64,000 bases of DNA from an endosymbiont of Escarpia spicata. Its GTDB lineage: Bacteria; Pseudomonadota; Gammaproteobacteria; Chromatiales; Chromatiaceae. The notes below the pieces were generated by a model. It was not told the origin of the DNA, made no database searches, and worked only from the letters and a program-made list of their open reading frames with translations. Every line of letters begins with the position of its first letter. Position 1 is the stretch's first letter. The DNA lies in the NCBI GenBank assembly GCA_003349915.1, contig QFXE01000021.1:310001-374000 (forward strand), written 5' to 3'. Shown here piece by piece: positions 1 to 64,000 of the stretch. Made by a program: the position numbers and the translations under genes.

Positions 1-2
1 CG

Positions 3-374
3 GAAACCCCCGTTGAGCTTGAACAACACAATTGTGTCATTCTTTCATCAATGATGGCGCCGGGTGAATGGCAGTACACCGGCTCGGAAGGGAGGGGAAA
101 AGTGCAGGTTAGCGGCAGCCTGACGGTAAATAATCCCGCCGCACTGCGTGAAGCTCTCCTGGCAGGCGTGGGCTTGGCCGCAGCCCCCGTATGGTTGGTT
201 CGCGAAGGCATTCAACAGGGTAAACTGAAAGTCATTCTGAAAGACTATGTGCCGATCGCATTGGATATTAATGCAGTGTATCGCAAACGCCTGTACGTGC
301 AGCAAAAGGTTATTCTTATGATTGACCATTTGCATGAAACCTTCAAACGCACTCTAAAGAAGACGAAGATTTAA
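3..374 (+). CDS. LysR-type transcriptional regulator, C-terminal part (5' end outside window)
   Basis: The reading frame is open from the first bases of the window and ends with TAA at 372-374, so only the last 123 residues are present. The segment reading SLTVNNPAALREALLAGVG, followed by LAAAPVWLV and later by a YRKR stretch, is the typical end of a LysR-type effector-binding domain: the beta-strand with NN, the 'AAL..A...G.G.A..P.W' helix, and the last subdomain that contacts the inducer. The DNA-binding helix-turn-helix would lie upstream of the window. Such proteins normally act as homotetrameric activators or repressors of a divergent gene, which cannot be seen here. The last 21 bases overlap the convergent gene on the minus strand. 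The target is unknown. Confidence 0.85.
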   Translation, partial: ETPVELEQHNCVILSSMMAPGEWQYTGSEGRGKVQVSGSLTVNNPAALREALLAGVGLAAAPVWLVREGIQQGKLKVILKDYVPIALDINAVYRKRLYVQQKVILMIDHLHETFKRTLKKTKI

Positions 375-851
375 CCTGTTTTCGTCATTACTCGTTTGCT
401 TGTTGGGATAGGCAACTCTGCAACCGTGACAAACCTTGAAGTCATTATTCAGTATCGACACCATTGTTGCACCACAAAATGGGCATTGTTGTGGCTGCAC
501 ATAGTCTTTGTCACTATTGTCCTGAAACATCCAGTAATAGGTTTTTCTCATTACGTTGTATTGCTGTGCAATTTGGAGTCCTTCCAGGTTTATGGAGCCG
601 GTCTCATCCTGCAATTTTTGTTTTGCCCATTCCCGGTATTCTGTGGTGTCAGACCATAGAGCAAAAAGTGAGTTGTAAGTCTTTGCCCATTTTAGGATTG
701 CATGCTTAAGCTCATTGGAAATGATTGCATCATTTAACAGAATGGGTTTTTTACACTGCATACAATTAAATGGTGATTCTGGTAGTGCGCCATGTAAAAG
801 AGCAGGCTCATCTTTTGAGCAGCGGCAGATTTTATCTTGGCCCGGTCCCAT
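354..851 (-). CDS. Hypothetical protein with two cysteine-pair (zinc-ribbon-like) motifs
   Basis: About 165 residues. I do not recognise the family. Visible features are a CxC and a CMQC pair in the N-terminal quarter, a middle helical and aromatic-rich stretch (WAKTYNSLFALW, YYWMF), and a C-terminal CPFCG ... CHGC quartet that looks like a zinc ribbon. No signal peptide or membrane segment is seen. The ATG at 851 is preferred because a GGAG lies nine bases upstream; an ATG at 866 and a GTG at 872 are also in frame. The gene is convergent with the LysR gene, overlapping its 3' end, and divergent from the metallophosphoesterase. It may be a small accessory gene; function unknown. Confidence 0.6.
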   Translation of the reverse strand: MGPGQDKICRCSKDEPALLHGALPESPFNCMQCKKPILLNDAIISNELKHAILKWAKTYNSLFALWSDTTEYREWAKQKLQDETGSINLEGLQIAQQYNVMRKTYYWMFQDNSDKDYVQPQQCPFCGATMVSILNNDFKVCHGCRVAYPNKQTSNDENRLNLRLL

Positions 852-907
852 GCTATTAGTCTCCATTCTCACAATTGAACTACGATTATCAAAAATTAAG
901 AGTCGAA

Positions 908-1654
908 ATGAAACTGTTGGTATTGAGTGATCTGCATATTGAATTCGAGGCGTTTGACATCGCCCTGTGTGATGTCGATGCGGTAATTTTTGCTGGTGAC
1001 ATTCATGTTAAGGACAAGGGGCTTTCGTGGGCACAGGAGAATATCCGGGATGTACCGATTATCTATGTGCTCGGCAATCATGAGTATTATGGCAAGGCCT
1101 ATCCCAAGCTAGTCCATGACATGAAGGAAAGGTCCGCCGGTACTAATGTGCATATTCTGGAAAACAGTGTATTCACGATGAACGGGATGAACTTTCTTGG
1201 CTGCACACTCTGGACGGACTTTGAGCTGTTTGGTGATGCGCGCCTGAGCGGGTACGAGTGCCAGCAAATCATGACCGACTTTAAAAAGATTCGCCTCTCT
1301 CCCAAATTCTCAAAGCTGCGTTCGATTGATGTTACCTCGATTCATCGGCAATCGCTCCGCTGGCTGGATAACGAGTTGGCGAAGAGAGCGGGGGAACTGA
1401 ATATAGTCGTAACACATCATGGGCCAAGTCCTAGATCATTGCCTGGAACAGCCATGAATGATGTTTCAAATGCGGCCTATGTCTCAAACCTGGAAGGCCT
1501 GATTGAACAGCGTCAACCAAGCTACTGGATTCACGGACACCTTCACAACAGCTCGGATTACTCGATAGGCAACTGCCGGATAATATGCAACCCGCGTGGA
1601 TATCCTGAAGAAAGGAATCCAGAGTTCAATAGGCAGCTGAGCATCAATGTTTAG
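908..1654 (+). CDS. Calcineurin-like metallophosphoesterase
   Basis: The 248-residue protein carries the ordered metal-binding motifs of the calcineurin-like phosphoesterase fold: SDLH close to the N terminus, AGDIH, GNHEYY, VTHHGPS and HGHLH near the end. These supply the Asp, His and Asn ligands of a two-metal centre hydrolysing phosphomono- or phosphodiesters. The start at 908 places the first beta-strand (MKLLVLSDLH) at the N terminus as in the family and has a weak AAGAG upstream; an in-frame ATG at 875 would add eleven residues with no family counterpart. No signal peptide, so it is probably cytoplasmic. The substrate cannot be deduced. It is divergent from the zinc-ribbon gene. Confidence 0.88.
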   Translation: MKLLVLSDLHIEFEAFDIALCDVDAVIFAGDIHVKDKGLSWAQENIRDVPIIYVLGNHEYYGKAYPKLVHDMKERSAGTNVHILENSVFTMNGMNFLGCTLWTDFELFGDARLSGYECQQIMTDFKKIRLSPKFSKLRSIDVTSIHRQSLRWLDNELAKRAGELNIVVTHHGPSPRSLPGTAMNDVSNAAYVSNLEGLIEQRQPSYWIHGHLHNSSDYSIGNCRIICNPRGYPEERNPEFNRQLSINV

Positions 1655-1678
1655 ACTACGCACTATTTTAGCCGTGCT

Positions 1679-1720
1679 GTGCGCACCATGATGGTTGTAA
1701 TTGCTTATTCTGGTGCGCAT
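1679..1720. repeat. Imperfect inverted repeat in intergenic space
   Basis: GTGCGCACCA at 1679-1688 is mirrored by TGGTGCGCAT at 1711-1720 (nine of ten pairs), with a 22-base spacer. It lies between the convergent ends of the metallophosphoesterase and nadC and could act as a bidirectional transcription barrier or be a REP-type repeat; no T-tract follows. Confidence 0.4.
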
Positions 1721-1754
1721 GCACCCTACGTTCTGTTCAGTCAAGAAGGGGCGG

Positions 1755-2591
1755 TCAGAAAAAGAGCATCGACAGATCCACGGCCGTAACATCCTTGGTC
1801 AGATCACCCACAGAGATATCATCCACCCCGGTCTCGGCAATCCCCTGGATCGTCTCCAGATTGACGCCGCCAGAGGCCTCCAGCCGTGCTTTGCCTGAAA
1901 CAAGGGTAACCGCTTCGCGCAGCCCATCCAGGGAAAAGTTATCCAGCAACACTCGTTCAGCACCTGCCTCCAGCGCCTCGTGCAGTTCATCCAGCGACTC
2001 CACTTCAATCTCAATACCCACGCCGCCAGGGACCAAATCCTGAGCCGCGTCTAACGCCGCAGCGATGGAACCGGCGGCGTGAATGTGATTCTCCTTGATC
2101 AGTATCGCGTCGTAGAGGCCGATGCGGTGGTTATCACAGCCACCGCAGGTTACCGCATACTTCTGCTGCAGCCGCAGACCAGGCAGGGTCTTGCGGGTAT
2201 CGAGAATACGCACGCCGGTTCCCGCCACCCGATCAGCATAGATGCGCGCCCGGGTCGCTGTTCCGGAAAGGGTTTGCAGATAGTTCAGCGCGGTGCGCTC
2301 CCCAGTGAGCAGGGCACGGCTGTTCCCTGTCAGGGTACAGAGCTGTTGATCCAGCTCCACCCGGTCACCATCTGCAACACGCCATTCGATGACAATCTTC
2401 GGATCGAGCTGGCGGAAAACCTCATCGAACCAACCTGTTCCACAGATTACGGCGGACTGCCGGCAGACCACCTCGACGCGGCTGACTGCATCCACATTAA
2501 GCAGACCGGCGGTGAGGTCTCCTGAACCGATATCTTCGTCGAGGGCATCCCGCACCTGGCGGGTTATCAACTTCGGTGCGGGAAATATCAC
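1755..2591 (-). CDS. nadC: Nicotinate-nucleotide pyrophosphorylase (carboxylating), quinolinate phosphoribosyltransferase
   Basis: This 278-residue enzyme converts quinolinate and PRPP to nicotinate mononucleotide, CO2 and pyrophosphate in de novo NAD synthesis. It shows the family signatures: [10 protein letters not shown] near the N terminus, [16 protein letters not shown], then [21 protein letters not shown] and [14 protein letters not shown], which contain the arginine, lysine and histidine residues that bind quinolinate and PRPP, and the C-terminal VLLDN and EASGGV strands of the barrel. The start codon is GTG at 2591, one base after the stop of the FKBP gene, so the two are probably co-transcribed and coupled. 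Length is normal for the family. Confidence 0.97.
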
Positions 2592-2592
2592 G

Positions 2593-2937
2593 TCAGTTCA
2601 CAGAGATCAGTTCCACGTCGAAGACCAGGGTGGCATTCGGCGGAATTACACCACCCGCACCGACAGCACCATATCCAAGCTGCGACGGAATGGTCAGTTT
2701 GCGCTTGCCGCCCACCTTCATCCCGGCGACACCCTCATCCCAACCCCGGATGACCATCCCTCTGCCGAGAGAAAAACTGAAGGGTTCATTACGATCCACT
2801 GAGGAATCAAATTTGCTGCCATCGGTGAGCCAGCCGGTATAGCGCACAGAGACAGTCTGGCCTGCGGCAGCCACTTCTCCCTCGCCTTCGACCAGATCGT
2901 CATACTTCAAACCGGAATCGGTAATTTTTTCGCTCAT
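2593..2937 (-). CDS. FKBP-type peptidyl-prolyl cis-trans isomerase
   Basis: The 114 residues form a single FKBP domain: [17 protein letters not shown], the [16 protein letters not shown] helix-loop, LTIP.QLGYG, and the terminal [14 protein letters not shown] strand. The conserved aromatic and hydrophobic active-site residues (Y, F, D, V-I, W, Y, F) are present, so it should be catalytically competent. No signal peptide or dimerisation domain, so it is a small cytoplasmic FKBP. It immediately precedes nadC on the minus strand. The 165-base region upstream contains a run of nine G at 3074-3082. Confidence 0.95.
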
Positions 2938-3102
2938 GAATTGAATCTCTTTAGAGTGGATGTATCGGGGAAATAGCCGTGCATTGAATGAACTTAATTG
3001 CAGCGAGGGAAAGTGTCAACGACAGGAGGGCTATCGGCTAAATCCACTTAATCCGAAAACCCGGCGATCGATCGGGGGGGGGTGTTCCTGGTTTCGTCAG
3101 GC

Positions 3103-5388
3103 CTATCCGGCAGCCGTCCCGGTATGTTTCAGTGCATCCAACATGGCCCCGAGCGCCCGATCCATAATCGGGGCGTTCGTAACGTCCAGCACCTCGGCGC
3201 TGCCGTCACGCAGATGCATGGCAAGGCCATCCACTGTCAGCTCAAGGGCCTTGACCCCTTTGCGGTTGACGAAGACAAAGACATCGGTGACATCGCTCTT
3301 CCAGGACAACTTGACCCGCTTCTTCTCTTCACCGTCAAACAGTGCGAGCCAGGCTCCAATCTCCAGCGACTCAGCCTGTTCGGTGAACTTATCGTGGATC
3401 GCCACAGCAACAGTCTCAGGTTCGAGATCATCCACCAAAAGGGAAGACTGGTTGATCAACTGACTGTCGGGGAAACTGATATGCAGATCTGTAACCGTAT
3501 CGACTCCGGCAGAGAGGCTTTTTCCCCGCAGACAGGCAATATGGCAATTCTGCAGCTCTTTAAAAAGCCGCGCCATTTTGTGCTGATCGAAAGAGATCGC
3601 GTTCAGTCTCTCCCGCAGGTTCCGCAGGAGTTCAGGAATATTGCGCAGCAACTCCTGCCGCTCCGCATACTCTTTTTTCGGCGCGACACTCCAAAGCAGC
3701 TTATCGACTATCTCCAGGGACTCCTTCCACTCTTCACTCTCTGGCCCCTGCCGCAGATAGTTGAGTAGCAGTACGTCTTTCCAACCGTCGCGTAATAGTG
3801 ATATTACCGCATCGGGCAGCTGTTTCTGAAACTGCAGCCGCTTGTTCAATTCATCGGTAACAGCGGCCTTGGCTGCGCGCAACTGCTCCTTGCCACGGGT
3901 TACCTGATTGGTGCGCTGTTCTGCCACATCCGCGCCACGCTGCTCCCGCTCCCACCATTCATTGAACTCGTCATTCAATACCGTGAAGATAGAGGGATCG
4001 TCGTCGAAATCCGTCAATACACGCTTAACCATGCTTTCGACCGTGCCAAACAGGCCGCCGGGCGATCGGTCACCGTCATCATTCCAGCCAATCGCCGCCT
4101 GTGCCAGGTTGTTCAGCAGCCGTCTGGCAGGGTGCACCTTTTTGCTGAAGAAGGCCTTGTCGATGATGGCGACCTTTAGCATGGGAATCTGCAGGCGGCT
4201 CAGCAGGGCCTTCATGGCATCCGGTAAACTGTGGTCGTCCAGAATGAACTCAAAGAGCATGGAGATGACGTCGATCGTATCGTTGTCCGCCTCTCCCAGC
4301 GCCCGATGGGTTCTACCCTCTTCCAACATGCGCAGATCGCTGGCCAGCCGCGTGCGCAGGTTGCCTTCTCCCTCGTTATTGAGGGGTACCATCACTGTAT
4401 TGGATTGCTGCAGGGTAGAGAGCGCACTGAGCAGTTCGACCGTCTCCACCAGAGGCACCGAGATCGGCACCCCGCCGGCACCTATCGGCATCCGTCCCGG
4501 TACTGCAGACCCTGCGGCAGGTGCTACACCCCGCCGCAGGTTCAAAAGCTGCTGCAACGTCTCGAAAACCTCGGTTTGCAGGTCACTCCGTTCATCGGCA
4601 TCCTCGCCGGCCCTTCCGTCGGCCTGTGCTTCACGACGGGCGCGGCTGACCGCCGGAGAGACCGGGTTGCGCCGTACCTGCGGGGTCAGTTTGGGTATTA
4701 TGCCGGCCTTGCCCAGCACCAGATTAAGCTCGTCGTAAAGCCCGCCGATGTAGTGCATGACCTGTTTGTCGAACAGCTTGTAGATAACAAGCTTGACCGG
4801 CAGATCAACTTCGACATTCCGCATCGCCTCCTGGAAGGCATTGCAGATCACGCCGGGTGCAAGCGGATTGTGCTGCTCGCTCACCTCATCCGTATCACCG
4901 GTCAGCTGAACAAAACGCTGCCCCAGGGCATACAGCTCTCTGGAGTAGCGGTTCTCGCTTTTGGAGATCATGTTGGTGATGGCCAGAGAGTCTTCCAACT
5001 CATCCTCGCCCAGCAGGGACATCTCGGAGTCGCGACTCAGTTCGGCAAAGGTCCGTTGATTGACTGGAGCCTCACCCGTCTCCCAGAAACGGTCGAACTT
5101 CTGCAACACTTCCCGGCTGAACACCCGGTCGATCCGGGCTCGCTCCTTACGCAACTCACGCATCGCGTCGAAGTAGGTTGTCTGCACGGAATCATTGCCG
5201 GATTTGTCGGCCAGCTCGTACATTGCGTCATCGAGCTTTTCGAACAATCCGCTCATCAATTGGGGGAGTGTTCTGACGACGTGTTTACGACAAGCGTCGA
5301 CGATCTTGCGACCCTTCGCATCAAGAGAGATCTGCCGCTTGCGCGTTGCAGAATCACCGAAAGAGATTATGTTGTCTTGCCGCTGCAT
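3103..5388 (-). CDS. DUF1631 family protein
   Basis: The 761-residue protein matches the architecture I know as DUF1631: an N-terminal helical region (QKFDRFWETG, LSLLGEDELEDSLAI-like segment, MISKSENRYSRELYAL), a charged helical middle, and a C-terminal beta-rich part near residues 650-740 (VGAWLALFDG-like strand, WKSDVTDVFVFVNRKG) that resembles a PilZ-type barrel. Relatives are sometimes labelled thymidine phosphorylase, which the sequence does not support. No membrane segments. In Pseudomonas a DUF1631 gene lies between nadC and ampD, and that order is largely kept here, separated from ampD by the DUF1538 operon. Function unknown; a c-di-GMP effector role is only inference from the PilZ-like end. 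Confidence 0.85.
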   Translation of the reverse strand: MQRQDNIISFGDSATRKRQISLDAKGRKIVDACRKHVVRTLPQLMSGLFEKLDDAMYELADKSGNDSVQTTYFDAMRELRKERARIDRVFSREVLQKFDRFWETGEAPVNQRTFAELSRDSEMSLLGEDELEDSLAITNMISKSENRYSRELYALGQRFVQLTGDTDEVSEQHNPLAPGVICNAFQEAMRNVEVDLPVKLVIYKLFDKQVMHYIGGLYDELNLVLGKAGIIPKLTPQVRRNPVSPAVSRARREAQADGRAGEDADERSDLQTEVFETLQQLLNLRRGVAPAAGSAVPGRMPIGAGGVPISVPLVETVELLSALSTLQQSNTVMVPLNNEGEGNLRTRLASDLRMLEEGRTHRALGEADNDTIDVISMLFEFILDDHSLPDAMKALLSRLQIPMLKVAIIDKAFFSKKVHPARRLLNNLAQAAIGWNDDGDRSPGGLFGTVESMVKRVLTDFDDDPSIFTVLNDEFNEWWEREQRGADVAEQRTNQVTRGKEQLRAAKAAVTDELNKRLQFQKQLPDAVISLLRDGWKDVLLLNYLRQGPESEEWKESLEIVDKLLWSVAPKKEYAERQELLRNIPELLRNLRERLNAISFDQHKMARLFKELQNCHIACLRGKSLSAGVDTVTDLHISFPDSQLINQSSLLVDDLEPETVAVAIHDKFTEQAESLEIGAWLALFDGEEKKRVKLSWKSDVTDVFVFVNRKGVKALELTVDGLAMHLRDGSAEVLDVTNAPIMDRALGAMLDALKHTGTAAG

Positions 5389-5777
5389 TTTAATAATTGT
5401 GATAATGGCCTCAGCCGTTTGGCGGATTATCTCAACCCACCGATTCCATTTACTTCCAAGTCACATTGGGAGACTATGTCAACAACCTTGTTATGACTGC
5501 GAATGTCTTCACAAAACCACCTATTCCGCTCATTCTACTAAAGAAGTGTCTCCGCTCCACCATGCAAGATGCTGGGAAATTAGCACTTTATCCCATAGCA
5601 TTCAATTTGGTTCAGTAATTATAGCGGCATTCCTGACGATAGCTTAACGAGCCGCGCTCATTTCATGATCAAAAATCCCGATCCGGATGGGGAATCCGGC
5701 TTGAAGAGCGGTAATTTCTTAACAAAGCACTCTTCCTGGGTTATGGTTTGGCTAATTTATTTCTGGGTTCCCGATTT
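5389..5777. other. Intergenic region between divergent DUF1631 and DUF1538 genes
   Basis: About 390 bases without a convincing gene. It must hold the promoters of both divergent transcription units. A small hairpin, CCGGAT/ATCCGG with a five-base loop (5683-5699), lies about 80 bases before the DUF1538 start. Short open frames that cross it have no ribosome-binding site and no recognisable sequence. Confidence 0.6.
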
Positions 5778-6509
5778 ATGCGATTGATCCGGCATCTCGC
5801 CACCTCTCTGCTGGACAGCATCCGTGATCTGCTCCCCATTATCGCAGTCATCGCTTTTTTTCAGACACTGGTACTGCAACAGCCCATCCCCAATCTGGGC
5901 AGCCTGCTCTTCGGTACTCTGCTGGTGGTTATCGGCCTGAGCATGTTCATCCACGGACTGAAAATCGGCCTGTTCCCTCTGGGAGAGGCGATGGCTTGGG
6001 ATTTCGCCAAAAAAGGCAGCGTCACCTGGCTTCTGGCTTTCGCTTTCTCCCTCGGTTTCGGCACCACGATTGCCGAACCCGCATTAATCAAGATCGCAGA
6101 GGAAGCCTCAGAAGTCGCAGCAGTTGGCGGCATGATAGCGAACAATATCGAATCCATGGAAGATTACGCCAGCGGCTTGCGGTTTACTGTGGCCTTCTCT
6201 GTCGGTCTCGCAATCGTCATCGGCGTCCTGCGTATCATCAAGGGCTGGCCGGTGCAGTACCTGATCATGGGCGGCTATCTCGGCGTGGTGATCATGACCG
6301 CCTTCGCACCCCGAGAGATCATCGGCATCGCCTATGACTCCGGGGGCGTCACCACCTCCACCATCACTGTCCCCCTGGTGACCGCGCTCGGCATTGGTCT
6401 CGCATCCAGTATCAAGGGGCGCAATCCCATGACGGACGGTTTTGGCCTGATCGCATTTGCCTCTCTCACTCCGATGATCTTCGTGATGGGTTACGGAATA
6501 CTATTGTGA
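5778..6509 (+). CDS. DUF1538 family integral membrane protein (first copy)
   Basis: A 243-residue, very hydrophobic protein with about six to seven predicted membrane segments. The motifs GxxLFPLGE (residues near 65), the small-residue-rich [10 protein letters not shown] and the later [16 protein letters not shown] followed by [15 protein letters not shown] are those of DUF1538, an inner-membrane family of unknown function that resembles a transporter or channel. ATG at 5778 is chosen because it begins directly before the first hydrophobic helix; an in-frame ATG at 5748 would add ten residues. The next gene overlaps its stop codon (GTGA), so the two DUF1538 proteins are translationally coupled and may form a heteromer. 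Confidence 0.88.
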
Positions 6510-7273
6510 TAACGGTTCTGAGCAATCTGCTGGGGGTACTCGCCCAAACTGTATTGGATGTTCTGCCCATCGCCGGCATCCTGTTCGGGTTTCAGTTCCT
6601 GGTGCTGCGGCGGCCGCTGCATAATCCACGACAGGTCATCACGGGCTTCATCTTCGTGCTGCTCGGACTGGCATTTTTCCTGGAAGGCCTTGATCTGGCG
6701 CTGTTCCCCCTCGGGGAACTCATGGCCAGCCAACTGACCGATCCCGATTTTCTCGGCATTACCGGGGAACACGATGTTGTACAATGGCACCACTATTTCT
6801 GGGTCTATCTGTTTGCCGCCGCCATCGGCTTCTCCACCGCCATCGCGGAGCCCTCACTGATCGCCGTCGCCATCAAGGCGAATCAGGTTTCAGGCGGTGC
6901 CATCAGCGAATGGGGTTTACGCATAGCCGTCGCCATCGGTGTTGCCTTCGGCATCGCCCTGGGCAGCTACCGGATCGTCAGCGGCACACCGCTGCACTGG
7001 TATATCATCACCGGCTATCTGGTGGTCATTGCGCAGACCTTTTTCGCGCCGAAAGCCATCATCCCCCTGGCCTACGACTCTGGAGGCGTATCCACTTCCA
7101 CAGTCACGGTGCCGTTGGTGGCAGCCCTGGGGCTTGGGCTGTCGAACAACATACCGGGGCGCAACCCGCTGCTCGACGGTTTCGGCCTGATTGCCTTTGC
7201 CTGTCTGTTCCCTATCATAGCGGTGATGGGGTATGCCCAGTTGGGCGAGTGGCGCAATAGAAATAAACGATAA
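6506..7273 (+). CDS. DUF1538 family integral membrane protein (second copy)
   Basis: A 255-residue paralogue of the preceding protein starting with GTG inside the upstream stop codon. It repeats the same landmarks in the same order: [39 protein letters not shown] and [15 protein letters not shown]. The shared acid (E) in the IAEP loop and the DSGG.(S/T)TST loop are polar residues inside otherwise hydrophobic surroundings, suggestive of an ion or small-solute path. Together with copy one it would make a two-subunit membrane complex, followed by genes for a PII-like and a CBS protein. Substrate is unknown. Confidence 0.88.
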
Positions 7274-7294
7274 CTTTCAACCGAGATAGAGATC

Positions 7295-7645
7295 ATGCGT
7301 TTTAAACTCATCATTGCACTGGTGGAGGACAGCCATACAAATATTGTACTGGACGCGGCCCGCAAAGCCGGCGCTACCGGTTCCACCGTCATCAACCAGG
7401 CCCGGGGTGAGGGTGTGGAGCAGGCGAAGACCTTCTTCGGACTAACACTTGAGACCCAACGGGACGTAGTGCTGCTGCTGGTGGAGGAACACCTGAGCCG
7501 CCCCATTCTTGAAACCATCGCCAAGGCAGGGGATTTCGACGAACGTCCCGGCACCGGCATCGCCTTCCAGATCGATATCGAAGACGCTGTTGGGGTCAGT
7601 CATCAGATTCAGAGTTTGAGCCAAGTAGTGGAGGAAGAGTTATGA
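7295..7645 (+). CDS. PII-like signalling protein associated with DUF1538
   Basis: The 116-residue protein has the ferredoxin-like layout of the PII superfamily: an N-terminal strand (FKLIIALVED), helix with DAARKAGATGSTV, a loop at the T-loop position (ARGEGVEQAKTFFGL) and a later strand GTGIAFQIDIEDAVGV that corresponds to the nucleotide-binding B and C loops. It lacks the canonical GlnB signature, including the uridylylated tyrosine context, so it is a PII-like member rather than GlnB or GlnK. It overlaps the CBS gene by four bases and follows the DUF1538 pair by about 20 bases, which suggests it docks on the membrane proteins as GlnK does on AmtB. Confidence 0.85.
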   Translation: MRFKLIIALVEDSHTNIVLDAARKAGATGSTVINQARGEGVEQAKTFFGLTLETQRDVVLLLVEEHLSRPILETIAKAGDFDERPGTGIAFQIDIEDAVGVSHQIQSLSQVVEEEL

Positions 7646-8052
7646 CAACCCAGATCACTCGCGTAATGGACGTGATGAAGACCAGCTTTGACCTAGTCGA
7701 CGGCATGGACACCGTCGCCAAGGCTCTGGATACCATGTCCCACGTAGAGACCAAGTGCCTGATCGTAAAAAAACGCAATGAAGATGACGAGTACGGCATG
7801 GTGCTGCTCTCCGATATCGCCCGCCAGGTGCTGGCGAAGGATCGGGCGCCGGAACGGGTAAATATCTACGAGATCATGACCAAACCGGCACTCACAGTCC
7901 CTTCTGACATGGATATCCGCTACTGCGCCCGCATGTTTGCCCGCTTCGACCTCTCCCGTGCACCGGTGGTATCGAACGGCAAGGTCGTCGGCATCGTCAG
8001 CCATACCGACATGGTGCTCAAGGGGCTGGTCAACACAGAACTGGAGAAATAA
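7642..8052 (+). CDS. CBS-pair domain protein
   Basis: 136 residues consisting of two CBS motifs: the first from VMDVMKTSFDLVDG to VLLSDIARQVL, the second from IYEIMTKPALTVPSD to VVGIVSHTDMVLKGL. The DxM/DhD endings (SDIA, SHTDM) are the usual nucleotide-ribose contacts. CBS pairs bind adenosine nucleotides and gate transporters or enzymes. ATGA overlap with the PII-like gene and co-direction with the DUF1538 genes make it the fourth member of this operon, so two nucleotide-sensing proteins serve one membrane pair. No membrane segments. Confidence 0.9.
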   Translation: MTTQITRVMDVMKTSFDLVDGMDTVAKALDTMSHVETKCLIVKKRNEDDEYGMVLLSDIARQVLAKDRAPERVNIYEIMTKPALTVPSDMDIRYCARMFARFDLSRAPVVSNGKVVGIVSHTDMVLKGLVNTELEK

Positions 8053-8054
8053 AC

Positions 8055-8624
8055 GTGTTTAGGGAGCGGCCGGACGGCCTGCTCTCCAGTGCGAAGCAGC
8101 GACCCTCACCCAATCAGGACGAACGCCCCCCCGGGTGTGAGATCGACCTGCTGGTGATCCACAACATCAGCCTGCCGCCCGGCAAGTTTGGCGGCCCCTG
8201 GATCGACGACCTGTTTCTCAATCGGCTCAGGAGCGAACAGCACCCCTATTTTGCTGAAATTGCCGCACTTAGAGTCTCCAGCCATCTGCTGATCCGGCGA
8301 GATGGCGAGTCGATTCAATATGTCCCTCTGCACCATCGCGCCTGGCATGCAGGCGAATCCTGCTTTTCGGGTCGGGAACGGTGCAACGACAACTCCATCG
8401 GCATCGAACTCGAAGGCACGGATGAGCAACCCTATACCGACGCTCAATACACCGCCCTGGTAGAGGTCACCCGCGAGATCATGGCCCGTTATCCTGCTAT
8501 CACGCCGAATAGAATCACCGGCCATGCCGATATATCGCCTGGCCGCAAAACCGACCCCGGCCCGGCATTCGACTGGGAGAGGTATCGCCGCATGTTGTTG
8601 GAGTGTAGGCCTGATCAAGCGTAG
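8055..8624 (+). CDS. ampD: 1,6-anhydro-N-acetylmuramyl-L-alanine amidase AmpD
   Basis: 189-residue cytoplasmic zinc amidase that releases the peptide from anhydromuropeptides in cell-wall recycling and thereby keeps AmpR-type regulators off. The zinc ligands are visible as IHNISLPPG (first His), and GHADISPGRKTDPGPAFDW (second His and the aspartate after K). YVPLHHRAWHAGES and NDNSIGIELEGTD are the family core. Translation starts with GTG two bases after the CBS stop codon. The last five codons and the stop TAG lie inside the left arm of a 90-base inverted repeat, so the C terminus RPDQA appears to be donated by that element. Confidence 0.95.
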   Translation: MFRERPDGLLSSAKQRPSPNQDERPPGCEIDLLVIHNISLPPGKFGGPWIDDLFLNRLRSEQHPYFAEIAALRVSSHLLIRRDGESIQYVPLHHRAWHAGESCFSGRERCNDNSIGIELEGTDEQPYTDAQYTALVEVTREIMARYPAITPNRITGHADISPGRKTDPGPAFDWERYRRMLLECRPDQA

Positions 8625-8694
8625 CGGATCAGGCAACATAGGCTACGGACAAACAGCCTATGCCGGATCCCCTACTACGCTTGATCAGGCCTAC
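8605..8694. repeat. REP/BIME-like element with perfect 20-bp inverted arms
   Basis: Arms 8605-8624 and 8675-8694 are perfect reverse complements (GTAGGCCTGATCAAGCGTAG and its mirror). A nested inverted pair CATAGGCT/AGCCTATG sits at 8637-8644 and 8655-8662. The core TCAAGCGYAGCGGA recurs at 14371-14384 and 17653-17666. The element overlaps the end of ampD and may terminate or stabilise its mRNA. Confidence 0.85.
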
Positions 8695-8783
8695 GGATTA
8701 TTGCCGTTGTCCCGAAATCTATAAACCGCCAAAACACCCGCCCTTCACTTGCAACTTTCCCTGCCATCCCCGACACTTGCGCC

Positions 8784-9644
8784 ATGAGTCTGATCATCAT
8801 CCTAATCTGCCTGACAGCGGAACGTTTTCTGTTGCACAAACAGGCCTTGCACCAACCGGTTTGGTTCAATGACTACAGCGACTGGTATTATCGTCAGGAG
8901 CTACCTGTCTGGATGCGCAACGGCTTTGGGGGTGTCATCAGCCTGCTGCTGCAACAGCTTTTTGATGTCACTCTGGCCGGTCTGCCTGGCGCACTCTTTG
9001 CCTGCGCCGTACTGCTCTACAGCCTGGGACCCAACGACCTGGACCAGCAGATCAGCCATTTCATCAAGGCCAGAGACGAAGGCGACGAGCAGCATGCCAG
9101 GGGCGTTGCCCGCAACCTGCTCAACGATGAGCCGCCACCGCATGATCCCGCCTACTCTCAGGCGGTCGCTGAGAGCATCCTCATCCAGGCCAACAACCGC
9201 ATATTCGCCGTCATCTTCTGGTTTTTGGTGCTTGGCCCCATTGGTGCACTGCTCTATCGCCTCGCCTCCCGGCTCCCTCTCACCCACACCGCCGGTGAGG
9301 ATCTCGACTTCCATCTCTTCAGCCGACAGTTAGTGTCGATACTCGACTGGATACCCGCCCGTATTACCGCTTTCTCCTATGCTATCGCCGGCAGCTTTGA
9401 AGACGCCATGAACGGCTGGCGCAGCTACAATGAGCAGCGCTTTGACGAATTCAGCGACAGCGCCAGCGGCATCCTGATCTGTACCGGCAGCGGCGCCCTG
9501 CGTCTGGCCAGTGTTTTGGACCGCAATAGAGACGATACAACACACCACCTCTATCTGGTGGAAGCAGCCATGAGCCTTGTCTGGCGATCATTGGTAGTCT
9601 GGGGTGTCATGCTGGGGCTCTTCACCTTTGCCGACTGGTTATGA
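8784..9644 (+). CDS. ampE: AmpE-like inner-membrane protein
   Basis: 286 residues in the AmpE/CobD-like membrane family. Visible are an N-terminal hydrophobic helix ending in ERFLLHKQALH, a second membrane segment around LAGLPGALFACAVLLYSLGP, the soluble YSQAVAESILIQANNRIFAVIFWFLVLGPIGALLYRL segment typical of the family, and a C-terminal helix. AmpE is linked to beta-lactamase induction by its gene neighbourhood with ampD, which holds here (160 bases apart, separated by the repeat). The C terminus overlaps the next gene by four bases. Enzymatic activity is not established. Confidence 0.9.
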   Translation: MSLIIILICLTAERFLLHKQALHQPVWFNDYSDWYYRQELPVWMRNGFGGVISLLLQQLFDVTLAGLPGALFACAVLLYSLGPNDLDQQISHFIKARDEGDEQHARGVARNLLNDEPPPHDPAYSQAVAESILIQANNRIFAVIFWFLVLGPIGALLYRLASRLPLTHTAGEDLDFHLFSRQLVSILDWIPARITAFSYAIAGSFEDAMNGWRSYNEQRFDEFSDSASGILICTGSGALRLASVLDRNRDDTTHHLYLVEAAMSLVWRSLVVWGVMLGLFTFADWL

Positions 9645-10240
9645 ACGGACAGACGACCATCGACCTGCTCAGGCACGGTGAACCCGTGGGTGGGCGCCGC
9701 TACCGGGGACAGATCGACGACCCACTGAGCGACAAGGGTTGGCAGGAGATGTGGCGCGCAGTCTCTGGCGAGACTCCCTGGCAGCAGATCATCAGCTCCC
9801 CACTCAGCCGCTGCCTGGCGTTTGCCGAGGCATTGAGTCAAAAACTGGAGATCCCCCTGCAACAGGACGACCGCCTGAAAGAGGTGGGATTCGGCAACTG
9901 GGAAGGTAAGAGCGGCGCTGAGCTACGAGCGTTAGACCCACAGATTCTCGCCCGCTTCTATCGGGATCCACTGGGAAACCGGCCTGCCGGGGCCGAACCG
10001 CTGGAGGCATTCAGCCAAAGGGTTGCCGCCGCACTCGGTGAAGCCATCGAAACTCATGCCGGCAAACACCTGTTGATCGTCACCCACGCCGGTGTAATTC
10101 GTGCCGCCCTGGCAAACACGATCTCTGCACCGATTGAAACCATGTACCGACTCTCCATCGCCAGTGCCTCATTATCACGCATTCAACTCGACGGCGAGCG
10201 TCCGGCGAGCGTGATGTTTCTGGGCCGGGAAACAATCTGA
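9641..10240 (+). CDS. Histidine phosphatase family protein (CobC/GpmB-like)
   Basis: 199 residues with the RHG catalytic motif near the N terminus (LLRHGEPVGG), the SPLSRCLAFAEAL arginine, the FGNWEGKSGAEL acid loop and the late VTHAGVIRA histidine. These make the 2H phosphatase centre. The RYRGQIDDPLSDKGW spacing resembles alpha-ribazole-5'-phosphate phosphatase of cobalamin synthesis, but no other cobalamin genes are near, so substrate assignment is open. ATG overlaps the AmpE stop (ATGA), implying coupled translation. Confidence 0.88.
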   Translation: MNGQTTIDLLRHGEPVGGRRYRGQIDDPLSDKGWQEMWRAVSGETPWQQIISSPLSRCLAFAEALSQKLEIPLQQDDRLKEVGFGNWEGKSGAELRALDPQILARFYRDPLGNRPAGAEPLEAFSQRVAAALGEAIETHAGKHLLIVTHAGVIRAALANTISAPIETMYRLSIASASLSRIQLDGERPASVMFLGRETI

Positions 10241-10366
10241 CCCGCAACTCAACACTGCCCCAGTAGGCTGTTATCAGCACCCATTCACCTTGAATTGCTG
10301 ACAAATTGATCTATCTCATGGCTAAGATTTAGTATTTAATATATTTCTTATGCTCTAGGAATGAAT

Positions 10367-10395
10367 TTCATTATTCGGAAATAAAAGCCTATAAT
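10367..10395 (+). promoter_or_regulatory. Predicted sigma-70 promoter for the 28-residue peptide gene
   Basis: A perfect TATAAT at 10390-10395 lies 17 bases after a weak -35 (TTCATT, 10367-10372). A transcript starting near 10402 would have a leader of about 20 bases carrying the ribosome site GGAGGGAG before the ATG at 10421. Confidence 0.55.
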
Positions 10396-10420
10396 CAAAA
10401 CTCCTTGGAGGGAGTCAGCC

Positions 10421-10507
10421 ATGACCTGGATACTGTTAGCCATTATTTGCGGCATCGTTCTATCTCTCGGCCTCGAAGAGTTATCCGAGTCGCCGGACGA
10501 CACCTGA
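10421..10507 (+). CDS. Small single-span membrane peptide, 28 residues
   Basis: A short reading frame begins at ATG 10421 after a strong Shine-Dalgarno sequence (GGAGGGAG, 10407-10414) and a good promoter. The product starts MTWILLAIICGIVLSLGLEE and ends in an acidic tail SESPDDT. It would form one transmembrane helix with the acidic end outside the hydrophobic core. Its size and W/G/E pattern recall small subunits such as CydX, but no oxidase genes are adjacent and the resemblance is weak. The 10241-10420 region upstream is otherwise AT-rich and empty. It is convergent with the Rieske fusion gene. Confidence 0.6.
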   Translation: MTWILLAIICGIVLSLGLEELSESPDDT

Positions 10508-10523
10508 AATCATCAGCCTGAGC

Positions 10524-11150
10524 TTACCAGAAAGCCAAAAGACGACCCGCTTCCACTCTGTGCTCAAAACGGCGCAGGGGATGTTTGCCCTTTTCGACAC
10601 ACTCTCCACTCACCACATCGAAGGCCCACTGGTGTTTTGGACAAGTCAGCTTGGTACCCTCAAGCGAGAGGTGTGGAATATCGGTAACCTGGTGCGGACA
10701 GCGACTGTCATAGACCCGTATATCCGCCTCATCCCGGTAGATAAACAGGTGACGTCCCTCCACTTCCAACCAGGTCGTATCCTCCAGCTTTATCTCATCG
10801 AGATCCGCAATATCGTGCCAATCGGCCTCTGCCAACAAAGCCTCCGGACGAAAATCGGGAATATCCATCTCCAATAGAATATCGGTGGCCCAAACGATCT
10901 TCGCCAGCCCAAGTACGGGAAACGCCATCAATAGCGCATCGATCACCTCATTGGGCGTTGCGCCATTGCGTAAGGCACGGGTCAGATATTGCCGAAAGCC
11001 ACCCTCTGTCTGTACCGCAACCTTGGTGATCACAGAAATGAGATCCCGGGTTTTTGTATCCAGATGATCACCTGACTTTTTCAGGAAAGTGAAATAGGCC
11101 GTCATCGCCTCGGGGCGGGCGGCCAACAGATAGTTCATTGCATTGCTCAT
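10524..11150 (-). CDS. Carboxymuconolactone-decarboxylase-like domain fused to Rieske [2Fe-2S] domain
   Basis: 208 residues. Residues about 10-100 form an AhpD/CMD-like helical domain (TRDLISVITKVAVQTEGG ... GATPNEVIDALLM), and residues about 110-208 a Rieske ferredoxin domain with ligands C151, H153 (CPH) and C170, H173 (CPKH). The CMD half lacks the redox CxxC of AhpD-type proteins; at that position the sequence reads TEGG. Rieske domain of this kind transfers electrons to an oxygenase or other partner. No signal peptide. Downstream of the TrmH-type methylase gene on the same strand with a 21-base gap, so possibly co-transcribed. The physiological partner is unknown. Confidence 0.88.
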   Translation of the reverse strand: MSNAMNYLLAARPEAMTAYFTFLKKSGDHLDTKTRDLISVITKVAVQTEGGFRQYLTRALRNGATPNEVIDALLMAFPVLGLAKIVWATDILLEMDIPDFRPEALLAEADWHDIADLDEIKLEDTTWLEVEGRHLFIYRDEADIRVYDSRCPHQVTDIPHLSLEGTKLTCPKHQWAFDVVSGECVEKGKHPLRRFEHRVEAGRLLAFW

Positions 11151-11171
11151 AACTTCACAACTCCAAGTAAT

Positions 11172-11726
11172 TCATTTTGCTCCGTGCTGACGCACGTATT
11201 CGAACATCACGACAGAGGCGGCTACCGCCACATTGAGGCTTTCCACCTGCCCGAATTGTGGAATCGACAGGCAACCGATATCCGGGTAGTCGGAGACCTC
11301 GAAACTGTGTCCCCACTCCTCATGTCCCAATACGAAGGCGCATTTTTCCGGCAGGACAGTATCGACCAGTGATTCCCCACAGGCGGCATCCAGAGTCAAA
11401 ATCCGGTATCCGCGTGCTGTCAGGTCATTGTAGGACGCTTCAAATTTCTCAAAAAAGCGGGCGGGTACTTTTTTGAACGAGCCTTTGGCGGGCGATGGAT
11501 CAAAAGGACCAATATCGACCAGGTGTACCTCATGCGCACCAAAGGCCTCCGCGCTGCGAAAGATCTTCGCCACATTGAAACCCGCTTTCATGCCATCCAT
11601 AACAATAATGAAATCGTGTACGCCGGGTTGGGCCAACAGGTTTCGATTGCGCTGTTTCCTGTAACGAAGCAGTGCGAGATCCCGCGACTCTCTTCGTTCC
11701 CGTTTGGATTTTCTCTGGCGTAACAT
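11172..11726 (-). CDS. SpoU/TrmH-family RNA 2'-O-methyltransferase
   Basis: 184 residues with the knotted SPOUT fold motifs: an early NVAKIFRSAEAFGAHEVHLV (motif 1, N and R residues), the middle FVLGHEEWG (motif 2, with G and E) and C-terminal LSIPQFGQVESLNVAVAASVVMFE (motif 3, S-L-N-V). These bind S-adenosylmethionine and methylate a ribose in tRNA or rRNA. The N terminus is strongly basic (RQRKSKRERRESRD), fitting RNA binding. The exact RNA target cannot be told from the sequence. Confidence 0.9.
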   Translation of the reverse strand: MLRQRKSKRERRESRDLALLRYRKQRNRNLLAQPGVHDFIIVMDGMKAGFNVAKIFRSAEAFGAHEVHLVDIGPFDPSPAKGSFKKVPARFFEKFEASYNDLTARGYRILTLDAACGESLVDTVLPEKCAFVLGHEEWGHSFEVSDYPDIGCLSIPQFGQVESLNVAVAASVVMFEYVRQHGAK

Positions 11727-11828
11727 GGCAATGGTTAAAATCTCAATAAAGGCCCATGATACGGAGAATAATCCACTGAAAACAGATAGAAATTTTGTAA
11801 CAATAGAACGCCATTCAGGAGTAAACCT

Positions 11829-12071
11829 ATGCCCACTTATGATTATTTCTGTTCAGCGAACAGCCGCACCGTCGAAGTCACCCATAAAATGAGTGAGGGT
11901 ATCGCAACATGGGGAGAACTCTGCAACAAGGCAGGCATCGAAACCGACGATACACCCGCCAATGCAACAGTCAAAAGGCTGATCACCGGCGGCGCCATCA
12001 TCAGTAACAGCGGTAGTGAACCCCCTTGCGCGTCTGGCGGGTGTTGCCCAGGCGGCAGCTGCGGACTTTAG
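11829..12071 (+). CDS. FmdB-like small protein with degenerate zinc ribbon
   Basis: 80 residues beginning MPTYDYFC, the classic start of FmdB-type zinc ribbons. In each knuckle only the first cysteine is kept: CSAN (C8) and CNKAG (C32), where FmdB usually has CxxC. The C-terminal tail is rich in cysteine and glycine (CASGGCC, GGSC). No membrane segment. The stop TAG overlaps the first base of a long hairpin, and a cytochrome b gene follows. Function unknown; a metal-binding or assembly role is possible. Confidence 0.7.
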   Translation: MPTYDYFCSANSRTVEVTHKMSEGIATWGELCNKAGIETDDTPANATVKRLITGGAIISNSGSEPPCASGGCCPGGSCGL

Positions 12072-12121
12072 CTCTATCAATATGATAATTACGGGTTCAG
12101 CAATTATCACGTTGATAGAGC
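12071..12121. repeat. Long imperfect palindrome before cytochrome b gene
   Basis: GCTCTATCAA (12071-12080) pairs perfectly with TTGATAGAGC (12112-12121), and after a two-base bulge TGATAATT (12083-12090) pairs with AATTATCA (12102-12109), leaving an 11-base loop. The stem of 18 paired bases starts at the stop codon of the FmdB-like gene and ends four bases before the GTG of the cytochrome gene, so it can form in the mRNA over the ribosome-binding region. No T-tract follows, so it is more likely an operator or a translational or processing hairpin than a terminator. Confidence 0.8.
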
Positions 12122-12125
12122 ACTA

Positions 12126-12788
12126 GTGGAAACCTCCCAAATTACCCGAGTCCGGGTCTGGAGCCGCTGGCTGAGACTCTCCCACTGGGCAATTACCCTT
12201 GCTGTCACAGGTCTACTTTTCAGTGGCTGGTTGAGCAGCGCCGCTCCGGCACTGGAGACAGGCACCCAGGATCTGCATTTTCTCTGCAGCGCCCTGCTGA
12301 TCCCGGCCCTGCTGCTCAGGTTCTACCTACTCTTCTTCGGTCGCGGCACCGATCACATCACAGACTGTGAACCCAATGCACATCGGTTGAGGCAAGCTGC
12401 AGAGGTCCTCCGCTTCTATCTCACCCTGGGGCGCGCTCCGTTACCGAAGTGGTTTGCCCACAATCCACTCTGGGGTCCACTCTATCTGCTGTTGTTTCTG
12501 TTCCTGACCCTCTCTGTCGCCAGCGGGCTGATGCTGCAGAAGGAGATAGTCTTCTTTGCCAACATCAGCCTTCACGATCTGCACCATATCAGCTATCTCT
12601 TCGTCGCCACCTTTGTGCCGCTGCATATACTTGCGGTCTTCAGTCACGATGCGAACAGCAGTGGATCGGATATCTCCGGCATGATCAGTGGCCATCGCAC
12701 CTTTCCAGTAGAACAGCCAAATCAGACCGGTGCCGTTGACACTCAGACGATTACGGTGGATGAGTTGCTGAAAACGCTCAACAAATAA
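12126..12788 (+). CDS. Cytochrome b561/b6-type diheme membrane protein
   Basis: 220 residues, four predicted membrane helices, and histidines placed as in the b-type cytochromes that serve hydrogenases, thiosulfate or formate reductases: RLSHWAITL in helix one, a DLHFLC histidine in helix two, and LHDLHHISYLFVATFVPLHILAVF in the last helices. It would carry electrons between the quinone pool and a periplasmic partner. Start is GTG at 12126. No partner dehydrogenase or c-cytochrome lies next to it. A strong hairpin covers the region just upstream, which may control its translation. Confidence 0.85.
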   Translation: METSQITRVRVWSRWLRLSHWAITLAVTGLLFSGWLSSAAPALETGTQDLHFLCSALLIPALLLRFYLLFFGRGTDHITDCEPNAHRLRQAAEVLRFYLTLGRAPLPKWFAHNPLWGPLYLLLFLFLTLSVASGLMLQKEIVFFANISLHDLHHISYLFVATFVPLHILAVFSHDANSSGSDISGMISGHRTFPVEQPNQTGAVDTQTITVDELLKTLNK

Positions 12789-12796
12789 CTGCGCAC

Positions 12797-12826
12797 CCTA
12801 TCGTGGCGGGGCGCCGCTCCTACCCT
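12797..12826. repeat. GC-rich REP-like palindrome
   Basis: The stretch around TCGTGGCGGGGCGCCGCTCC reads as the reverse of the common REP pattern GTAGGAGCGGCGCCCCGCC. It sits in the 211-base gap between the cytochrome b and pyruvate kinase genes, which otherwise shows no gene. Confidence 0.4.
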
Positions 12827-12999
12827 CTGATTGAGGATTGAATCTAAAGCTGGCACTCGGCATTGAGGCAGAGGATAATGGCTTGTTTCAATTCTCCACT
12901 TACTGCTGAATCTATTCGTCCCGAACGGTCTTAGGGTGCCCCCCAAGATGGATCACATCAACCGGTGACAAGACAGCACTCAACCGGTCCACCACCATC

Positions 13000-14316
13000 A
13001 TGGAAATCCAGAATCCCCTGCGTAAAACCAAGATCATTGCAACCATAGGCCCTGCCTGTGACTCCCTCGAAACCCTCGAAGCAATGATGCAGGCAGGCAT
13101 GAGCGTCGCACGTCTTAATCTCTCCCACGGCAGTTACAATGAGCACAGGGAACGACTGAAACGCATCCGTCTGACCGCTGAGAAGCTGTGCATCAGCGTG
13201 GCCACCATGATCGATACCCGGGGTATCGAGATCCGCACTGGCCGTATTGAAGAGGGCTGGGTCGATCTGACGGTAGGGGATTGTTTCACACTCTTCACCG
13301 ATGGTCGGCTCGGCAACCAGGAGGGAGCTTCGATCACCTACAAAAAGCTGCCCCAGGAGATCGGAGCGGGTACGCCAATCCTGCTCGACGATGGCAACAT
13401 CGAACTCATTTCAGAGCAAGTCGACGAAGATGAGATCCACTGTCGGGTAGTGCTCGGGGGACGACTGGGCGATACGAAGAGCGTCAATCTACCGGAGACC
13501 GAACTCTCCCTGCGTGCCGTCAGCCCAGAGAATCGGGACGACGTGATCCGAGAAATGACCTTCGCCGCCGAGAATGAGGTCGACTATATCGCCGCCTCTT
13601 TTGTACAACACGAGGAAGACGTCACCCTGCTGCGGGAGGTGTTGGCAGACCATGGAGTCAAGATCCCCATCATTGCCAAGATCGAGAATCGTGCTGGGGT
13701 CAACAACCTGGAGGGCATAGTCGCGGCGGCTGACGGCGTGATGGTGGCCCGTGGCGACTTGGGTGTGGAGCTGCCATTGGCGGACGTGCCCGGCACCCAG
13801 AAGAAGATCATCCACATGACCGTCGGCCAGGGCAAACCGGTGGTCACCGCCACCGAGATGCTCGCATCGATGCAGCGCAACCCCAAACCGACCCGCGCCG
13901 AGTCCTACCTGAAAGAGTACGGATATCTGCAGCGGGTGGCGGGCAGCCGCTCGAACATCGTCACGGAGGCGGTCAGCCTTGCCTCCGCCACCATGGCGCA
14001 AGAGCTGGATGCCCGCGCCATCTTCAGCCTCACCGAAACCGGTTTCACCTCGCGCATGGTCTCCCGACGCCGCCCTGACTGCCCGATTCTGGCAATCACC
14101 AGCTCCCGTATCGTTGCCCGCCGCCTCTCTCTCAATTGGGGCGTCTTCCCCATCTGTTTCGAGGGAGAGATCAACGATCAGGCAAAGCTCGACTACGGTC
14201 TGGAGCGCGCTCGTGAGCTGGGCTATGTGGGGGCTGGCGACCTTATCATCGCCACCGCCGGATCAGGCCAGAAGAAAGGCGGCACCGACTCAATCCGGGT
14301 TCTCACTTTGGAGTAA
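13000..14316 (+). CDS. Pyruvate kinase-like protein lacking the SGET catalytic segment
   Basis: 438 residues, shorter than the usual 470-480. The barrel is recognisable: TKIIATIGPAC at the N terminus, ARLNLSHG (substrate and K+ ligands), DTRGIEIRTG (usual DTKGPEIRTG), AKIENRAGVNNL with the catalytic lysine near residue 227, and MVARGDLGVELP. After the conserved NPKPTRAE (about residues 294-301) the family normally has a helix and then DAVMLSGET with a catalytic threonine; here only about 13 residues (SYLKEYG...) separate TRAE from the next recognisable segment (IVTEAV), so roughly ten residues including SGET are missing. Reading the region in the other frames does not restore the motif. It may be inactive, regulatory or a divergent paralogue. 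The start has no clear ribosome site. Confidence 0.85.
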   Translation: MEIQNPLRKTKIIATIGPACDSLETLEAMMQAGMSVARLNLSHGSYNEHRERLKRIRLTAEKLCISVATMIDTRGIEIRTGRIEEGWVDLTVGDCFTLFTDGRLGNQEGASITYKKLPQEIGAGTPILLDDGNIELISEQVDEDEIHCRVVLGGRLGDTKSVNLPETELSLRAVSPENRDDVIREMTFAAENEVDYIAASFVQHEEDVTLLREVLADHGVKIPIIAKIENRAGVNNLEGIVAAADGVMVARGDLGVELPLADVPGTQKKIIHMTVGQGKPVVTATEMLASMQRNPKPTRAESYLKEYGYLQRVAGSRSNIVTEAVSLASATMAQELDARAIFSLTETGFTSRMVSRRRPDCPILAITSSRIVARRLSLNWGVFPICFEGEINDQAKLDYGLERARELGYVGAGDLIIATAGSGQKKGGTDSIRVLTLE

Positions 14317-14360
14317 TCTCCGTTGGAGTTGCCGGTTCCGCTGCGATTAAACCCGCCTAA

Positions 14361-14390
14361 GTAGGCCCGATCAAGCGCAGCGGACCGGGC
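14361..14390. repeat. REP-like hairpin, second copy
   Basis: Contains the same core TCAAGCGYAGCGGA as the element in ampD, here flanked by GCCCG (14365-14369) and CGGGC (14386-14390). It lies between the convergent pyruvate kinase and SIMPL genes and may act as a transcription or mRNA-decay barrier for both. Confidence 0.6.
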
Positions 14391-14405
14391 ATTCCAGCAG
14401 GCCGT

Positions 14406-15110
14406 TCAGGGCGTCAGTTCCACCACGCCGCTGACGCTCACGCGCACTGTCTGACTACCCGCCTCGATCGCGGGCGCCGGCATGGCGTCCGCAGACATCT
14501 CCATCGCAGCCATGCGCATCATCTTGGGTCTTGGGGTGTGATCAGAGGTGTTGATATTGATCTGCACCAGCCGGTAGCCGGGACGCTCCCAGGCTTTGGC
14601 AACCATTTCGGCCCGAGCGCGGAAATCGGCCAGCGCCTGCTGAATCAGTTCATCCTGAGATGATTTGCGCTTCTCCGGCGAGACCTGGTAGCTGATCGAC
14701 TCCACCGCCAACCGCTTCTGCAACTCTCCAATCAGGTTACTGAGTGCTGCACTGTTCAGGCTCTCCAGCCGCAGCGACTGCTTCACCCGCCAGCCCTGAA
14801 GGACCTGTTTGCGATAGATCGGGTCAGTTCGGTAGTCCAGGGTCTGGACCTTGATATCAGCAGTCTGCTTTGCCATATCCAAGGCCCAGCCGAGGTTCTG
14901 ATTCACCTCGCGCGCGAGCTTCGTGGTATTTGCCCCCTCCTTCTGGGAGTAGAGCACCGCCACCAGCGTATCATTGCCCACCTTCGTCTCTGCATTCACC
15001 GAGAGGGTGACCCGATCGTAGGTAGGGTCCTTATCTTCCGCCCAAGCCGGAGAGACCGATATCACCAGCAGAAAGCCGGTTATCAATTGTTGGATGTTCA
15101 AATTCCTCAT
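14406..15110 (-). CDS. SIMPL domain (DUF541) periplasmic protein
   Basis: 234 residues with a clear signal peptide (MRNLNIQQLITGFLLVISVSPAWA, cut before EDK). The mature part has the SIMPL pattern: beta-strand TLSVNAETKVGNDTLVA, the helix with DIKVQTLDYRTDPIY, YQVSPEKR, a strand RLVQININTS and a final VSVSGVVEL. Family members are periplasmic or outer-membrane associated and of unclear function. It is a single gene between two repeat elements. Confidence 0.9.
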   Translation of the reverse strand: MRNLNIQQLITGFLLVISVSPAWAEDKDPTYDRVTLSVNAETKVGNDTLVAVLYSQKEGANTTKLAREVNQNLGWALDMAKQTADIKVQTLDYRTDPIYRKQVLQGWRVKQSLRLESLNSAALSNLIGELQKRLAVESISYQVSPEKRKSSQDELIQQALADFRARAEMVAKAWERPGYRLVQININTSDHTPRPKMMRMAAMEMSADAMPAPAIEAGSQTVRVSVSGVVELTP

Positions 15111-15206
15111 GACTTGCTCCTTGTTTTCAGCTACGGCATTCTGATCGTTAAAAAGTTCAGTCAGAACATAACTGTTCAGATCTTCATTTAAACAATTCGT
15201 CTTTCT

Positions 15207-15360
15207 GTAGGTCGGGTTAGATGCGTACGGCGCTGAGCTTGAATTTCAGCACTTGACTTGCCGCGCATCGTAACCCGACGCTGTTTTGTCGGATTACGTC
15301 GCGCATGAAGTATTGTGCCAGACTCCAGTTTTGTACTATTGCGCGTCTAATCCGACCTAC
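15207..15360. repeat. MITE/REP-like compound inverted repeat, 154 bp
   Basis: The ends GTAGGTCGGGTTAGATGCG and (C)GCGTCTAATCCGACCTAC are imperfect mirrors (17 of 20 bases). Inside, TAACCCGAC and GTCGGATTA form a second inverted pair. The 'GTAGGTCGG.TTAG' type is a widely scattered intergenic repeat in proteobacteria. It fills most of the gap between SIMPL and the MscS gene. Confidence 0.65.
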
Positions 15361-15387
15361 GCCTATCGGGGACTCTAATATGTTCAG

Positions 15388-17133
15388 TCAAAACTTCACC
15401 GGTGGTGGCCGCTCTCCCAGACCGGTGGTCTCTGAAACGATATTCCGTGCTATTTCCCTGCCTTCGTCTAAGGCCTGCTTCTGGGAAGTCGTGGACCCGG
15501 TTCCGCCGTCGGATTCCCCATCCTGCTTCATGTAGAGGGTCTGCGTTGGATAGGCAAACTCCACACCCAGCCCTTGGGCCAGTCGCAAAATATCCAGCAA
15601 AAAGCGGTGCCGTTCGCGCAACTCGGTACCCCAGTCCGGTGTCTCCCAGAAGACATAAACCAGTATCTCCAGGGCGCTGTCGGCATATCCATTGAAGTAG
15701 ACATGATAGTAGTCCTTTCGCATATAGGGGTGTTGGCGCACCAGTTCACGCACCCCTTCGCAAAAGGATTCGATCTTCTCCGGCGGTGTTTCATAGGCCA
15801 GACCCAGCTTGGTGGAGAGACGGCGGTAGCGTCGTTCTCCCATATTGTCCACCTTCGCGGTGATGAACAGGGAGTTGGGCACGGTAAGCACCGAGTTGTA
15901 GAAGGTGCGAATGCGGGTACTGCGAAATCCGATGCGCTCGACCGCGCCCTCCTTACCGTCGACAACGACCCAGTCCCCCACCGAGAAGGTACGATCAAGC
16001 AGTATCGTGACCGATCCGAAGAGATTCTGCACCATATCCTTGGCCGCCAATGCAAAGGCCAAACCACCAAGACCGAGGCCTGCCAGCAGCCCCGAAACAT
16101 TGATATTCATATTGTCAGCAATAAAGATCACGCCGATCACGGTGACGAATATCTTCAGGGTTCGCGGAATCAACGGCACCAGCGCATCATCCAGGCGGGT
16201 CTCGGTCAGCATCGCCCGCTCGGTGAGCCATCCGCCCACCAGATCCACCAGTCGATAGGCAACCCAGACACCAGAGAGGGCCGCAAGAAATTTGACCGCC
16301 ACCAACAGCACCAGCATGGTCGACTCAGGCAGACCCAGCAGTGTAATACCGACCCACCAGATCGCCGCCATCGCCAACAATCCCAGGGGCCGCAGCATAT
16401 CTTCGGAGATATCACGGAAAGCCAGTCGGCGGGTTTCCCGTCGCCAGCGGCTTACCAGGCGGCGCAGTAACAGGGAGATCAGCTTGTCCGCCATCACCCC
16501 AAACAGGACGATAAAAAAGATGCCCAGCCAGCGCCAGTTCTCCAGCAGAAAAAGCGTTTTTTTCAGCAGCGCCGGCATGGCATTTTGGATACGCAGGTGC
16601 CAGGGCAACACCGAGTCATCACCCGACAACCCTTCCACCTTGCTGCGTGCCGAGACCTCCTCCCAGATTGCCGGCAGGCGGGCTATCGTTTCATTGTCGA
16701 ACAGCCAACGGCCATCAGAGTAGCGCGAGATACGCAGCGCCCCTTTGGCATAACGTTGGAAGACCCATGGCTCTCCTTCATGCCTGTCGGGTATCCGCTG
16801 CAGATCGACCAGCCGGGTACGATCCATTGTCTCCAGCAGAAGCCGGGCCAGATCCACACCGCGCTCTGTGCGCACCAAGGCATTGACCGAGGTGAGGTCC
16901 AGCGTCTCCAGCGCATCGCTGATCCGCTCCGGCTCCCCCCGCTTGATGTCGTTCATGGCGCCCAGAAAGGTCTCCATGACCGCCCGTGGTGAACGCAGGC
17001 TGTCCGGTGCAGATTCCGTGACTTCGGAGACAGGCGCTTCCAGCTCTTCGGCTAACCCCTGTAGTGGTAGCAACAAACCGAGCAAGGGCAGAATGCAGAG
17101 ATATCTGATCAGAGAGGAACTATGTAGTTTCAT
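15388..17133 (-). CDS. MscS-family mechanosensitive channel with large N-terminal domain
   Basis: About 581 residues. An N-terminal signal-like helix (MKLHSSSLIRYLCILPLLGLL) is followed by a periplasmic domain of roughly 130 residues, several membrane helices, and an MscS core: GLLAGLGLGGLAFALAAKD (pore helix with small residues), DRTFSVGDWVVVDGKEGAVERIGFRSTRIR and the cytoplasmic beta-domain (VLTVPNSLFI, LGLAYETPPEKI). It would open on membrane tension to release solutes. The ATG at 17133 is chosen over an in-frame TTG at 17157 because it starts at the signal peptide. No clear Shine-Dalgarno sequence is seen. Confidence 0.9.
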   Translation of the reverse strand: MKLHSSSLIRYLCILPLLGLLLPLQGLAEELEAPVSEVTESAPDSLRSPRAVMETFLGAMNDIKRGEPERISDALETLDLTSVNALVRTERGVDLARLLLETMDRTRLVDLQRIPDRHEGEPWVFQRYAKGALRISRYSDGRWLFDNETIARLPAIWEEVSARSKVEGLSGDDSVLPWHLRIQNAMPALLKKTLFLLENWRWLGIFFIVLFGVMADKLISLLLRRLVSRWRRETRRLAFRDISEDMLRPLGLLAMAAIWWVGITLLGLPESTMLVLLVAVKFLAALSGVWVAYRLVDLVGGWLTERAMLTETRLDDALVPLIPRTLKIFVTVIGVIFIADNMNINVSGLLAGLGLGGLAFALAAKDMVQNLFGSVTILLDRTFSVGDWVVVDGKEGAVERIGFRSTRIRTFYNSVLTVPNSLFITAKVDNMGERRYRRLSTKLGLAYETPPEKIESFCEGVRELVRQHPYMRKDYYHVYFNGYADSALEILVYVFWETPDWGTELRERHRFLLDILRLAQGLGVEFAYPTQTLYMKQDGESDGGTGSTTSQKQALDEGREIARNIVSETTGLGERPPPVKF

Positions 17134-17298
17134 GGCAGGCAAATTATGTTTCGACAAGAAAGAGGCGAACGGAACCGGGTCACGCAGTAGGCGCAGACCG
17201 ACTCACAGTTCCGCCGATTAACTTTGCAATCGCCCGATTATAGAGGCTTATTCGACAGACCACATAGGAACTCCTTCCAGACTTTTGGAGAACATGCA

Positions 17299-17640
17299 AT
17301 GCAGAAGTATTTTAGCCAGTATCTGCCAGTGGCAGCCGCATTTTTCATTACCACCTTTTCAACCCAGTCAAACGCCGCAGATCAGATCTATCAGTGCGAA
17401 CTCAACGGTCTTGAGCGGCGTATCGAAATCCACTATCAACAGGAGACCGGCCTTCCACCCTGCGAGGTGCGCTATTTCAAAGAGGCTGAGCTACCCGACT
17501 CGATGCAGATACTCTGGAGTGCCGACAACGAAACCGGCTACTGCGAAGAGAAGGCCGCCAAGTTCAGGCAAAAACTCGAAGGCTGGGGCTGGCAATGTGC
17601 GCCAACTCCATCCACTGAGGAGGAGCGGCTGCAACAATAG
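17299..17640 (+). CDS. Small exported protein of unknown function
   Basis: 113 residues. ATG at 17299 has GGAG nine bases upstream and begins a signal peptide (MQKYFSQYLPVAAAFFITTF) ending before ADQ. The mature protein has four cysteines (YQCELNG, PCEVRYF, GYCEEKAAKF, WQCAPT) that could make two disulfides, and no recognised domain. Convergence and operon partners are not obvious; the gene is upstream of an N-acetylmuramidase gene by about 150 bases, with a REP-like repeat between. Function unknown. Confidence 0.8.
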   Translation: MQKYFSQYLPVAAAFFITTFSTQSNAADQIYQCELNGLERRIEIHYQQETGLPPCEVRYFKEAELPDSMQILWSADNETGYCEEKAAKFRQKLEGWGWQCAPTPSTEEERLQQ

Positions 17641-17647
17641 TCTTTTA

Positions 17648-17672
17648 CCTGCTCAAGCGCAGCGGATCAGGC
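17648..17672. repeat. REP-like hairpin, third copy
   Basis: CCTGCTCAAGCGCAGCGGATCAGG shares the core of the copies at 8605 and 14361. CCTG and CAGG form the stem ends. It lies just after the stop codon of the small exported protein gene. Confidence 0.6.
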
Positions 17673-17790
17673 CTGCGAGCCCGGCATGTTGTTGGCTTTA
17701 TTTGCTGGTGGCTGTAGCAGCTATACTCTTTTAGGAGGCCCTGCAATCACCATCTGAACACCCACACTGTTGACACGCCAAGGAGGAAAC

Positions 17791-18774
17791 ATGTCACTCA
17801 AAAACCTCATTAACGACAAGCGCGTAAAACGGATTATCACCCACCCGGACAACGAAGACACCATCTGGCGCGCCGATCTGGCACGTTTTCTCTCTGGAGA
17901 CACCACTCTGACACGCAAATCCGCTGGGGAGGCGGGCATCAAAGCCGTGCAGAGATTGTTGATTTTCCTTGGCTACTCCACATCATCCAACGGCGCCTTC
18001 GCTATCGATGGGGATTTCGGGCGCGGCACCAACCGTGCGGTAGCGCAGTTTCAGGTGGAAAACCGTCTCGCCCGCGCCATTAACCGCGATACCCTCTGCT
18101 ATCCCTGCAAATGGAATACAGCCAGGACGCTGATCAGCGCAATCCCCGACGCCAGGTTAACATCCAGCACACTGGAAAAAATGCTCAAAAAGGCGATTGC
18201 GCGGGCCGATTCCGCACAGGTGATGACCGGTAATTTCGATGACGCCATCTTCCATCTCAATGCCCTGCATAAACGCGCATATCTCAATTGCCGCAAGATA
18301 CTTGGGCGTTACGGCGCAATGGCAGCATCGGTCTCCGAGGCACTTGCAGATGAAACCGGGACATTGGTCAGACCGGAATGGATCCTCTCAATCATCCGTC
18401 AGGAGACGGCCGGCATTATCCGTCCAAGATTTGAGCAGCACTATCTGTCCCGTCTTAACCGGCAACAACCAAATACCGGACTGGAAGAGCTTCGCATGCA
18501 GTCCATGAGCATGGGATTGGGTCAGGTCATGGGCGCCAACTACAAGCGTGTGGGGGCGCAAAATGCAACCGAGCTCTTTACCGCTCCAGCAATTCGCCAA
18601 GTAGAGTTCGTGGCGCGATTTCTAAGCAAAAAAGAGGATGTGGTCAGAAAGAGCAATCCGACCGGGGATGACTTTCACAGACTGGCACGCTACTACAATG
18701 GTCCGAAGTACGCAGCGCACCACTACCACGAATCACTTGCACGCTGGTTTCGCGAGTTCAGGATGCTGATGTGA
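17791..18774 (+). CDS. Peptidoglycan-binding protein with N-acetylmuramidase (DUF3380-type) domain
   Basis: 327 residues starting at an ATG preceded by AGGAGG. Residues about 40-100 form a peptidoglycan-binding type-1 repeat (AVQRLLIFLGYSTSSNGAFAIDGDFGRGTNRAVAQFQ). The C-terminal half has the N-acetylmuramidase pattern: RPEWILSIIRQETAG with a candidate catalytic Glu, RPRFEQHYLSRLNR, SMGLGQVMGANYKRVG and ARYYNGPKY. No signal peptide or membrane segment is present, so export would need a dedicated route (holin, secretion system or lysis). No phage genes are adjacent. A phage- or effector-derived lysozyme that has become a stand-alone gene is the simplest reading. Confidence 0.85.
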   Translation: MSLKNLINDKRVKRIITHPDNEDTIWRADLARFLSGDTTLTRKSAGEAGIKAVQRLLIFLGYSTSSNGAFAIDGDFGRGTNRAVAQFQVENRLARAINRDTLCYPCKWNTARTLISAIPDARLTSSTLEKMLKKAIARADSAQVMTGNFDDAIFHLNALHKRAYLNCRKILGRYGAMAASVSEALADETGTLVRPEWILSIIRQETAGIIRPRFEQHYLSRLNRQQPNTGLEELRMQSMSMGLGQVMGANYKRVGAQNATELFTAPAIRQVEFVARFLSKKEDVVRKSNPTGDDFHRLARYYNGPKYAAHHYHESLARWFREFRMLM

Positions 18775-18859
18775 ATCAAACGGAACAGGCTTCTGGTACG
18801 CTTGTGCGCTCAAAAAAGACGGACACTATTTAGCACAATCTATGTAGGTCTATCGGGAT

Positions 18860-18893
18860 TGTAGGATGCTGGTAAGCTTGCCAGCGCCCTACA
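18860..18893. repeat. Intergenic hairpin
   Basis: TGTAGG and CCTACA close a stem that continues through GCTGG/CCAGC with one mismatch and an eight-base loop around AAGCTT. It sits between the muramidase and chrA genes and may be a repeat or a terminator without a T-tract. Confidence 0.5.
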
Positions 18894-18929
18894 GGTTATC
18901 TCCAGACCCAAGACAAGAGTATTCAACAA

Positions 18930-20279
18930 GTGTCAACAACTCCACCCGAAGTCACTGACAAACCACAACCCGTATCATTTATTGAGGCCTTGATCTATTG
19001 GCTCAAGCTGGGCTTTATCAGCTTTGGCGGTCCGGCAGGCCAAATCAGCATGATGCATCAGGAGTTGGTAGAGAAGCGCAGATGGCTTTCTGAACATCGA
19101 TTTTTACATGCGCTGAATTACACCATGGTGCTGCCTGGCCCTGAGGCACAACAACTGGCGACCTATATCGGCTGGTTGATGCATGGTGTATGGGGAGGCA
19201 TTGCTGCCGGTGTGTTATTTGTCCTGCCGTCACTATTCATCCTCATTGGTCTGACATGGATCTATCTGGCTTACGGTGATGTGCCTGCAGTGGAGGGTGT
19301 TTTGTATGGAATTAAACCTGCTGTAACGGCAATCGTGGTTTTTGCAGCCTACCGCATCGGTTCCAGGGCATTGAAGAACAATGTGCTGCGCGCCATGGCA
19401 GTACTGGCGTTCATCGCAATTTTTGCCTTTGATGTGCCTTTCCCCTATATCGTCCTGATGGCGGGCATCATCGGCTATGTCGGTTCACATTTCGCACCGG
19501 ACAAATTCAAAACGGGCGGTCATCATGGAGAACCCAGGGATTCCTACGGCCCTGCGCTTATTGATGATGACACCCCTGCTCCAGAGCATGCACGATTTAA
19601 GTGGAGCCGGTTCTTCGCATTCTCCCTGGTCGGGGTTTTCATTGGGGGAGCAGTAATGGCCATGCTGGCCACGACATATGGCTGGGAGGGAACGCTCACG
19701 CAAATGAGCTGGTTCTTTACCAAAGCAGCACTTGTCACCTTTGGCGGTGCCTATGCAGTCTTGCCCTATGTCTATCAAGGTGGTGTCGAGCAATATGCAT
19801 GGTTAAGCGGGACTCAAATGATCGATGGCCTCGCGCTGGGCGAAACCACCCCTGGCCCACTCATCATGGTTGTTGCATTTGTTGGTTTTGTCGGTGGCTG
19901 GACCAAAGAGATTTTTGGGCCTGAAATGCTTCCATTGGCCGGTGCTGCCGGCGCCGGCATTGCCACGCTCTTCACTTTTCTACCCTCCTTTCTTTTCATC
20001 CTGCTTGGCGGACCGGCGGTTGAGGCGACCAGAGATGATGCTAAGTTCACCGCACCTCTGACCGGCATTACCGCAGCCGTGGTGGGTGTCGTGCTCAACC
20101 TGGCCGCTTTTTTTGCCTACCATGTACTTTGGCCTCAAGGTTTTGAGGCGACATTTGAATGGTTTTCAGCCTTGATAGGCGCAGCTGCGTTCATTGCCCT
20201 CTTCAAGTACAAGACGGGTATTGTTCAGGTTATTGGCGCATGCGCTGTACTGGGATTGGGTTACTCTTTGTTGCTGTAG
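18930..20279 (+). CDS. chrA: Chromate transporter ChrA family protein
   Basis: 449 residues with two homologous halves of about six helices each, as in the long-chain ChrA (CHR) family. The first half has LGFISFGGPAGQISMMHQELVEKRRWLSE, LPGPEAQQLATYIGWL and GVLFVLPS; the second repeats these as KAALVTFGGAYAVLPYVYQGGVEQYAWLS and GLALGETTPGPLIMVVAFVGF. It would export chromate in exchange for protons at the inner membrane, although sulfate or other anions cannot be excluded. Start is GTG at 18930. It appears to be a single-gene unit. Confidence 0.9.
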   Translation: MSTTPPEVTDKPQPVSFIEALIYWLKLGFISFGGPAGQISMMHQELVEKRRWLSEHRFLHALNYTMVLPGPEAQQLATYIGWLMHGVWGGIAAGVLFVLPSLFILIGLTWIYLAYGDVPAVEGVLYGIKPAVTAIVVFAAYRIGSRALKNNVLRAMAVLAFIAIFAFDVPFPYIVLMAGIIGYVGSHFAPDKFKTGGHHGEPRDSYGPALIDDDTPAPEHARFKWSRFFAFSLVGVFIGGAVMAMLATTYGWEGTLTQMSWFFTKAALVTFGGAYAVLPYVYQGGVEQYAWLSGTQMIDGLALGETTPGPLIMVVAFVGFVGGWTKEIFGPEMLPLAGAAGAGIATLFTFLPSFLFILLGGPAVEATRDDAKFTAPLTGITAAVVGVVLNLAAFFAYHVLWPQGFEATFEWFSALIGAAAFIALFKYKTGIVQVIGACAVLGLGYSLLL

Positions 20280-20329
20280 TTTGTGTTCCTCACTTTCTGT
20301 TTCCGGATGAACACCAGATAGGTTCAGCC

Positions 20330-20722
20330 CTACTTGAAATACTGCTTGAACTCAGGTGCTGGCTCCCTGGGAGTGTAGATGTATAGCGCAATGCCATTGG
20401 GATCAACAATGCTAAACCCTCTGTCTCCCCAGGGGTGATCATCAAGTGGCATAACAGGGACCAAGCCAAGTTCCGTTAAACGTTGATGTTCGCTATCCAC
20501 ATCCTCAACTTCAAGGTTGTACATGAGACCCTCTCCGGCAAACAGCGGCTGCTCCGGTCTCTGTGGCTTCATAAAGCACAGCTCACCTTTTCCGATTCTG
20601 ACATTGATATACCATCCCGCATCAAAGACCACTTTTGCGTTGAAGTACTGCACATAGAAATCGCGGCAGGCGGCTGGATCATCTACACATATCGTGGGTG
20701 AAATCTGTTTAACATCTGTCAT
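20330..20722 (-). CDS. VOC-family (glyoxalase/bleomycin resistance-like) protein
   Basis: 130 residues, one VOC module: SPTICVDDPAACRDFYVQYF, later YINVRIGKGELCFM, NLEVEDVDSEHQRLTELG and GDRGFSIVDPNGIALYIY. The ATG at 20722 has AGGAAAG upstream and excludes a 16-residue extension that lacks homology. VOC proteins bind metals and act on small electrophiles; the substrate here is unknown. It lies downstream of the HxlR regulator on the same strand and may be controlled by it. Confidence 0.85.
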   Translation of the reverse strand: MTDVKQISPTICVDDPAACRDFYVQYFNAKVVFDAGWYINVRIGKGELCFMKPQRPEQPLFAGEGLMYNLEVEDVDSEHQRLTELGLVPVMPLDDHPWGDRGFSIVDPNGIALYIYTPREPAPEFKQYFK

Positions 20723-20779
20723 GTTGTCTTTCCTGAACATTGAGCCTGGTTTATCTAAAAGCCCGCACATTTTCGGGGA

Positions 20780-21115
20780 TCAGCTTTGGTCCATAAAGCC
20801 TTTTCCCCAGTCGTGCATGACCCACAAAACAGGCTCCAGGGTTCCTCCCAACTCAGTAAGTGAATACTCTACTTTGGGAGGAACCTGGGGATAGACCTCC
20901 CTGTGCACGACGCCATCCTTTTCGAGTTCCCGCAACTGAGAAGTCAGCATTCTCTGAGTGACCTGGGGAATCAAACGCCGCAGCTCACCAAAACGTTTGG
21001 TTCCGCTTAGAAGATGGTGAATGATAATAATCTTCCATTTCCCACCAATTACGTTAATCGTTGCCTCAACCGGGCAGTTGTAGCGATTCTCCAGCTGTTC
21101 CGCTTTTTCTGTCAT
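20780..21115 (-). CDS. HxlR-family transcriptional regulator
   Basis: 111 residues with the winged helix of HxlR/MarR-like regulators: [78 protein letters not shown]. The conserved cysteine C14 is near the N terminus, the position that senses electrophiles or thiol stress in several relatives. The gene is divergent from pirin, sharing a 124-base promoter region with an inverted operator, and upstream of a VOC gene. Confidence 0.92.
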
Positions 21116-21130
21116 ACCTTTTCAGATCCA

Positions 21131-21152
21131 ATAGTATACAAAACGATACTAT
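21131..21152. promoter_or_regulatory. Predicted HxlR operator, perfect 7-bp inverted repeat
   Basis: ATAGTAT (21131-21137) and ATACTAT (21146-21152) are exact mirrors with an eight-base spacer. HxlR-type regulators bind AGTA/TACT-type dyads. The site is 15 bases before the HxlR start codon and within the shared HxlR-pirin promoter region, so it fits autoregulation with joint control of pirin. Confidence 0.6.
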
Positions 21153-21239
21153 GTATTAAAAAAGTGCGTTCTTACATTATTGAAACTATAGCACTACTCT
21201 CAGTACATAGAGATAACTTTCAATAACTGCGCACAACGG

Positions 21240-21935
21240 ATGAGTTACAAAATGAAAATACTTCATCGAAATCATCTGCCCCTCGGCGGTTTTGCCGGAC
21301 TACGGGAACATCAGTTGGTTGTTGATCCCAAGGGCTTCGGCGAACAGACTGGCAGCAAAGCTTTTTCTGGATTGGGAAATTTTGTCTATCTTGCCGATGC
21401 CCGATTCCAGCCCCACGGTGAAACCGGACTGCATCCTCATCGCGAGGTGGATGTCCTGTCTTTCATGATTGAGGGAAGGATTAGTCATGAAGGATCTCTG
21501 GGACAGGGTCAATCGCTACCAGCCTTTGATGTCCAGGTTCAAAGAGCTGGAGGAGAGGGATTTACCCACAACGAGATTAATCCAGATGGGCAGCAAAATA
21601 GAATGATCCAGCTTTTTGTACTGCCGGAAAAAGCTGGCGAGGCGGCAGATTACAGAATCTGTACCACTGAAGCTGGAAACATATCACGCGTTTACGGCGG
21701 ATTTGGACCGAACACTCATTTCACGAGCCGGACAATTGTCGAGGCGGCAAGATTAAATCCTGGGCAGGATCATCAGATAAAACATGACTACATGGTCTAT
21801 ATTGCAACCGGAAAAGGCACTGCCAATGGGCAACCCGTAGAAGAAGGGTGTCTGTTAAAAGGAAGTGATCTTCAGTTCATCGCAGAGGAAACCGCCTACC
21901 TGATTATTATTCGCCTGGCAGCGCCGCTTGATTAA
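21240..21935 (+). CDS. Pirin-family protein
   Basis: 231 residues, bicupin pirin. The N-terminal cupin has the metal-binding HPHREVDVLSFMIEGRISHE region (two His, one later His with Glu), and QRAGGEGFTHNEIN. The C-terminal cupin is VARPGQ-like (LNPGQDHQIKHDYMVYIATGKG). Pirins bind a divalent iron and some act as quercetinases or on electrophilic quinones; their genes often neighbour a regulator of electrophile stress. It is divergent from HxlR. Either ATG (21240 or the in-frame one at 21252) could be used. Confidence 0.9.
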   Translation: MSYKMKILHRNHLPLGGFAGLREHQLVVDPKGFGEQTGSKAFSGLGNFVYLADARFQPHGETGLHPHREVDVLSFMIEGRISHEGSLGQGQSLPAFDVQVQRAGGEGFTHNEINPDGQQNRMIQLFVLPEKAGEAADYRICTTEAGNISRVYGGFGPNTHFTSRTIVEAARLNPGQDHQIKHDYMVYIATGKGTANGQPVEEGCLLKGSDLQFIAEETAYLIIIRLAAPLD

Positions 21936-22072
21936 TATGTAACAGTTTAGAACTGACACCCAATACATATTTTCCGAGAACACTGGAACGCTCTACTGAC
22001 CATAACCAATCTCAAGCGCCCTCCACAATAGAGCAGGCACCCCATGCCGATTCGCTCTATAATCGGCTGATC

Positions 22073-24277
22073 ATGCCATTCATACAATCACTTTTTTTCC
22101 ATATATCAGTCTCGGTAACACTGTTTCTGGCTACAGCACTCTCCCAACCCTTCCACTTTTCAGGTCGGGAAGAGTCCATGTTTTTTCTCCCGGCCGGTGT
22201 CGGTCTTGGGATTGCATGGAGATATGGCAACAAGGCACTGATAGGCGCCTTTGCCGGCCTGTTCATCTATTACACAACACTCCACAACCTGGAACTCTGG
22301 GTTGCACTCTGGACAACAACAACCTGGATCTTTTCCGTCTATTTTGCCCTCTGGGGACTGAGACTCTTCATCCCGGAAGTACTCATGAAGGCGCCACTCA
22401 AGTCACTGCTTACCTTCTTCGGGTTCGGTGTTATATTGGCTCCTCTGATTCATACACTGCTGGATCTGCCGATGGTGGTTCCTGCCGGGCTTGTCGACCC
22501 TGACCAGGACATCAGAATTTTTCTCTTCCTCTACTGGCAGGGAGAAGCTTTTGGCGCTTTGCTGCTAACCCCGGTTATTTTTCTTGCCGGCCGAAATTTC
22601 AGCATGCTCTACCATGGTGACTATGCCGTCTATCCAAAGAACGGCCGCGAAAAAATCCTATGGCTCTCCCTATTCAGCCTGAACATTCTTTCGACATTTC
22701 TCTGGGGAGAGTCTTATCTCTATGCAGGAATTTCTGATCAACTATTCATCCTCTTTCCGCTTCTGGCCTGGAGCGCCTATCGCCTGGGAGTCACCTTCTC
22801 CAGCGTTGCGGTTTTTCTTACCTGTTTCGGTATTTTCAGCTTCTATGCATTCGGCTTTGGCGGCACGCCCATACCTGTTACTGAGCAGGAGTACATCGCA
22901 CTCCTTACCTTTATTATCACCATCTCGCTTTTAACCTACAGTGTTGCTGTCATCACCTTGGAGCGACGATTGGAGACAAGCCGTCTTAGATACGCCGCCA
23001 CCCATGATCCGTTGAGTGGCCTGCTGAATACCAGAGCGCTGAAAGACCGGTTGGAATCTCTGATGAAAGGTGACGCCGGCATCAAACCCGAGTTGGGATA
23101 TCTGGAGATCGACCAATACGAGGAGATGCGTCGCCACTATGGCGTCTCCGGTCGCAATATGCTGATCAAACGTTTCGGCTTGCATTTGAACAAAATATTG
23201 TCATCGAGTTGCGAAATATTTCGTATAGGCGCAGGTGAATTTGCCTTTATATCAAAGGAAAAAGGCGCTCTGCCGAAAAGTGCGCATACATGGTTAAACA
23301 ATCCCGAACCCTACCGGTTTGAATGGGAGAAAAAGCAGTTCAGCATAATACCCAAGGCCTGCCTGTTACCTATCACCAGCCATTTTGACTCACCACACCA
23401 TCTGCTCGAACTGGCAAGCGCCCATGTCAACAGGCTGTCAAAAGGTGAGCGTGGCCTGACCAGCATCGACCCAATGGATGACGGCGTACTCAAGGATCGT
23501 GATATTCGGGCCAAATGGATGGGTAAACTCCAGCAGGCACTTGCCGATGATCAATTCAGGCTTCTATATCAACCCATCGTTTCTCTCAATGAGAAACAGG
23601 CTGCAGTCAAGAATAACAATAGAATGCAGCACGTTGAAATACTGTTACGCCTGGTAGCTGACGATGGATCTCTGATCGAACCCGGCATCTTTATGCCATA
23701 TGCCGAAACTTTCAATCTTATGCCTGATGTTGACCGTTGGGTCGTGTCCAAAGCACTGCATCTTATTGAAAATGACCCAATGCTCAGGCAGCCGGAAACA
23801 ATATGCGCCATCAACCTTTCGGGACAGTCGATCAACGACATGGCTTTTCCTGAATATATCCTTGAACAGCTAAATAACACCAATGTCGACGCAAAGAAGA
23901 TCTGCTTTGAGATCACCGAAACCGTAGCCTTGAGTGATCTCAAACAGGCAGCCCACTTCTTCAGTCAACTCAGAGAGATGGGGTGCTCCGTCGCCCTTGA
24001 CGACTTCGGCACCGGCACCGCATCTTTCGAATATTTAAAGAGACTGCATGTCGACTACCTGAAAATAGACGGCTCATTTATCCGGGAAATTGAGGGCAAC
24101 AAACTGGATTACGTCATAGTTACCGCCATTCGTGACGTCGCACGCTCAACCGGCACTAAGACCATTGCTGAATATGTGGAAACGGATGGAGTACTGGATT
24201 TGCTGATTAAACTCGGCGTTGACTATGGGCAGGGTTATATATTCGGAAAGCCAGAAGAGATAACAAAATCCGACTGA
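22073..24277 (+). CDS. MASE1-GGDEF-EAL membrane phosphodiesterase-like protein
   Basis: 734 residues. The first 290 form a membrane sensory region with about eight helices (FFLPAGVGLGIAWRYG is the hallmark of MASE1). Residues about 320-440 form a degenerate GGDEF domain: the motif reads GAGEF rather than GGDEF, so it is probably not a cyclase and may be regulatory. The C-terminal EAL domain begins near residue 510: ElLLR-type motif EILLRL, INLSGQSI, EITETVAL, DDFGTGTASFEYLK and YLKIDGSFI, then AEYVET and GYIFGKP. The c-di-GMP and metal ligands appear to be retained, so hydrolysis of c-di-GMP is likely. The gene stands alone on its strand, upstream of a convergent chemoreceptor gene. Confidence 0.85.
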   Translation: MPFIQSLFFHISVSVTLFLATALSQPFHFSGREESMFFLPAGVGLGIAWRYGNKALIGAFAGLFIYYTTLHNLELWVALWTTTTWIFSVYFALWGLRLFIPEVLMKAPLKSLLTFFGFGVILAPLIHTLLDLPMVVPAGLVDPDQDIRIFLFLYWQGEAFGALLLTPVIFLAGRNFSMLYHGDYAVYPKNGREKILWLSLFSLNILSTFLWGESYLYAGISDQLFILFPLLAWSAYRLGVTFSSVAVFLTCFGIFSFYAFGFGGTPIPVTEQEYIALLTFIITISLLTYSVAVITLERRLETSRLRYAATHDPLSGLLNTRALKDRLESLMKGDAGIKPELGYLEIDQYEEMRRHYGVSGRNMLIKRFGLHLNKILSSSCEIFRIGAGEFAFISKEKGALPKSAHTWLNNPEPYRFEWEKKQFSIIPKACLLPITSHFDSPHHLLELASAHVNRLSKGERGLTSIDPMDDGVLKDRDIRAKWMGKLQQALADDQFRLLYQPIVSLNEKQAAVKNNNRMQHVEILLRLVADDGSLIEPGIFMPYAETFNLMPDVDRWVVSKALHLIENDPMLRQPETICAINLSGQSINDMAFPEYILEQLNNTNVDAKKICFEITETVALSDLKQAAHFFSQLREMGCSVALDDFGTGTASFEYLKRLHVDYLKIDGSFIREIEGNKLDYVIVTAIRDVARSTGTKTIAEYVETDGVLDLLIKLGVDYGQGYIFGKPEEITKSD

Positions 24278-24338
24278 GCTTCGGATAGACAGGGTGTGTG
24301 AGGCGCAGCCTACCGTATGTGAATCTCTGATGATTTAT

Positions 24339-26666
24339 CTATATCTTAAACTGTGCAACCAGTTCCTTCAGTTGAACAGAGAGATGATTCAGGCTATCAC
24401 TGGCGGCGGCCACCTGCTCTGAACTCTTTAGGCTCTGTTGTGCCGTTCCGGCAATTCCCTCGGCATTGCGACTGATCTCTTCAGCAACCGCACTCTGTTG
24501 ATGCGTGGCAGTGGCTATCTGAGTTGCCATATCAGTAATAGTATCCACCGATTGTGTAATGGATCCGAGAGACACTCCTGCCTCCTTTGCCCGCTCCACG
24601 GTCGCCTGCACACCTTGCTGACTAATTTTCATCGCCTCGACAGCCTGGCTTGAGTGCTTTTGAAGGTCTTCGATTGTCTCCTCGATTTCGTGAATGGAGC
24701 TTTGAGTTCGGCCAGCCAGTGCGCGCACCTCATCTGCCACGACGGCAAACCCACGCCCTTGCTCTCCCGCCCTTGCCGCTTCAATGGCGGCGTTTAGCGC
24801 CAGCAGATTTGTCTGTTCCGCGACCCCTTGAATCACTTTTAAAATATTGCCGATGCTCTGACTGTCAACTTCCAGTTTTTGGATGACGGATGCAGCACCG
24901 TCAACCTGGACTGCTACACCATCAATAGTGCTCAGTGCCTGCTCGATAATTTTACTACCATCATTCGAGGCTGTATCTGCCTCACCGGCTGCCGTGGCCG
25001 TGGCGGCTGCATTCGATGCCACTTCCCGGACAGTGGCCGCCATTTCGGTAATGGCCGTCGCTATCTGCTCAATTTGGCTCTGCTGCTCAAGATTGATTGA
25101 CTGGGATTCACTGGTGACCGCCTGCAGTTCCCTGGATGAGCCACTCATCTGGTTGGTGGCGTCCGATACCTGTCTGACGCTGTTCTGAAAGCGGGAGAGC
25201 ATATGATTGACCGACTCAGCCATCTGGCTGATCTCATCGTTGCCTGTATCATCACAGCGTTCAACCAGGCTGGCATTTTTCTCAATATCGTTGATGGTAG
25301 CGTTAAGCCTTCGAATAAGGATTGTCCCTTTGCAGGCGAAGAACCAACCGACCAGGATAGAACCGGCCAAAACAGTTGCCAGAATGGCAATAGCGTAGTT
25401 AATAATATCCCGGCTCAAGGCCGCAGCCGATGAGAATGCTTCATCAGTCTCTATTTCGCTGATGATTGACCAGTCGAGCCCGGCAACGTTCAATGGAGCA
25501 TAGGCTGAAAGCACCTGTTTTCCACGATAACCGTCAAAGATACTTACACCAGTTTCATCCCGGCTCGAAGCCGAGGTTGCGGGGGTATCAATCTGCTGTA
25601 ACCCAACATTGGTGCCCTTGTTACTGATTGCATCGGTAATTCCTTTCCTAACGCCAAATTTCCCCAGCAGTGCAGGGTAACTGCCTGGAGATTCCATCAT
25701 GAATCGACTGATACTGCGCGCAACCAGATCCTTATCGACCAGATAGGTCTCACCTGTTTTGCCCTGGCCGACCTCCTGCCACTTACCACCACTGGTCATG
25801 ATGCCGTTCAGCCTGCCTACCGGCATCTGAAAGATGAGTACCCCTATACGGTCCTCATCATCAAAAATAGGAGACGCGATAAAAGCGGCCTGCTCACTGT
25901 AGGACGGCCCATAGGGTTTGAAATCGATGACACTGACATCGTCAGCTTTGTCTGCTTTCATTGCTGACCTGAAAGCTTCCCCCAAACCGGAGTCAGCATG
26001 GGGACCGGAGAGGAGAGAGGTTCCAAAGTCGATCTCTTTGAAGACAGAGTAGACAATGTTACCGTTTTCGGGTTCCACCAGAAAAATATCGTAGTAACCG
26101 AACTTTTCCAGGAACTTCAGCAGTTTTGGGTGGTAAAGACTGTGGATCTGGGCGTAAAGCGTATCATCCTCAGGATCGCTCAACTTCTCTTTTTCACCCA
26201 GCGGATTAGGGTTTGCCTTGAGGTACTGATACTGGATGGCTGTGGTGTTTTCATCCAGACCCGTTATAAACTCATCGACGGCAGGGCTTTGTCCGCCATT
26301 TCGGTTCTGGTATTCAGCAGCGTACTCGTTTTTATAATAGCTCGACAGCTGTTTTCGGTAGAAATCAGGGGCCTGCTCAGCAAATTCACCATAAAAATTA
26401 AGGTAAGCATCTCCTAATCCCAGCATGGCATCCACAACCATCTGGCCGTTGGAGAAGGTCTGGATCTGGGCACTGATCACCCGGAAATAATCCTCTATCT
26501 GCGCTTTTTTACTATCCCGAACGGCGAGGATCTGATGGGTTGCCTGTTCTTCAAGGGCAACCTTGCCACTGGAAATGGCGAGCCATCCGATAAGCGTACT
26601 GGCGCCCAATACCGGGATTGCCGCAAACAGTGCCGCGCCGATGATCACTTTCGTTTTGATTTTCAT
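24339..26666 (-). CDS. Methyl-accepting chemotaxis protein with large periplasmic sensor
   Basis: 775 residues: N-terminal membrane helix (residues about 8-30), a periplasmic sensor of about 370 residues with a Cache-like C-terminal half ([21 protein letters not shown]), second helix near residues 420-445 ([21 protein letters not shown]), a HAMP linker, and the cytoplasmic signalling coiled coil with the conserved hairpin tip around residues 615-650 ([33 protein letters not shown]). It would report an external stimulus to CheA-CheW. The ligand is unknown; it is transcribed after the PstS-like gene and another chemoreceptor, all on the minus strand. Confidence 0.93.
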
Positions 26667-26760
26667 GGTTTTCTCAAGGAATTTATCTCACTCCTTGAGT
26701 ATCTAAATCATCCCACTGTCAAACGACTCTGGGCATACTTGCGCTAAACTCGGAGCTTTC

Positions 26761-27525
26761 TCATTTCACTCCGACAAACCGCTGCTTTACCACTTCCTGC
26801 CCCTCGGGCGAAAGGGTCCATTCAATGAATTTTCTGATCTCACCCATAGGCTCGCCGTGAGTGACCAGATTGAGTTCACGGGTAACCGGGTAGTTGGAAT
26901 TATCCAATGCCGGCTTTTCACCATCGACAGTGATTATGGCAATCCTTTTGACGCTTTTGAGAAAGGCCAGACTGATCTGACCAATGGCGCCCCGTTCATG
27001 AATTACCCGGGCAACGATTTTTCTGTCGGGAGAAACCACTGCCGTCCCCGAATACTCGGCGCCACCCATCACTTTTTTCTGGAACACATGACGGGTTGCG
27101 GAAGCGGGTTTGACGATATAAGGCTTGATCATCAAATCTTCCCCCCCCAGCTCTTTCCAGTTCTTAATCTTCCCGCTGAACACATCCCTGAGTTGCGTTT
27201 TGGAAAGCTGGGTCACCGGGTTACGAATATTGACCACCGCAGCAATGGCGTCTTTGCCGATCATCACCGCCCGCACGCCCTGTTTCAGCGCGCTGGGATC
27301 AACCATGCGGGCGACTCCGCCCAGTTCACAGGTATCCCAGGTGGCACACTGCTCTCCGCCCAGGCTTTCGCTGTCATCATTGACCTTGAACGAGGATCCC
27401 ACGTAGACCTTATCGGCATCGGATATGAATTTTCCGACCGTGGAGGAGCCTTCGTAGTTGATGGTGCCTGCCATAACGGAAAAGGCAGCAAGCAATCCTA
27501 TTAGTACTGCAAATGCTGTATTCAT
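26761..27525 (-). CDS. PstS-like periplasmic substrate-binding protein
   Basis: 254 residues with a signal peptide at the N terminus (hydrophobic FAVLIGLLAAFSVMAG). The fold features of phosphate-type binding proteins are present: INYEGSSTVGKFISD near the start, SALKQGVRAVMIGKDAIAAVVN (anion loop), LRDVFSGKIKNWKELGG, and GAIGQISLAFL. There is no ABC permease or ATPase next to it; it lies between two chemoreceptor genes, so it may be an anion sensor that presents ligand to one of them rather than an import component. The specific anion is undetermined. Confidence 0.85.
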   Translation of the reverse strand: MNTAFAVLIGLLAAFSVMAGTINYEGSSTVGKFISDADKVYVGSSFKVNDDSESLGGEQCATWDTCELGGVARMVDPSALKQGVRAVMIGKDAIAAVVNIRNPVTQLSKTQLRDVFSGKIKNWKELGGEDLMIKPYIVKPASATRHVFQKKVMGGAEYSGTAVVSPDRKIVARVIHERGAIGQISLAFLKSVKRIAIITVDGEKPALDNSNYPVTRELNLVTHGEPMGEIRKFIEWTLSPEGQEVVKQRFVGVK

Positions 27526-27634
27526 CGTCTCCTTCCCGCGCAGAATAGCGCAATTTTTTCAGATATATAGGGGAGTATCGACGATACTCATATTTTCTTT
27601 AGGGCTAATGCATCAGGAGCACCCTACCGGATCA

Positions 27635-30600
27635 TTACTCTGGTAGAGTAAAGTTGCTGACCAATTCCACCAGTCGCCTGGCTTGGTCATCGAGGGATTG
27701 ACTGGCCGCCGAAGTCTCTTCACTCAGCGCCGCATTCTGTTGTGTGCTGTCGTCCAGCTGGATGACGGCCTGGTTTACCTGCCGAATGCCCTCCGCCTGC
27801 TCTGTACTGGCAGCGGCTATCTCGGAGACCACATCGCCAACCTTTTTCATGGCGTCAATCATCTCTCTCAGGGTCTCCCCGGATTTATTGACCAGACCAG
27901 AGCCTGTCGCCACTTTTTCTTCGCTGTCCTTAATGAGCGCCTTGATCTCCCCGGCAGCAGTAGCACTGCGTTGAGCCAGGTTTCTAACCTCGGTTGCCAC
28001 TACGGCGAAGCCACGCCCCCTCTCTCCCGCACGCGCCGCCTCCACCGAAGCGTTGAGTGCCAGCAGATTGGTCTGGAAGGCAATCTCATCGATAACCCCA
28101 ATGATGTTGGCGATCTTACTGCTTGACTGGCTGATCTCTTCCATCGCCTGGACAGTTTGGGTCACCACCTCGCTGCCCTGTTCTCCGACACCTCTGCCCG
28201 CAATTGCCAGTTGATTGGCGACAGAGGCGTTTTCTGCATTTTGCTGCACTGTACCGGTCAACTCCTCCATGCTGGCAGCGGTCTCTTCCAGACTTGAGGC
28301 CTGTGTTTCTGCACGCCGCGACATCTCCGTACTCCCGGAGGCGATCTCAGAGGTGGATTGCGTGATGGCGTCGGCGGAGGATTGGATCTCCTGAACCATG
28401 TTTCTGAGTTTGTCCACCGTCCGGTTTGCCGCTTCGGCCAAACGCCCAAAAGCCCCCTCACTCTCTTCACTGAGCTTTCGGGTCAGATCACCATCGGAAA
28501 GAGAGCCGAGAACCCCCTCCATCTCTGAAACGCTCTCAGCTACAACCTGGGTAAGCTTGTTGATACCTGTACCAAGGTTCCTCATGAATCCGTGTTTATC
28601 TTCAAGATCGATGTGCTGTTGCAGTTCTCCCTGCACCACACCTTCCACCACAGCGGCCACTTCCTCTTCCACCTGGACCTGCTCGGTGACATCACTCCAC
28701 TCGGTCGCGGAACCCTGTCGCTCTCCCTCATCATCCATGACCGGGCTGGTTGCAAGGTCAAAGATACGACTGCCGATGTCAATCCGGGATCGGTCTGTGG
28801 TGGTCAACTGGTCAAGTAACTGGCGTTGCTGCTCCGGGTGTTTGTGGAAACGGTCAAGACTTGAGCCGATGATAGCCTCGGCGGAAAAATCAGGGAGCGC
28901 CCTCTGGATCTCCTTCTCAACATCATGGAACAGTTTCTGAACGGCCCTGTTGGTGTAGATGATGTTGTGATCCCGGTCAGAAACCATCACGCAGCTGGAG
29001 ACATTGTCCAGCGCTGTCTGGATCCGCAGGGCCTCGTCTGCCCGGCGTTCGGCCTCTGTGATATCGAAACCGAGCTTGATCTGCATTGCCTTCAGGCCGC
29101 GCAGCACATTGCTGATCTCATCTTCCGATGTTGGCTCAATCCTGTTGTGATATTCACCGGAACTGATACGGCGAAAAATCTTCAGCGTCTCCTGGAGTGG
29201 AATGGCCACGCTTCTGCGCAACAGAATATAGCTGATGAGAATTGTGGCAAGCACGATGAACAGCGCTGCGCCCACTGCGATATAAACAACCTTCAACGCC
29301 TCCTGCTCACGCAAACTCAGGCCCGCATAAATCTGCCCGATGCCGATATCAAACAGTTGCAAAAGGCCATCTATCCCTTGCACCGAGCGACTGGAAAAAT
29401 CCTCCGGCGTGACGCCGGACTCCTCTCCAGTCAACACCTTGTTCGCCATGAGCTCCTGCATTGCTGGCAAGAGTCCAGAGGATGCGTACTTGTACTCGCC
29501 AAAAGGTGGCGTTGTTTTCTCTTCCAGTCCGGGGGTGTTCGCCGTCGTCTCCTCCAGCAACCTTCTGGAACGCTCATCCAGAATCGTCAAGCTGTAAAAA
29601 GTATTGGTCAGCCCGGACTCACTCTCTTCATCCAATTCACCACTTGCCTGCAGTGCCGTTACGATGGATTGAGATTGGCTTAGAAAATCCGCCATCTGCG
29701 GCAGCAGTTCGATGAGCAGGACACTCCAATTCTGAGTGTTCACATTTGGATCCTGCTTCAGCCCGGAATGCTTGCCCAGCAGGCGGAACATCTGCATCAG
29801 GTCAGACTGAAGTTCAGTATGCAGGAAAACATTCTCAGCCGGGTCATGATCTCTATACCCTTCGCGAATCTCTTCCCAGTAACTTTCGAGCCCCTCCAGA
29901 TTTTCCTCCAACTGGAAGCGGTTATGATGCCGCACGATAAGTTGCCGGATCTTGACGAGATCTTTCGAAATCTGATTATCCAGCGCCTCCAGGTTCTCAC
30001 CGGCCCCGTCATCACCGGCCAGGAACGCGGTACTTCGGCGGCGGTGGTCCGCGATGTGCAGCAGGGTCTGCTTCAGATGGCTCAGGTGTTCCGCGCCAAG
30101 CTGCTCCGTCTCCACCACTTGCAGCGCCTGCCATCTGTCCAGAATCAAAACGGAAGCAAACAGGATGACCGCAATAACGGGAATGGCCGAAACCACCATC
30201 AGCTTCTTCAAAATACTGAAACGGCGAAACAGATTGAGCCGATCGCGCCAGGGCGAGCGGATCACACTCCCCTCTCGGAGACTGACCTTGCCTTCCGCCG
30301 CCAGTTTGTAGACGGTTTCCGCTGCCGAGATCTGCTCTCGGCTGGGCTTGTTGCGTACCGAAAGAAAACCGGCAATCTCACCCTCTTCAAAAATGGGGGC
30401 CACGTTGGCTTCCACCCAGTAGAAGTCACCGTTTTTGCAGCGGTTTTTTACAATTCCCGTCCAGGGACGCCCTGACTTGAGGGTCTGCCACAGATCCCCG
30501 AACGCGCCGGACGGAACATCCGGATGACGAACGATGTTGTGATTTTTCCCGATCAGCTCAGCTTCAGTGAAGCCACTGATATCGATAAACTCCTGGTTGG

Positions 30601-30697
30601 CAAAGGTGATGATTCCCTTCAAATCTGTCTTGGAGACGATCGTCTGACCATCCCGCATGACCCGCTCGTTATCAGTAACTGGAAGATTGACCTTCAT
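27635..30697 (-). CDS. Large chemoreceptor with two PAS modules and NIT/4HB-like sensor
   Basis: 1020 residues. An N-terminal PAS domain (residues about 20-120) has DLKGIITFANQEFIDISGF and NGDFYWVEANVAPIFE; then a membrane helix near residue 165-190, a periplasmic helical sensor of about 280 residues with RRRSTAFLAGDD (resembling nitrate/nitrite-sensing NIT sequences), a second membrane helix near 470-495, HAMP, a second PAS (VSDRDHNIIYTNRAVQKLF) and a long coiled signalling domain with the tip [21 protein letters not shown] near residue 880. It is transcribed away from hicA; a run of nine C on the coding strand (30749-30757 on +) lies about 50 bases before its start. Confidence 0.9.
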   Translation of the reverse strand: MKVNLPVTDNERVMRDGQTIVSKTDLKGIITFANQEFIDISGFTEAELIGKNHNIVRHPDVPSGAFGDLWQTLKSGRPWTGIVKNRCKNGDFYWVEANVAPIFEEGEIAGFLSVRNKPSREQISAAETVYKLAAEGKVSLREGSVIRSPWRDRLNLFRRFSILKKLMVVSAIPVIAVILFASVLILDRWQALQVVETEQLGAEHLSHLKQTLLHIADHRRRSTAFLAGDDGAGENLEALDNQISKDLVKIRQLIVRHHNRFQLEENLEGLESYWEEIREGYRDHDPAENVFLHTELQSDLMQMFRLLGKHSGLKQDPNVNTQNWSVLLIELLPQMADFLSQSQSIVTALQASGELDEESESGLTNTFYSLTILDERSRRLLEETTANTPGLEEKTTPPFGEYKYASSGLLPAMQELMANKVLTGEESGVTPEDFSSRSVQGIDGLLQLFDIGIGQIYAGLSLREQEALKVVYIAVGAALFIVLATILISYILLRRSVAIPLQETLKIFRRISSGEYHNRIEPTSEDEISNVLRGLKAMQIKLGFDITEAERRADEALRIQTALDNVSSCVMVSDRDHNIIYTNRAVQKLFHDVEKEIQRALPDFSAEAIIGSSLDRFHKHPEQQRQLLDQLTTTDRSRIDIGSRIFDLATSPVMDDEGERQGSATEWSDVTEQVQVEEEVAAVVEGVVQGELQQHIDLEDKHGFMRNLGTGINKLTQVVAESVSEMEGVLGSLSDGDLTRKLSEESEGAFGRLAEAANRTVDKLRNMVQEIQSSADAITQSTSEIASGSTEMSRRAETQASSLEETAASMEELTGTVQQNAENASVANQLAIAGRGVGEQGSEVVTQTVQAMEEISQSSSKIANIIGVIDEIAFQTNLLALNASVEAARAGERGRGFAVVATEVRNLAQRSATAAGEIKALIKDSEEKVATGSGLVNKSGETLREMIDAMKKVGDVVSEIAAASTEQAEGIRQVNQAVIQLDDSTQQNAALSEETSAASQSLDDQARRLVELVSNFTLPE

Positions 30698-30842
30698 GAG
30701 ACGCTTCTTTTTAGTAAAAACCGGACAACTGAGGGGATTAGCGTCAATGGGGGGGGGAACTTGAGGCCTTCTCGATATTTGGCGGCGTGTTTCGCATCAC
30801 CAAGTCTGCGCAACAACCAACACTGTTTTATACTCAGTCGCT

Positions 30843-31115
30843 ATGAGTCAAAAACATTCACGCATCCTGCATGCGATCCTCCAGGGACCTGCCGGCGGCA
30901 ATATCCATTGGCGGGACATTGAATCACTGCTGCGACATCTTGGCGCCGACATCCAGGCGGGCCACGGCGCGCGCATGCGGATTACCCTGAATGGCGTTGA
31001 AGGCACTTTGCATCGTCCCCACCACAGCAGCACATACAGCAAGCAGGATATCCATCACCTGCGTGACTACCTTATCTCTGCCGGCGTGGATATGTCGGCT
31101 TTGAATAATGAATAA
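30843..31115 (+). CDS. hicA: HicA-family protein, apparently without a HicB partner
   Basis: 90 residues resembling HicA mRNA interferase toxins: an N-terminal SRILHAILQGPAGGNIHWRDIESLLRHLGA and a C-terminal HRPHHSSTYSKQDIHHLRDYLISAGVD. The double-stranded RNA-binding-like fold with the conserved histidine (in the THR/LHRPHH region) is plausible. No HicB antitoxin lies on either side within a few hundred bases, so it is either an orphan, a solitary housekeeping homologue, or paired elsewhere. It is divergent from the large chemoreceptor gene. Confidence 0.75.
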   Translation: MSQKHSRILHAILQGPAGGNIHWRDIESLLRHLGADIQAGHGARMRITLNGVEGTLHRPHHSSTYSKQDIHHLRDYLISAGVDMSALNNE

Positions 31116-31222
31116 TCCTGGGCTGAGGCTGGCCTGGCTGACCTCATTGTTTCTTCATCCATCCCTGGAGGTGTTCTTTGAGACGATCTGACAAAACGTC
31201 TCGCCGGATCATTATCCGAGGA

Positions 31223-31756
31223 TTAAAAATCGCTGGCTGCAGCAACCTTCAAGGGGTTCGGGTTCGGCTGCGCCAATGTCGAGACCTTCTGATCACCGGC
31301 GTTTGAAGCCAGCTCTTTCTGCATCTCACGCAGCTGACCGGCCAACTTCTCAGCATTGTTTACGCCACGGGCATTTATCATGGAAATCGTATACCAAACA
31401 TAAAAGGACTTGGCTGCATAATCACTGACCTTGCCAAGCTCTACACCAAGCGAGATTCCCTTTTCACAATACTCTTCAATACCAACATATATGCCACTAT
31501 CCGCTTTTATCTGAGCGAGTCCGAAATAGACACCATACAGCATCTTTTTAATCGAACGCCGCTGATTGTGATTCATTTCAGAATCCGGCGCGTCCAACGC
31601 CGTTTCAAAATTCTCTTTTGCACACAACAGATTGTTAGACTCATAACAATCCATTCCCACACCCAATAATTTTTCATCCTGATCCGTCAGAGAATAAACT
31701 TTTGTAACACCAAGCAGCAAAAAAAGGAGGAGGATGATACGGACTTTCATTTTCAT
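31223..31756 (-). CDS. Exported protein with TPR-like helical repeats
   Basis: About 177 residues from the ATG at 31756, preceded by GAAGGT. The first 25 residues form a signal peptide ending before LTDQ (VRIILLLFLLLGVTKVYS). The mature part has paired cysteines and helix pairs (MDCYESNNLLCAKENFETALDAP, IGEEYCEKGISLG) consistent with SEL1- or TPR-like repeats. Alternative starts at 31765 and 31750 exist. It is not recognised further; it is transcribed alone, with a tRNA on the same strand upstream. Confidence 0.75.
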   Translation of the reverse strand: MKMKVRIILLLFLLLGVTKVYSLTDQDEKLLGVGMDCYESNNLLCAKENFETALDAPDSEMNHNQRRSIKKMLYGVYFGLAQIKADSGIYVGIEEYCEKGISLGVELGKVSDYAAKSFYVWYTISMINARGVNNAEKLAGQLREMQKELASNAGDQKVSTLAQPNPNPLKVAAASDF

Positions 31757-31967
31757 GACCTTCATTTGAAAATAACGTTTTAACAAACCCGATCTGCAAA
31801 AGACCAAGCCACCAGTGGCGTGATGCCAGACACCAGATTTCACGTGAAATATAGCGTCATCGTTAACAATATAGTCGGCGTCCATAGAAATATCTTCACT
31901 CTATTCGACGTTTAATTGACCCAAAACAATGTCACCCTATGCTCTTCCCGCCTCCACAAACAGAAAA

Positions 31968-31985
31968 GCCACCCCGGTGGGTGGC
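31968..31985 (-). terminator. Rho-independent terminator downstream of tRNA-Arg
   Basis: GCCACCC (31968-31974) pairs with GGGTGGC (31979-31985) around the loop CGGT. On the minus strand it follows the tRNA 3' end and is succeeded by TTTTCTGTTT, a T-rich tract; on the plus strand it is followed by TTTCTCTTTTT, so it could work in both directions. Confidence 0.75.
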
Positions 31986-31995
31986 TTTCTCTTTT

Positions 31996-32072
31996 TGGCG
32001 CGCCCGACAGGATTTGAACCTGTGACCCCCGCCTTCGGAGGGCGGTACTCTATCCAGCTGAGCTACGGGCGC
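31996..32072 (-). tRNA. tRNA-Arg (anticodon CCG)
   Basis: On the minus strand the sequence begins GCGCCCG, has the D-arm (TAGCTCAGCTGGATAGAG), anticodon stem-loop CCGCC-CTCCGAA-GGCGG with CCG at positions 34-36, the T-arm (GGTTCGAATCC) and the acceptor return CGGGCGC followed by discriminator G and an encoded CCA. The acceptor and T stems pair fully. The CCG anticodon reads the CGG arginine codon. Confidence 0.95.
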
Positions 32073-32218
32073 GAAGATCGCGTATTTTACCCGCCGCCCA
32101 AGTGTGCGTCTATGCCGGTTCGCGCTTTTCTCTTCCGACCTGTATAATCCGCTGATTTACTAATACTGGGCTCGCGACAGCGGACCATGATTGAATCCTT
32201 TTGTGGAGGAAGATGCCT

Positions 32219-32707
32219 GTGAATAAGTTTGCCGCCCCTATGAGTATTGCGCTGGCTGGTGCCATGGTCCTGGTTTCAGCGAGCCAGGTAATGGCTGATG
32301 ACCGTGACGATGTGCTGTCCCGGATCAAGCCGGTCGGTACGGTTGCCATTGAGGGACAGCCCGCACCGGCTGCTGCCCCAGCGCCAGTCGCTGCTGCTCC
32401 GGCGGCTACAACTGCTCCCGCAGCCGCCCCAGTAGCGGCTCCTGCACCGGCTGCCGGTGGATCTGAGGGTGCTACTCTCTATGCCGCCAAAGGCTGTGCG
32501 GGCTGTCATGGGGCAGATGGAAAAACGACCATCATGCCGGTCTACCCCACGCTGGCCGGACAGACCTCTGCCTACCTCGTAGCACAGATGAAGGACATCA
32601 AGAACGGCGCCAGAAACAACGGCCAATCTATCATCATGAAAGGAATTATTGCGGGTGTCTCTGATGCGGAAATAGAGACCATTGCAGATTGGCTGAGCAA
32701 TCAGTAA
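32219..32707 (+). CDS. Class I c-type cytochrome, exported, single heme
   Basis: 162 residues from GTG at 32219; this start is preferred because GGAGGA sits about nine bases upstream, whereas the in-frame ATG at 32213 is too close to it. A signal peptide (FAAPMSIALAGAMVLVSASQVMA) precedes a long flexible alanine/proline-rich linker and a heme domain with CAGCH, a methionine ligand candidate in MPVYPTLAGQ, and a C-terminal helix (IAGVSDAEIETIADWLSN). It would carry electrons in the periplasm. No oxidase gene is next to it. Confidence 0.9.
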   Translation: MNKFAAPMSIALAGAMVLVSASQVMADDRDDVLSRIKPVGTVAIEGQPAPAAAPAPVAAAPAATTAPAAAPVAAPAPAAGGSEGATLYAAKGCAGCHGADGKTTIMPVYPTLAGQTSAYLVAQMKDIKNGARNNGQSIIMKGIIAGVSDAEIETIADWLSNQ

Positions 32708-32773
32708 GCCGTTTTCACTGGCTTTTTAACCAAGAGCCCCTCGTGTCTCTTGGTAGTCTACACAGGGGCATGG

Positions 32774-32820
32774 GTCAAATTTGACGCATAGGGAATGGAG
32801 TCAAACTCGACTCCATTCCC
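32774..32820. repeat. Nested palindromes: GTCAAATTTGAC and a 12-bp perfect hairpin
   Basis: A perfect 12-base palindrome (32774-32785) is followed by GGGAATGGAGTC (32791-32802) and its exact mirror GACTCCATTCCC (32809-32820), loop AAACTC. It lies between the cytochrome c gene and the rep stop codon. Without a T-tract it is unlikely to be a classic terminator and may be a scattered repeat. Confidence 0.7.
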
Positions 32821-32829
32821 CCACCCGAC

Positions 32830-34836
<2,007 letters not shown>

Positions 34837-34969
34837 CTTGTTGCCAGGAAGTTTAGGGCGCTGTTTGGCCAGGAAGAGTACGCAGAGCATTTTGCCATTG
34901 CAACCATGCAAGCATCTGATTCGTGACCTTGATATGATGAATGCCTTCCTCATAGATATCGAGCAAGCC

Positions 34970-35695
34970 ATGAGCATCCAGACCAAAGACCGGCGCTCCA
35001 AGAGCCGGCCACTGGCGGAAAAACAGCTGACCCGTGAATCCTGGCGGGTTTTTCAGATCATGGCCGAATTCGTTGAAGGGTTCGAGCAGTTGGGACAGAT
35101 CCGGCCCTCGGTGAGTTTCTTCGGCTCCGCCCGCACCCCTCGCAGCCATCCGCACTATGCCCTGGCGGAAGAGATTGCACGACGTCTCTCCGACAGCGGG
35201 TTCTCGGTAGTCAGCGGTGGTGGTCCCGGCATCATGGAAGCAGCCAACAAAGGGGCTTTCGAGGGAAAATCAACCAGTATCGGCCTGAACATCCAGCTTC
35301 CGATGGAGCAGGTGGGCAACCCCTATCAGGATATCTCGCTCAACTTCAAATATTTTTTCTCCAGAAAGGTGATGTTCGTAAAATACGCTTCCGCCTATGT
35401 GGTCATGCCCGGTGGCTTCGGCACCCTGGATGAGATGGCGGAGATCCTGACCCTGGTGCAGACCCGCAAGACCAGGGAGATCCCGATTATTCTGGTGGAT
35501 GACAAATTCTGGCAGGGTTTGCTGGAGTGGTTCCGCAGCTCACTTTGTGAAGCCGGTACCATTTCACCCTCCGACCTCGATCTGGTGCAGGTCTGTAACG
35601 AGCCGCAAGAGGTGGTGGATGCTATCTTTACGCACTACGAGAGTCGTGGCTTCGAACCTTCAGCTGAAGAGCAGGAGATGCTGCTTGAACTTTAG
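34970..35695 (+). CDS. LOG-family (TIGR00730) nucleotide-binding Rossmann protein
   Basis: 241 residues with the LOG signatures GGGPGIMEAANKGA and MPGGFGTLDEMAEILT, plus FFGSARTPRSHPHY near the N terminus. LOG proteins hydrolyse the ribosyl-purine bond of nucleotide 5'-monophosphates, and plant relatives release cytokinins. The ATG at 34970 is taken as start; an in-frame ATG at 34937 is possible. The gene is divergent from rep, sharing about 130 bases of promoter region, and is followed by the DUF2782 gene ten bases downstream. Confidence 0.9.
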   Translation: MSIQTKDRRSKSRPLAEKQLTRESWRVFQIMAEFVEGFEQLGQIRPSVSFFGSARTPRSHPHYALAEEIARRLSDSGFSVVSGGGPGIMEAANKGAFEGKSTSIGLNIQLPMEQVGNPYQDISLNFKYFFSRKVMFVKYASAYVVMPGGFGTLDEMAEILTLVQTRKTREIPIILVDDKFWQGLLEWFRSSLCEAGTISPSDLDLVQVCNEPQEVVDAIFTHYESRGFEPSAEEQEMLLEL

Positions 35696-35704
35696 GAGAT
35701 AACA

Positions 35705-36037
35705 ATGAAAAAACTGCAGGCTCTGCTTTTTGCATGCTCGACCGTTTTTTCCATCCAATCAATGGCTGCAGAACCCCCGGCCGTACCTGAACCACCAGAT
35801 ATCCCACCGCCCGTTGTCAGCGGTGAGTCCCTGGAGCCGGAAGTCACCATCATCAAGAAGGAAGAGGGCACCCTCTACGAATACCGGGTCAACGGTCTGC
35901 TCTATATGGTCAAGGTCGTGCCCCAACTTGGCCCACCCTACTATATGCTCGACCGGGACGGCGACGGCGAATTCGACTCAAGGGGCAGCGATCCCACCAA
36001 TGTCTCCGTGCCCCAGTGGGTTCTGTTTCGCTGGTGA
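35705..36037 (+). CDS. DUF2782 family exported protein
   Basis: 110 residues with a signal peptide (MKKLQALLFACSTVFS; cleavage near MAAEP) and the family core: EVTIIKKEEGTLYEYRVNGLLYMVKVVPQLGPPYYMLDRDGDGEF. Function is unknown; family members are periplasmic or membrane-associated proteins of gammaproteobacteria. The ten-base gap after the LOG gene suggests a two-gene operon. Confidence 0.85.
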   Translation: MKKLQALLFACSTVFSIQSMAAEPPAVPEPPDIPPPVVSGESLEPEVTIIKKEEGTLYEYRVNGLLYMVKVVPQLGPPYYMLDRDGDGEFDSRGSDPTNVSVPQWVLFRW

Positions 36038-36070
36038 GGCTTTGGCCGTACAATCCCGATTTTCGATTAC

Positions 36071-36160
36071 TTGTCATTTCCAACATAGCGATCACTCTTG
36101 CGCTTCCACTCATTGACCAATCTGTAGCCTGAGATCTCTCCCTGCGGTCGAGATGACAAT
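36071..36160. repeat. Dispersed 90-bp repeat, copy 1
   Basis: Ends TTGTCATTTC and GAGATGACAA are near-perfect mirrors, and inner GAGATCTCTCCCT and CGGTCGAGATGAC occur in the same places in a second copy (42181-42270) of identical length. This is the widespread TTGTCATTTCGAG type of palindromic intergenic repeat. It occupies the gap before the TRAP permease genes. Confidence 0.75.
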
Positions 36161-36178
36161 GAGACAATTTTGTAACCT

Positions 36179-36718
36179 ATGAACGAACAACTGGCGCGAC
36201 TGGCCGCTGCTATCGAAAACATCAACGACTGGCTGGGAAGACAGGTCTCCTGGCTCAGCCTGTTGATGGTATTGGTCACTTTCGCCATTGTCGTCCTGCG
36301 CTACGCCTTTGATTTGGGTTGGATCTGGTTGCAGGAATCTGTGACCTACATGCATGCCACCCTGTTTCTTGTGGGCGCCGCCTATACCTTGAAACATCAG
36401 GGCCACGTACGGGTCGACATCTTCTATCGCCGCTTCTCTCCACGCACCCGTGCCTGGGTAGACCTGTTCGGCAGCCTGCTCCTGTTGCTGCCGGTCTGTT
36501 TCATGATCTTCCATCTGAGCGAGGGTTATGTCGTACAATCCTGGGAGTTGTGGGAAGGTTCCCGCGAGGCGGGTGGTCTCGATGGCGTATTCCTGCTCAA
36601 AAGCCTGATTCTGCTCATGGCCGTGACGCTCGCTCTGCAGGGGTTGGCCCAGGCCATCCACTGTTACCTCGGACTGAATGGCCATCAGACACTGAGCAGG
36701 GACCAGAGGCAATCATGA
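36179..36718 (+). CDS. TRAP transporter small permease (DctQ-type)
   Basis: 179 residues with four predicted membrane helices, the first around LMVLVTFAIVVLRYAFDLGWIW, and the family helix pair typical of DctQ (TYMHATLFLVGAAYTLKHQGHVRVDIFYRRFSPRTRAWVDLF). It forms the small membrane subunit of a tripartite ATP-independent periplasmic transporter. Its stop overlaps the large permease start (ATGA). The substrate-binding DctP gene, usually adjacent, is not seen nearby. Confidence 0.9.
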   Translation: MNEQLARLAAAIENINDWLGRQVSWLSLLMVLVTFAIVVLRYAFDLGWIWLQESVTYMHATLFLVGAAYTLKHQGHVRVDIFYRRFSPRTRAWVDLFGSLLLLLPVCFMIFHLSEGYVVQSWELWEGSREAGGLDGVFLLKSLILLMAVTLALQGLAQAIHCYLGLNGHQTLSRDQRQS

Positions 36719-38100
36719 GCGTCGAATTTCTCCCTCTCCTGCTATTCCTCGCGGTCTGCCTGGTACTGCTGCTGGGTTATCCCGTGGCCTTCTCCCTGGG
36801 GGGCACTGCGCTCGCCTTTGCCTGGTTCGGCACTTTAACCGGTCACTTCGACGATGCCTTTCTGTCGGCCCTGCCCAACAGGCTCTACGGCATCATGACC
36901 AACGAAACCCTGATCGCCGTACCCTTGTTCATCTTCATGGGGGTGATGCTGGAACGCTCCCGCGTGGCGGAGAACCTGCTCGACACCATGGCGTCCCTGT
37001 TCGGACCCTTACGAGGCGGATTGGGCATATCTGTCACCCTGGTGGGTATGCTGCTGGCCGCCAGCACCGGCATCGTCGGCGCCACAGTGGTAACCATGGG
37101 ACTGCTCTCCCTGCCCACCATGCTGAAGCGCAACTACGACCCTGGGGTCTCCACCGGCATTATCTGCGCCGCAGGCACATTGGGACAGATCATTCCCCCC
37201 TCCATCGTCCTGGTTCTGCTCGGAGATGTACTCTCTTCCGCCTATCAACAGGCACAGCTGGATATGAGCATCTTCTCACCGGACACGGTCTCTGTCGGGG
37301 ATCTGTTTCTCGGCGCATTGATCCCCGGTCTGATGCTCGTTGCACTCTATCTCATCTACCTTGGAGCTGTGGCTCTATTCAGACCCGACGCGGTACCTGC
37401 GATCCCTGAGGCAGAGCGGGAGCGGGATCTGCGAACCCTCTTGGTCCGAGTTCTGAAGGTGCTGGTACCACCGCTATTGTTGATCGTTGCGGTACTGGGT
37501 TCGATTCTCGGCGGACTGGCGACCCCCACCGAGGCCGCCTCCGTCGGCGCCGTGGGCGCCATGCTCCTTGCCTTCAGCCAGAAACAACTCAACCTGACCA
37601 CCCTCAAGGCGGTCATGACCGGCACCACCAGGGTCACCAGCATGGTGTTCCTGATCTTCATCGGCGCTTCGCTATTTTCGCTGGTGTTCCGGGGTTTCGG
37701 CGGCGATGAGGTGGTCACCGATCTGCTGACAGGACTGCCCGGCGGCGTCTTCGGCGCAATGCTGGTGGTAATGCTGGTAATGTTTCTGCTCAGCTTCATC
37801 CTGGACTTTATCGAGATCACTTTCGTGGTGGTCCCGATCGTCGGCCCCATCCTGCTGACCATGGGTCTCGACCCGGTCTGGCTGGGGGTGATGATCGCCA
37901 TCAATCTGCAGACCTCCTTTCTCACCCCACCCTTCGGTTTCGCCCTCTTCTACCTCCGTGGCGTTGCTCCGCCGGAAATCACCACCGGGGCTATCTATCG
38001 CGGCGTCGCACCTTTCATCCTGATTCAATTGCTGATGCTGGGACTGCTCTCTCTCTGGCCACAGATGGCGACTTGGTTGCCCGGCATCGTCTATCAATAA
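36715..38100 (+). CDS. TRAP transporter large permease (DctM-type)
   Basis: 461 residues, about twelve helices, starting at the overlapping ATG 36715. Family motifs are visible: LLGYPVAFSLGGTALAF, LIAVPLFIFMGVMLERS, STGIVGATVVTMGLLSLPTM, CAAGTLGQIIPPSIVLVLLGD, GATPTEAASVGA-like (LATPTEAASVGAVGAML) and LGVMIAINLQTSFLTPPFGFALFYLRGV. It makes the Na+ or H+ coupled transport channel with the small subunit. No substrate can be assigned without a binding protein. Confidence 0.93.
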   Translation: MSVEFLPLLLFLAVCLVLLLGYPVAFSLGGTALAFAWFGTLTGHFDDAFLSALPNRLYGIMTNETLIAVPLFIFMGVMLERSRVAENLLDTMASLFGPLRGGLGISVTLVGMLLAASTGIVGATVVTMGLLSLPTMLKRNYDPGVSTGIICAAGTLGQIIPPSIVLVLLGDVLSSAYQQAQLDMSIFSPDTVSVGDLFLGALIPGLMLVALYLIYLGAVALFRPDAVPAIPEAERERDLRTLLVRVLKVLVPPLLLIVAVLGSILGGLATPTEAASVGAVGAMLLAFSQKQLNLTTLKAVMTGTTRVTSMVFLIFIGASLFSLVFRGFGGDEVVTDLLTGLPGGVFGAMLVVMLVMFLLSFILDFIEITFVVVPIVGPILLTMGLDPVWLGVMIAINLQTSFLTPPFGFALFYLRGVAPPEITTGAIYRGVAPFILIQLLMLGLLSLWPQMATWLPGIVYQ

Positions 38101-38234
38101 GGCGTCCTTTTCCTGAAGCATCAGGCCGGATCTATCTGCAACACCTGCCCGACACAGCCATAAGGGTCATCACAGTAAAGACGATGGGATGCACTAAGGC
38201 TGCAAAGAATAGCGGCCGCCGAAAAAGAACTTTC

Positions 38235-38270
38235 AACAAAAAAGCCCGCGGAAACGCGGGCTTTTTTGTT
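38235..38270. terminator. Bidirectional Rho-independent terminator
   Basis: AAAAAAGCCCGCG (38238-38250) pairs with CGCGGGCTTTTTT (38255-38267) around GAAA, and the flanking AAC/GTT extend the stem. A-tract on one side and T-tract on the other let it end both the TRAP operon (plus) and the PilZ-terminated operon (minus). Confidence 0.9.
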
Positions 38271-38332
38271 GCTGTTTTTTTACTTCAGATGTCTGTAGGG
38301 CGAGCGGGAACCTCTAGCCGATCTGCCTCGCA

Positions 38333-38671
38333 TTAACTCAGCATCACTCTGCCCGCCATCGGTGAAATGGGACGCGGCAACGGTGCGGTGACGACCTTGA
38401 ACAGGCGGTGTTCCGGATTTCTAAACATCACTCCCATCCCCGTTGGATTGGAGTGTATGACTACTGCAGGCACACGCCAATTTTCACCCTCCAGCGTAAA
38501 CGTCAGATCAAGTTCGGCGCCGATCCCTACGGGTGCCGTCTCAATCTCCATATGCACCCCTTCAGGTGAGATATTTCTGATCAGGGCTGGAACGCAACCC
38601 CCTGTTTTGTATCGCAGCTCAACCTGAAAAGCAGCCACATGCCTCTCAGCCACCCTTGTCTTTTTTTGCAT
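38333..38671 (-). CDS. PilZ-domain protein
   Basis: 112 residues. Visible features fitting a PilZ domain are an N-terminal RVAERHVAAF-like basic segment (the RxxxR c-di-GMP loop is only partly matched), the strand ALIRNISPEGVHMEIETA (the D/N-x-S-x-x-G core of PilZ) and GMGVMFRNPE. It is the last gene of the operon starting at the Ser/Thr kinase. Whether it still binds c-di-GMP is not certain because the N-terminal arginine pattern is incomplete. Confidence 0.75.
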   Translation of the reverse strand: MQKKTRVAERHVAAFQVELRYKTGGCVPALIRNISPEGVHMEIETAPVGIGAELDLTFTLEGENWRVPAVVIHSNPTGMGVMFRNPEHRLFKVVTAPLPRPISPMAGRVMLS

Positions 38672-38748
38672 ATTGATATCCTTTCTGCGAAAACCCCCCG
38701 CTCGTTCCAGGGTTATCGGCGTTCCAACCGATTTCTTTAGAAAACTTT

Positions 38749-39357
38749 CTATTCAGTCAGGGCTGCAAGCAACTTCTGCAACGCCTGGCCACGATGACTG
38801 AGGCTATTCTTCACCTCTGCCGGAAGCTCTGCTGAGGTACAATTGTGAGTGGGGACATAGAAGACCGGGTCGTAGCCGAAGCCATTGTCGCCCCTGGCCT
38901 CAAAGAGCACCCGGCCCTCCCAGGTTCCCTGACAGATGATCGGGGTGGGATCCTTTGCATGGCGCATATAGACCAGAAGGCACTGGAAACGGGCGGTACG
39001 GGCCTCCTCCGGTACATCCTTCAGGCTCTCCAGCAACTTCTCCAGATTTGCCTGGTCCGATGCACCCTCCCCCGCAAAACGGGCGGAGTAGATGCCTGGC
39101 GCACCCTTGAGTGCATCGACTTCGATACCCGAGTCATCAGCAACGGCTGGCAGGCCGCTCAGGCTCGATGCATGCCTGGCCTTTTTGATCGCATTTTCGA
39201 CGAAGCTGAGACCGTCCTCCACCGCATCAGGGATATCGAAGTCGCGCTGCGGCACCACCTCGATCTGCCCGGTGGCAAGCAGTTGGTTGATCTCGCGCAC
39301 TTTGCCGGCATTATTACTGGCAAGAACGATTCTCTCTCCGGTGTGACGGCTGGTCAT
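38749..39357 (-). CDS. rdgB: XTP/dITP diphosphatase (RdgB/HAM1)
   Basis: 202 residues from the ATG at 39357, preceded by AGGAAAG; a longer in-frame start is not supported. Family motifs are present: IVLASNNAGKVREINQLL, VENAIKKARHASSLSGLPAVADDSGIEVDALKGAPGIYSARFAG, QCLLVYMRHAKDPTP, GFGYDPVF and SHRGQALQKL. The enzyme hydrolyses XTP and dITP to the monophosphates and prevents mutagenic incorporation. Downstream of rph, as in many gammaproteobacteria. Confidence 0.95.
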   Translation of the reverse strand: MTSRHTGERIVLASNNAGKVREINQLLATGQIEVVPQRDFDIPDAVEDGLSFVENAIKKARHASSLSGLPAVADDSGIEVDALKGAPGIYSARFAGEGASDQANLEKLLESLKDVPEEARTARFQCLLVYMRHAKDPTPIICQGTWEGRVLFEARGDNGFGYDPVFYVPTHNCTSAELPAEVKNSLSHRGQALQKLLAALTE

Positions 39358-39477
39358 GCTCTCTTTCCTGAAATTGAGTTGTGGAATGGTGCCCCACCGC
39401 GACTTACCAGTCAGCGGAGTCATCGCGGCGGGAAATCAGACCCAAGAATTTGGATATATTCGCTGGAACTGCGGAGT

Positions 39478-40194
39478 TTAGCCGCTCAAAGCGGCCTGCT
39501 GGATCTCAAGCAGTTGCCGGATACCCTGATCCGCAAGATCAAGCATGGCATTAAGTTCATCGCGACTGTAGGCATCGCCTTCGGCGGTCCCCTGTACCTC
39601 GATAAAACCGCCCTTGTCGTTCATCACCACATTCATGTCGGTCTCGGCATTGGAATCCTCTGCATAGTCCAGATCCAATACCGGAGTGCCCTGGAAGACA
39701 CCCACTGAGACAGAGGCAATCATATTCACCAGTGGATTTCTCTCCAGCAGATCCTGCTCACGAAGATGGGAGATAGCGTCCACCAACGCAACGCAGGCTC
39801 CAGTAATGGAGGCAGTCCGAGTACCTCCATCCGCCTGAATCACATCACAATCGATGGCAATCATGCGCTCCCCCAGCGCCTCAAGATCTACTGCCGCCCG
39901 CAGGGAGCGACCGATAAGCCGCTGAATCTCCAGTGTGCGCCCACCCTGTTTTCCCCTGGCGGCTTCACGCCCCATGCGGTCAGTGGTGGAACGGGGTAGC
40001 ATGCCGTATTCGGCAGTCACCCAACCCCGGCCCTTGCCCTTCAGGAAACGCGGCACTCGCGCCTCCACCGAAGCGGTACAGATGACCTTGGTGTCGCCAA
40101 ACTCCACCAGCACGGAGCCCTCCGCATGCTTTGTGTAACTGCGGGTAATCTTGACAGCCCGCAGATCGGTGGGCTGACGTCCGGAAGGTCTCAT
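39478..40194 (-). CDS. rph: Ribonuclease PH
   Basis: 238 residues with the RNase PH core: [20 protein letters not shown] at the start, [32 protein letters not shown] (RNA- and phosphate-binding loop), [36 protein letters not shown] and [19 protein letters not shown]. It removes nucleotides from tRNA 3' ends by phosphorolysis and acts as a hexamer. Eight bases separate it from the PP2C gene upstream, so the whole block is likely one transcript. Confidence 0.95.
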
Positions 40195-40202
40195 TGGATG
40201 GG

Positions 40203-41102
40203 TTACTCCTTTGATTTTAGGTCATGATGAATATCGACAACGTCGCGCAACTCTTCGATAGCTTGTTTTATCTCATGCTCGTTACGTGGCAGACGCGCTG
40301 TGCCGGCGGCATTATCCACTAAAGTCATACCCAAGTCAGTGGGTCGAAGATCGATACTGTCACGCCGCCAGCGTACAGCCACTGCAGTGACATTATCACT
40401 CTCCGGCATGCCATTAGTCTCTGCCAGTGATGAGAGCTGGTTGACGGCTGACTGCAATACCTGGTCAGCACGAAAAAACGCATCCACCATTGGACGCGCC
40501 GGCAATTTTCCCCAAAAACCATCTGAGCAGAGCAGCACGACATCCCCCTCTTCCAACCGATGCGGCTCCCCAAGTTCCGCCACAGGACGGTTGGAGATAC
40601 CACCAAGACACCGGGTCACGTAGTTGCGAAACCGGTGGGTATGGACCTGCGCGGCGGAGATGATGCCCTGCTGCCGCAACTGCTCCACATAGGAGTGATC
40701 CTCGGTACGGGAGAGGATGACGTTGTCGCGCATAATGTAGAGCCGGCTGTCGCCGACATGGGCCCAGAAGGCCTGCCCTTCCTGGATCAAACAGAGCACT
40801 GCAGTGGTGCGTGGTTCGATATGAGGTTCCTGCTCACGACCGTAGTCGAGGATGCGACGATGCGCCATCTCCATCAATCCGCTGAGAAAAACCCGTGGTC
40901 CAGTGATGGGCTTGCGGCTGGTGAGGAAAGCTCTGCGGCAGGTGTCCATGAGGATCTGTGCCGCCATTTCGCCACGCGGGTGACCGCCCATACCGTCTGC
41001 CAGAGCCACCAGCATGGCATCCGGTGCCTCCAGAATCAGGCAACGGTCCTGATTCATCCGGCGATTCCCAAGCAGGGTGCAGTAAGCGGTTTCATACTTC
41101 AT
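40203..41102 (-). CDS. PP2C-type Ser/Thr protein phosphatase
   Basis: 299 residues. The N terminus has [13 protein letters not shown] and [23 protein letters not shown] (metal ligands D and G), followed by [29 protein letters not shown] and [12 protein letters not shown] near residue 240, which are the ordered PP2C motifs. It overlaps the kinase gene by four bases (ATGA), so the two are translated together and probably counteract each other on common targets. C-terminal tail of about 50 residues is not part of the catalytic core. Confidence 0.93.
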
Positions 41103-42055
41103 GTAGAGAGACTCCCGCCTTTAAAGAACGAATGTCGCGACTGATCACTACCAGTATCATCGCGGCCCTCTTTCAGTTTTGATTTGCTCTGCAGCGCAGT
41201 CAGCAACTCTCCGGCATTTTGCGGCCGCTCAGTCTGGTTTACCTCCATCACCCAATCAATCGCCTCCAGCAGGTAAGCGGGATAACGGCGGCGATAGACC
41301 CGGGTTGCCGGCTTCAGCTTGTCATCTGCATGACGTTCGATGGCAGAGGGTGGCGACTTGCCGTCCAAACAGGCCCGCATGCTTGCACCGATGGCATAGA
41401 CATCACTCCAGGGTCCGACATCACCTGACTGGTAATACTGCTCCACCGGGGAAAACCCGCTGGTGACCACTCGTCCACTGCGACCGCCGCCACTCTCTTC
41501 CACCTGATAAACCGCGCCGAAATCGAGCAACAGCGGGTTGCCGCCAGTACGCAGATGGATATTGCTGGGTTTGATATCGAGATGCAGCAGATTTCTGGAA
41601 TGGATTAGATCAAGGGCATCCAGGATGGGAGGGAATACCGTCAACATAAAACGGGTACTCAGACCACCGCTGCGTTTTTTTATATAACTCGCGAGGTTCT
41701 TGCCACGCTCGTGATCCATCACCAGATAGCCGGTATCGTTAGCCAGGAAAAAGCCCCTTACCTGCACGATGTTCGGATGCCTCAGGGAAGCAAGCACCTT
41801 GGCTTCCTGGTAGAAAAGTCGACGACTGCGGCTAAGATTATCGATCTGTATCGGGTCGATGACCTCGACCTGAAGACCTTCACCTCGTTTGGCCAGTTTC
41901 TTTGGCAGAAACTCTTTGATGATCACCTCGTCCTGGGTATCCTCATCTTCCGCCAGGTAAATCAGGCTGAAGCCGCCGCTCGCGACCAGTTTCATGATCA
42001 CGTAACAGTCGAGAACGGTGCCTGAAGGCAAACTGTCGCGGGCTTTTTCCATCAA
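41099..42055 (-). CDS. Eukaryotic-type Ser/Thr protein kinase
   Basis: 318 residues. ATP-binding glycine-rich loop LVASGGFSLIYLAE, catalytic Lys47 (VIIKEF), the catalytic loop HLDIKPSNI (residues 158-166; L replaces the R of HRD), DFG at 178-180 and SGFSPVEQY as the P+1 region. No membrane helix and no sensor domain is evident. It heads an operon with a PP2C phosphatase, rph, rdgB and a PilZ gene. Target proteins are unknown; kinase-phosphatase pairs of this type often regulate envelope or secretion processes. Confidence 0.92.
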   Translation of the reverse strand: MMEKARDSLPSGTVLDCYVIMKLVASGGFSLIYLAEDEDTQDEVIIKEFLPKKLAKRGEGLQVEVIDPIQIDNLSRSRRLFYQEAKVLASLRHPNIVQVRGFFLANDTGYLVMDHERGKNLASYIKKRSGGLSTRFMLTVFPPILDALDLIHSRNLLHLDIKPSNIHLRTGGNPLLLDFGAVYQVEESGGGRSGRVVTSGFSPVEQYYQSGDVGPWSDVYAIGASMRACLDGKSPPSAIERHADDKLKPATRVYRRRYPAYLLEAIDWVMEVNQTERPQNAGELLTALQSKSKLKEGRDDTGSDQSRHSFFKGGSLST

Positions 42056-42159
42056 TTGAATTTATTTTCGGGCGTATGCTTTCTTATTATAAGACCGGTT
42101 TCAGAAAATAGTGGCTCCAACATCCCGGCGAATCGCATTATGATACACACTTCACGAAA

Positions 42160-42314
42160 CCCTGAGGAATCTCTGATTAATTGTCATTTCGAGCACAGCG
42201 AGAAATCTCAATCCACATAACCTATTGACAGCAATGTAGTTTGAGATCTCTCCCTATGGTCGAGATGACCGTAACCCAATTATTCAGGAGTTCCTAAAAC
42301 AGATTCCTCAGGGT
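42160..42314. repeat. MITE-like element (155 bp) enclosing dispersed 90-bp repeat copy 2
   Basis: Outer arms CCCTGAGGAATCT (42160-42172) and AGATTCCTCAGGG (42302-42314) are perfect 13-bp mirrors. The inner sequence 42181-42270 is the second copy of the 90-bp repeat at 36071. The partial ends GGAATCTCTGATTAATTG (42166-42183) and its weaker mirror (42277-42294) resemble the arms of the element at 43285, so the same element family flanks yicC on both sides. No transposase. Confidence 0.7.
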
Positions 42315-42349
42315 CAATAAAATGGCCCACCAACCTTCAGGTTAGACAG

Positions 42350-43216
42350 ATGATCAGCAGTATGACCGCTTTTGCGCGGGAAGAGTACCGGGGAAAACTC
42401 GGCGTAATGAGTTGGGAGATCCGCTCTATCAACCACCGCTACCTTGAGGCCTTCGTAAGACTGCCCGAGGAGTTGCGAGTCCTGGAGACAAAAGTACGCG
42501 AGCGACTCAGTGCGAGGCTGGGGCGTGGCAAGCTGGACTGCTCGTTGAAATTCAAACCGGGAAAAGATGCGGAGGCCGGGCTGACTGTCAACCAGCGCAT
42601 GGTTGAGCAACTGATAACCGCCGATGCAGAGGTTGCGGGTATCTTACACATGGACTCTTTCGTAAAACCCATGGACCTGCTGCGCTGGCCCGGTGTCCTT
42701 GAAGAACAGGAACGGGATTTCACGCCGGTAAAAAAGCAGGCAATGGAGCTGCTGGACGTCACCCTCGAAGGTCTGTTGGAAAATCGCCAGCGCGAAGGCC
42801 AGCGTCTCGGTGAGATCATCCGGCAGCGCCGACAGGCGATGCAGACGCAGGTGGATCAAGTCCGCAAACTGATGCCGGAGGTACTGGAGAAGGTCAAGGA
42901 GCGCATCCGCACGCGCCTGCTGGAGGTCATGGATGAGCTGGACGAAAGCCGGCTGGAGCAGGAGATGGCCCTGCTCGCCCAACGGCTGGATGTGGATGAG
43001 GAGATGGACCGTCTCGACACGCATCTTGCAGAGGTTGAGCGTGTGCTCTCCGCTGATGAACCCGTCGGACGGCGTCTCGACTTCCTGATGCAGGAGTTGA
43101 ACCGGGAGGCCAATACCCTGACCTCCAAGTCCAACGATGTGAAAATCACCCGCATCGCGGTGGAGATGAAGGTCCTCATCGAACAGATGCGGGAACAGAT
43201 CCAAAATATAGAATAA
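42350..43216 (+). CDS. yicC: YicC family endoribonuclease
   Basis: 288 residues beginning MISSMTAFARE, the family start. The features are SWEIRSINHRYLEAFVRLPEELR in the N-terminal third and the C-terminal DIDEEIxRL-type stretch (here VDEEMDRLDTHLAEVERVL, RRLDFLMQELNREANTLTSKS). YicC is a stress-related endoribonuclease. In most gammaproteobacteria it is close to gmk and rph; here rph is on the other side of the divergent operon and gmk is about 19 kb away, because other genes and the giant-protein operon lie between. Confidence 0.95.
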   Translation: MISSMTAFAREEYRGKLGVMSWEIRSINHRYLEAFVRLPEELRVLETKVRERLSARLGRGKLDCSLKFKPGKDAEAGLTVNQRMVEQLITADAEVAGILHMDSFVKPMDLLRWPGVLEEQERDFTPVKKQAMELLDVTLEGLLENRQREGQRLGEIIRQRRQAMQTQVDQVRKLMPEVLEKVKERIRTRLLEVMDELDESRLEQEMALLAQRLDVDEEMDRLDTHLAEVERVLSADEPVGRRLDFLMQELNREANTLTSKSNDVKITRIAVEMKVLIEQMREQIQNIE

Positions 43217-43284
43217 TGTCTCGATGTTCTCACATCAGCAACAGGGTATTGGAACAGAGAGAGTGACGCTGAAACCTGCTCTAA

Positions 43285-43351
43285 GGAGCCTCTGAACAAG
43301 TCATGGACCTACAGCTTGCGGCTGAACGGCCCAGACTTATTCAGAGGCTCC
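43285..43351. repeat. MITE-like inverted repeat, 67 bp
   Basis: Arms GGAGCCTCTGAACAAGTC (43285-43302) and GACTTATTCAGAGGCTCC (43334-43351) mirror each other with one mismatch. The arms look like terminal repeats of IS5-type elements, but no transposase is present. It is related to the ends of the element at 42160. Confidence 0.7.
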
Positions 43352-43450
43352 CTAAGACACCGTGAGAAGGAAACCCCCCACCTTTATTTCATTACAAATA
43401 CAATGGTTAATCACTATACTGTCTGCGAGCTTCCGCTGCATGGATAACGC

Positions 43451-44197
43451 ATGAAAATCGACTATAACAGTCCCGTCGCTGCGACCCGTGAGATCTATTG
43501 GGTTGGTTTTTACGATGAAGCGGCCCAGTTGCACTGCAACCCCTATCTGATCATCGATGAAGAGGACATCATCTTTATCGACCCCGGTTCCATCCCCCAC
43601 TTTCCGGTGGTGATGCGCAAGGTGATGGAGCTGGTCAATCCGGAGGATATCACCTACATAATCGCCCAACATCAGGATCCGGATGTCTGCGGAAACCTGG
43701 CTGTGGTGGAAGATGTCATCAACCGTAACGATCTGAAGATCGTCGGCCATAACAACAGCCTTCGTCTGATACGTCACCTGGGTTTACGTTCTGAGCTCTA
43801 CCCGGTGGATGAGCATGACTACGCGCTGACCCTGAAGAGCGGGCGCCGACTGGAGTTTCTCTTCACCCCCTACCTCCACTCACCCGGCGCCATCGTCACC
43901 TACGACACCAAAACCCGCAGTCTTTTTACCAGCGATATCTTTGCTGCCATCTCCCAGGATTGGTCGCTGTTTGCCGAAGGTGACTTTCTTTCGCCAATGG
44001 TTCCATTCCACCAGAACTATATGCCGAGCAACCAGATTCTCAAACACTGCATGGAGCGATTTGAAAAGATGGATCTGGACCGAATCCTGCCGCAACACGG
44101 CTCCATCCTTGAAGGCCGTGACATCCAACGGGCTATCGATCATCTCAAGGCTCTGCCCTGTGGCATCGATCTGATTGATACCGGTCCCGACCAATGA
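43451..44197 (+). CDS. Di-iron oxygen-binding (ODP-type) metallo-beta-lactamase fold protein
   Basis: 248 residues. The ODP/flavodiiron-like metal ligands are in place: H74-Q-D76-P-D78 (the HxExDH-type motif), H143 in YLHSPG, D162 in FTSDIF and H216 in PQHGS. Such proteins bind oxygen reversibly at a di-iron site, and in other bacteria are fused to or coupled with GGDEF or chemotaxis modules. Four bases of overlap (ATGA) with the following GGDEF-EAL gene suggest that this protein feeds an oxygen signal into it. No flavodoxin domain. Confidence 0.85.
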   Translation: MKIDYNSPVAATREIYWVGFYDEAAQLHCNPYLIIDEEDIIFIDPGSIPHFPVVMRKVMELVNPEDITYIIAQHQDPDVCGNLAVVEDVINRNDLKIVGHNNSLRLIRHLGLRSELYPVDEHDYALTLKSGRRLEFLFTPYLHSPGAIVTYDTKTRSLFTSDIFAAISQDWSLFAEGDFLSPMVPFHQNYMPSNQILKHCMERFEKMDLDRILPQHGSILEGRDIQRAIDHLKALPCGIDLIDTGPDQ

Positions 44198-45801
44198 CAG
44201 AGAACATTGTTCAGGTCGGTTCACAGCATGTCGCCGACGTCCAGGATATCAATAAAAACCTGGTGGAGAAGACCCTGCGCATGCGCTGTCTCGCCTATCT
44301 CTCTCAGGTCAAATCCCAGCTGCTGATTGAGACCATCCATGACATGAATAACAGCCGCCAGGAGCTGGCTGATCTGTCAATCGACCTGGCGGAACGCACC
44401 AATAAGGCGGAGAAGCAGAGACAGATCATCGAACGGGAGATGCTAAAGCTGGGGGAGCGGAACAAGGCACTCGAAGTCGACCGAGATCTGCTCGAATTGA
44501 AGGTCGAGGAACGCACCGAGGCGTTTGAAAAACTGGCCCACTACGACTCACTGACCAACCTGCCCAACCGTTTTCTCTTCAATGACCGATTGAACCATGC
44601 CCTGGCCCGCGCTGACAGGGAAAGCAGTAAAGTCGGCCTGCTGCTCATCGATCTGGATCGTTTCAAGAACATCAACGACACCGCAGGCCACCCGGTTGGA
44701 GACGAACTGCTCAGGCAGGTCGGACAACGTATCCTGCTAAGCCTGCGTACTGAGGATACTCTGGCCCGGCTGGGAGGTGATGAATTTGTCGTCATCCTGG
44801 AGAGCATCGAACATGATGAATTGACCGCTCATGTTGCACATAAGATCCAGCAGAATCTTCTACCGCCTTTTGAGCTGACACAGGACAGCATCTATCTGAC
44901 CGCCAGCATCGGCATCAGCCTCTACCCTGGGGATGCCGACGACCCTGTCACCCTGCTGAAAAATGCCGACACCGCCATGTACCGGGCTAAGGCGGAGGGT
45001 AAAAACACATTCCATTTTTACACCAGGGAGCTGACTGCTTCGGCCAACTCACGTTTCTCATTGGAAAACCAACTGCGCCTGGCCCTGGAACGCGATGAGT
45101 TTGAACTTTTCTATCAACCCCAGTTTGACCTGAACAGCGGCCGGATATCAGGGGCGGAGGCGCTGATTCGCTGGAATCATTCTGAGCGCGGCCTGGTCTC
45201 TCCGGCCGATTTCATCTGGCTGGCCGAAGAGACCGGATTGATCATCCCCATCGGCACGTGGGTCATAAAGTCGGCCTGCCGCCAGGCCAAAAAATGGTTC
45301 GGTGAAGGGCGCTTGAAAGGTCGCATTTCGGTCAATCTATCCGCACTTCAGATCATGCAGGAGGAGACCTATTCGGTGGTCAGACAGGCACTGGAGGAGA
45401 GCGGACTTTCTCCCGATCGGTTGGAACTTGAGATCACGGAAAGTGCCCTGATCGGCCAGCACGAGAAGGTCAGCCTGGTCGCCGATGCCTTCAAATCATT
45501 GGGCATCTCCCTGGCTATCGATGACTTTGGTACCGGTTATTCATCCCTGGCCTACCTGAAACGCTTCCACATCGACCGCCTCAAGATCGACCGCTCCTTC
45601 GTTCGCGATATCCCTGGAGACCCCAACGACATGGCCATCATCCGCGCCATCATTGCGATGGGTCACACACTGGGACTCTCAATCGTTGCCGAAGGAGTGG
45701 AGACGGAGGCCCAAGCCAACTTTCTCACCGGCGTCGGTTGTAATGACGTTCAGGGATATTTTTACGGCAAGCCCGTCCCCTGTGACCAGTTCCAGATTTA
45801 A
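44194..45801 (+). CDS. GGDEF-EAL cyclic di-GMP turnover protein
   Basis: 535 residues. The first about 125 residues form a coiled-coil-rich region (ELADLSIDLAERTNKAEKQ, LLELKVEERTEAFE) that probably docks on the ODP protein. The GGDEF domain has an intact LGGDEF near residue 195 and LTNLPNR at its start, and the EAL domain has EALIRW near residue 321, ISVNLSALQI, LELEITES, DDFGTGYSS near residue 444, LKIDRSFV, AEGVET and GYFYGKP. Both active sites appear conserved, so it could be bifunctional. The gene ends in the first copy of a direct repeat that flanks the giant-protein operon. Confidence 0.93.
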   Translation: MTENIVQVGSQHVADVQDINKNLVEKTLRMRCLAYLSQVKSQLLIETIHDMNNSRQELADLSIDLAERTNKAEKQRQIIEREMLKLGERNKALEVDRDLLELKVEERTEAFEKLAHYDSLTNLPNRFLFNDRLNHALARADRESSKVGLLLIDLDRFKNINDTAGHPVGDELLRQVGQRILLSLRTEDTLARLGGDEFVVILESIEHDELTAHVAHKIQQNLLPPFELTQDSIYLTASIGISLYPGDADDPVTLLKNADTAMYRAKAEGKNTFHFYTRELTASANSRFSLENQLRLALERDEFELFYQPQFDLNSGRISGAEALIRWNHSERGLVSPADFIWLAEETGLIIPIGTWVIKSACRQAKKWFGEGRLKGRISVNLSALQIMQEETYSVVRQALEESGLSPDRLELEITESALIGQHEKVSLVADAFKSLGISLAIDDFGTGYSSLAYLKRFHIDRLKIDRSFVRDIPGDPNDMAIIRAIIAMGHTLGLSIVAEGVETEAQANFLTGVGCNDVQGYFYGKPVPCDQFQI

Positions 45802-45847
45802 GCAGTCTGCGCTTTAGGTCACTACACGGATTCAGAGTAAAATAAGC
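45781..45847. repeat. Direct repeat, copy 1 (overlaps end of GGDEF-EAL gene)
   Basis: The 67-base segment from the last seven codons of the GGDEF-EAL gene to just after it matches 60923-60989 without gaps; the central 23 bases (45813-45835, containing AGGTCACTACACGGATTCAG) are identical, and flanking bases match at roughly 70 to 75 percent. The two copies bracket the 15-kb giant-protein operon. Confidence 0.85.
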
Positions 45848-45921
45848 AAACCCCGCCGTGCTGGCGGCATAATTTCCGCTATTCGCACCGATTAGCCCAA
45901 CTCGTTCTGGAACCACCTAGC

Positions 45922-47643
45922 CTACTCGTCGATTACCTCCGGCCGAGTCTCGACGGCGATATCGAAGTGCAAACCACTGAGGCCCTCACCACCCCCAGCA
46001 CTCTTACGGCGTGCAACCCAGAGATGGGTGGAGCCGTCAATCCAGCGGCTGCGCCGGATCAGACGGGAGATCCGGGTGCCGGCCCGGCTCACCTCTTCCT
46101 CGCGCACCTGGTATAGATTGAGGTCAGGCAGTCCCGTCGGTCGGAGAATACGCCCACAGGGGCGAATAAGCTCATACTCCTTCTCATCCAGCCCCTCGCC
46201 GTAGCGCATCATGGCGGCCCTCTCCAGGGCCACTTCGTTGTGCATCTCATCTGTCCGCACCGGCAGGAAGGGGATCCAGTGCTCGGGTACGCTGTTCTGG
46301 AGTCGGTACGCCAAGGGAGCATCGGAGTGGGGCAGAGCCTCCCGGATGGCCTTGGTGAGTGAACGTTCGTGCCCGGCCCAGGGCATACCAATGCCGTTCT
46401 CCAGCGTATGCTCGATAGCCCAGACCATGTTCGCCATCTCGTCGCGCATGAACCGCACCTCCTCAAGCACCTGGCCATCCTGGGTGGCGTTAACCGAACT
46501 GGGAGACAGAATGAAAAAATCCGCCACCCGATTATTCACGCCCTGCAGCGTGGTAGAGAACATGGTCCAGCTCTCAGTGGCTTCCCCTTCCTCTGCATGC
46601 TGTCCGCAGCGCTCGCGGTCGGCGCGTTCGATCAGGGTGTTACCGCCGAAGACATCATGCACCAGCAGTGTGTCAATGGCACACAAACTGCCCACCGGCT
46701 GGGTAAAGGGCACCATGAACCAGTCATTGCTCTGAATCAGCATGAAATCCGAGACTGCCATTTTGGCCAACTCGCGTGGGTCGTTGTCAATTTTAGAGAT
46801 GTTCATTCTGCCGTTCTCAAACTGCCACCAGCGTGCATTGGGCATACCGGTGAAGCGCACATGGACAGGCAGCAGACTCCTGCGGAATGGCTCCGGCTCT
46901 TCTGGATCGCCCGGTAAGTATCCGGGCTGCTGGTCGAAGGCGTACCAATCGAACTGGCCGTTGCATCCCGGGTGGGCTGTTAACCGCGCCCGAGTCCCGT
47001 GGGGAGTGGTCGCGGCAACCTCTACGCCATACTCCAGGCGCTCGGGTCTCCAAGCCGGTGCATCACTGGTCGAGAACGCTTCGCCATACACTGACCTGAC
47101 CCAGTCACGGAATTTCTCCAACAGCTGAATTTCCGGCTTGGTCTCTGTCGGCGGCTTTTTGTCCCGGTAAAGCGCGATCCCGTTGATGGCCCGGCCGGCG
47201 CACACCCGCAGAAAACGCACCGCCTCGAAATCTACCTCCTGCGGTGTCAGCTCTTCGTCTGCGGTCAAGGGGTAGTGCCTGCGGTAGCGTACGATCTCCC
47301 TCTCCAGTTGCGCTTCGGTGAGCATCGCCTCGAATCGTTGCCCCAGTTCCACCGCAGTAGCGAGGTCAGGCGTGCAGGGTTCGGACTCAACCAGTGCCTC
47401 CAGCGGCGCCTGGTTGGCAAAGGGTTTGGGTGTAGCGCCGGACGGGTTCCAACTGTCGATAGTGGAAAAAAGACCAGCAATCTGGACCCAGGCGGGGGAT
47501 GCCGCATCCTCACCCTGGAACTCCCCGACCTGCCATTGCCGGGTCAGGAACCACAGGGGATCATGAACCCGTGCCTCCAGCGAGCGCGTTGTGTCCGCGC
47601 TACGAGGGCGCGGTTCGAGCCGGTTCCACCAAGTACGTGCCAT
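45922..47643 (-). CDS. Giant-protein operon gene 5: conserved hypothetical, 573 residues
   Basis: The protein begins MARTWWNRLEPRPRS and soon has DPLWFLTRQWQVGEFQGEDA (residues about 28-47), a combination I recall only in uncharacterised large hypothetical proteins. The rest holds aromatic and acidic motifs (GRAINGIALYRDKKP, FTGMPNARWWQFENG, DNDPRELAKMAVSDFMLIQSNDWFMVPF) and no signal peptide, membrane helix or catalytic signature that I can identify. ATG at 47643 has GGGGGAG about six bases upstream, whereas the GTG at 47649 overlaps the preceding stop. Last gene of the operon, translationally coupled to gene 4. Function unknown. Confidence 0.8.
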   Translation of the reverse strand: MARTWWNRLEPRPRSADTTRSLEARVHDPLWFLTRQWQVGEFQGEDAASPAWVQIAGLFSTIDSWNPSGATPKPFANQAPLEALVESEPCTPDLATAVELGQRFEAMLTEAQLEREIVRYRRHYPLTADEELTPQEVDFEAVRFLRVCAGRAINGIALYRDKKPPTETKPEIQLLEKFRDWVRSVYGEAFSTSDAPAWRPERLEYGVEVAATTPHGTRARLTAHPGCNGQFDWYAFDQQPGYLPGDPEEPEPFRRSLLPVHVRFTGMPNARWWQFENGRMNISKIDNDPRELAKMAVSDFMLIQSNDWFMVPFTQPVGSLCAIDTLLVHDVFGGNTLIERADRERCGQHAEEGEATESWTMFSTTLQGVNNRVADFFILSPSSVNATQDGQVLEEVRFMRDEMANMVWAIEHTLENGIGMPWAGHERSLTKAIREALPHSDAPLAYRLQNSVPEHWIPFLPVRTDEMHNEVALERAAMMRYGEGLDEKEYELIRPCGRILRPTGLPDLNLYQVREEEVSRAGTRISRLIRRSRWIDGSTHLWVARRKSAGGGEGLSGLHFDIAVETRPEVIDE

Positions 47644-47645
47644 GG

Positions 47646-50600
47646 TCACTCCCCCTCTGCAGCGGTTGAATCGTCGTTTTCGAGGCAGCCCTCGAAGGTG
47701 GGGGAAATCTGGTCTCCCTCAGCATTCTCGGCGATACAGATCATGGGCAGGAAGGGAATGGGCAGATCGAACAGGGCATTTCCGCTGTACAGATCGTGTT
47801 GGGTGGTGTCATCCTCAATCCCCGAGGTGTAATACTCCCCGTCGCTGCCGCGAACACGGGCCAGATCGAAGGTCTGTTCCAGGATCTCCAACAGTGCCCC
47901 GCCGTCCCAAGACTCCGATCCATCAGGGGGAACCGCGATCAGGACGGCATGGGGCGCCTCTGTGCCGGGGCTGTCGTAGTGAAACACGAGGCCGGCGTCC
48001 TCCTCGGCATTGGGAATCAACTCCACCCATTCGTCCACAAGCAGACCCGCCCAAGGCTCCTTCGCTATTGGAAGTTCCGGGCTGTGCAGCACCAGCGACA
48101 ACTGTCCCGCGGGTGGTCGCTTTTTCGGTGAATCAAACTCCAGTGCCACCCAGGGGTTGTTGTGCCGAAAGGGCAGCTGCAGGACACGGGGGGTGCTGGG
48201 CGGCGAACCCAGGGTGCCGGCGTAGAGCATCAGCTTGCGCCACTCTCCCAGAGGCTTGCGCACCCGCGCGGCCTGAGCCATCCAGGCGCTCACCGCCGCT
48301 TCTGGATCGTCCCCCAATATTGGCCCCTCTTCCAGGGCCTTCCCCAACTCCGGTAGGACTGCGGGCACAAAACGCGGCACGGCTGTGAAGTCACGGCCCA
48401 GCACGGCTTGGAACAGTTTAACCGGATCACTCTTCTCTGCGTATGCCGCCGCCTGCCGCCGCCGCAGTTCCTCGAGGACGCTGTCCGTGATCCGAAACAA
48501 CGCTTCCTTCTCCTCGCCTACACCAGGAGAGGGAAAGGCAGAGACAAGACCGAACAGCGATGCCTTGCGCAACCTCTCAGGCAGTTTGCCGATGAGGCCT
48601 GACAGGCGTATGGCCGCAAGATCCTCAATCAACGTTTTCAGTTCTTTGAGGAGCATGCCTCCTCTTTCTTTCAGATCCGCCGTAGCTGCCCCCTCCACTT
48701 GTTGGACACTGGCAGAGGTGGCCCGCTCGGATGGCTCCAGATCCGCTGGCCATAACGGCCGGGCAGTGGCCAGAACCCGGTTGAGCGTCCGGGCAATCTC
48801 CAGGATCTCTGCAAAGCTGCGCTCCGTGGTCAGCAGGTTTGGTAGATGGTATTCAATCCGTGTTATGGCGGGTGGGCTCGTTTGGTTCCAGCCCCCCTGG
48901 ACAGTGAGCGCGGCAGTGAAGACACGCCGGTCCAGCTCAGAGTCCAGGGAATCGTTCTCCACCGCTCGCGCCAGGGCGAGAAGGTCCAGCGGGTCCAAAC
49001 CCAGATGGTCCAGCGTTATGATCCGGGGTTTCTCATCGGCCAGATGGACCCGGCATTTTACCTGCTTCGGATCCCCCAGGATGCTGCCCGCCCAAGCGTT
49101 GAGATAGGGCTCCGCGCGCCCACGCGGGTTGCGGGGCTTGCTGCCCCAAACACCCATTGCGGTTGGTTCACCCAGGACCAGGCCGACCCGGTGGACCAGG
49201 CTGGTCCCTCCCAAGGGCACGCTGGCAATCTCCGGCTCGGGTGGACGCGCCCCTTTGGCGATGGCATCCAGGGTAGCCCCGGCACCGCCGACGCCCCCCT
49301 TGATCCACTGGTAGACCGACTCCGCCGTGAGCAGGTCGGCGACGGCGTCCATGGCCTCGTCCAGCAACTGGACTTGTGCCGTAACCTCCGGGGACCGGTA
49401 CATATGCCGCGGCTCATCCTCACGCCATTTGGTCAGCAGCGCATATCCATCCACCACGTTGCGTGCCGCCACCTGCTCGGCCCGCTCTTTGCTGCTGGTC
49501 ATCTTGTTGGCGACCAGGGGAAAGTCGTTACGGATGTCGTCGATGTGACTGTCCAGCCCTGCGTCGTGCAGTCCCCGCTCGAACAGATAGCCCAGTACCG
49601 CCCCCAAGGGTTGTCCCTCACGCACCGCACCCAGCAGCCACAGAGCGGTGCGAACCCGGGCCGAGGAGAGGTCGATCTCATAGGGCTTCTGCTCCGCCTC
49701 GCCCTTGCGTGTCATATAGGCGTTGCGCAGCACCGCCGCCGCGCTGCCGTGGGCCGGTGAAGGGGCGTAGATGTAGCCGCTGCTGTAGGTGAGGGCGCTT
49801 ACCCCTTCCATACCCTCTACCGGTGTACGCTCTTCATGGCGGATCGGTTTGAGGTTCTCTACCCAGCCGTAGGCGGCGATATGGCAGTTTCTCTCATCGA
49901 ACTGAAATTCAGTTTTCGAATCATGCTGGAGGTTTGTACGCATCCGATCCAGGCGCTTGGAGGCCAGAGCGGTGATCCAGGCATCGATGCGGTAGGAGCA
50001 GACCCCCAGGGTCTCCCCCAAAAGGCGCTCCAGCTCTGCGGTAGGAAGCGATTCCAGCGCCAGCAACGCCTCGCTGTGCTCTTGCAGAGCCTCCAGCGCC
50101 TCTTGATCCCCGGAGCTCTCTTCATAGGCAGAGGCCGTGAGCAGGGTCGCCTGACGCAGCAGCAGGTATAGCAGGGTCTTGGGGTAGTCGTCCGTGCTGG
50201 GCAGGCCCGCAGATTGGCCGTCATTGATCAGTGCCTGGGTATACACCTGCAACGCATGGATGCAGTTATCGTCCCCCAGGCCCTCCGTCTCGGACAGAAC
50301 CTCATCCTCCTCCACCTCGGGCGGCGGATTCACCACCATGCCGCAGCTGAACCGATAGGCGTCGCCGAAATAGCTCAGTATCGGCCCCCCCCAATCTCTC
50401 AGAAGGGCCATCGCCATAGCTTCTTGGGAGCCAGGTGCAGACCGAGCCCCCTGGGGCACCCCTCCACCGCCTTGCAGCGTCTCAAGGGCACTGACAACAT
50501 CCTCCGGCATGCGGAAGAAATCTGTGATCGGTATCCCGCCAGAACCTCCTCCAGGAATATGGGGCTCCCCCCGCGGATCACCATTCAAATCAACCAGTCT

Positions 50601-52178
50601 GCCCAAGTCATCTCCAGGTAGATAACTGCCGATGGCTCCTCCCATATAGCCGATGTTCGGTGGAATGCCTGCAGTATTCACATTACCGACAACCTGCTGC
50701 AACGCATCTATGAGGTCCCTGCCGAACATCGGGCGGATGTACAGCTCCCGCGGGGACGCATCCATGCTCAAGGCGCTGTACAGATCCACATCCGGATCAC
50801 CCCGGCGCCCGATGCTCGGCACGTCACACAACCGCAGCAGATGGTTCTTCAGTGCCGCCAGTCGGGGTAACAGCGTCCACTCCACCAGGCTGTCAGGCTC
50901 CTCCAACTCCGGCAGTAGCTCCTCAACTTGCGCCAGAATCGCACTTATCTCTTCATCCTCTTGCGGCAACCGAGCGACCGGTAACACCCCATAAGGCACA
51001 TCACCGATACGAAAGGCAGGCAGAGGCCCCCGTCCCCGCACATGATTGACGAACAGTTCACGCGTGGCCTCGACCGTCAGCGGATCAAAATCGTAGAGGG
51101 TCTCCTCACGATCGTCGAATTCCGCCGACATCATGGTTTCCATCGTGTATCCGACGGTCGCCGGCCACAGGGCAGTGGCCATGGCCCCGGCGCTTTTCTG
51201 CTCGCTGCCCCCCGCCCCGGCGATGTGGCGCAGGGTTTCTGCGGAAAGCCCCAGCGCCCTCGCAAAGTGGGCGCCGTCGCAGTCGCTGTCCGTACCGTCC
51301 CACTGCGGGCTAAGTTCCACGGCACGGCTCTCCTCGCCGTGGGGGTCCGCTGGCGGGTAGCCCGACCGGGTATGGCTGGTATTGTTGGTGGGGGTGCCCT
51401 GGGAGACCAAGGAGCAGCCACGGGTATAGTGATGGCCCTCGAACAGGTCATCCAGCGCCTGCCCGGATTGTTGAATGGACAGCGAGTCACTTTTTACCCC
51501 TGTCACGATCACCCGGGAGAAGCCGGATGCGAAGTCCTCCTCCATCAGCTCGATGCACACCGCCATGCCGACTTCCAGAGCGCGGTCGAAGTCGAAGGTC
51601 CATCTGATCGCTTCGTCCACCTCGAGCCCGTCTGACAACTTCACCTTATTTCCGCCGGCACCAAGGCCGAGTGCCAGGCTCAGATCTCCCTGGGTCGGCC
51701 TGCTGAGTTCATGGTAGACCTGCTCGCGTGGGTGGCTGCAGGTGGCCTGCACCAGCCATTTGTCCGGCAGCAGTTGCGCGCGTGGCGCCGGTCGTGACTT
51801 GGGATCGCGCATTCCGAGTCTGTCAAGTGCGGAATCCGGCTTGGTCTGGCTGACGATCCATGCCGCCCGCGGCGCACCGACCTCCGCAATCAAGGCGGTC
51901 CAGGCGTCTCTTTGATCTTCTTCGGTGGCGTTCAGGCAAGCCTTCCAGTAGTCCGTGCCGGCCTCAATTTCTGCTTTAGTGAGTAGCTGATCATGGGTCT
52001 CGCACAGGATGCCGTCAGGGTAGATGCGCACCCTCAGTTCGCCGACAGGCTCAGACCCGGATTCGGGCGGGGGATCGTAGCGCACGAAACGGGTTTCCAG
52101 GCGTACCGGGAAGAGGGTGATCGGGTACTTGCAGTCCAGTCCCCCAAACGGGTCTTTGACTTGTGTGATCGCGGTCAT
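47646..52178 (-). CDS. Giant-protein operon gene 4: conserved hypothetical, 1510 residues
   Basis: The N-terminal part (ITLFPVRLETRFVR near residue 20-35, then LRVRIYPDGILCETHDQ) looks like a conserved capping module. A middle motif reads FVNHVRGRGPLPAFRIGDVPYGVLPVARLPQ (about residues 395-425), and later YSSGYIYAPSPAHGSAAAVLRNAYM and SSARVRTALWLLGAVREGQPLGAVLGYLFERGLHDAGL (about residues 800-900). No signal peptide, transmembrane helix, Walker motif or peptidase motif is evident. The ATG at 52178 is preceded by GGAG in the sequence GGAGTGACCATG, whose TGA is the stop of gene 3, so translation is coupled. I recognise the style from unannotated proteins of several phyla but not a function. Confidence 0.8.
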   Translation of the reverse strand: MTAITQVKDPFGGLDCKYPITLFPVRLETRFVRYDPPPESGSEPVGELRVRIYPDGILCETHDQLLTKAEIEAGTDYWKACLNATEEDQRDAWTALIAEVGAPRAAWIVSQTKPDSALDRLGMRDPKSRPAPRAQLLPDKWLVQATCSHPREQVYHELSRPTQGDLSLALGLGAGGNKVKLSDGLEVDEAIRWTFDFDRALEVGMAVCIELMEEDFASGFSRVIVTGVKSDSLSIQQSGQALDDLFEGHHYTRGCSLVSQGTPTNNTSHTRSGYPPADPHGEESRAVELSPQWDGTDSDCDGAHFARALGLSAETLRHIAGAGGSEQKSAGAMATALWPATVGYTMETMMSAEFDDREETLYDFDPLTVEATRELFVNHVRGRGPLPAFRIGDVPYGVLPVARLPQEDEEISAILAQVEELLPELEEPDSLVEWTLLPRLAALKNHLLRLCDVPSIGRRGDPDVDLYSALSMDASPRELYIRPMFGRDLIDALQQVVGNVNTAGIPPNIGYMGGAIGSYLPGDDLGRLVDLNGDPRGEPHIPGGGSGGIPITDFFRMPEDVVSALETLQGGGGVPQGARSAPGSQEAMAMALLRDWGGPILSYFGDAYRFSCGMVVNPPPEVEEDEVLSETEGLGDDNCIHALQVYTQALINDGQSAGLPSTDDYPKTLLYLLLRQATLLTASAYEESSGDQEALEALQEHSEALLALESLPTAELERLLGETLGVCSYRIDAWITALASKRLDRMRTNLQHDSKTEFQFDERNCHIAAYGWVENLKPIRHEERTPVEGMEGVSALTYSSGYIYAPSPAHGSAAAVLRNAYMTRKGEAEQKPYEIDLSSARVRTALWLLGAVREGQPLGAVLGYLFERGLHDAGLDSHIDDIRNDFPLVANKMTSSKERAEQVAARNVVDGYALLTKWREDEPRHMYRSPEVTAQVQLLDEAMDAVADLLTAESVYQWIKGGVGGAGATLDAIAKGARPPEPEIASVPLGGTSLVHRVGLVLGEPTAMGVWGSKPRNPRGRAEPYLNAWAGSILGDPKQVKCRVHLADEKPRIITLDHLGLDPLDLLALARAVENDSLDSELDRRVFTAALTVQGGWNQTSPPAITRIEYHLPNLLTTERSFAEILEIARTLNRVLATARPLWPADLEPSERATSASVQQVEGAATADLKERGGMLLKELKTLIEDLAAIRLSGLIGKLPERLRKASLFGLVSAFPSPGVGEEKEALFRITDSVLEELRRRQAAAYAEKSDPVKLFQAVLGRDFTAVPRFVPAVLPELGKALEEGPILGDDPEAAVSAWMAQAARVRKPLGEWRKLMLYAGTLGSPPSTPRVLQLPFRHNNPWVALEFDSPKKRPPAGQLSLVLHSPELPIAKEPWAGLLVDEWVELIPNAEEDAGLVFHYDSPGTEAPHAVLIAVPPDGSESWDGGALLEILEQTFDLARVRGSDGEYYTSGIEDDTTQHDLYSGNALFDLPIPFLPMICIAENAEGDQISPTFEGCLENDDSTAAEGE

Positions 52179-52180
52179 GG

Positions 52181-55171
52181 TCACTCCTTCTCGGGCGGCA
52201 GCATGTCAGAGCCGTGGATCAGAGCCCGGAACGGGGCCTGCAGGGTGATGAAGGCAAGGTCTGAACCGAGCGAACCGTTGTGTGCATGCCATTCAGCTCC
52301 TTGCCCCTCCTTCGGGAGCAGACTCGAGTCCAATTGGTCCAGGTCGATGTTGCTCATCTCCTGCAGTGCCTCTGCATTGTCCACCAGGTGTCCCCAACTG
52401 AGATCGCGCCAGTTACCGGGCGGCTCCAGCTCGGTACCGAAGTGCTCTCCCGCTGCATCGAGACCGAAACGGGGTTCGCTGGGCTGCTCCTGCAGCACGA
52501 AATACCAGCCTTGCTGCGCCTGATCCGTGCTCTCATCATCGCCTCTCGCCTCCTGCTGCGAGAGTGCAAAACCGGCAAAAAAGATATCGGGTGCCAGGCG
52601 GCCGAAGAACAGTGGGCTTTTCTTATTCTCCTCGCCCGGGTTCTCATCGCGGATTCCCCCTTCGGCTACGGATTGTCCATTCTCATCCTTCAGCATCGCC
52701 TTTTGCACATAGATGATCGTGTTGGGATAGTGCCGCAGCAGCTCTCCGCGGATCAGCAGCACTATCTGTTCTCCGTCAGTGGTCTGTTGGCAGGCATTCC
52801 CGCCCAGTTCCGATTTACCCCACATGTGGATAGGCCGGATATCCTTGAGACCGCCCGCGGGTTGTGGACCCATATAACCGCTCACGTCCCAGAATTGACG
52901 AAAACAGGTGCCCCGCTGGTCGGTGGGGTACTCGTGCCACAGCAGCTCGCGTGCCATTTCGTGATTGAGGCCCGCCATGTAGGATTCGATGAACTTCTGG
53001 TTGGTCTTCAAGAGAGAGACTGTGTTGGGGGGAATCTGTGAGACACCTGGCAGCAGCCACTCCTGCGACAACTCCTGCAGTGGCTCGTACATGGGCCGGT
53101 CGATCTCTGGAGCCACCATCACCTGTTCACCTGGGTGTTCCGCAGGATCCCACTCCACCCATTCGGCGGTTGTCAGACGCTCGGTCAGCGGCAGCAGAAT
53201 CGTCTGCGCAGGATCTGTCGCGGCCAGGATAGTGTCGCGCAGTAAATGGATTTCCAGGGGCTCCTGGGATGGCGGTTCAGGTGGGATAGGCCCCTCTCCA
53301 CTACTCGGGGTGGAGGGGCTCTGCGCATCGATGCTGCCGAAGATATGCGCGATTTCCTGGCGCTTTCGAGTCGCCAGCTCCTGAGTCCACTCACTCTCTG
53401 TGCCTGCCCACTCCTTGGGTACCGGCGTTTCTTCCGCTGGCTGGAAGTCAGGATTGGCAGGGGCCTGCATGATGATTTCTTCGCTCAGTTTGCCCTCGCG
53501 CAGCCCCTGGAGCAGGATGAGGGTGTCTGCATCGCTCGTATCCGGTTTTTGCAGGTGGTCGGCAACGGAAGCCAAGGTCGCTGATCCGCGCATCTTGCCA
53601 CCCCCGAGGGGAAACGTACGCTCACCCTCTATCAACCCTATCAGCAAGCCACTCTCTCCGCTGGCCGTAGAACCCTCGCTTTGTGTCGAACTCGTGGTCT
53701 CCTCCGGCTCCGGCAGCCGTCGCTGGCGTGTCCGGATCGGACCCAGGGGTCGACTGATGCGGCGGAACTGTCCTTCCAACAGCCCCCGTGCCGGTAGTTT
53801 TTGGCGCAGGGTTTGCCGAACGGTCTGCTGGTCCGCCTGAACCTGTCCATGCAGCGGTTCGGTGATGAACAGCAAGCTAAGCTCGTCCTGGGTCTCGAAA
53901 TGCCGTTCACGCAGGCGCTGGGTTACTGCGGCAGCGAGCTGGGTCTCGCGTAGCTGCTCGTTGATCTCAAGCACTCCCTCCACTTGGTCCCAAGCCTCAG
54001 CCATGAGTTCCTGCTGCAGCTTTTGCACCACGCGGGTACCGAGTCCGGCCATGGTGCGATGCCGCAGGTCGCTGTTGAGGGTATCGAACCAGGGATGATC
54101 GACGCTTGGAATCCTGTCCCGGGCGGCGTGCCAGCGCCCATACAGGGGCGGCGCCACCACCCGGGTCTCACCGCTGTCCAGCATGGCAGTCGGCACGTTG
54201 AGCCGCTCATGCAGCGATTTGGTAAATACCTTGTCCTGGGTCTCCGTGCTGTCCGGTTCGGCCGGGGAGACCAGCGCGCCCTCCAGGGCCATTGGCGCCT
54301 TGGCGGCTGGTGGGAGTTCAGGGCCTGGTGCGGATACGTCCATCTGCCGCCGGCCGACACCAGCCGACAGCTGTTTCGGTGGTAGCAGTTGCCGTGTCAG
54401 GGACTCGAAGTCGCCGGCCGCTCCGGTCTGAAAACGCCACTGGTAGTAGACGGGGAGTTTGACACTCGTAACCCCCTGCCACCAGGAAGGCTGCGCCGAA
54501 TGGTAGCGGACATCGTCGACACCGATCGCCTCGCCCAGTCCGGCAAGCCGGCCACGATTGAAGGCGGGCACCAGACAGACAGTGTAGGCGGTGTGCGGCT
54601 GCAGGCGACGTGGACAGAGGAGCCTGGATAGAGCCCGGTCGGGCTGTTGGTCGACGATATCAGCCACCTCCTCGTCCCCGTTCGCCTCCAGGCCGGTGAT
54701 CTGCACATGAGCCCAGGCCCAGGATTGGGTGAGGTGCGGCAGGCTGCTGGCATTCGCAACCTGAATCCAGGGCAGACGGCCGTCGGCGCCAGCGGCTTCG
54801 GTCCCAACTATCTCATTGTCGGTCAGGGCGATCAGCACCAGCCAGGGATGCAGGCGGTTATTGACAGGCGCCGCCGGCGTGTAGCGCCAGGGGAAGTCTA
54901 GCTGGTCAAACTCAATCAGGGGAAAGTAATTGCACTCGGCATCATGGACCTCCGGCTGCGGATAGGTGCGGATGATGGAGCGCGGATTGATGCCGGCCAC
55001 CTCACCGGGGCCATAGAGGGCGATCGGCGCGCTCACCTCTCGACCACCATTGAAAGCGAGAGTGACATCGAACGCCGCCCGTCCAGGGTCCGGGCTGCCG
55101 GCTGTGATCCCAGTGGAGATGCCCCGGCGCAGCCAGGGCAGGAAGGCGAGGGTTGCGGGATCTTGACTCAT
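52181..55171 (-). CDS. Giant-protein operon gene 3: conserved hypothetical, 996 residues
   Basis: Starts MSQDPATLAFLPWLRRGIS; the ATG at 55171 overlaps the stop of gene 2 (ATGA). The visible landmarks are WLVLIALTDNEI, VCLVPAFNRGRLAGLG, a stretch of disordered Ser/Gly/Thr/Glu residues in the middle, and a C-terminal GLNHEMARELLWHEYPTDQRG and CFRQFWDVSGY. No signal peptide or membrane segment. The middle includes a low-complexity stretch (TSSTQSEGSTASGESG) that may be a hinge between two folded parts. Domain recognition fails, so the role can only come from the partners. Confidence 0.8.
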   Translation of the reverse strand: MSQDPATLAFLPWLRRGISTGITAGSPDPGRAAFDVTLAFNGGREVSAPIALYGPGEVAGINPRSIIRTYPQPEVHDAECNYFPLIEFDQLDFPWRYTPAAPVNNRLHPWLVLIALTDNEIVGTEAAGADGRLPWIQVANASSLPHLTQSWAWAHVQITGLEANGDEEVADIVDQQPDRALSRLLCPRRLQPHTAYTVCLVPAFNRGRLAGLGEAIGVDDVRYHSAQPSWWQGVTSVKLPVYYQWRFQTGAAGDFESLTRQLLPPKQLSAGVGRRQMDVSAPGPELPPAAKAPMALEGALVSPAEPDSTETQDKVFTKSLHERLNVPTAMLDSGETRVVAPPLYGRWHAARDRIPSVDHPWFDTLNSDLRHRTMAGLGTRVVQKLQQELMAEAWDQVEGVLEINEQLRETQLAAAVTQRLRERHFETQDELSLLFITEPLHGQVQADQQTVRQTLRQKLPARGLLEGQFRRISRPLGPIRTRQRRLPEPEETTSSTQSEGSTASGESGLLIGLIEGERTFPLGGGKMRGSATLASVADHLQKPDTSDADTLILLQGLREGKLSEEIIMQAPANPDFQPAEETPVPKEWAGTESEWTQELATRKRQEIAHIFGSIDAQSPSTPSSGEGPIPPEPPSQEPLEIHLLRDTILAATDPAQTILLPLTERLTTAEWVEWDPAEHPGEQVMVAPEIDRPMYEPLQELSQEWLLPGVSQIPPNTVSLLKTNQKFIESYMAGLNHEMARELLWHEYPTDQRGTCFRQFWDVSGYMGPQPAGGLKDIRPIHMWGKSELGGNACQQTTDGEQIVLLIRGELLRHYPNTIIYVQKAMLKDENGQSVAEGGIRDENPGEENKKSPLFFGRLAPDIFFAGFALSQQEARGDDESTDQAQQGWYFVLQEQPSEPRFGLDAAGEHFGTELEPPGNWRDLSWGHLVDNAEALQEMSNIDLDQLDSSLLPKEGQGAEWHAHNGSLGSDLAFITLQAPFRALIHGSDMLPPEKE

Positions 55172-58100
55172 GACGCTTTCATCCATTCGTATTTGGAAAC
55201 GACCTGCCAACGCCCAGCCTGTTCCGGGTGCTCGATAAGGAGGGCAGCGAGGGCGTTGCGGGCAGCGGCCTTGCTCAAAGGGGTGGTTTTGGCGTTCAAG
55301 GGAGCCATATCTTTGGTATTGACGATTTGATAGCTCTCTTCTTTCAGGGTGAAGGCCTTGTGCTTGTTGGCACGAACTGCGTGTTTTCCAGATCCTGCAC
55401 GGCGCTTCAAAGATTGTGCCTTGGCCCCCCGCCGGCACATCGCCAGCAGCTCATCGCGCCCCAGGGGAGTTGTTACCACCGGCCGGCTGGTCTTGAGTCT
55501 TGTCGCACGTGCGCTTTCAAGGAGAACAGGGGCCACAGTTATTCCCCCGGCAGGGGCGTCGATGGTTTCAGTTTCGTACTCGATCGGGGCATAGTGGATC
55601 ACATTGCTGCCGCCCCACACCATCTGCCGGCTGCCCACGGTGACACCGGCCACCATGGGTTCGAAAGAGTCCCGACTGAGCTTCTCGTCATCCGACAACT
55701 GCTCGAACTGCCCCGGCGCAAACCAGTCCGCCACCGTCTCCCAATCACACTCATCTCCATCGATGGACTGAGGGGGAAGGTTCCCTACCCTGATCGATCT
55801 GATCTCAAAGTAATCATCACCAATGATTGCCAGCTCGCCGAACTTCTCCAGCCGCTGACTCAGGGGCACCACTTTCTGTCGCATGGTCACCCGGCCCATG
55901 GGGTGGACCATGAGCGGGATATCCTCGCCCTCAGGCGCCTTGAGGCTGACCCCTGCATACACGCCATCAGGCAGCGTGGCACTCCAGTTGCGGGGATCCC
56001 GGATAGCTGCATCCAGGGGCTCCCAGACATCCTTGGGGGCGAGTGTGATCGAGCTGCGCTCGCCGACGGTCACGTCGACGGCGATACAGATATCCGCAAA
56101 CAGGATCGAGACGCAGGCACGACCCCGAATGCGGTAGGGGGCCGGTCCCGAAAGGGTGGCAATGATAGCGACCCCCGCCAGTGTCTCGCCGAAAAGACGA
56201 AATGAGATGATCTGCTCGAAGTCGGCCCGAAAATAGAAAGGGTCGAGAATGAGTAAGGCATGGAAGCTCAGATACCCTTCCAGACTTGCTGGTCCAGCGG
56301 CGGCGTACAGCTCGGCCCTGGCCCCAAACTGAATGGTATTGGAGGTGATGGCCATATAGCCCTGCAGGGTAATACGCGGATTGTCCTCATTGCCCAGGGA
56401 GACGGTAATCGGCTTTAGGGTGGGAAAGTTTGGCGGGCTCCTAAAGTGCGGGTTGAAGCCACCGATCGCGAGGGCAAAATTTGGCTTCCCGCCCCAGGAC
56501 AGACGCAGAGCCATGTCGCCATAGATGGGGAAACCGTTGATCTGGGAATCCCGTAGCGAGGCATCGACGGCCAGCCTCTCGTTGGCAAAATCAAGGATAC
56601 CCAACACATCCACATGCAGAGAGACGATGGGGTTATTCTCGTCCGGCAAGGCTGCGCTGATCTGACCCAGGAGCACCAGCAGTATCGGATCGGGAACCTC
56701 GAGGAAAATACCGAGTTCGGCATCGATCAGTCGCGGTGTACCCCAGCTCAAGCGGGCCATGGGCCCAAACACGTAACGGCCAGGCTGAACCGGGAAGAAG
56801 TTGCGCACGTCGCTGATGATCTGCGGCATGTTGCGTTGTGGATCCTCGGGAAACAGGATGGGATCGGTGGAGCCGTTACGGATGCCGTTTTGCAGGGCCT
56901 CCAGGGCCATGCTGCGGTGGATACCGATCAGCCCCCCGGCCCCGGTCAGGGCAAAAACGAAGCTGAGCTGGATGGGTGGAAACTCGCCGCTGATGATGAC
57001 CAGAAAGGAGAATCCCGGCGATGGCAGAGGGCCACCGTCGCTACGGCGAGTGTCTAACAACCCGATGGCGGTCAGGGAGATCTCGAAGATATCGAGTGCC
57101 AGCACCCCGGCATAGCGCCCGTTTTCCGGGTCGAAAACCAGGGTTCCACCACCGCTGACCAGACCGCCGTCGAGCGAGATACCCATGCCTTCCGGCGGCT
57201 TGAGGCCGATATCGAGCGATACGGGGCCAAAATTGCCGTTGCCATTCGCAGGAAACGAGATGCGGGTCTCGAGTCCGATGCGCTCCACAACGGCGTTGAA
57301 GGGGCCCAGGTTGAGGCTGGCGGAGGCGTCGGCGCCGATCAGCAGCCCCCCGCCCTCCTCTACGCCGATACCAAGGCCGATGCGCCGGATGTCCACCACT
57401 CCGCCCAGGGAGAGGTGGAGCGGCAGGGCGATGTCCAGGGTGGCGCTGCCATCAAATGCCAGCCCCTCGGTCGACGACCAGCCGATAGTAATGTCGAAGT
57501 CGACCGCCAAGCCCTCTTCCGGCAGCACACTCGACAGAAAACCGTAGCGCTCCGGGACATCGATCTGCAGGCGGGCACCACGGATCGGCAGACGTAGCGC
57601 GAATTCAGCCTCACCATCCGCATCCAGTTCAAAGTCGACCAACAGACCAAGGGTGCCGATCCACAGAGCCACGCCTTCCGGGTCGCCGAGGAGGAGGCGT
57701 CTCTCTCCGTCGGGCTCGCTGCGGGTGATGGCCAGTTGGGCTCCGAAGCTTGGTAGCATTTGGTCCTCTTCCAACAACGAGGCAACCTGCACACCGGAGG
57801 GGCGCAGAACCACTGCATAGCGTGACGGGGCATCGGCCGAGATCTGGATCGATAGTGTCCATTGATCGCCCAGATCGACCACTTCAGAGGCACCGCCAAC
57901 CCCGAACGGCACAAAAGCAAACCCTGGCAAAGGGTCCTGTTCGTTCCCAGGCAGGGGTAAAACCGCCAGACCGGCCTGGCCGCCGATCTGCCCACCATCC
58001 GTCGCCGCCCGCTCTATGTTGGCCAGCGGGATGTGCAACTGGGCATCTGGGTTGTCCCGCTCGGGATCCGTGCCCAGGATCTGCGCATCAGATGGGGTGG

Positions 58101-58761
58101 GGTAGGTGAAGAAGACCGGGATGCCGATGCCAAGTAACAGCCGCTCCAGGGCGAAGAGGAGTTCGTACTGTTTGAGACTGGCATCATCCCATAGGAAGGT
58201 ATCCCGCATGATGCTGCCAGGATCGCCGAGCCAGCGACCGAGCTTCCCAAAGTCCACCTGCGGCAATAATGGCTGACCCTCTTGCGGGGCTTCGGCCAGT
58301 CCTAACGCCAGCTCAAGGGGGGTGGGCGGCAAGATGATGACGCCGGTCAGCTCCAGAATGCCAAGCAGCCCTGGCTGGTGATTGCGCAGGTAGTGGGTCA
58401 GCAGATAGTTCAGCAACAGCCATCCCAACCCTGGCCCGCCGTTGTACCCCGGCAGGCCGTCTAGTCCGCGGACGGCTTCCAGCAGTCTACCCAGGGCATC
58501 AATGAACGCGGGAAGCTGAGTCGGAGAGGGGGGCTGTCCGGTCGCCAGGAGGTCACTCAGGGGGGTGCAGGCACCGTCGATTACTGCGACAATCTCAATT
58601 AATTGATCATCGTCCACCTCGATGTCGTCCGGGTCAAGCCCAGCATCGGCAACGAGCCTCAGCAGGCCTGCCGGCTGCTCCTCCTGCGCAGCAACCGCCA
58701 GCGGCTCGAACATCCACGCTACCCCCGTCAGCAGTGCCTGTGTCGTGCTTTGGCTCGGCAT
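55168..58761 (-). CDS. Giant-protein operon gene 2: DUF6603-like beta-rich protein, 1197 residues
   Basis: From the ATG at 58761, with GGAGGAG seven bases upstream. Residues from about 260 to 960 are dominated by alternating hydrophobic strands with glycines (LAFDGSATLDIALPLHLSLGG, GGLLIGADASASLNLGP, ERLAVDASLRDSQINGFPIYGDMALRLSWGG, ITLQGYMAITSNTIQFGARAELYAA), a pattern I associate with the DUF6603 family. The region DPFYFRADFEQIISFRLFGETLAGVA is close to that family's consensus. The last 170 residues are basic and less structured (GAKAQSLKRRAGSGKHAVRANKHK). It may form a long amphipathic beta groove or solenoid for binding lipids or polymers, but this is inference. Confidence 0.7.
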   Translation of the reverse strand: MPSQSTTQALLTGVAWMFEPLAVAAQEEQPAGLLRLVADAGLDPDDIEVDDDQLIEIVAVIDGACTPLSDLLATGQPPSPTQLPAFIDALGRLLEAVRGLDGLPGYNGGPGLGWLLLNYLLTHYLRNHQPGLLGILELTGVIILPPTPLELALGLAEAPQEGQPLLPQVDFGKLGRWLGDPGSIMRDTFLWDDASLKQYELLFALERLLLGIGIPVFFTYPTPSDAQILGTDPERDNPDAQLHIPLANIERAATDGGQIGGQAGLAVLPLPGNEQDPLPGFAFVPFGVGGASEVVDLGDQWTLSIQISADAPSRYAVVLRPSGVQVASLLEEDQMLPSFGAQLAITRSEPDGERRLLLGDPEGVALWIGTLGLLVDFELDADGEAEFALRLPIRGARLQIDVPERYGFLSSVLPEEGLAVDFDITIGWSSTEGLAFDGSATLDIALPLHLSLGGVVDIRRIGLGIGVEEGGGLLIGADASASLNLGPFNAVVERIGLETRISFPANGNGNFGPVSLDIGLKPPEGMGISLDGGLVSGGGTLVFDPENGRYAGVLALDIFEISLTAIGLLDTRRSDGGPLPSPGFSFLVIISGEFPPIQLSFVFALTGAGGLIGIHRSMALEALQNGIRNGSTDPILFPEDPQRNMPQIISDVRNFFPVQPGRYVFGPMARLSWGTPRLIDAELGIFLEVPDPILLVLLGQISAALPDENNPIVSLHVDVLGILDFANERLAVDASLRDSQINGFPIYGDMALRLSWGGKPNFALAIGGFNPHFRSPPNFPTLKPITVSLGNEDNPRITLQGYMAITSNTIQFGARAELYAAAGPASLEGYLSFHALLILDPFYFRADFEQIISFRLFGETLAGVAIIATLSGPAPYRIRGRACVSILFADICIAVDVTVGERSSITLAPKDVWEPLDAAIRDPRNWSATLPDGVYAGVSLKAPEGEDIPLMVHPMGRVTMRQKVVPLSQRLEKFGELAIIGDDYFEIRSIRVGNLPPQSIDGDECDWETVADWFAPGQFEQLSDDEKLSRDSFEPMVAGVTVGSRQMVWGGSNVIHYAPIEYETETIDAPAGGITVAPVLLESARATRLKTSRPVVTTPLGRDELLAMCRRGAKAQSLKRRAGSGKHAVRANKHKAFTLKEESYQIVNTKDMAPLNAKTTPLSKAAARNALAALLIEHPEQAGRWQVVSKYEWMKAS

Positions 58762-58765
58762 CGAT

Positions 58766-60718
58766 CTACTCCTCCGGTGTTGAATTGAATTCGATGATCG
58801 TTCGGAAGAGATAGGGTAGCCGGTTGGTAATCTCCGTCGCCCTCCTCCGCGCATCCTCTACCTTCATGTCGGAGGGGAAGCTGGACCTGATCATGCCGTA
58901 AGGAAGAATATCGATCTCGTACAAGGTGCCTTTCGGGTTGAAACTGGTGGTATCTTCGTCTCCACGTAACCTGAAGCTGGAGAATATGTGCTCCCACTGC
59001 AACAGGAAGTCCGGATTATCAACTGGGGTTCCATGGGGCTGTTTGCTCATGTTCTCGGTGGCGAGCGGCATGTGATAGACGGGCAGGAATTCGTAGTAAT
59101 CACCCGCATCGTGCTGCCTGAGCCTGATCCGCTTGACCACAATCTCCGCTTCGAATGGAATTTTGGGGCCATCTGATTTCGGCTCTATCCTTAATTTGCT
59201 CTCCACTGTTCCAAGTTTCGTCAACCGCGCCAAGAAAGGATTGTTCTTGTAATAGATCCGCGAGACCTGTCCGGGAATGTCCGGGAGTTCGTACCTCACC
59301 GGCGGATTCCCATCGGTGAGGTAGGCACGTTTGAAGCCGAAAAAATCTTGTTGGGGATCCAGGCCAGGAGTAACGTCGGCCCATTGGTTGCCGAAATAAC
59401 AGTGCCGGGCCCAAAGGAGCTGCTCCGTCGGCCGGAAATACTCGACCAGAACGCAGCCGATGAAGGTCAGCGCAAATCCCAGGGCCACCGCTATCGGAAG
59501 GATGATCGGAATCGCGGTGCCGGCGGTAACGGAACCGATCAACGCGATATTTGCAATCGTCATGATAGCGATGCCGGTGGACCCCATGCCGTAACCTGCG
59601 GCGGGGATATAGTACCCGTCCTGCAAGGCGTTTATGGCATCGATAAACCGCATTGCGGAGTCCCAAAAGGCAAATACGGAGCTGTATAAGGTGAAGCGGG
59701 TGGCCGCAATTTTCCAATTCTGTTTCTTGACCACCAGCGCAAACAGCTGGGCGACACTGTTCATCACCCCGGCGGTATCGGTGGCCATATCCCCAAGATT
59801 CATGGCACTGGGGTATTGTTTGTACTCCAGGTAGGTGTAATAGAGCTTCAGAGATTCGAGGACCAGCATGAAACTCGCAACGCTGCTTTGTCCTGCCTGG
59901 GAGAATAGACCCCGTTTGAACTTGTAGTCGGTCTGTACCTTTTCCACAATGGCCCGGCCTTTCTGGACGTCAATGTCCATTTGGGCGAACGCGTCTACGG
60001 TGTTGGGCAGACACAAATCGATGAAGTCCTCCAAGTATTGGTGGAACGTCTCCATCGGGATCTTCGGGGCCTCTGCCCCCTGGTTCTGGGCCTCTGCGTC
60101 ACCGAGCTGATCGAGCATTGCCGGCAGAAGGCCGAAGTAAACGTTTGACAGCAACTCCGCGGCACGCATTGCCGTATGCTGTGCGTCCGAGCACTGCTGC
60201 TGCTCCGAATCCTCCTTCAGAAATGAGATGTCGAAATCCCCTTGCGTAGAGTTGATAAATCGCTGGGGATGGAGCAGCGGCAGGTTAGTGTCTGTCGGGG
60301 CAACAGCGACGCACTTCCTTAGGTAAACCTGACCCGGTTCGCTGGCGGCCAGGGCGGTGATGAACTGATGTGCCTGTTCCAACTGCTTTTCGATGGGGTA
60401 GTCGCGGAATTCATTGATGAATTCCTGTTTGTCGAGCTCTTTCACAAGTGCGGTGACGGCCTTTCCAACCTTCTTATCGATCCTATCGCGCGCCGCTTTC
60501 ATCACTCCCTTAAACGTTTGGTACCGACTGTTTGCCCATTCATCCTCCTGCATCCCCTGGGCTTCCAGTATCTGGAGGGTCTCATAGAGCAGGAACTTGT
60601 CTGCGTTGCCGGGATTGAGGCTTCTTCCCAGCCACTGCGGCCACTGCTTCAGTGTTTCGTTATATGCATTAAGGGCGGTGAGGGCCGCAGAAAAGGAACT
60701 TTTACGTGGAGGAAGCAT
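58766..60718 (-). CDS. Giant-protein operon gene 1: hydrophobic, pore-former-like protein, 650 residues
   Basis: From the ATG at 60718 after a GGAGAGGGG sequence. The first about 350 residues are helical and charged (NETLKQWPQWLGRSLN, AARDRIDKKVGKAVTALVKELDKQEFINEF). Residues about 370-425 form a glycine- and isoleucine-rich hydrophobic block (MGSTGIAIMTIANIALIGS, GTAIPIILPIAVALGFALTF), long enough for two membrane passages, followed by EQLLWARHCYFGNQW. This arrangement reminds me of the C-terminal region of VasX/BTH_I2691-type T6SS pore-forming effectors (hydrophobic hairpin, then a W/C-containing segment), but sequence proof is missing. The C-terminal part is predicted beta-rich. First gene of the operon. 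Confidence 0.65.
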   Translation of the reverse strand: MLPPRKSSFSAALTALNAYNETLKQWPQWLGRSLNPGNADKFLLYETLQILEAQGMQEDEWANSRYQTFKGVMKAARDRIDKKVGKAVTALVKELDKQEFINEFRDYPIEKQLEQAHQFITALAASEPGQVYLRKCVAVAPTDTNLPLLHPQRFINSTQGDFDISFLKEDSEQQQCSDAQHTAMRAAELLSNVYFGLLPAMLDQLGDAEAQNQGAEAPKIPMETFHQYLEDFIDLCLPNTVDAFAQMDIDVQKGRAIVEKVQTDYKFKRGLFSQAGQSSVASFMLVLESLKLYYTYLEYKQYPSAMNLGDMATDTAGVMNSVAQLFALVVKKQNWKIAATRFTLYSSVFAFWDSAMRFIDAINALQDGYYIPAAGYGMGSTGIAIMTIANIALIGSVTAGTAIPIILPIAVALGFALTFIGCVLVEYFRPTEQLLWARHCYFGNQWADVTPGLDPQQDFFGFKRAYLTDGNPPVRYELPDIPGQVSRIYYKNNPFLARLTKLGTVESKLRIEPKSDGPKIPFEAEIVVKRIRLRQHDAGDYYEFLPVYHMPLATENMSKQPHGTPVDNPDFLLQWEHIFSSFRLRGDEDTTSFNPKGTLYEIDILPYGMIRSSFPSDMKVEDARRRATEITNRLPYLFRTIIEFNSTPEE

Positions 60719-60823
60719 GACATCACCCCTCTCCTGGGATGGGACAGAATATGAGCAGCGCCAGGATTGCATTTTTACCCTGGTACCGCAGACACCAGCC
60801 TGGATTTAAAATCCTTGCCCTTA

Positions 60824-60852
60824 AATATAGTATGGATATTATTTGTCTACAA
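60824..60852 (-). promoter_or_regulatory. Predicted promoter of the giant-protein operon
   Basis: Read on the minus strand, TTGTAG (+ strand 60847-60852) is followed after 17 bases by TATATT (+ strand 60824-60829). The region is AT-rich compared with its surroundings. Transcription would start about 100 bases before the ATG of gene 1 at 60718. Confidence 0.5.
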
Positions 60853-60922
60853 GCACCACTTAGTCAGCAAATTAATCCTATATGGATAATGCAGCCGAAG
60901 ACCGGTTCTGATTCTCCACGTT

Positions 60923-60989
60923 TATGATCAGTTGCAGATTTGAACGGTGGCGCTTTTAGGTCACTACACGGATTCAGGTTAAAGTAGGC
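60923..60989. repeat. Direct repeat, copy 2 (upstream of M48 peptidase gene)
   Basis: Second copy of the 67-base repeat starting at 45781, same orientation; 60955-60977 is identical to the first copy. Its left part resembles the last codons of the GGDEF-EAL gene but is not in a gene here. It lies about 40 bases before the M48 start codon. The two copies delimit an island of 15.1 kb. Confidence 0.85.
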
Positions 60990-61025
60990 CATTCTGTATT
61001 CAGAGCCATCCAGGTAGTCAACAGC

Positions 61026-61835
61026 GTGAAACTGAAACTCAAAATTGTCGCCGTCAGCCTGTTGCTGACCCTTCTGGTTGCCTGCGCCACGAGCCCCACC
61101 GGCCGCAGTCAGTTCATGATCGTCTCGGAAGACCAGGCCATCGCCTCGTCTAAAACGGCCTATGTGCAGATGCTCAAGCCCTACGCGGACGAGGGCAAGC
61201 TGGATAATGACCCGAAACTCAAGGCGCGGGTGCATAAGATTACGGCACGTCTCATTGCCCAAGCGGTGATAATGCGCCCGGAAACAAAGGACTGGGAGTG
61301 GAGCATGAAGATTCTCGACGATCCCGAAACAGTCAACGCCTGGGCGATGGCTGGGGGAAAGATGGCGCTCTACACCGGACTGGTTGAGCAGATTGAACCC
61401 TCAGATGATGAACTGGCTCAGGTGTTGGGCCACGAGATCAGCCATGCACTGGCCAAACATTCGGCGGAAAAGATGTCGGTTGCGATGGCCACCTCCCTTG
61501 GCGTACTTGCCATAGGCATCGCATCGGACAACCGGGGCGCCACCATGGCGGGTGCGGCGGTCGCGGCGAAGCTGGCCATTGACCTGCCCAACAGCCGTAC
61601 CGCAGAGACCGAGGCGGATCGAATCGGTATCGAACTTGCCGCCAAGGCCGGCTATGACCCCAGAGCCGCCGCCACGCTTTGGGAGAAGATGGGCAAACTC
61701 TCGGAGAGCCGCCCGCCACAGTTTCTCAGTACTCATCCCGCTCCGGAAAACCGCCAGGAGACCCTCTCCCGGCTGGCCGCTGAAATGATGCCCTACTACA
61801 CGGCCAAGGGAGAGCGCCCAAGTTTCGATTTCTGA
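61026..61835 (+). CDS. M48-family zinc metalloprotease, lipoprotein
   Basis: 269 residues starting with GTG. The first 20 residues are a lipoprotein signal (KIVAVSLLLTLLVAC, lipobox LVAC). The catalytic motif is HEISHALAKH (HExxH) near residue 140, followed by EADRIGIELAAKAGYDP with the third ligand Glu. This is a BepA/LoiP-like envelope protease type with a short C-terminal tail (STHPAPENRQETLSRL). It probably acts in outer-membrane quality control. It begins directly after the direct repeat, so its native promoter may be affected by the insertion of the cassette. Confidence 0.92.
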   Translation: MKLKLKIVAVSLLLTLLVACATSPTGRSQFMIVSEDQAIASSKTAYVQMLKPYADEGKLDNDPKLKARVHKITARLIAQAVIMRPETKDWEWSMKILDDPETVNAWAMAGGKMALYTGLVEQIEPSDDELAQVLGHEISHALAKHSAEKMSVAMATSLGVLAIGIASDNRGATMAGAAVAAKLAIDLPNSRTAETEADRIGIELAAKAGYDPRAAATLWEKMGKLSESRPPQFLSTHPAPENRQETLSRLAAEMMPYYTAKGERPSFDF

Positions 61836-61838
61836 TAG

Positions 61839-62504
<666 letters not shown>

Positions 62505-62584
62505 GGACTCCCACACCCTACACAAGTTGGCCAGTTACGGAGATGGGGCTAAAATAGCGTTTTTTCCACAATCCCAGACTATCC

Positions 62585-63940
62585 ATGATCGGCAAACTCT
62601 ACATCAAGACCTTCGGCTGCCAGATGAACGAATACGACTCCGCCCGTATGGCGGACGGATTGCGCGAGGCGGAAGATCTGCATATCACCAACAGGCCGGA
62701 AGAGGCGGACGTACTGCTGCTCAATACCTGTTCGATACGGGAAAAGGCGCAGGAGAAGGTCTTCTCGCAACTTGGCCGCTGGCGCCCCTGGAAAGAGAAG
62801 AACCCTAACCTGATCATCGGTGTCGGCGGCTGCGTCGCCAGTCAGGAGGGCGAGGCGATCCGCGAGCGGGCGCCCTATGTGGATCTGATATTCGGCCCCC
62901 AGACCCTGCACCGCTTGCCGCAGATGATCAGGGAGGCACGTACCGAGCACCATCCGGTGGTGGATGTCTCCTTCCCCGAAATCGAAAAGTTCGACTCTCT
63001 GCCGGAGCCACGGGCAGAGGGTCCGACCGCCTTCGTCTCCATCATGGAGGGCTGCTCGAAATACTGCACCTACTGCGTCGTCCCCTTCACCCGTGGTGAG
63101 GAGATCAGCCGTCCCTTCGACGATGTGATCGCCGAGGTAGCCGGGCTTGCGGCCCAGGGGGTGCGCGAGGTCAATCTGCTGGGACAGAACGTCAACGCCT
63201 ATCTGGGCGCCATGCACGACAGCGAAAACGCCGATCTGGCGCTACTGATCGAATATGTGGCGGCCATCGACGGCATCGATCGCATCCGCTTCACCACCTC
63301 CCATCCTCTCGCCTTCTCTGATCGCCTGATCGATGTCTACGGCGAGGTGCCGGAGCTGGTTAGCTTCCTGCACCTGCCGGTGCAGTCCGGCTCCGACCGG
63401 GTACTGGCGATGATGAAACGCGGACACATGGCCGTGGAATACAAGACAAGGATTCGCCGCTTGCGGGAGGTACGCCCCGACATCACCATCTCATCTGATT
63501 TCATCGTCGGCTTTCCCGGTGAGACCGAGGCCGACTTCGAAGAGACCCTGAAACTGATCGATGAGATCGGCTTCGACAACTCCTACAGCTTCATCTACAG
63601 CCGCCGCCCCGGCACACCGGCAGCGGATCTGCCGGATGATGTCCCGTTGGCGGTCAAGCAACAGCGTCTGGGAAAGCTGCAGCAGTTGATCAATACCCAG
63701 GCCCAACGCATCAGCCGCCAGATGGTGGGAACCCTGCAGCGGGTTCTGGTGGAACGCCCCTCCCGCAAAGACCCGAAGCAACTGGCCGGCCGCACCGAAA
63801 ATAACAGGGTGGTTAACTTCAGCGGACCGGTGGAACTGATCGGCGGATTCGTCGATCTGCGCATTACAGAGGCACTACCCAATTCGCTGCGTGGCGAAAT
63901 CGAACAGACTCTGGCGGAACAAAGCACAAATTTGGGATAA
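62585..63940 (+). CDS. miaB: tRNA-2-methylthio-N6-dimethylallyladenosine synthase MiaB
   Basis: 451 residues. N-terminal MTTase domain: [46 protein letters not shown] (three Cys for one cluster); radical SAM core: [23 protein letters not shown] (CxxxCxxC), [22 protein letters not shown]-terminal TRAM-like segment ([26 protein letters not shown]). It methylthiolates i6A37 in tRNAs that read UNN codons. Length is normal. It is followed by the start of another gene. Confidence 0.97.
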
Positions 63941-63977
63941 ACTTATTCCCGAGAAAGAAACGATTCCGGAGCAACAG

Positions 63978-64000
63978 ATGAGCGGAGAGAACAAGGGCGG
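63978..64000 (+). CDS. Start of next gene, truncated by window (PhoH-like by synteny)
   Basis: An ATG at 63978 begins MSGENKG and runs off the end. In gammaproteobacteria a PhoH-family ATPase (ybeZ) usually follows miaB, so that is the most likely identity, but only seven codons are present. Confidence 0.4.

What the first reader, a model, noticed from the sequence alone, without database searches (positions are those of the whole stretch)
45922..60718. Uncharacterised five-gene operon of giant proteins (candidate new system)
Five consecutive minus-strand genes (650, 1197, 996, 1510 and 573 residues) encode about 4.9 thousand residues in 14.8 kb with almost no spacer. Three of the proteins show no domain I can name although they contain apparently conserved motifs (DPLWFLTRQWQVGEFQGEDA in gene 5, GYIYAPSPAHG and EGQPLGAVLGYLFERGL in gene 4, GLNHEMARELLW and YPTDQRG in gene 3). 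No sheath, tube, baseplate, VgrG, portal, terminase, NRPS or polyketide motifs are present, and no signal peptides. This is what a multi-subunit assembly or delivery system of unknown type would look like. Basis: operon layout seen directly; function is open.
Basis: partly seen in the sequence, partly recalled or inferred. Interest (0 to 1): 0.9.

Follow-up and report, generated by a model that had tools for sequence, protein, structure and literature searches.

The report
Swappable-effector cassette with four-gene chassis
Four giant, almost uncharacterised proteins are inherited together in many bacterial phyla and some archaea, beside a gene that swaps between proteases, lipid-attacking enzymes and a pore-former-like protein, which looks like an undescribed toxin-carrying machine whose function has not been tested.

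Summary
The five genes are real. Genes 2-5 form a conserved unit: of 63 g5 loci with at least 9 kb upstream, 62 carry g3, 62 carry g4 and 51 show all four. They occur in 10 named bacterial phyla and two haloarchaeal plasmids, and g3-g5 distances track each other (Mantel r 0.92-0.94). Only g2 has a Pfam name (DUF6603); it is modelled as a giant amphipathic beta-sheet. No PDB profile match was found for g3-g5.

Gene 1 is not part of the unit but fills a plug-in slot. In 32 of 37 other cassettes a same-strand gene abuts g2: trypsin-like 9, subtilase 6, PLD 3, PhoD 3, M64 2, VasX-like 1, unassigned 8. The class changes at least 12 times on the g2 tree. A C-terminal domain shared by two protease classes lies at a cassette in 21 of 22 occurrences in 51 genomes. 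Window g1 weakly resembles the pore region of VasX-type effectors. Five congeners lack this 15-kb block.

Best reading: an undescribed modular effector-carrying complex. Contractile-injection operons adjoin it in two lineages, but the link is not general. Delivery is inferred, not shown.

The parts
58766..60718 (-). g1, 650 aa: slot gene (exchangeable effector position); residues 274-462 weakly match the membrane-segment region of VasX-type (BTH_I2691) effectors
   Evidence: NCBIfam NF041559 3.6e-8, 32.4 bits, below cut-off 150; no relative found upstream of g2 in 40 other regions by phmmer
55168..58761 (-). g2, 1197 aa: DUF6603 chassis protein, helical N-terminus then about 40 amphipathic beta-strands (model)
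   Evidence: Pfam PF20248 8.8e-126; AlphaFold2 pLDDT 75.8, pTM 0.45; strand amphipathicity z 7.8
52181..55171 (-). g3, 996 aa: chassis protein, unnamed family
   Evidence: no Pfam hit at E<=1; 57-row alignment A4; no PDB profile hit at E<=1
47646..52184 (-). g4, 1512 aa: chassis protein, unnamed family
   Evidence: no Pfam hit at E<=1; 60-row alignment A5; best PDB profile hit E 0.052
45922..47649 (-). g5, 575 aa: chassis protein, unnamed family
   Evidence: no Pfam hit at E<=1; 73-row alignment A2; model pLDDT 80.1, pTM 0.77 without Foldseek match at E<=0.001
45848..60924 (.). extent of the block that is absent in five congeners
   Evidence: blastn: window up to 45847 (45801-45847) and from 60925 (60925-60994) are separated by only 59-80 bp in G001-G005

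Best explanation
A self-contained, horizontally transferred, effector-carrying protein complex. Shown: g2-g5 are a conserved, co-diverging four-protein chassis, and the gene next to g2 is exchangeable between unrelated effector-like families (trypsin-like and subtilase proteases, PLD, PhoD, M64 peptidase, VasX-like). Inferred: the four proteins assemble into one particle in the cytoplasm; the slot protein docks on it near g2, in two protease classes through a shared C-terminal domain; the particle acts outside the producing cell; the amphipathic sheet of g2 contacts or crosses the target membrane so that the effector reaches its substrate. How it leaves the producer (lysis, or a contractile injection system where present) and what it targets are unknown. 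In the window the payload would be a membrane-depolarising, VasX-like protein.
For: Unit: 62/63 g3, 62/63 g4, 51/63 all four, median gaps -4, 13.5 and 4 bp, Mantel r 0.92-0.94 over 62 sets; DUF6603 in 50 of 50 genomes searched, 0 of 14 controls; all four genes on haloarchaeal plasmids L136 and L138. Slot: 32 of 37 with a same-strand neighbour, 24 of 32 assignable; catalytic motifs intact in the 20 trypsin, S8, PLD and M64 members; at least 12 class changes for 7 classes, PLD and PhoD three separate times each; slot gene stays next to g2 even in g3-g4-g5-X-g2 order (L094, L112, L117). Docking domain: 21 of 22 occurrences in 51 genomes at a cassette, 9 of 10 among those not used to build the model. 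Membrane theme: amphipathic strands of g2, weak fold resemblance to ApoB100 and outer-membrane barrels. Outside role: lamin-tail domains on one g5, FG-GAP on one g3.
Against: No experiment. No secretion signal: 0 of 246 chassis proteins and 3 of 34 slot proteins have a strongly hydrophobic N-terminus, so the exit route is unexplained. No conserved immunity-like neighbour was seen among clustered flanking genes. Docking domain absent from PLD, PhoD, M64, VasX-like and unassigned slot proteins. Window g1 family assignment is weak. Extra adhesion-type domains in only 2 clear and 1 sub-threshold of 7 proteins chosen for unusual length or annotation. Lone g5 genes exist (L019, L135).
Confidence: 0.45

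Rival explanations
1. Accessory payload or loading module of extracellular contractile injection systems (eCIS): the chassis packages or escorts effectors into or onto an eCIS particle.
For: An eCIS-type operon follows g5 on the same strand in L010, L011, L023 (Chitinophaga) and L071 (Flavobacteriaceae). Sheath PF17482 in 33 of 51 cassette genomes, cap Pvc16_N in 30 of 51 with 0 of 14 controls. Bacteroidota sample: sheath in 10 of 17 genomes with DUF6603 against 79 of 375 without (p 0.001). Window genome has an eCIS-type locus on contig C3.
Against: 18 of 51 cassette genomes lack the sheath and 21 of 51 the cap (several are draft MAGs). In Bacteroidota the cap association is weak: 7 of 17 against 68 of 375, p 0.027, and 0.09 without the anchor genome. 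All five congeners have the sheath but not the cassette, and G040 has the cassette but no sheath. Adjacency in only 4 loci, two lineages. Tests ignore phylogeny; PF17482 also hits phages (3 of 14 controls).
Confidence: 0.2
2. Intracellular defence (abortive-infection type) system: chassis senses infection and unleashes a protease, PLD or pore-forming effector in the own cell.
For: Peptidase, PLD and membrane effectors are typical of such systems (recalled); PADLOC subtilase model hits the L093 slot protein (3.8e-30); patchy, horizontally moved block.
Against: No nucleotide-binding, NTPase, TIR or effector-associated domain named in the five window proteins or by the tallies for 34 slot proteins; no recurrent defence neighbours in clustered flanks, which were not annotated in full; adhesion-type domains on some chassis proteins.
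Confidence: 0.2
3. Extracellular degradative or developmental enzyme complex (nutrition, predation or matrix remodelling) rather than a toxin.
For: Most assigned slot proteins are hydrolases (23 of 24); adhesion-type domains on some chassis proteins; hosts are mostly environmental by their record titles.
Against: VasX-like proteins in the slot (window, L123) are not digestive; no Sec-type signals in chassis proteins.
Confidence: 0.12

Closest known systems
DUF6603 (Pfam PF20248)
   Same: g2 is a full-length member.
   Different: The family has no known function and no paper in the library names it; it says nothing of g3-g5 or the slot.
T6SS effector BTH_I2691 / VasX family (NF041559; Tke5, PMC12909789, passages seen)
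   Same: g1 residues 274-462 match profile positions 637-836, the C-terminal region in which Tke5 (residues 608-813) has its predicted membrane segments.
   Different: 32.4 bits against a cut-off of 150; only that stretch matches, so no MIX-containing N-terminus is seen; no T6SS sheath (VipB) in the window genome.
Extracellular contractile injection systems (PMC8213781, passages seen)
   Same: Diverse effectors, environmental bacteria and archaea, adjacency in two lineages.
   Different: No eCIS core family in g1-g5; co-occurrence partial.
Tc (ABC) toxin complexes (recalled; PMC7861908 abstract start only)
   Same: Several giant subunits plus an exchangeable toxic part (analogy only).
   Different: No Tc or Rhs family hit in g1-g5.
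NTP-dependent conflict systems with peptidase effectors (PMC7159879, passages seen)
   Same: Trypsin- and subtilisin-type effectors, hosts often multicellular.
   Different: No NTPase, vWA, MoxR, NucA or effector-associated domain hit.

Membership tests
DUF6603 (PF20248) | Pfam profile match above the gathering score | tested here: met
   g2: 420.8 bits against 27
BTH_I2691 / VasX T6SS effectors (NF041559) | Match above the curated cut-off | tested here: not met
   g1: 32.4 bits against 150
BTH_I2691 / VasX T6SS effectors (NF041559) | T6SS in the same genome | tested here: not met
   VipB PF05943: no match in the window genome; 9 of 51 cassette genomes
Extracellular contractile injection system | Sheath, tube, spike or cap genes within the cassette | tested here: not met
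   g1-g5 hit none; an eCIS-type operon adjoins in 4 loci
Extracellular contractile injection system | Constant co-occurrence with eCIS | tested here: not met
   cap Pvc16_N in 30 of 51, sheath in 33 of 51
Tc toxin complex | TcA/TcB/TcC families | tested here: not met
   no such Pfam or NCBIfam hit in g1-g5 at E<=1
Known anti-phage defence systems | PADLOC model match | tested here: not met
   0 families for g1-g5 at E<=0.1
Effector-delivering complex (works like) | Exchangeable effectors on a conserved chassis | tested here: met
Effector-delivering complex (works like) | Physical assembly and transfer of the effector into another cell | not testable with these tools

The most novel reading that the evidence does not exclude
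A previously undescribed, cross-domain (bacteria and haloarchaea) class of toxin-delivery particle: four conserved giant proteins, one of them a membrane-active amphipathic beta-sheet, with a plug-in slot for unrelated effectors (serine proteases, PLD, PhoD, M64 peptidase, VasX-like pore former), part of which dock through a dedicated C-terminal domain.
Probability: 0.45. Interest if true: 0.93.

Novelty: categorically new. Interest (0 to 1): 0.82.

Why it matters
Three widespread giant protein families have no name and a fourth only a DUF number. If the modular-effector reading holds, this is a new kind of toxin or delivery complex in at least ten bacterial phyla and in haloarchaea, with a natural docking tag and a set of interchangeable cargoes. 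Its presence in cultured Chitinophaga and Nannocystis strains makes it directly testable.

Tried and rejected
Rejected: a fixed five-protein machine (g1 has no phmmer relative at E<=10 in the 40 upstream regions; the slot is variable). Rejected: phage origin as shown (no PHROG match at E<=0.05; the one 'phage' record, MT835531, shows g2, g4 and g5 fragments and none of my eCIS queries, and looks bacterial to me). Rejected as proof: a general eCIS requirement (see rival 1).

Led nowhere: PDB profile searches for g3, g4, g5 (the g2 hits are mainly helical-bundle and coiled-coil chains on its N-terminus); Foldseek for g5 in PDB and BFVD; phmmer of g1 against PDB (best E 0.15, SmhB, not significant); paper searches. 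No structure was predicted for g3 or g4 (two jobs only; g4 exceeds the limit).

Limits of the counts: 40 of the 56 DUF6603 places were fetched for upstream genes; three of the 40 (L084, L085, L088) are a different DUF6603 architecture and were left out of the 37. L006 was dropped from the 63 by my ORF selection, although it has all four genes. Slot classes seen individually in a family table: L092, L093, L094, L096, L101, L102, L112, L123. The other members were placed by blastp kinship, motifs and the tallies. Trypsin assignment rests on sub-cut-off Pfam hits in a few of the nine plus invariant H, D and S in all nine. For PhoD I saw conserved Asp/His-rich motifs but did not identify the metal ligands. 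In one search not all first-look candidates were scored in 6 of 51 genomes (G094, G097, G100, G101, G104, G141). The labels tube, LysM and spike in eCIS operons are by eye; sheath and cap were confirmed by Pfam. The tree is a quick one with one support value.
Full report
Observation. The operon is as described: five minus-strand genes at 45922-60718 with 4-bp gaps or overlaps. The genome has one copy of g5. Flanks are ordinary: yicC, an ODP-type metallo-beta-lactamase-fold gene and a GGDEF/EAL gene (named by eye) on one side; M48 peptidase, guanylate kinase and a TRAM/radical-SAM gene on the other. In five congeners (G001-G005) the sequences that flank the block are separated by 59-80 bp, so the 15-kb operon was gained here, or lost there, as one block.

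Known families. Pfam finds only DUF6603 in g2; NCBIfam a weak VasX-type hit in g1; PHROGs and PADLOC nothing significant for the five. Profiles of g3 and g5 hit no solved structure at E<=1; g4's best is 0.052.

A conserved chassis. A GTDB scan with g5 confirmed 135 relatives; 80 loci were kept: 78 in 10 named phyla, 2 without phylum. Of 63 loci with at least 9 kb upstream of g5, 62 have g3, 62 have g4 and 51 all four. Eleven lack only a called g2; for four of these (L018, L029, L051, L062) the whole-genome search puts DUF6603 just beyond the fetched flank (against the ranges), and the rest were not checked. L019 shows g5 alone. DUF6603 was found in 50 of 50 genomes searched whole and in 0 of 14 controls. 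Distances of g3, g4 and g5 over 62 sets (61 loci and the window) correlate at r 0.92-0.94, 0 of 999 permutations as high; part of this may be shared host ancestry. Of 92 genomes around the window's, only itself and G040 have g5. Plasmid records with g5 number 15, five of them haloarchaeal. Of six records opened, Halobellus and Salinigranum carry all four genes by profile, as do Streptomyces longwoodensis and Rhizobium lusitanum (the latter with g3 and g4 each split in two ORFs); S. anthocyanicus has g5 alone.

A variable slot. I fetched 40 of 56 DUF6603 places. Three are another architecture. Of the other 37, 32 have a same-strand gene of at least 120 aa within 300 bp upstream of g2; the exceptions are L087, L095, L107, L108 and L118. 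Classes: trypsin-like 9, subtilase 6, PLD 3, PhoD 3, M64 2, VasX-like 1 (L123), unassigned 8. Catalytic motifs are intact in the 20 trypsin-like, S8, PLD and M64 members. On the g2 tree (38 rows, 27 labelled, seven classes, one of them an unnamed pair) the classes need 12 changes; the minimum is 6 and the shuffled mean 16.5, with 0 of 200 shuffles as low. So the effector is carried for a while yet exchanged repeatedly; PLD and PhoD each appear three separate times. In L094, L112 and L117 the order is g3-g4-g5-X-g2 and X still adjoins g2. In G040 a gene that looks PhoD-like to me lies divergent from g2.

A docking domain. All nine trypsin-like and four of six subtilase slot proteins share a C-terminal domain of about 130 residues. 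Its model matches 22 places in 17 of 51 genomes; 21 are upstream of g2 at a cassette, the exception is G096 contig C12. Twelve of the 22 built the model; of the other ten, nine are at a cassette, one of these (G097) a near copy of a model row. Five genomes have two copies in tandem, in two of them one copy being a stand-alone domain of 136-138 aa, perhaps a remnant of a displaced effector. The other classes lack it.

Structure. The g5 model (pLDDT 80.1, pTM 0.77) has no Foldseek match at E<=0.001 in PDB or BFVD. The g2 model (75.8, pTM 0.45) is a helical N-terminus followed by about 40 strands. In the 30 strands of 8 or more residues the two faces differ in hydropathy by 2.90 against 1.44 for shuffled strands (z 7.8, 0 of 1000); the seven long strands of g5 show no such effect. 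Foldseek's best matches are ApoB100 (E 7.5e-5) and outer-membrane barrels (PapC, LptD), with TM-scores by query length of 0.11-0.14: a common theme of amphipathic sheet, not homology.

Where it acts. Of seven long or unusually annotated chassis proteins, one g5 (Halobellus) has lamin-tail domains, one g3 (Streptomyces) an FG-GAP repeat and one g5 (L058) a sub-threshold LamG match. 0 of 246 chassis proteins (60 g3, 69 g4, 77 g5, 40 g2 including three of the other architecture) and 3 of 34 slot-position proteins have a strongly hydrophobic N-terminus. This weakly favours an outside role by a non-Sec route.

Contractile systems. In L010, L011, L023 and L071 an eCIS-type operon follows g5: two lineages. 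Sheath PF17482 occurs in 33 of 51 cassette genomes, against 19 of 90 cassette-less genomes around the window, five of them its congeners. Cap Pvc16_N occurs in 30 of 51, T6SS VipB in 9 of 51 and not in the window genome. Among 392 Bacteroidota, 17 have DUF6603 above cut-off (not all shown to be cassettes): sheath in 10 of 17 against 79 of 375 (p 0.001; 0.003 without the anchor), cap in 7 of 17 against 68 of 375 (p 0.027; 0.09 without the anchor). These tests ignore phylogeny. The link is real in places but not general.

The window's payload. g1 residues 274-462 match positions 637-836 of 858 in NF041559. Passages of PMC12909789 say that in Tke5, a member of that family, predicted membrane segments lie within residues 608-813, the helical region alone kills, and a beta-rich C-terminal region is dispensable for toxicity. 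g1 could be a relative of that pore module without the MIX-containing N-terminus. The score is weak; L123 (Nostoc) is the only other such slot protein found.

Literature. DUF6603: 0 papers. Searches for the gene set gave nothing matching in the listings. Passages of PMC8213781, PMC7159879 and PMC3482391 were seen; none describes such a cassette. The library lacks preprints and most subscription journals, so absence in print is not proven.

Verdict. The conserved four-gene chassis and the interchangeable slot are well supported; the toxin-complex mechanism is the best of several inferences.

Noticed in passing
L124:10090-19900 and L125 (window genome, contig C3 from about 182107): An eCIS-type locus (Pvc16_N cap, sheath, spike-like, gp25-like genes, and a 928-aa protein that looks DUF4157-like by eye) on another contig; the sheath is also in all five congeners.
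   Followed up: partly
L084, L085, L088: A second DUF6603 architecture without g4/g5: DUF6603 followed by a protein of about 750 aa, homologous among the three, one of which weakly matches the g3 profile (5.2e-6).
   Followed up: partly
L134 (MT835531.1): A record labelled 'Bacteriophage sp.' carries g2, g4 and g5 relatives; it looks like a mislabelled bacterial contig.
   Followed up: partly
L167:1468-1884, L169:1489-1899: Stand-alone copies of the C-terminal docking domain next to full protease effectors, perhaps remnants of displaced effectors.
   Followed up: partly
L095:2548-9165: A g2 of 2205 aa in Algoriphagus, about 1000 residues longer than usual at the N-terminus; nature of the extra part not determined.
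   Followed up: no
L064:380-11626: A cassette in a Rhodanobacteraceae MAG whose g4 is split over several ORFs and g3 is short (decay or assembly error); left as it stands.
   Followed up: no
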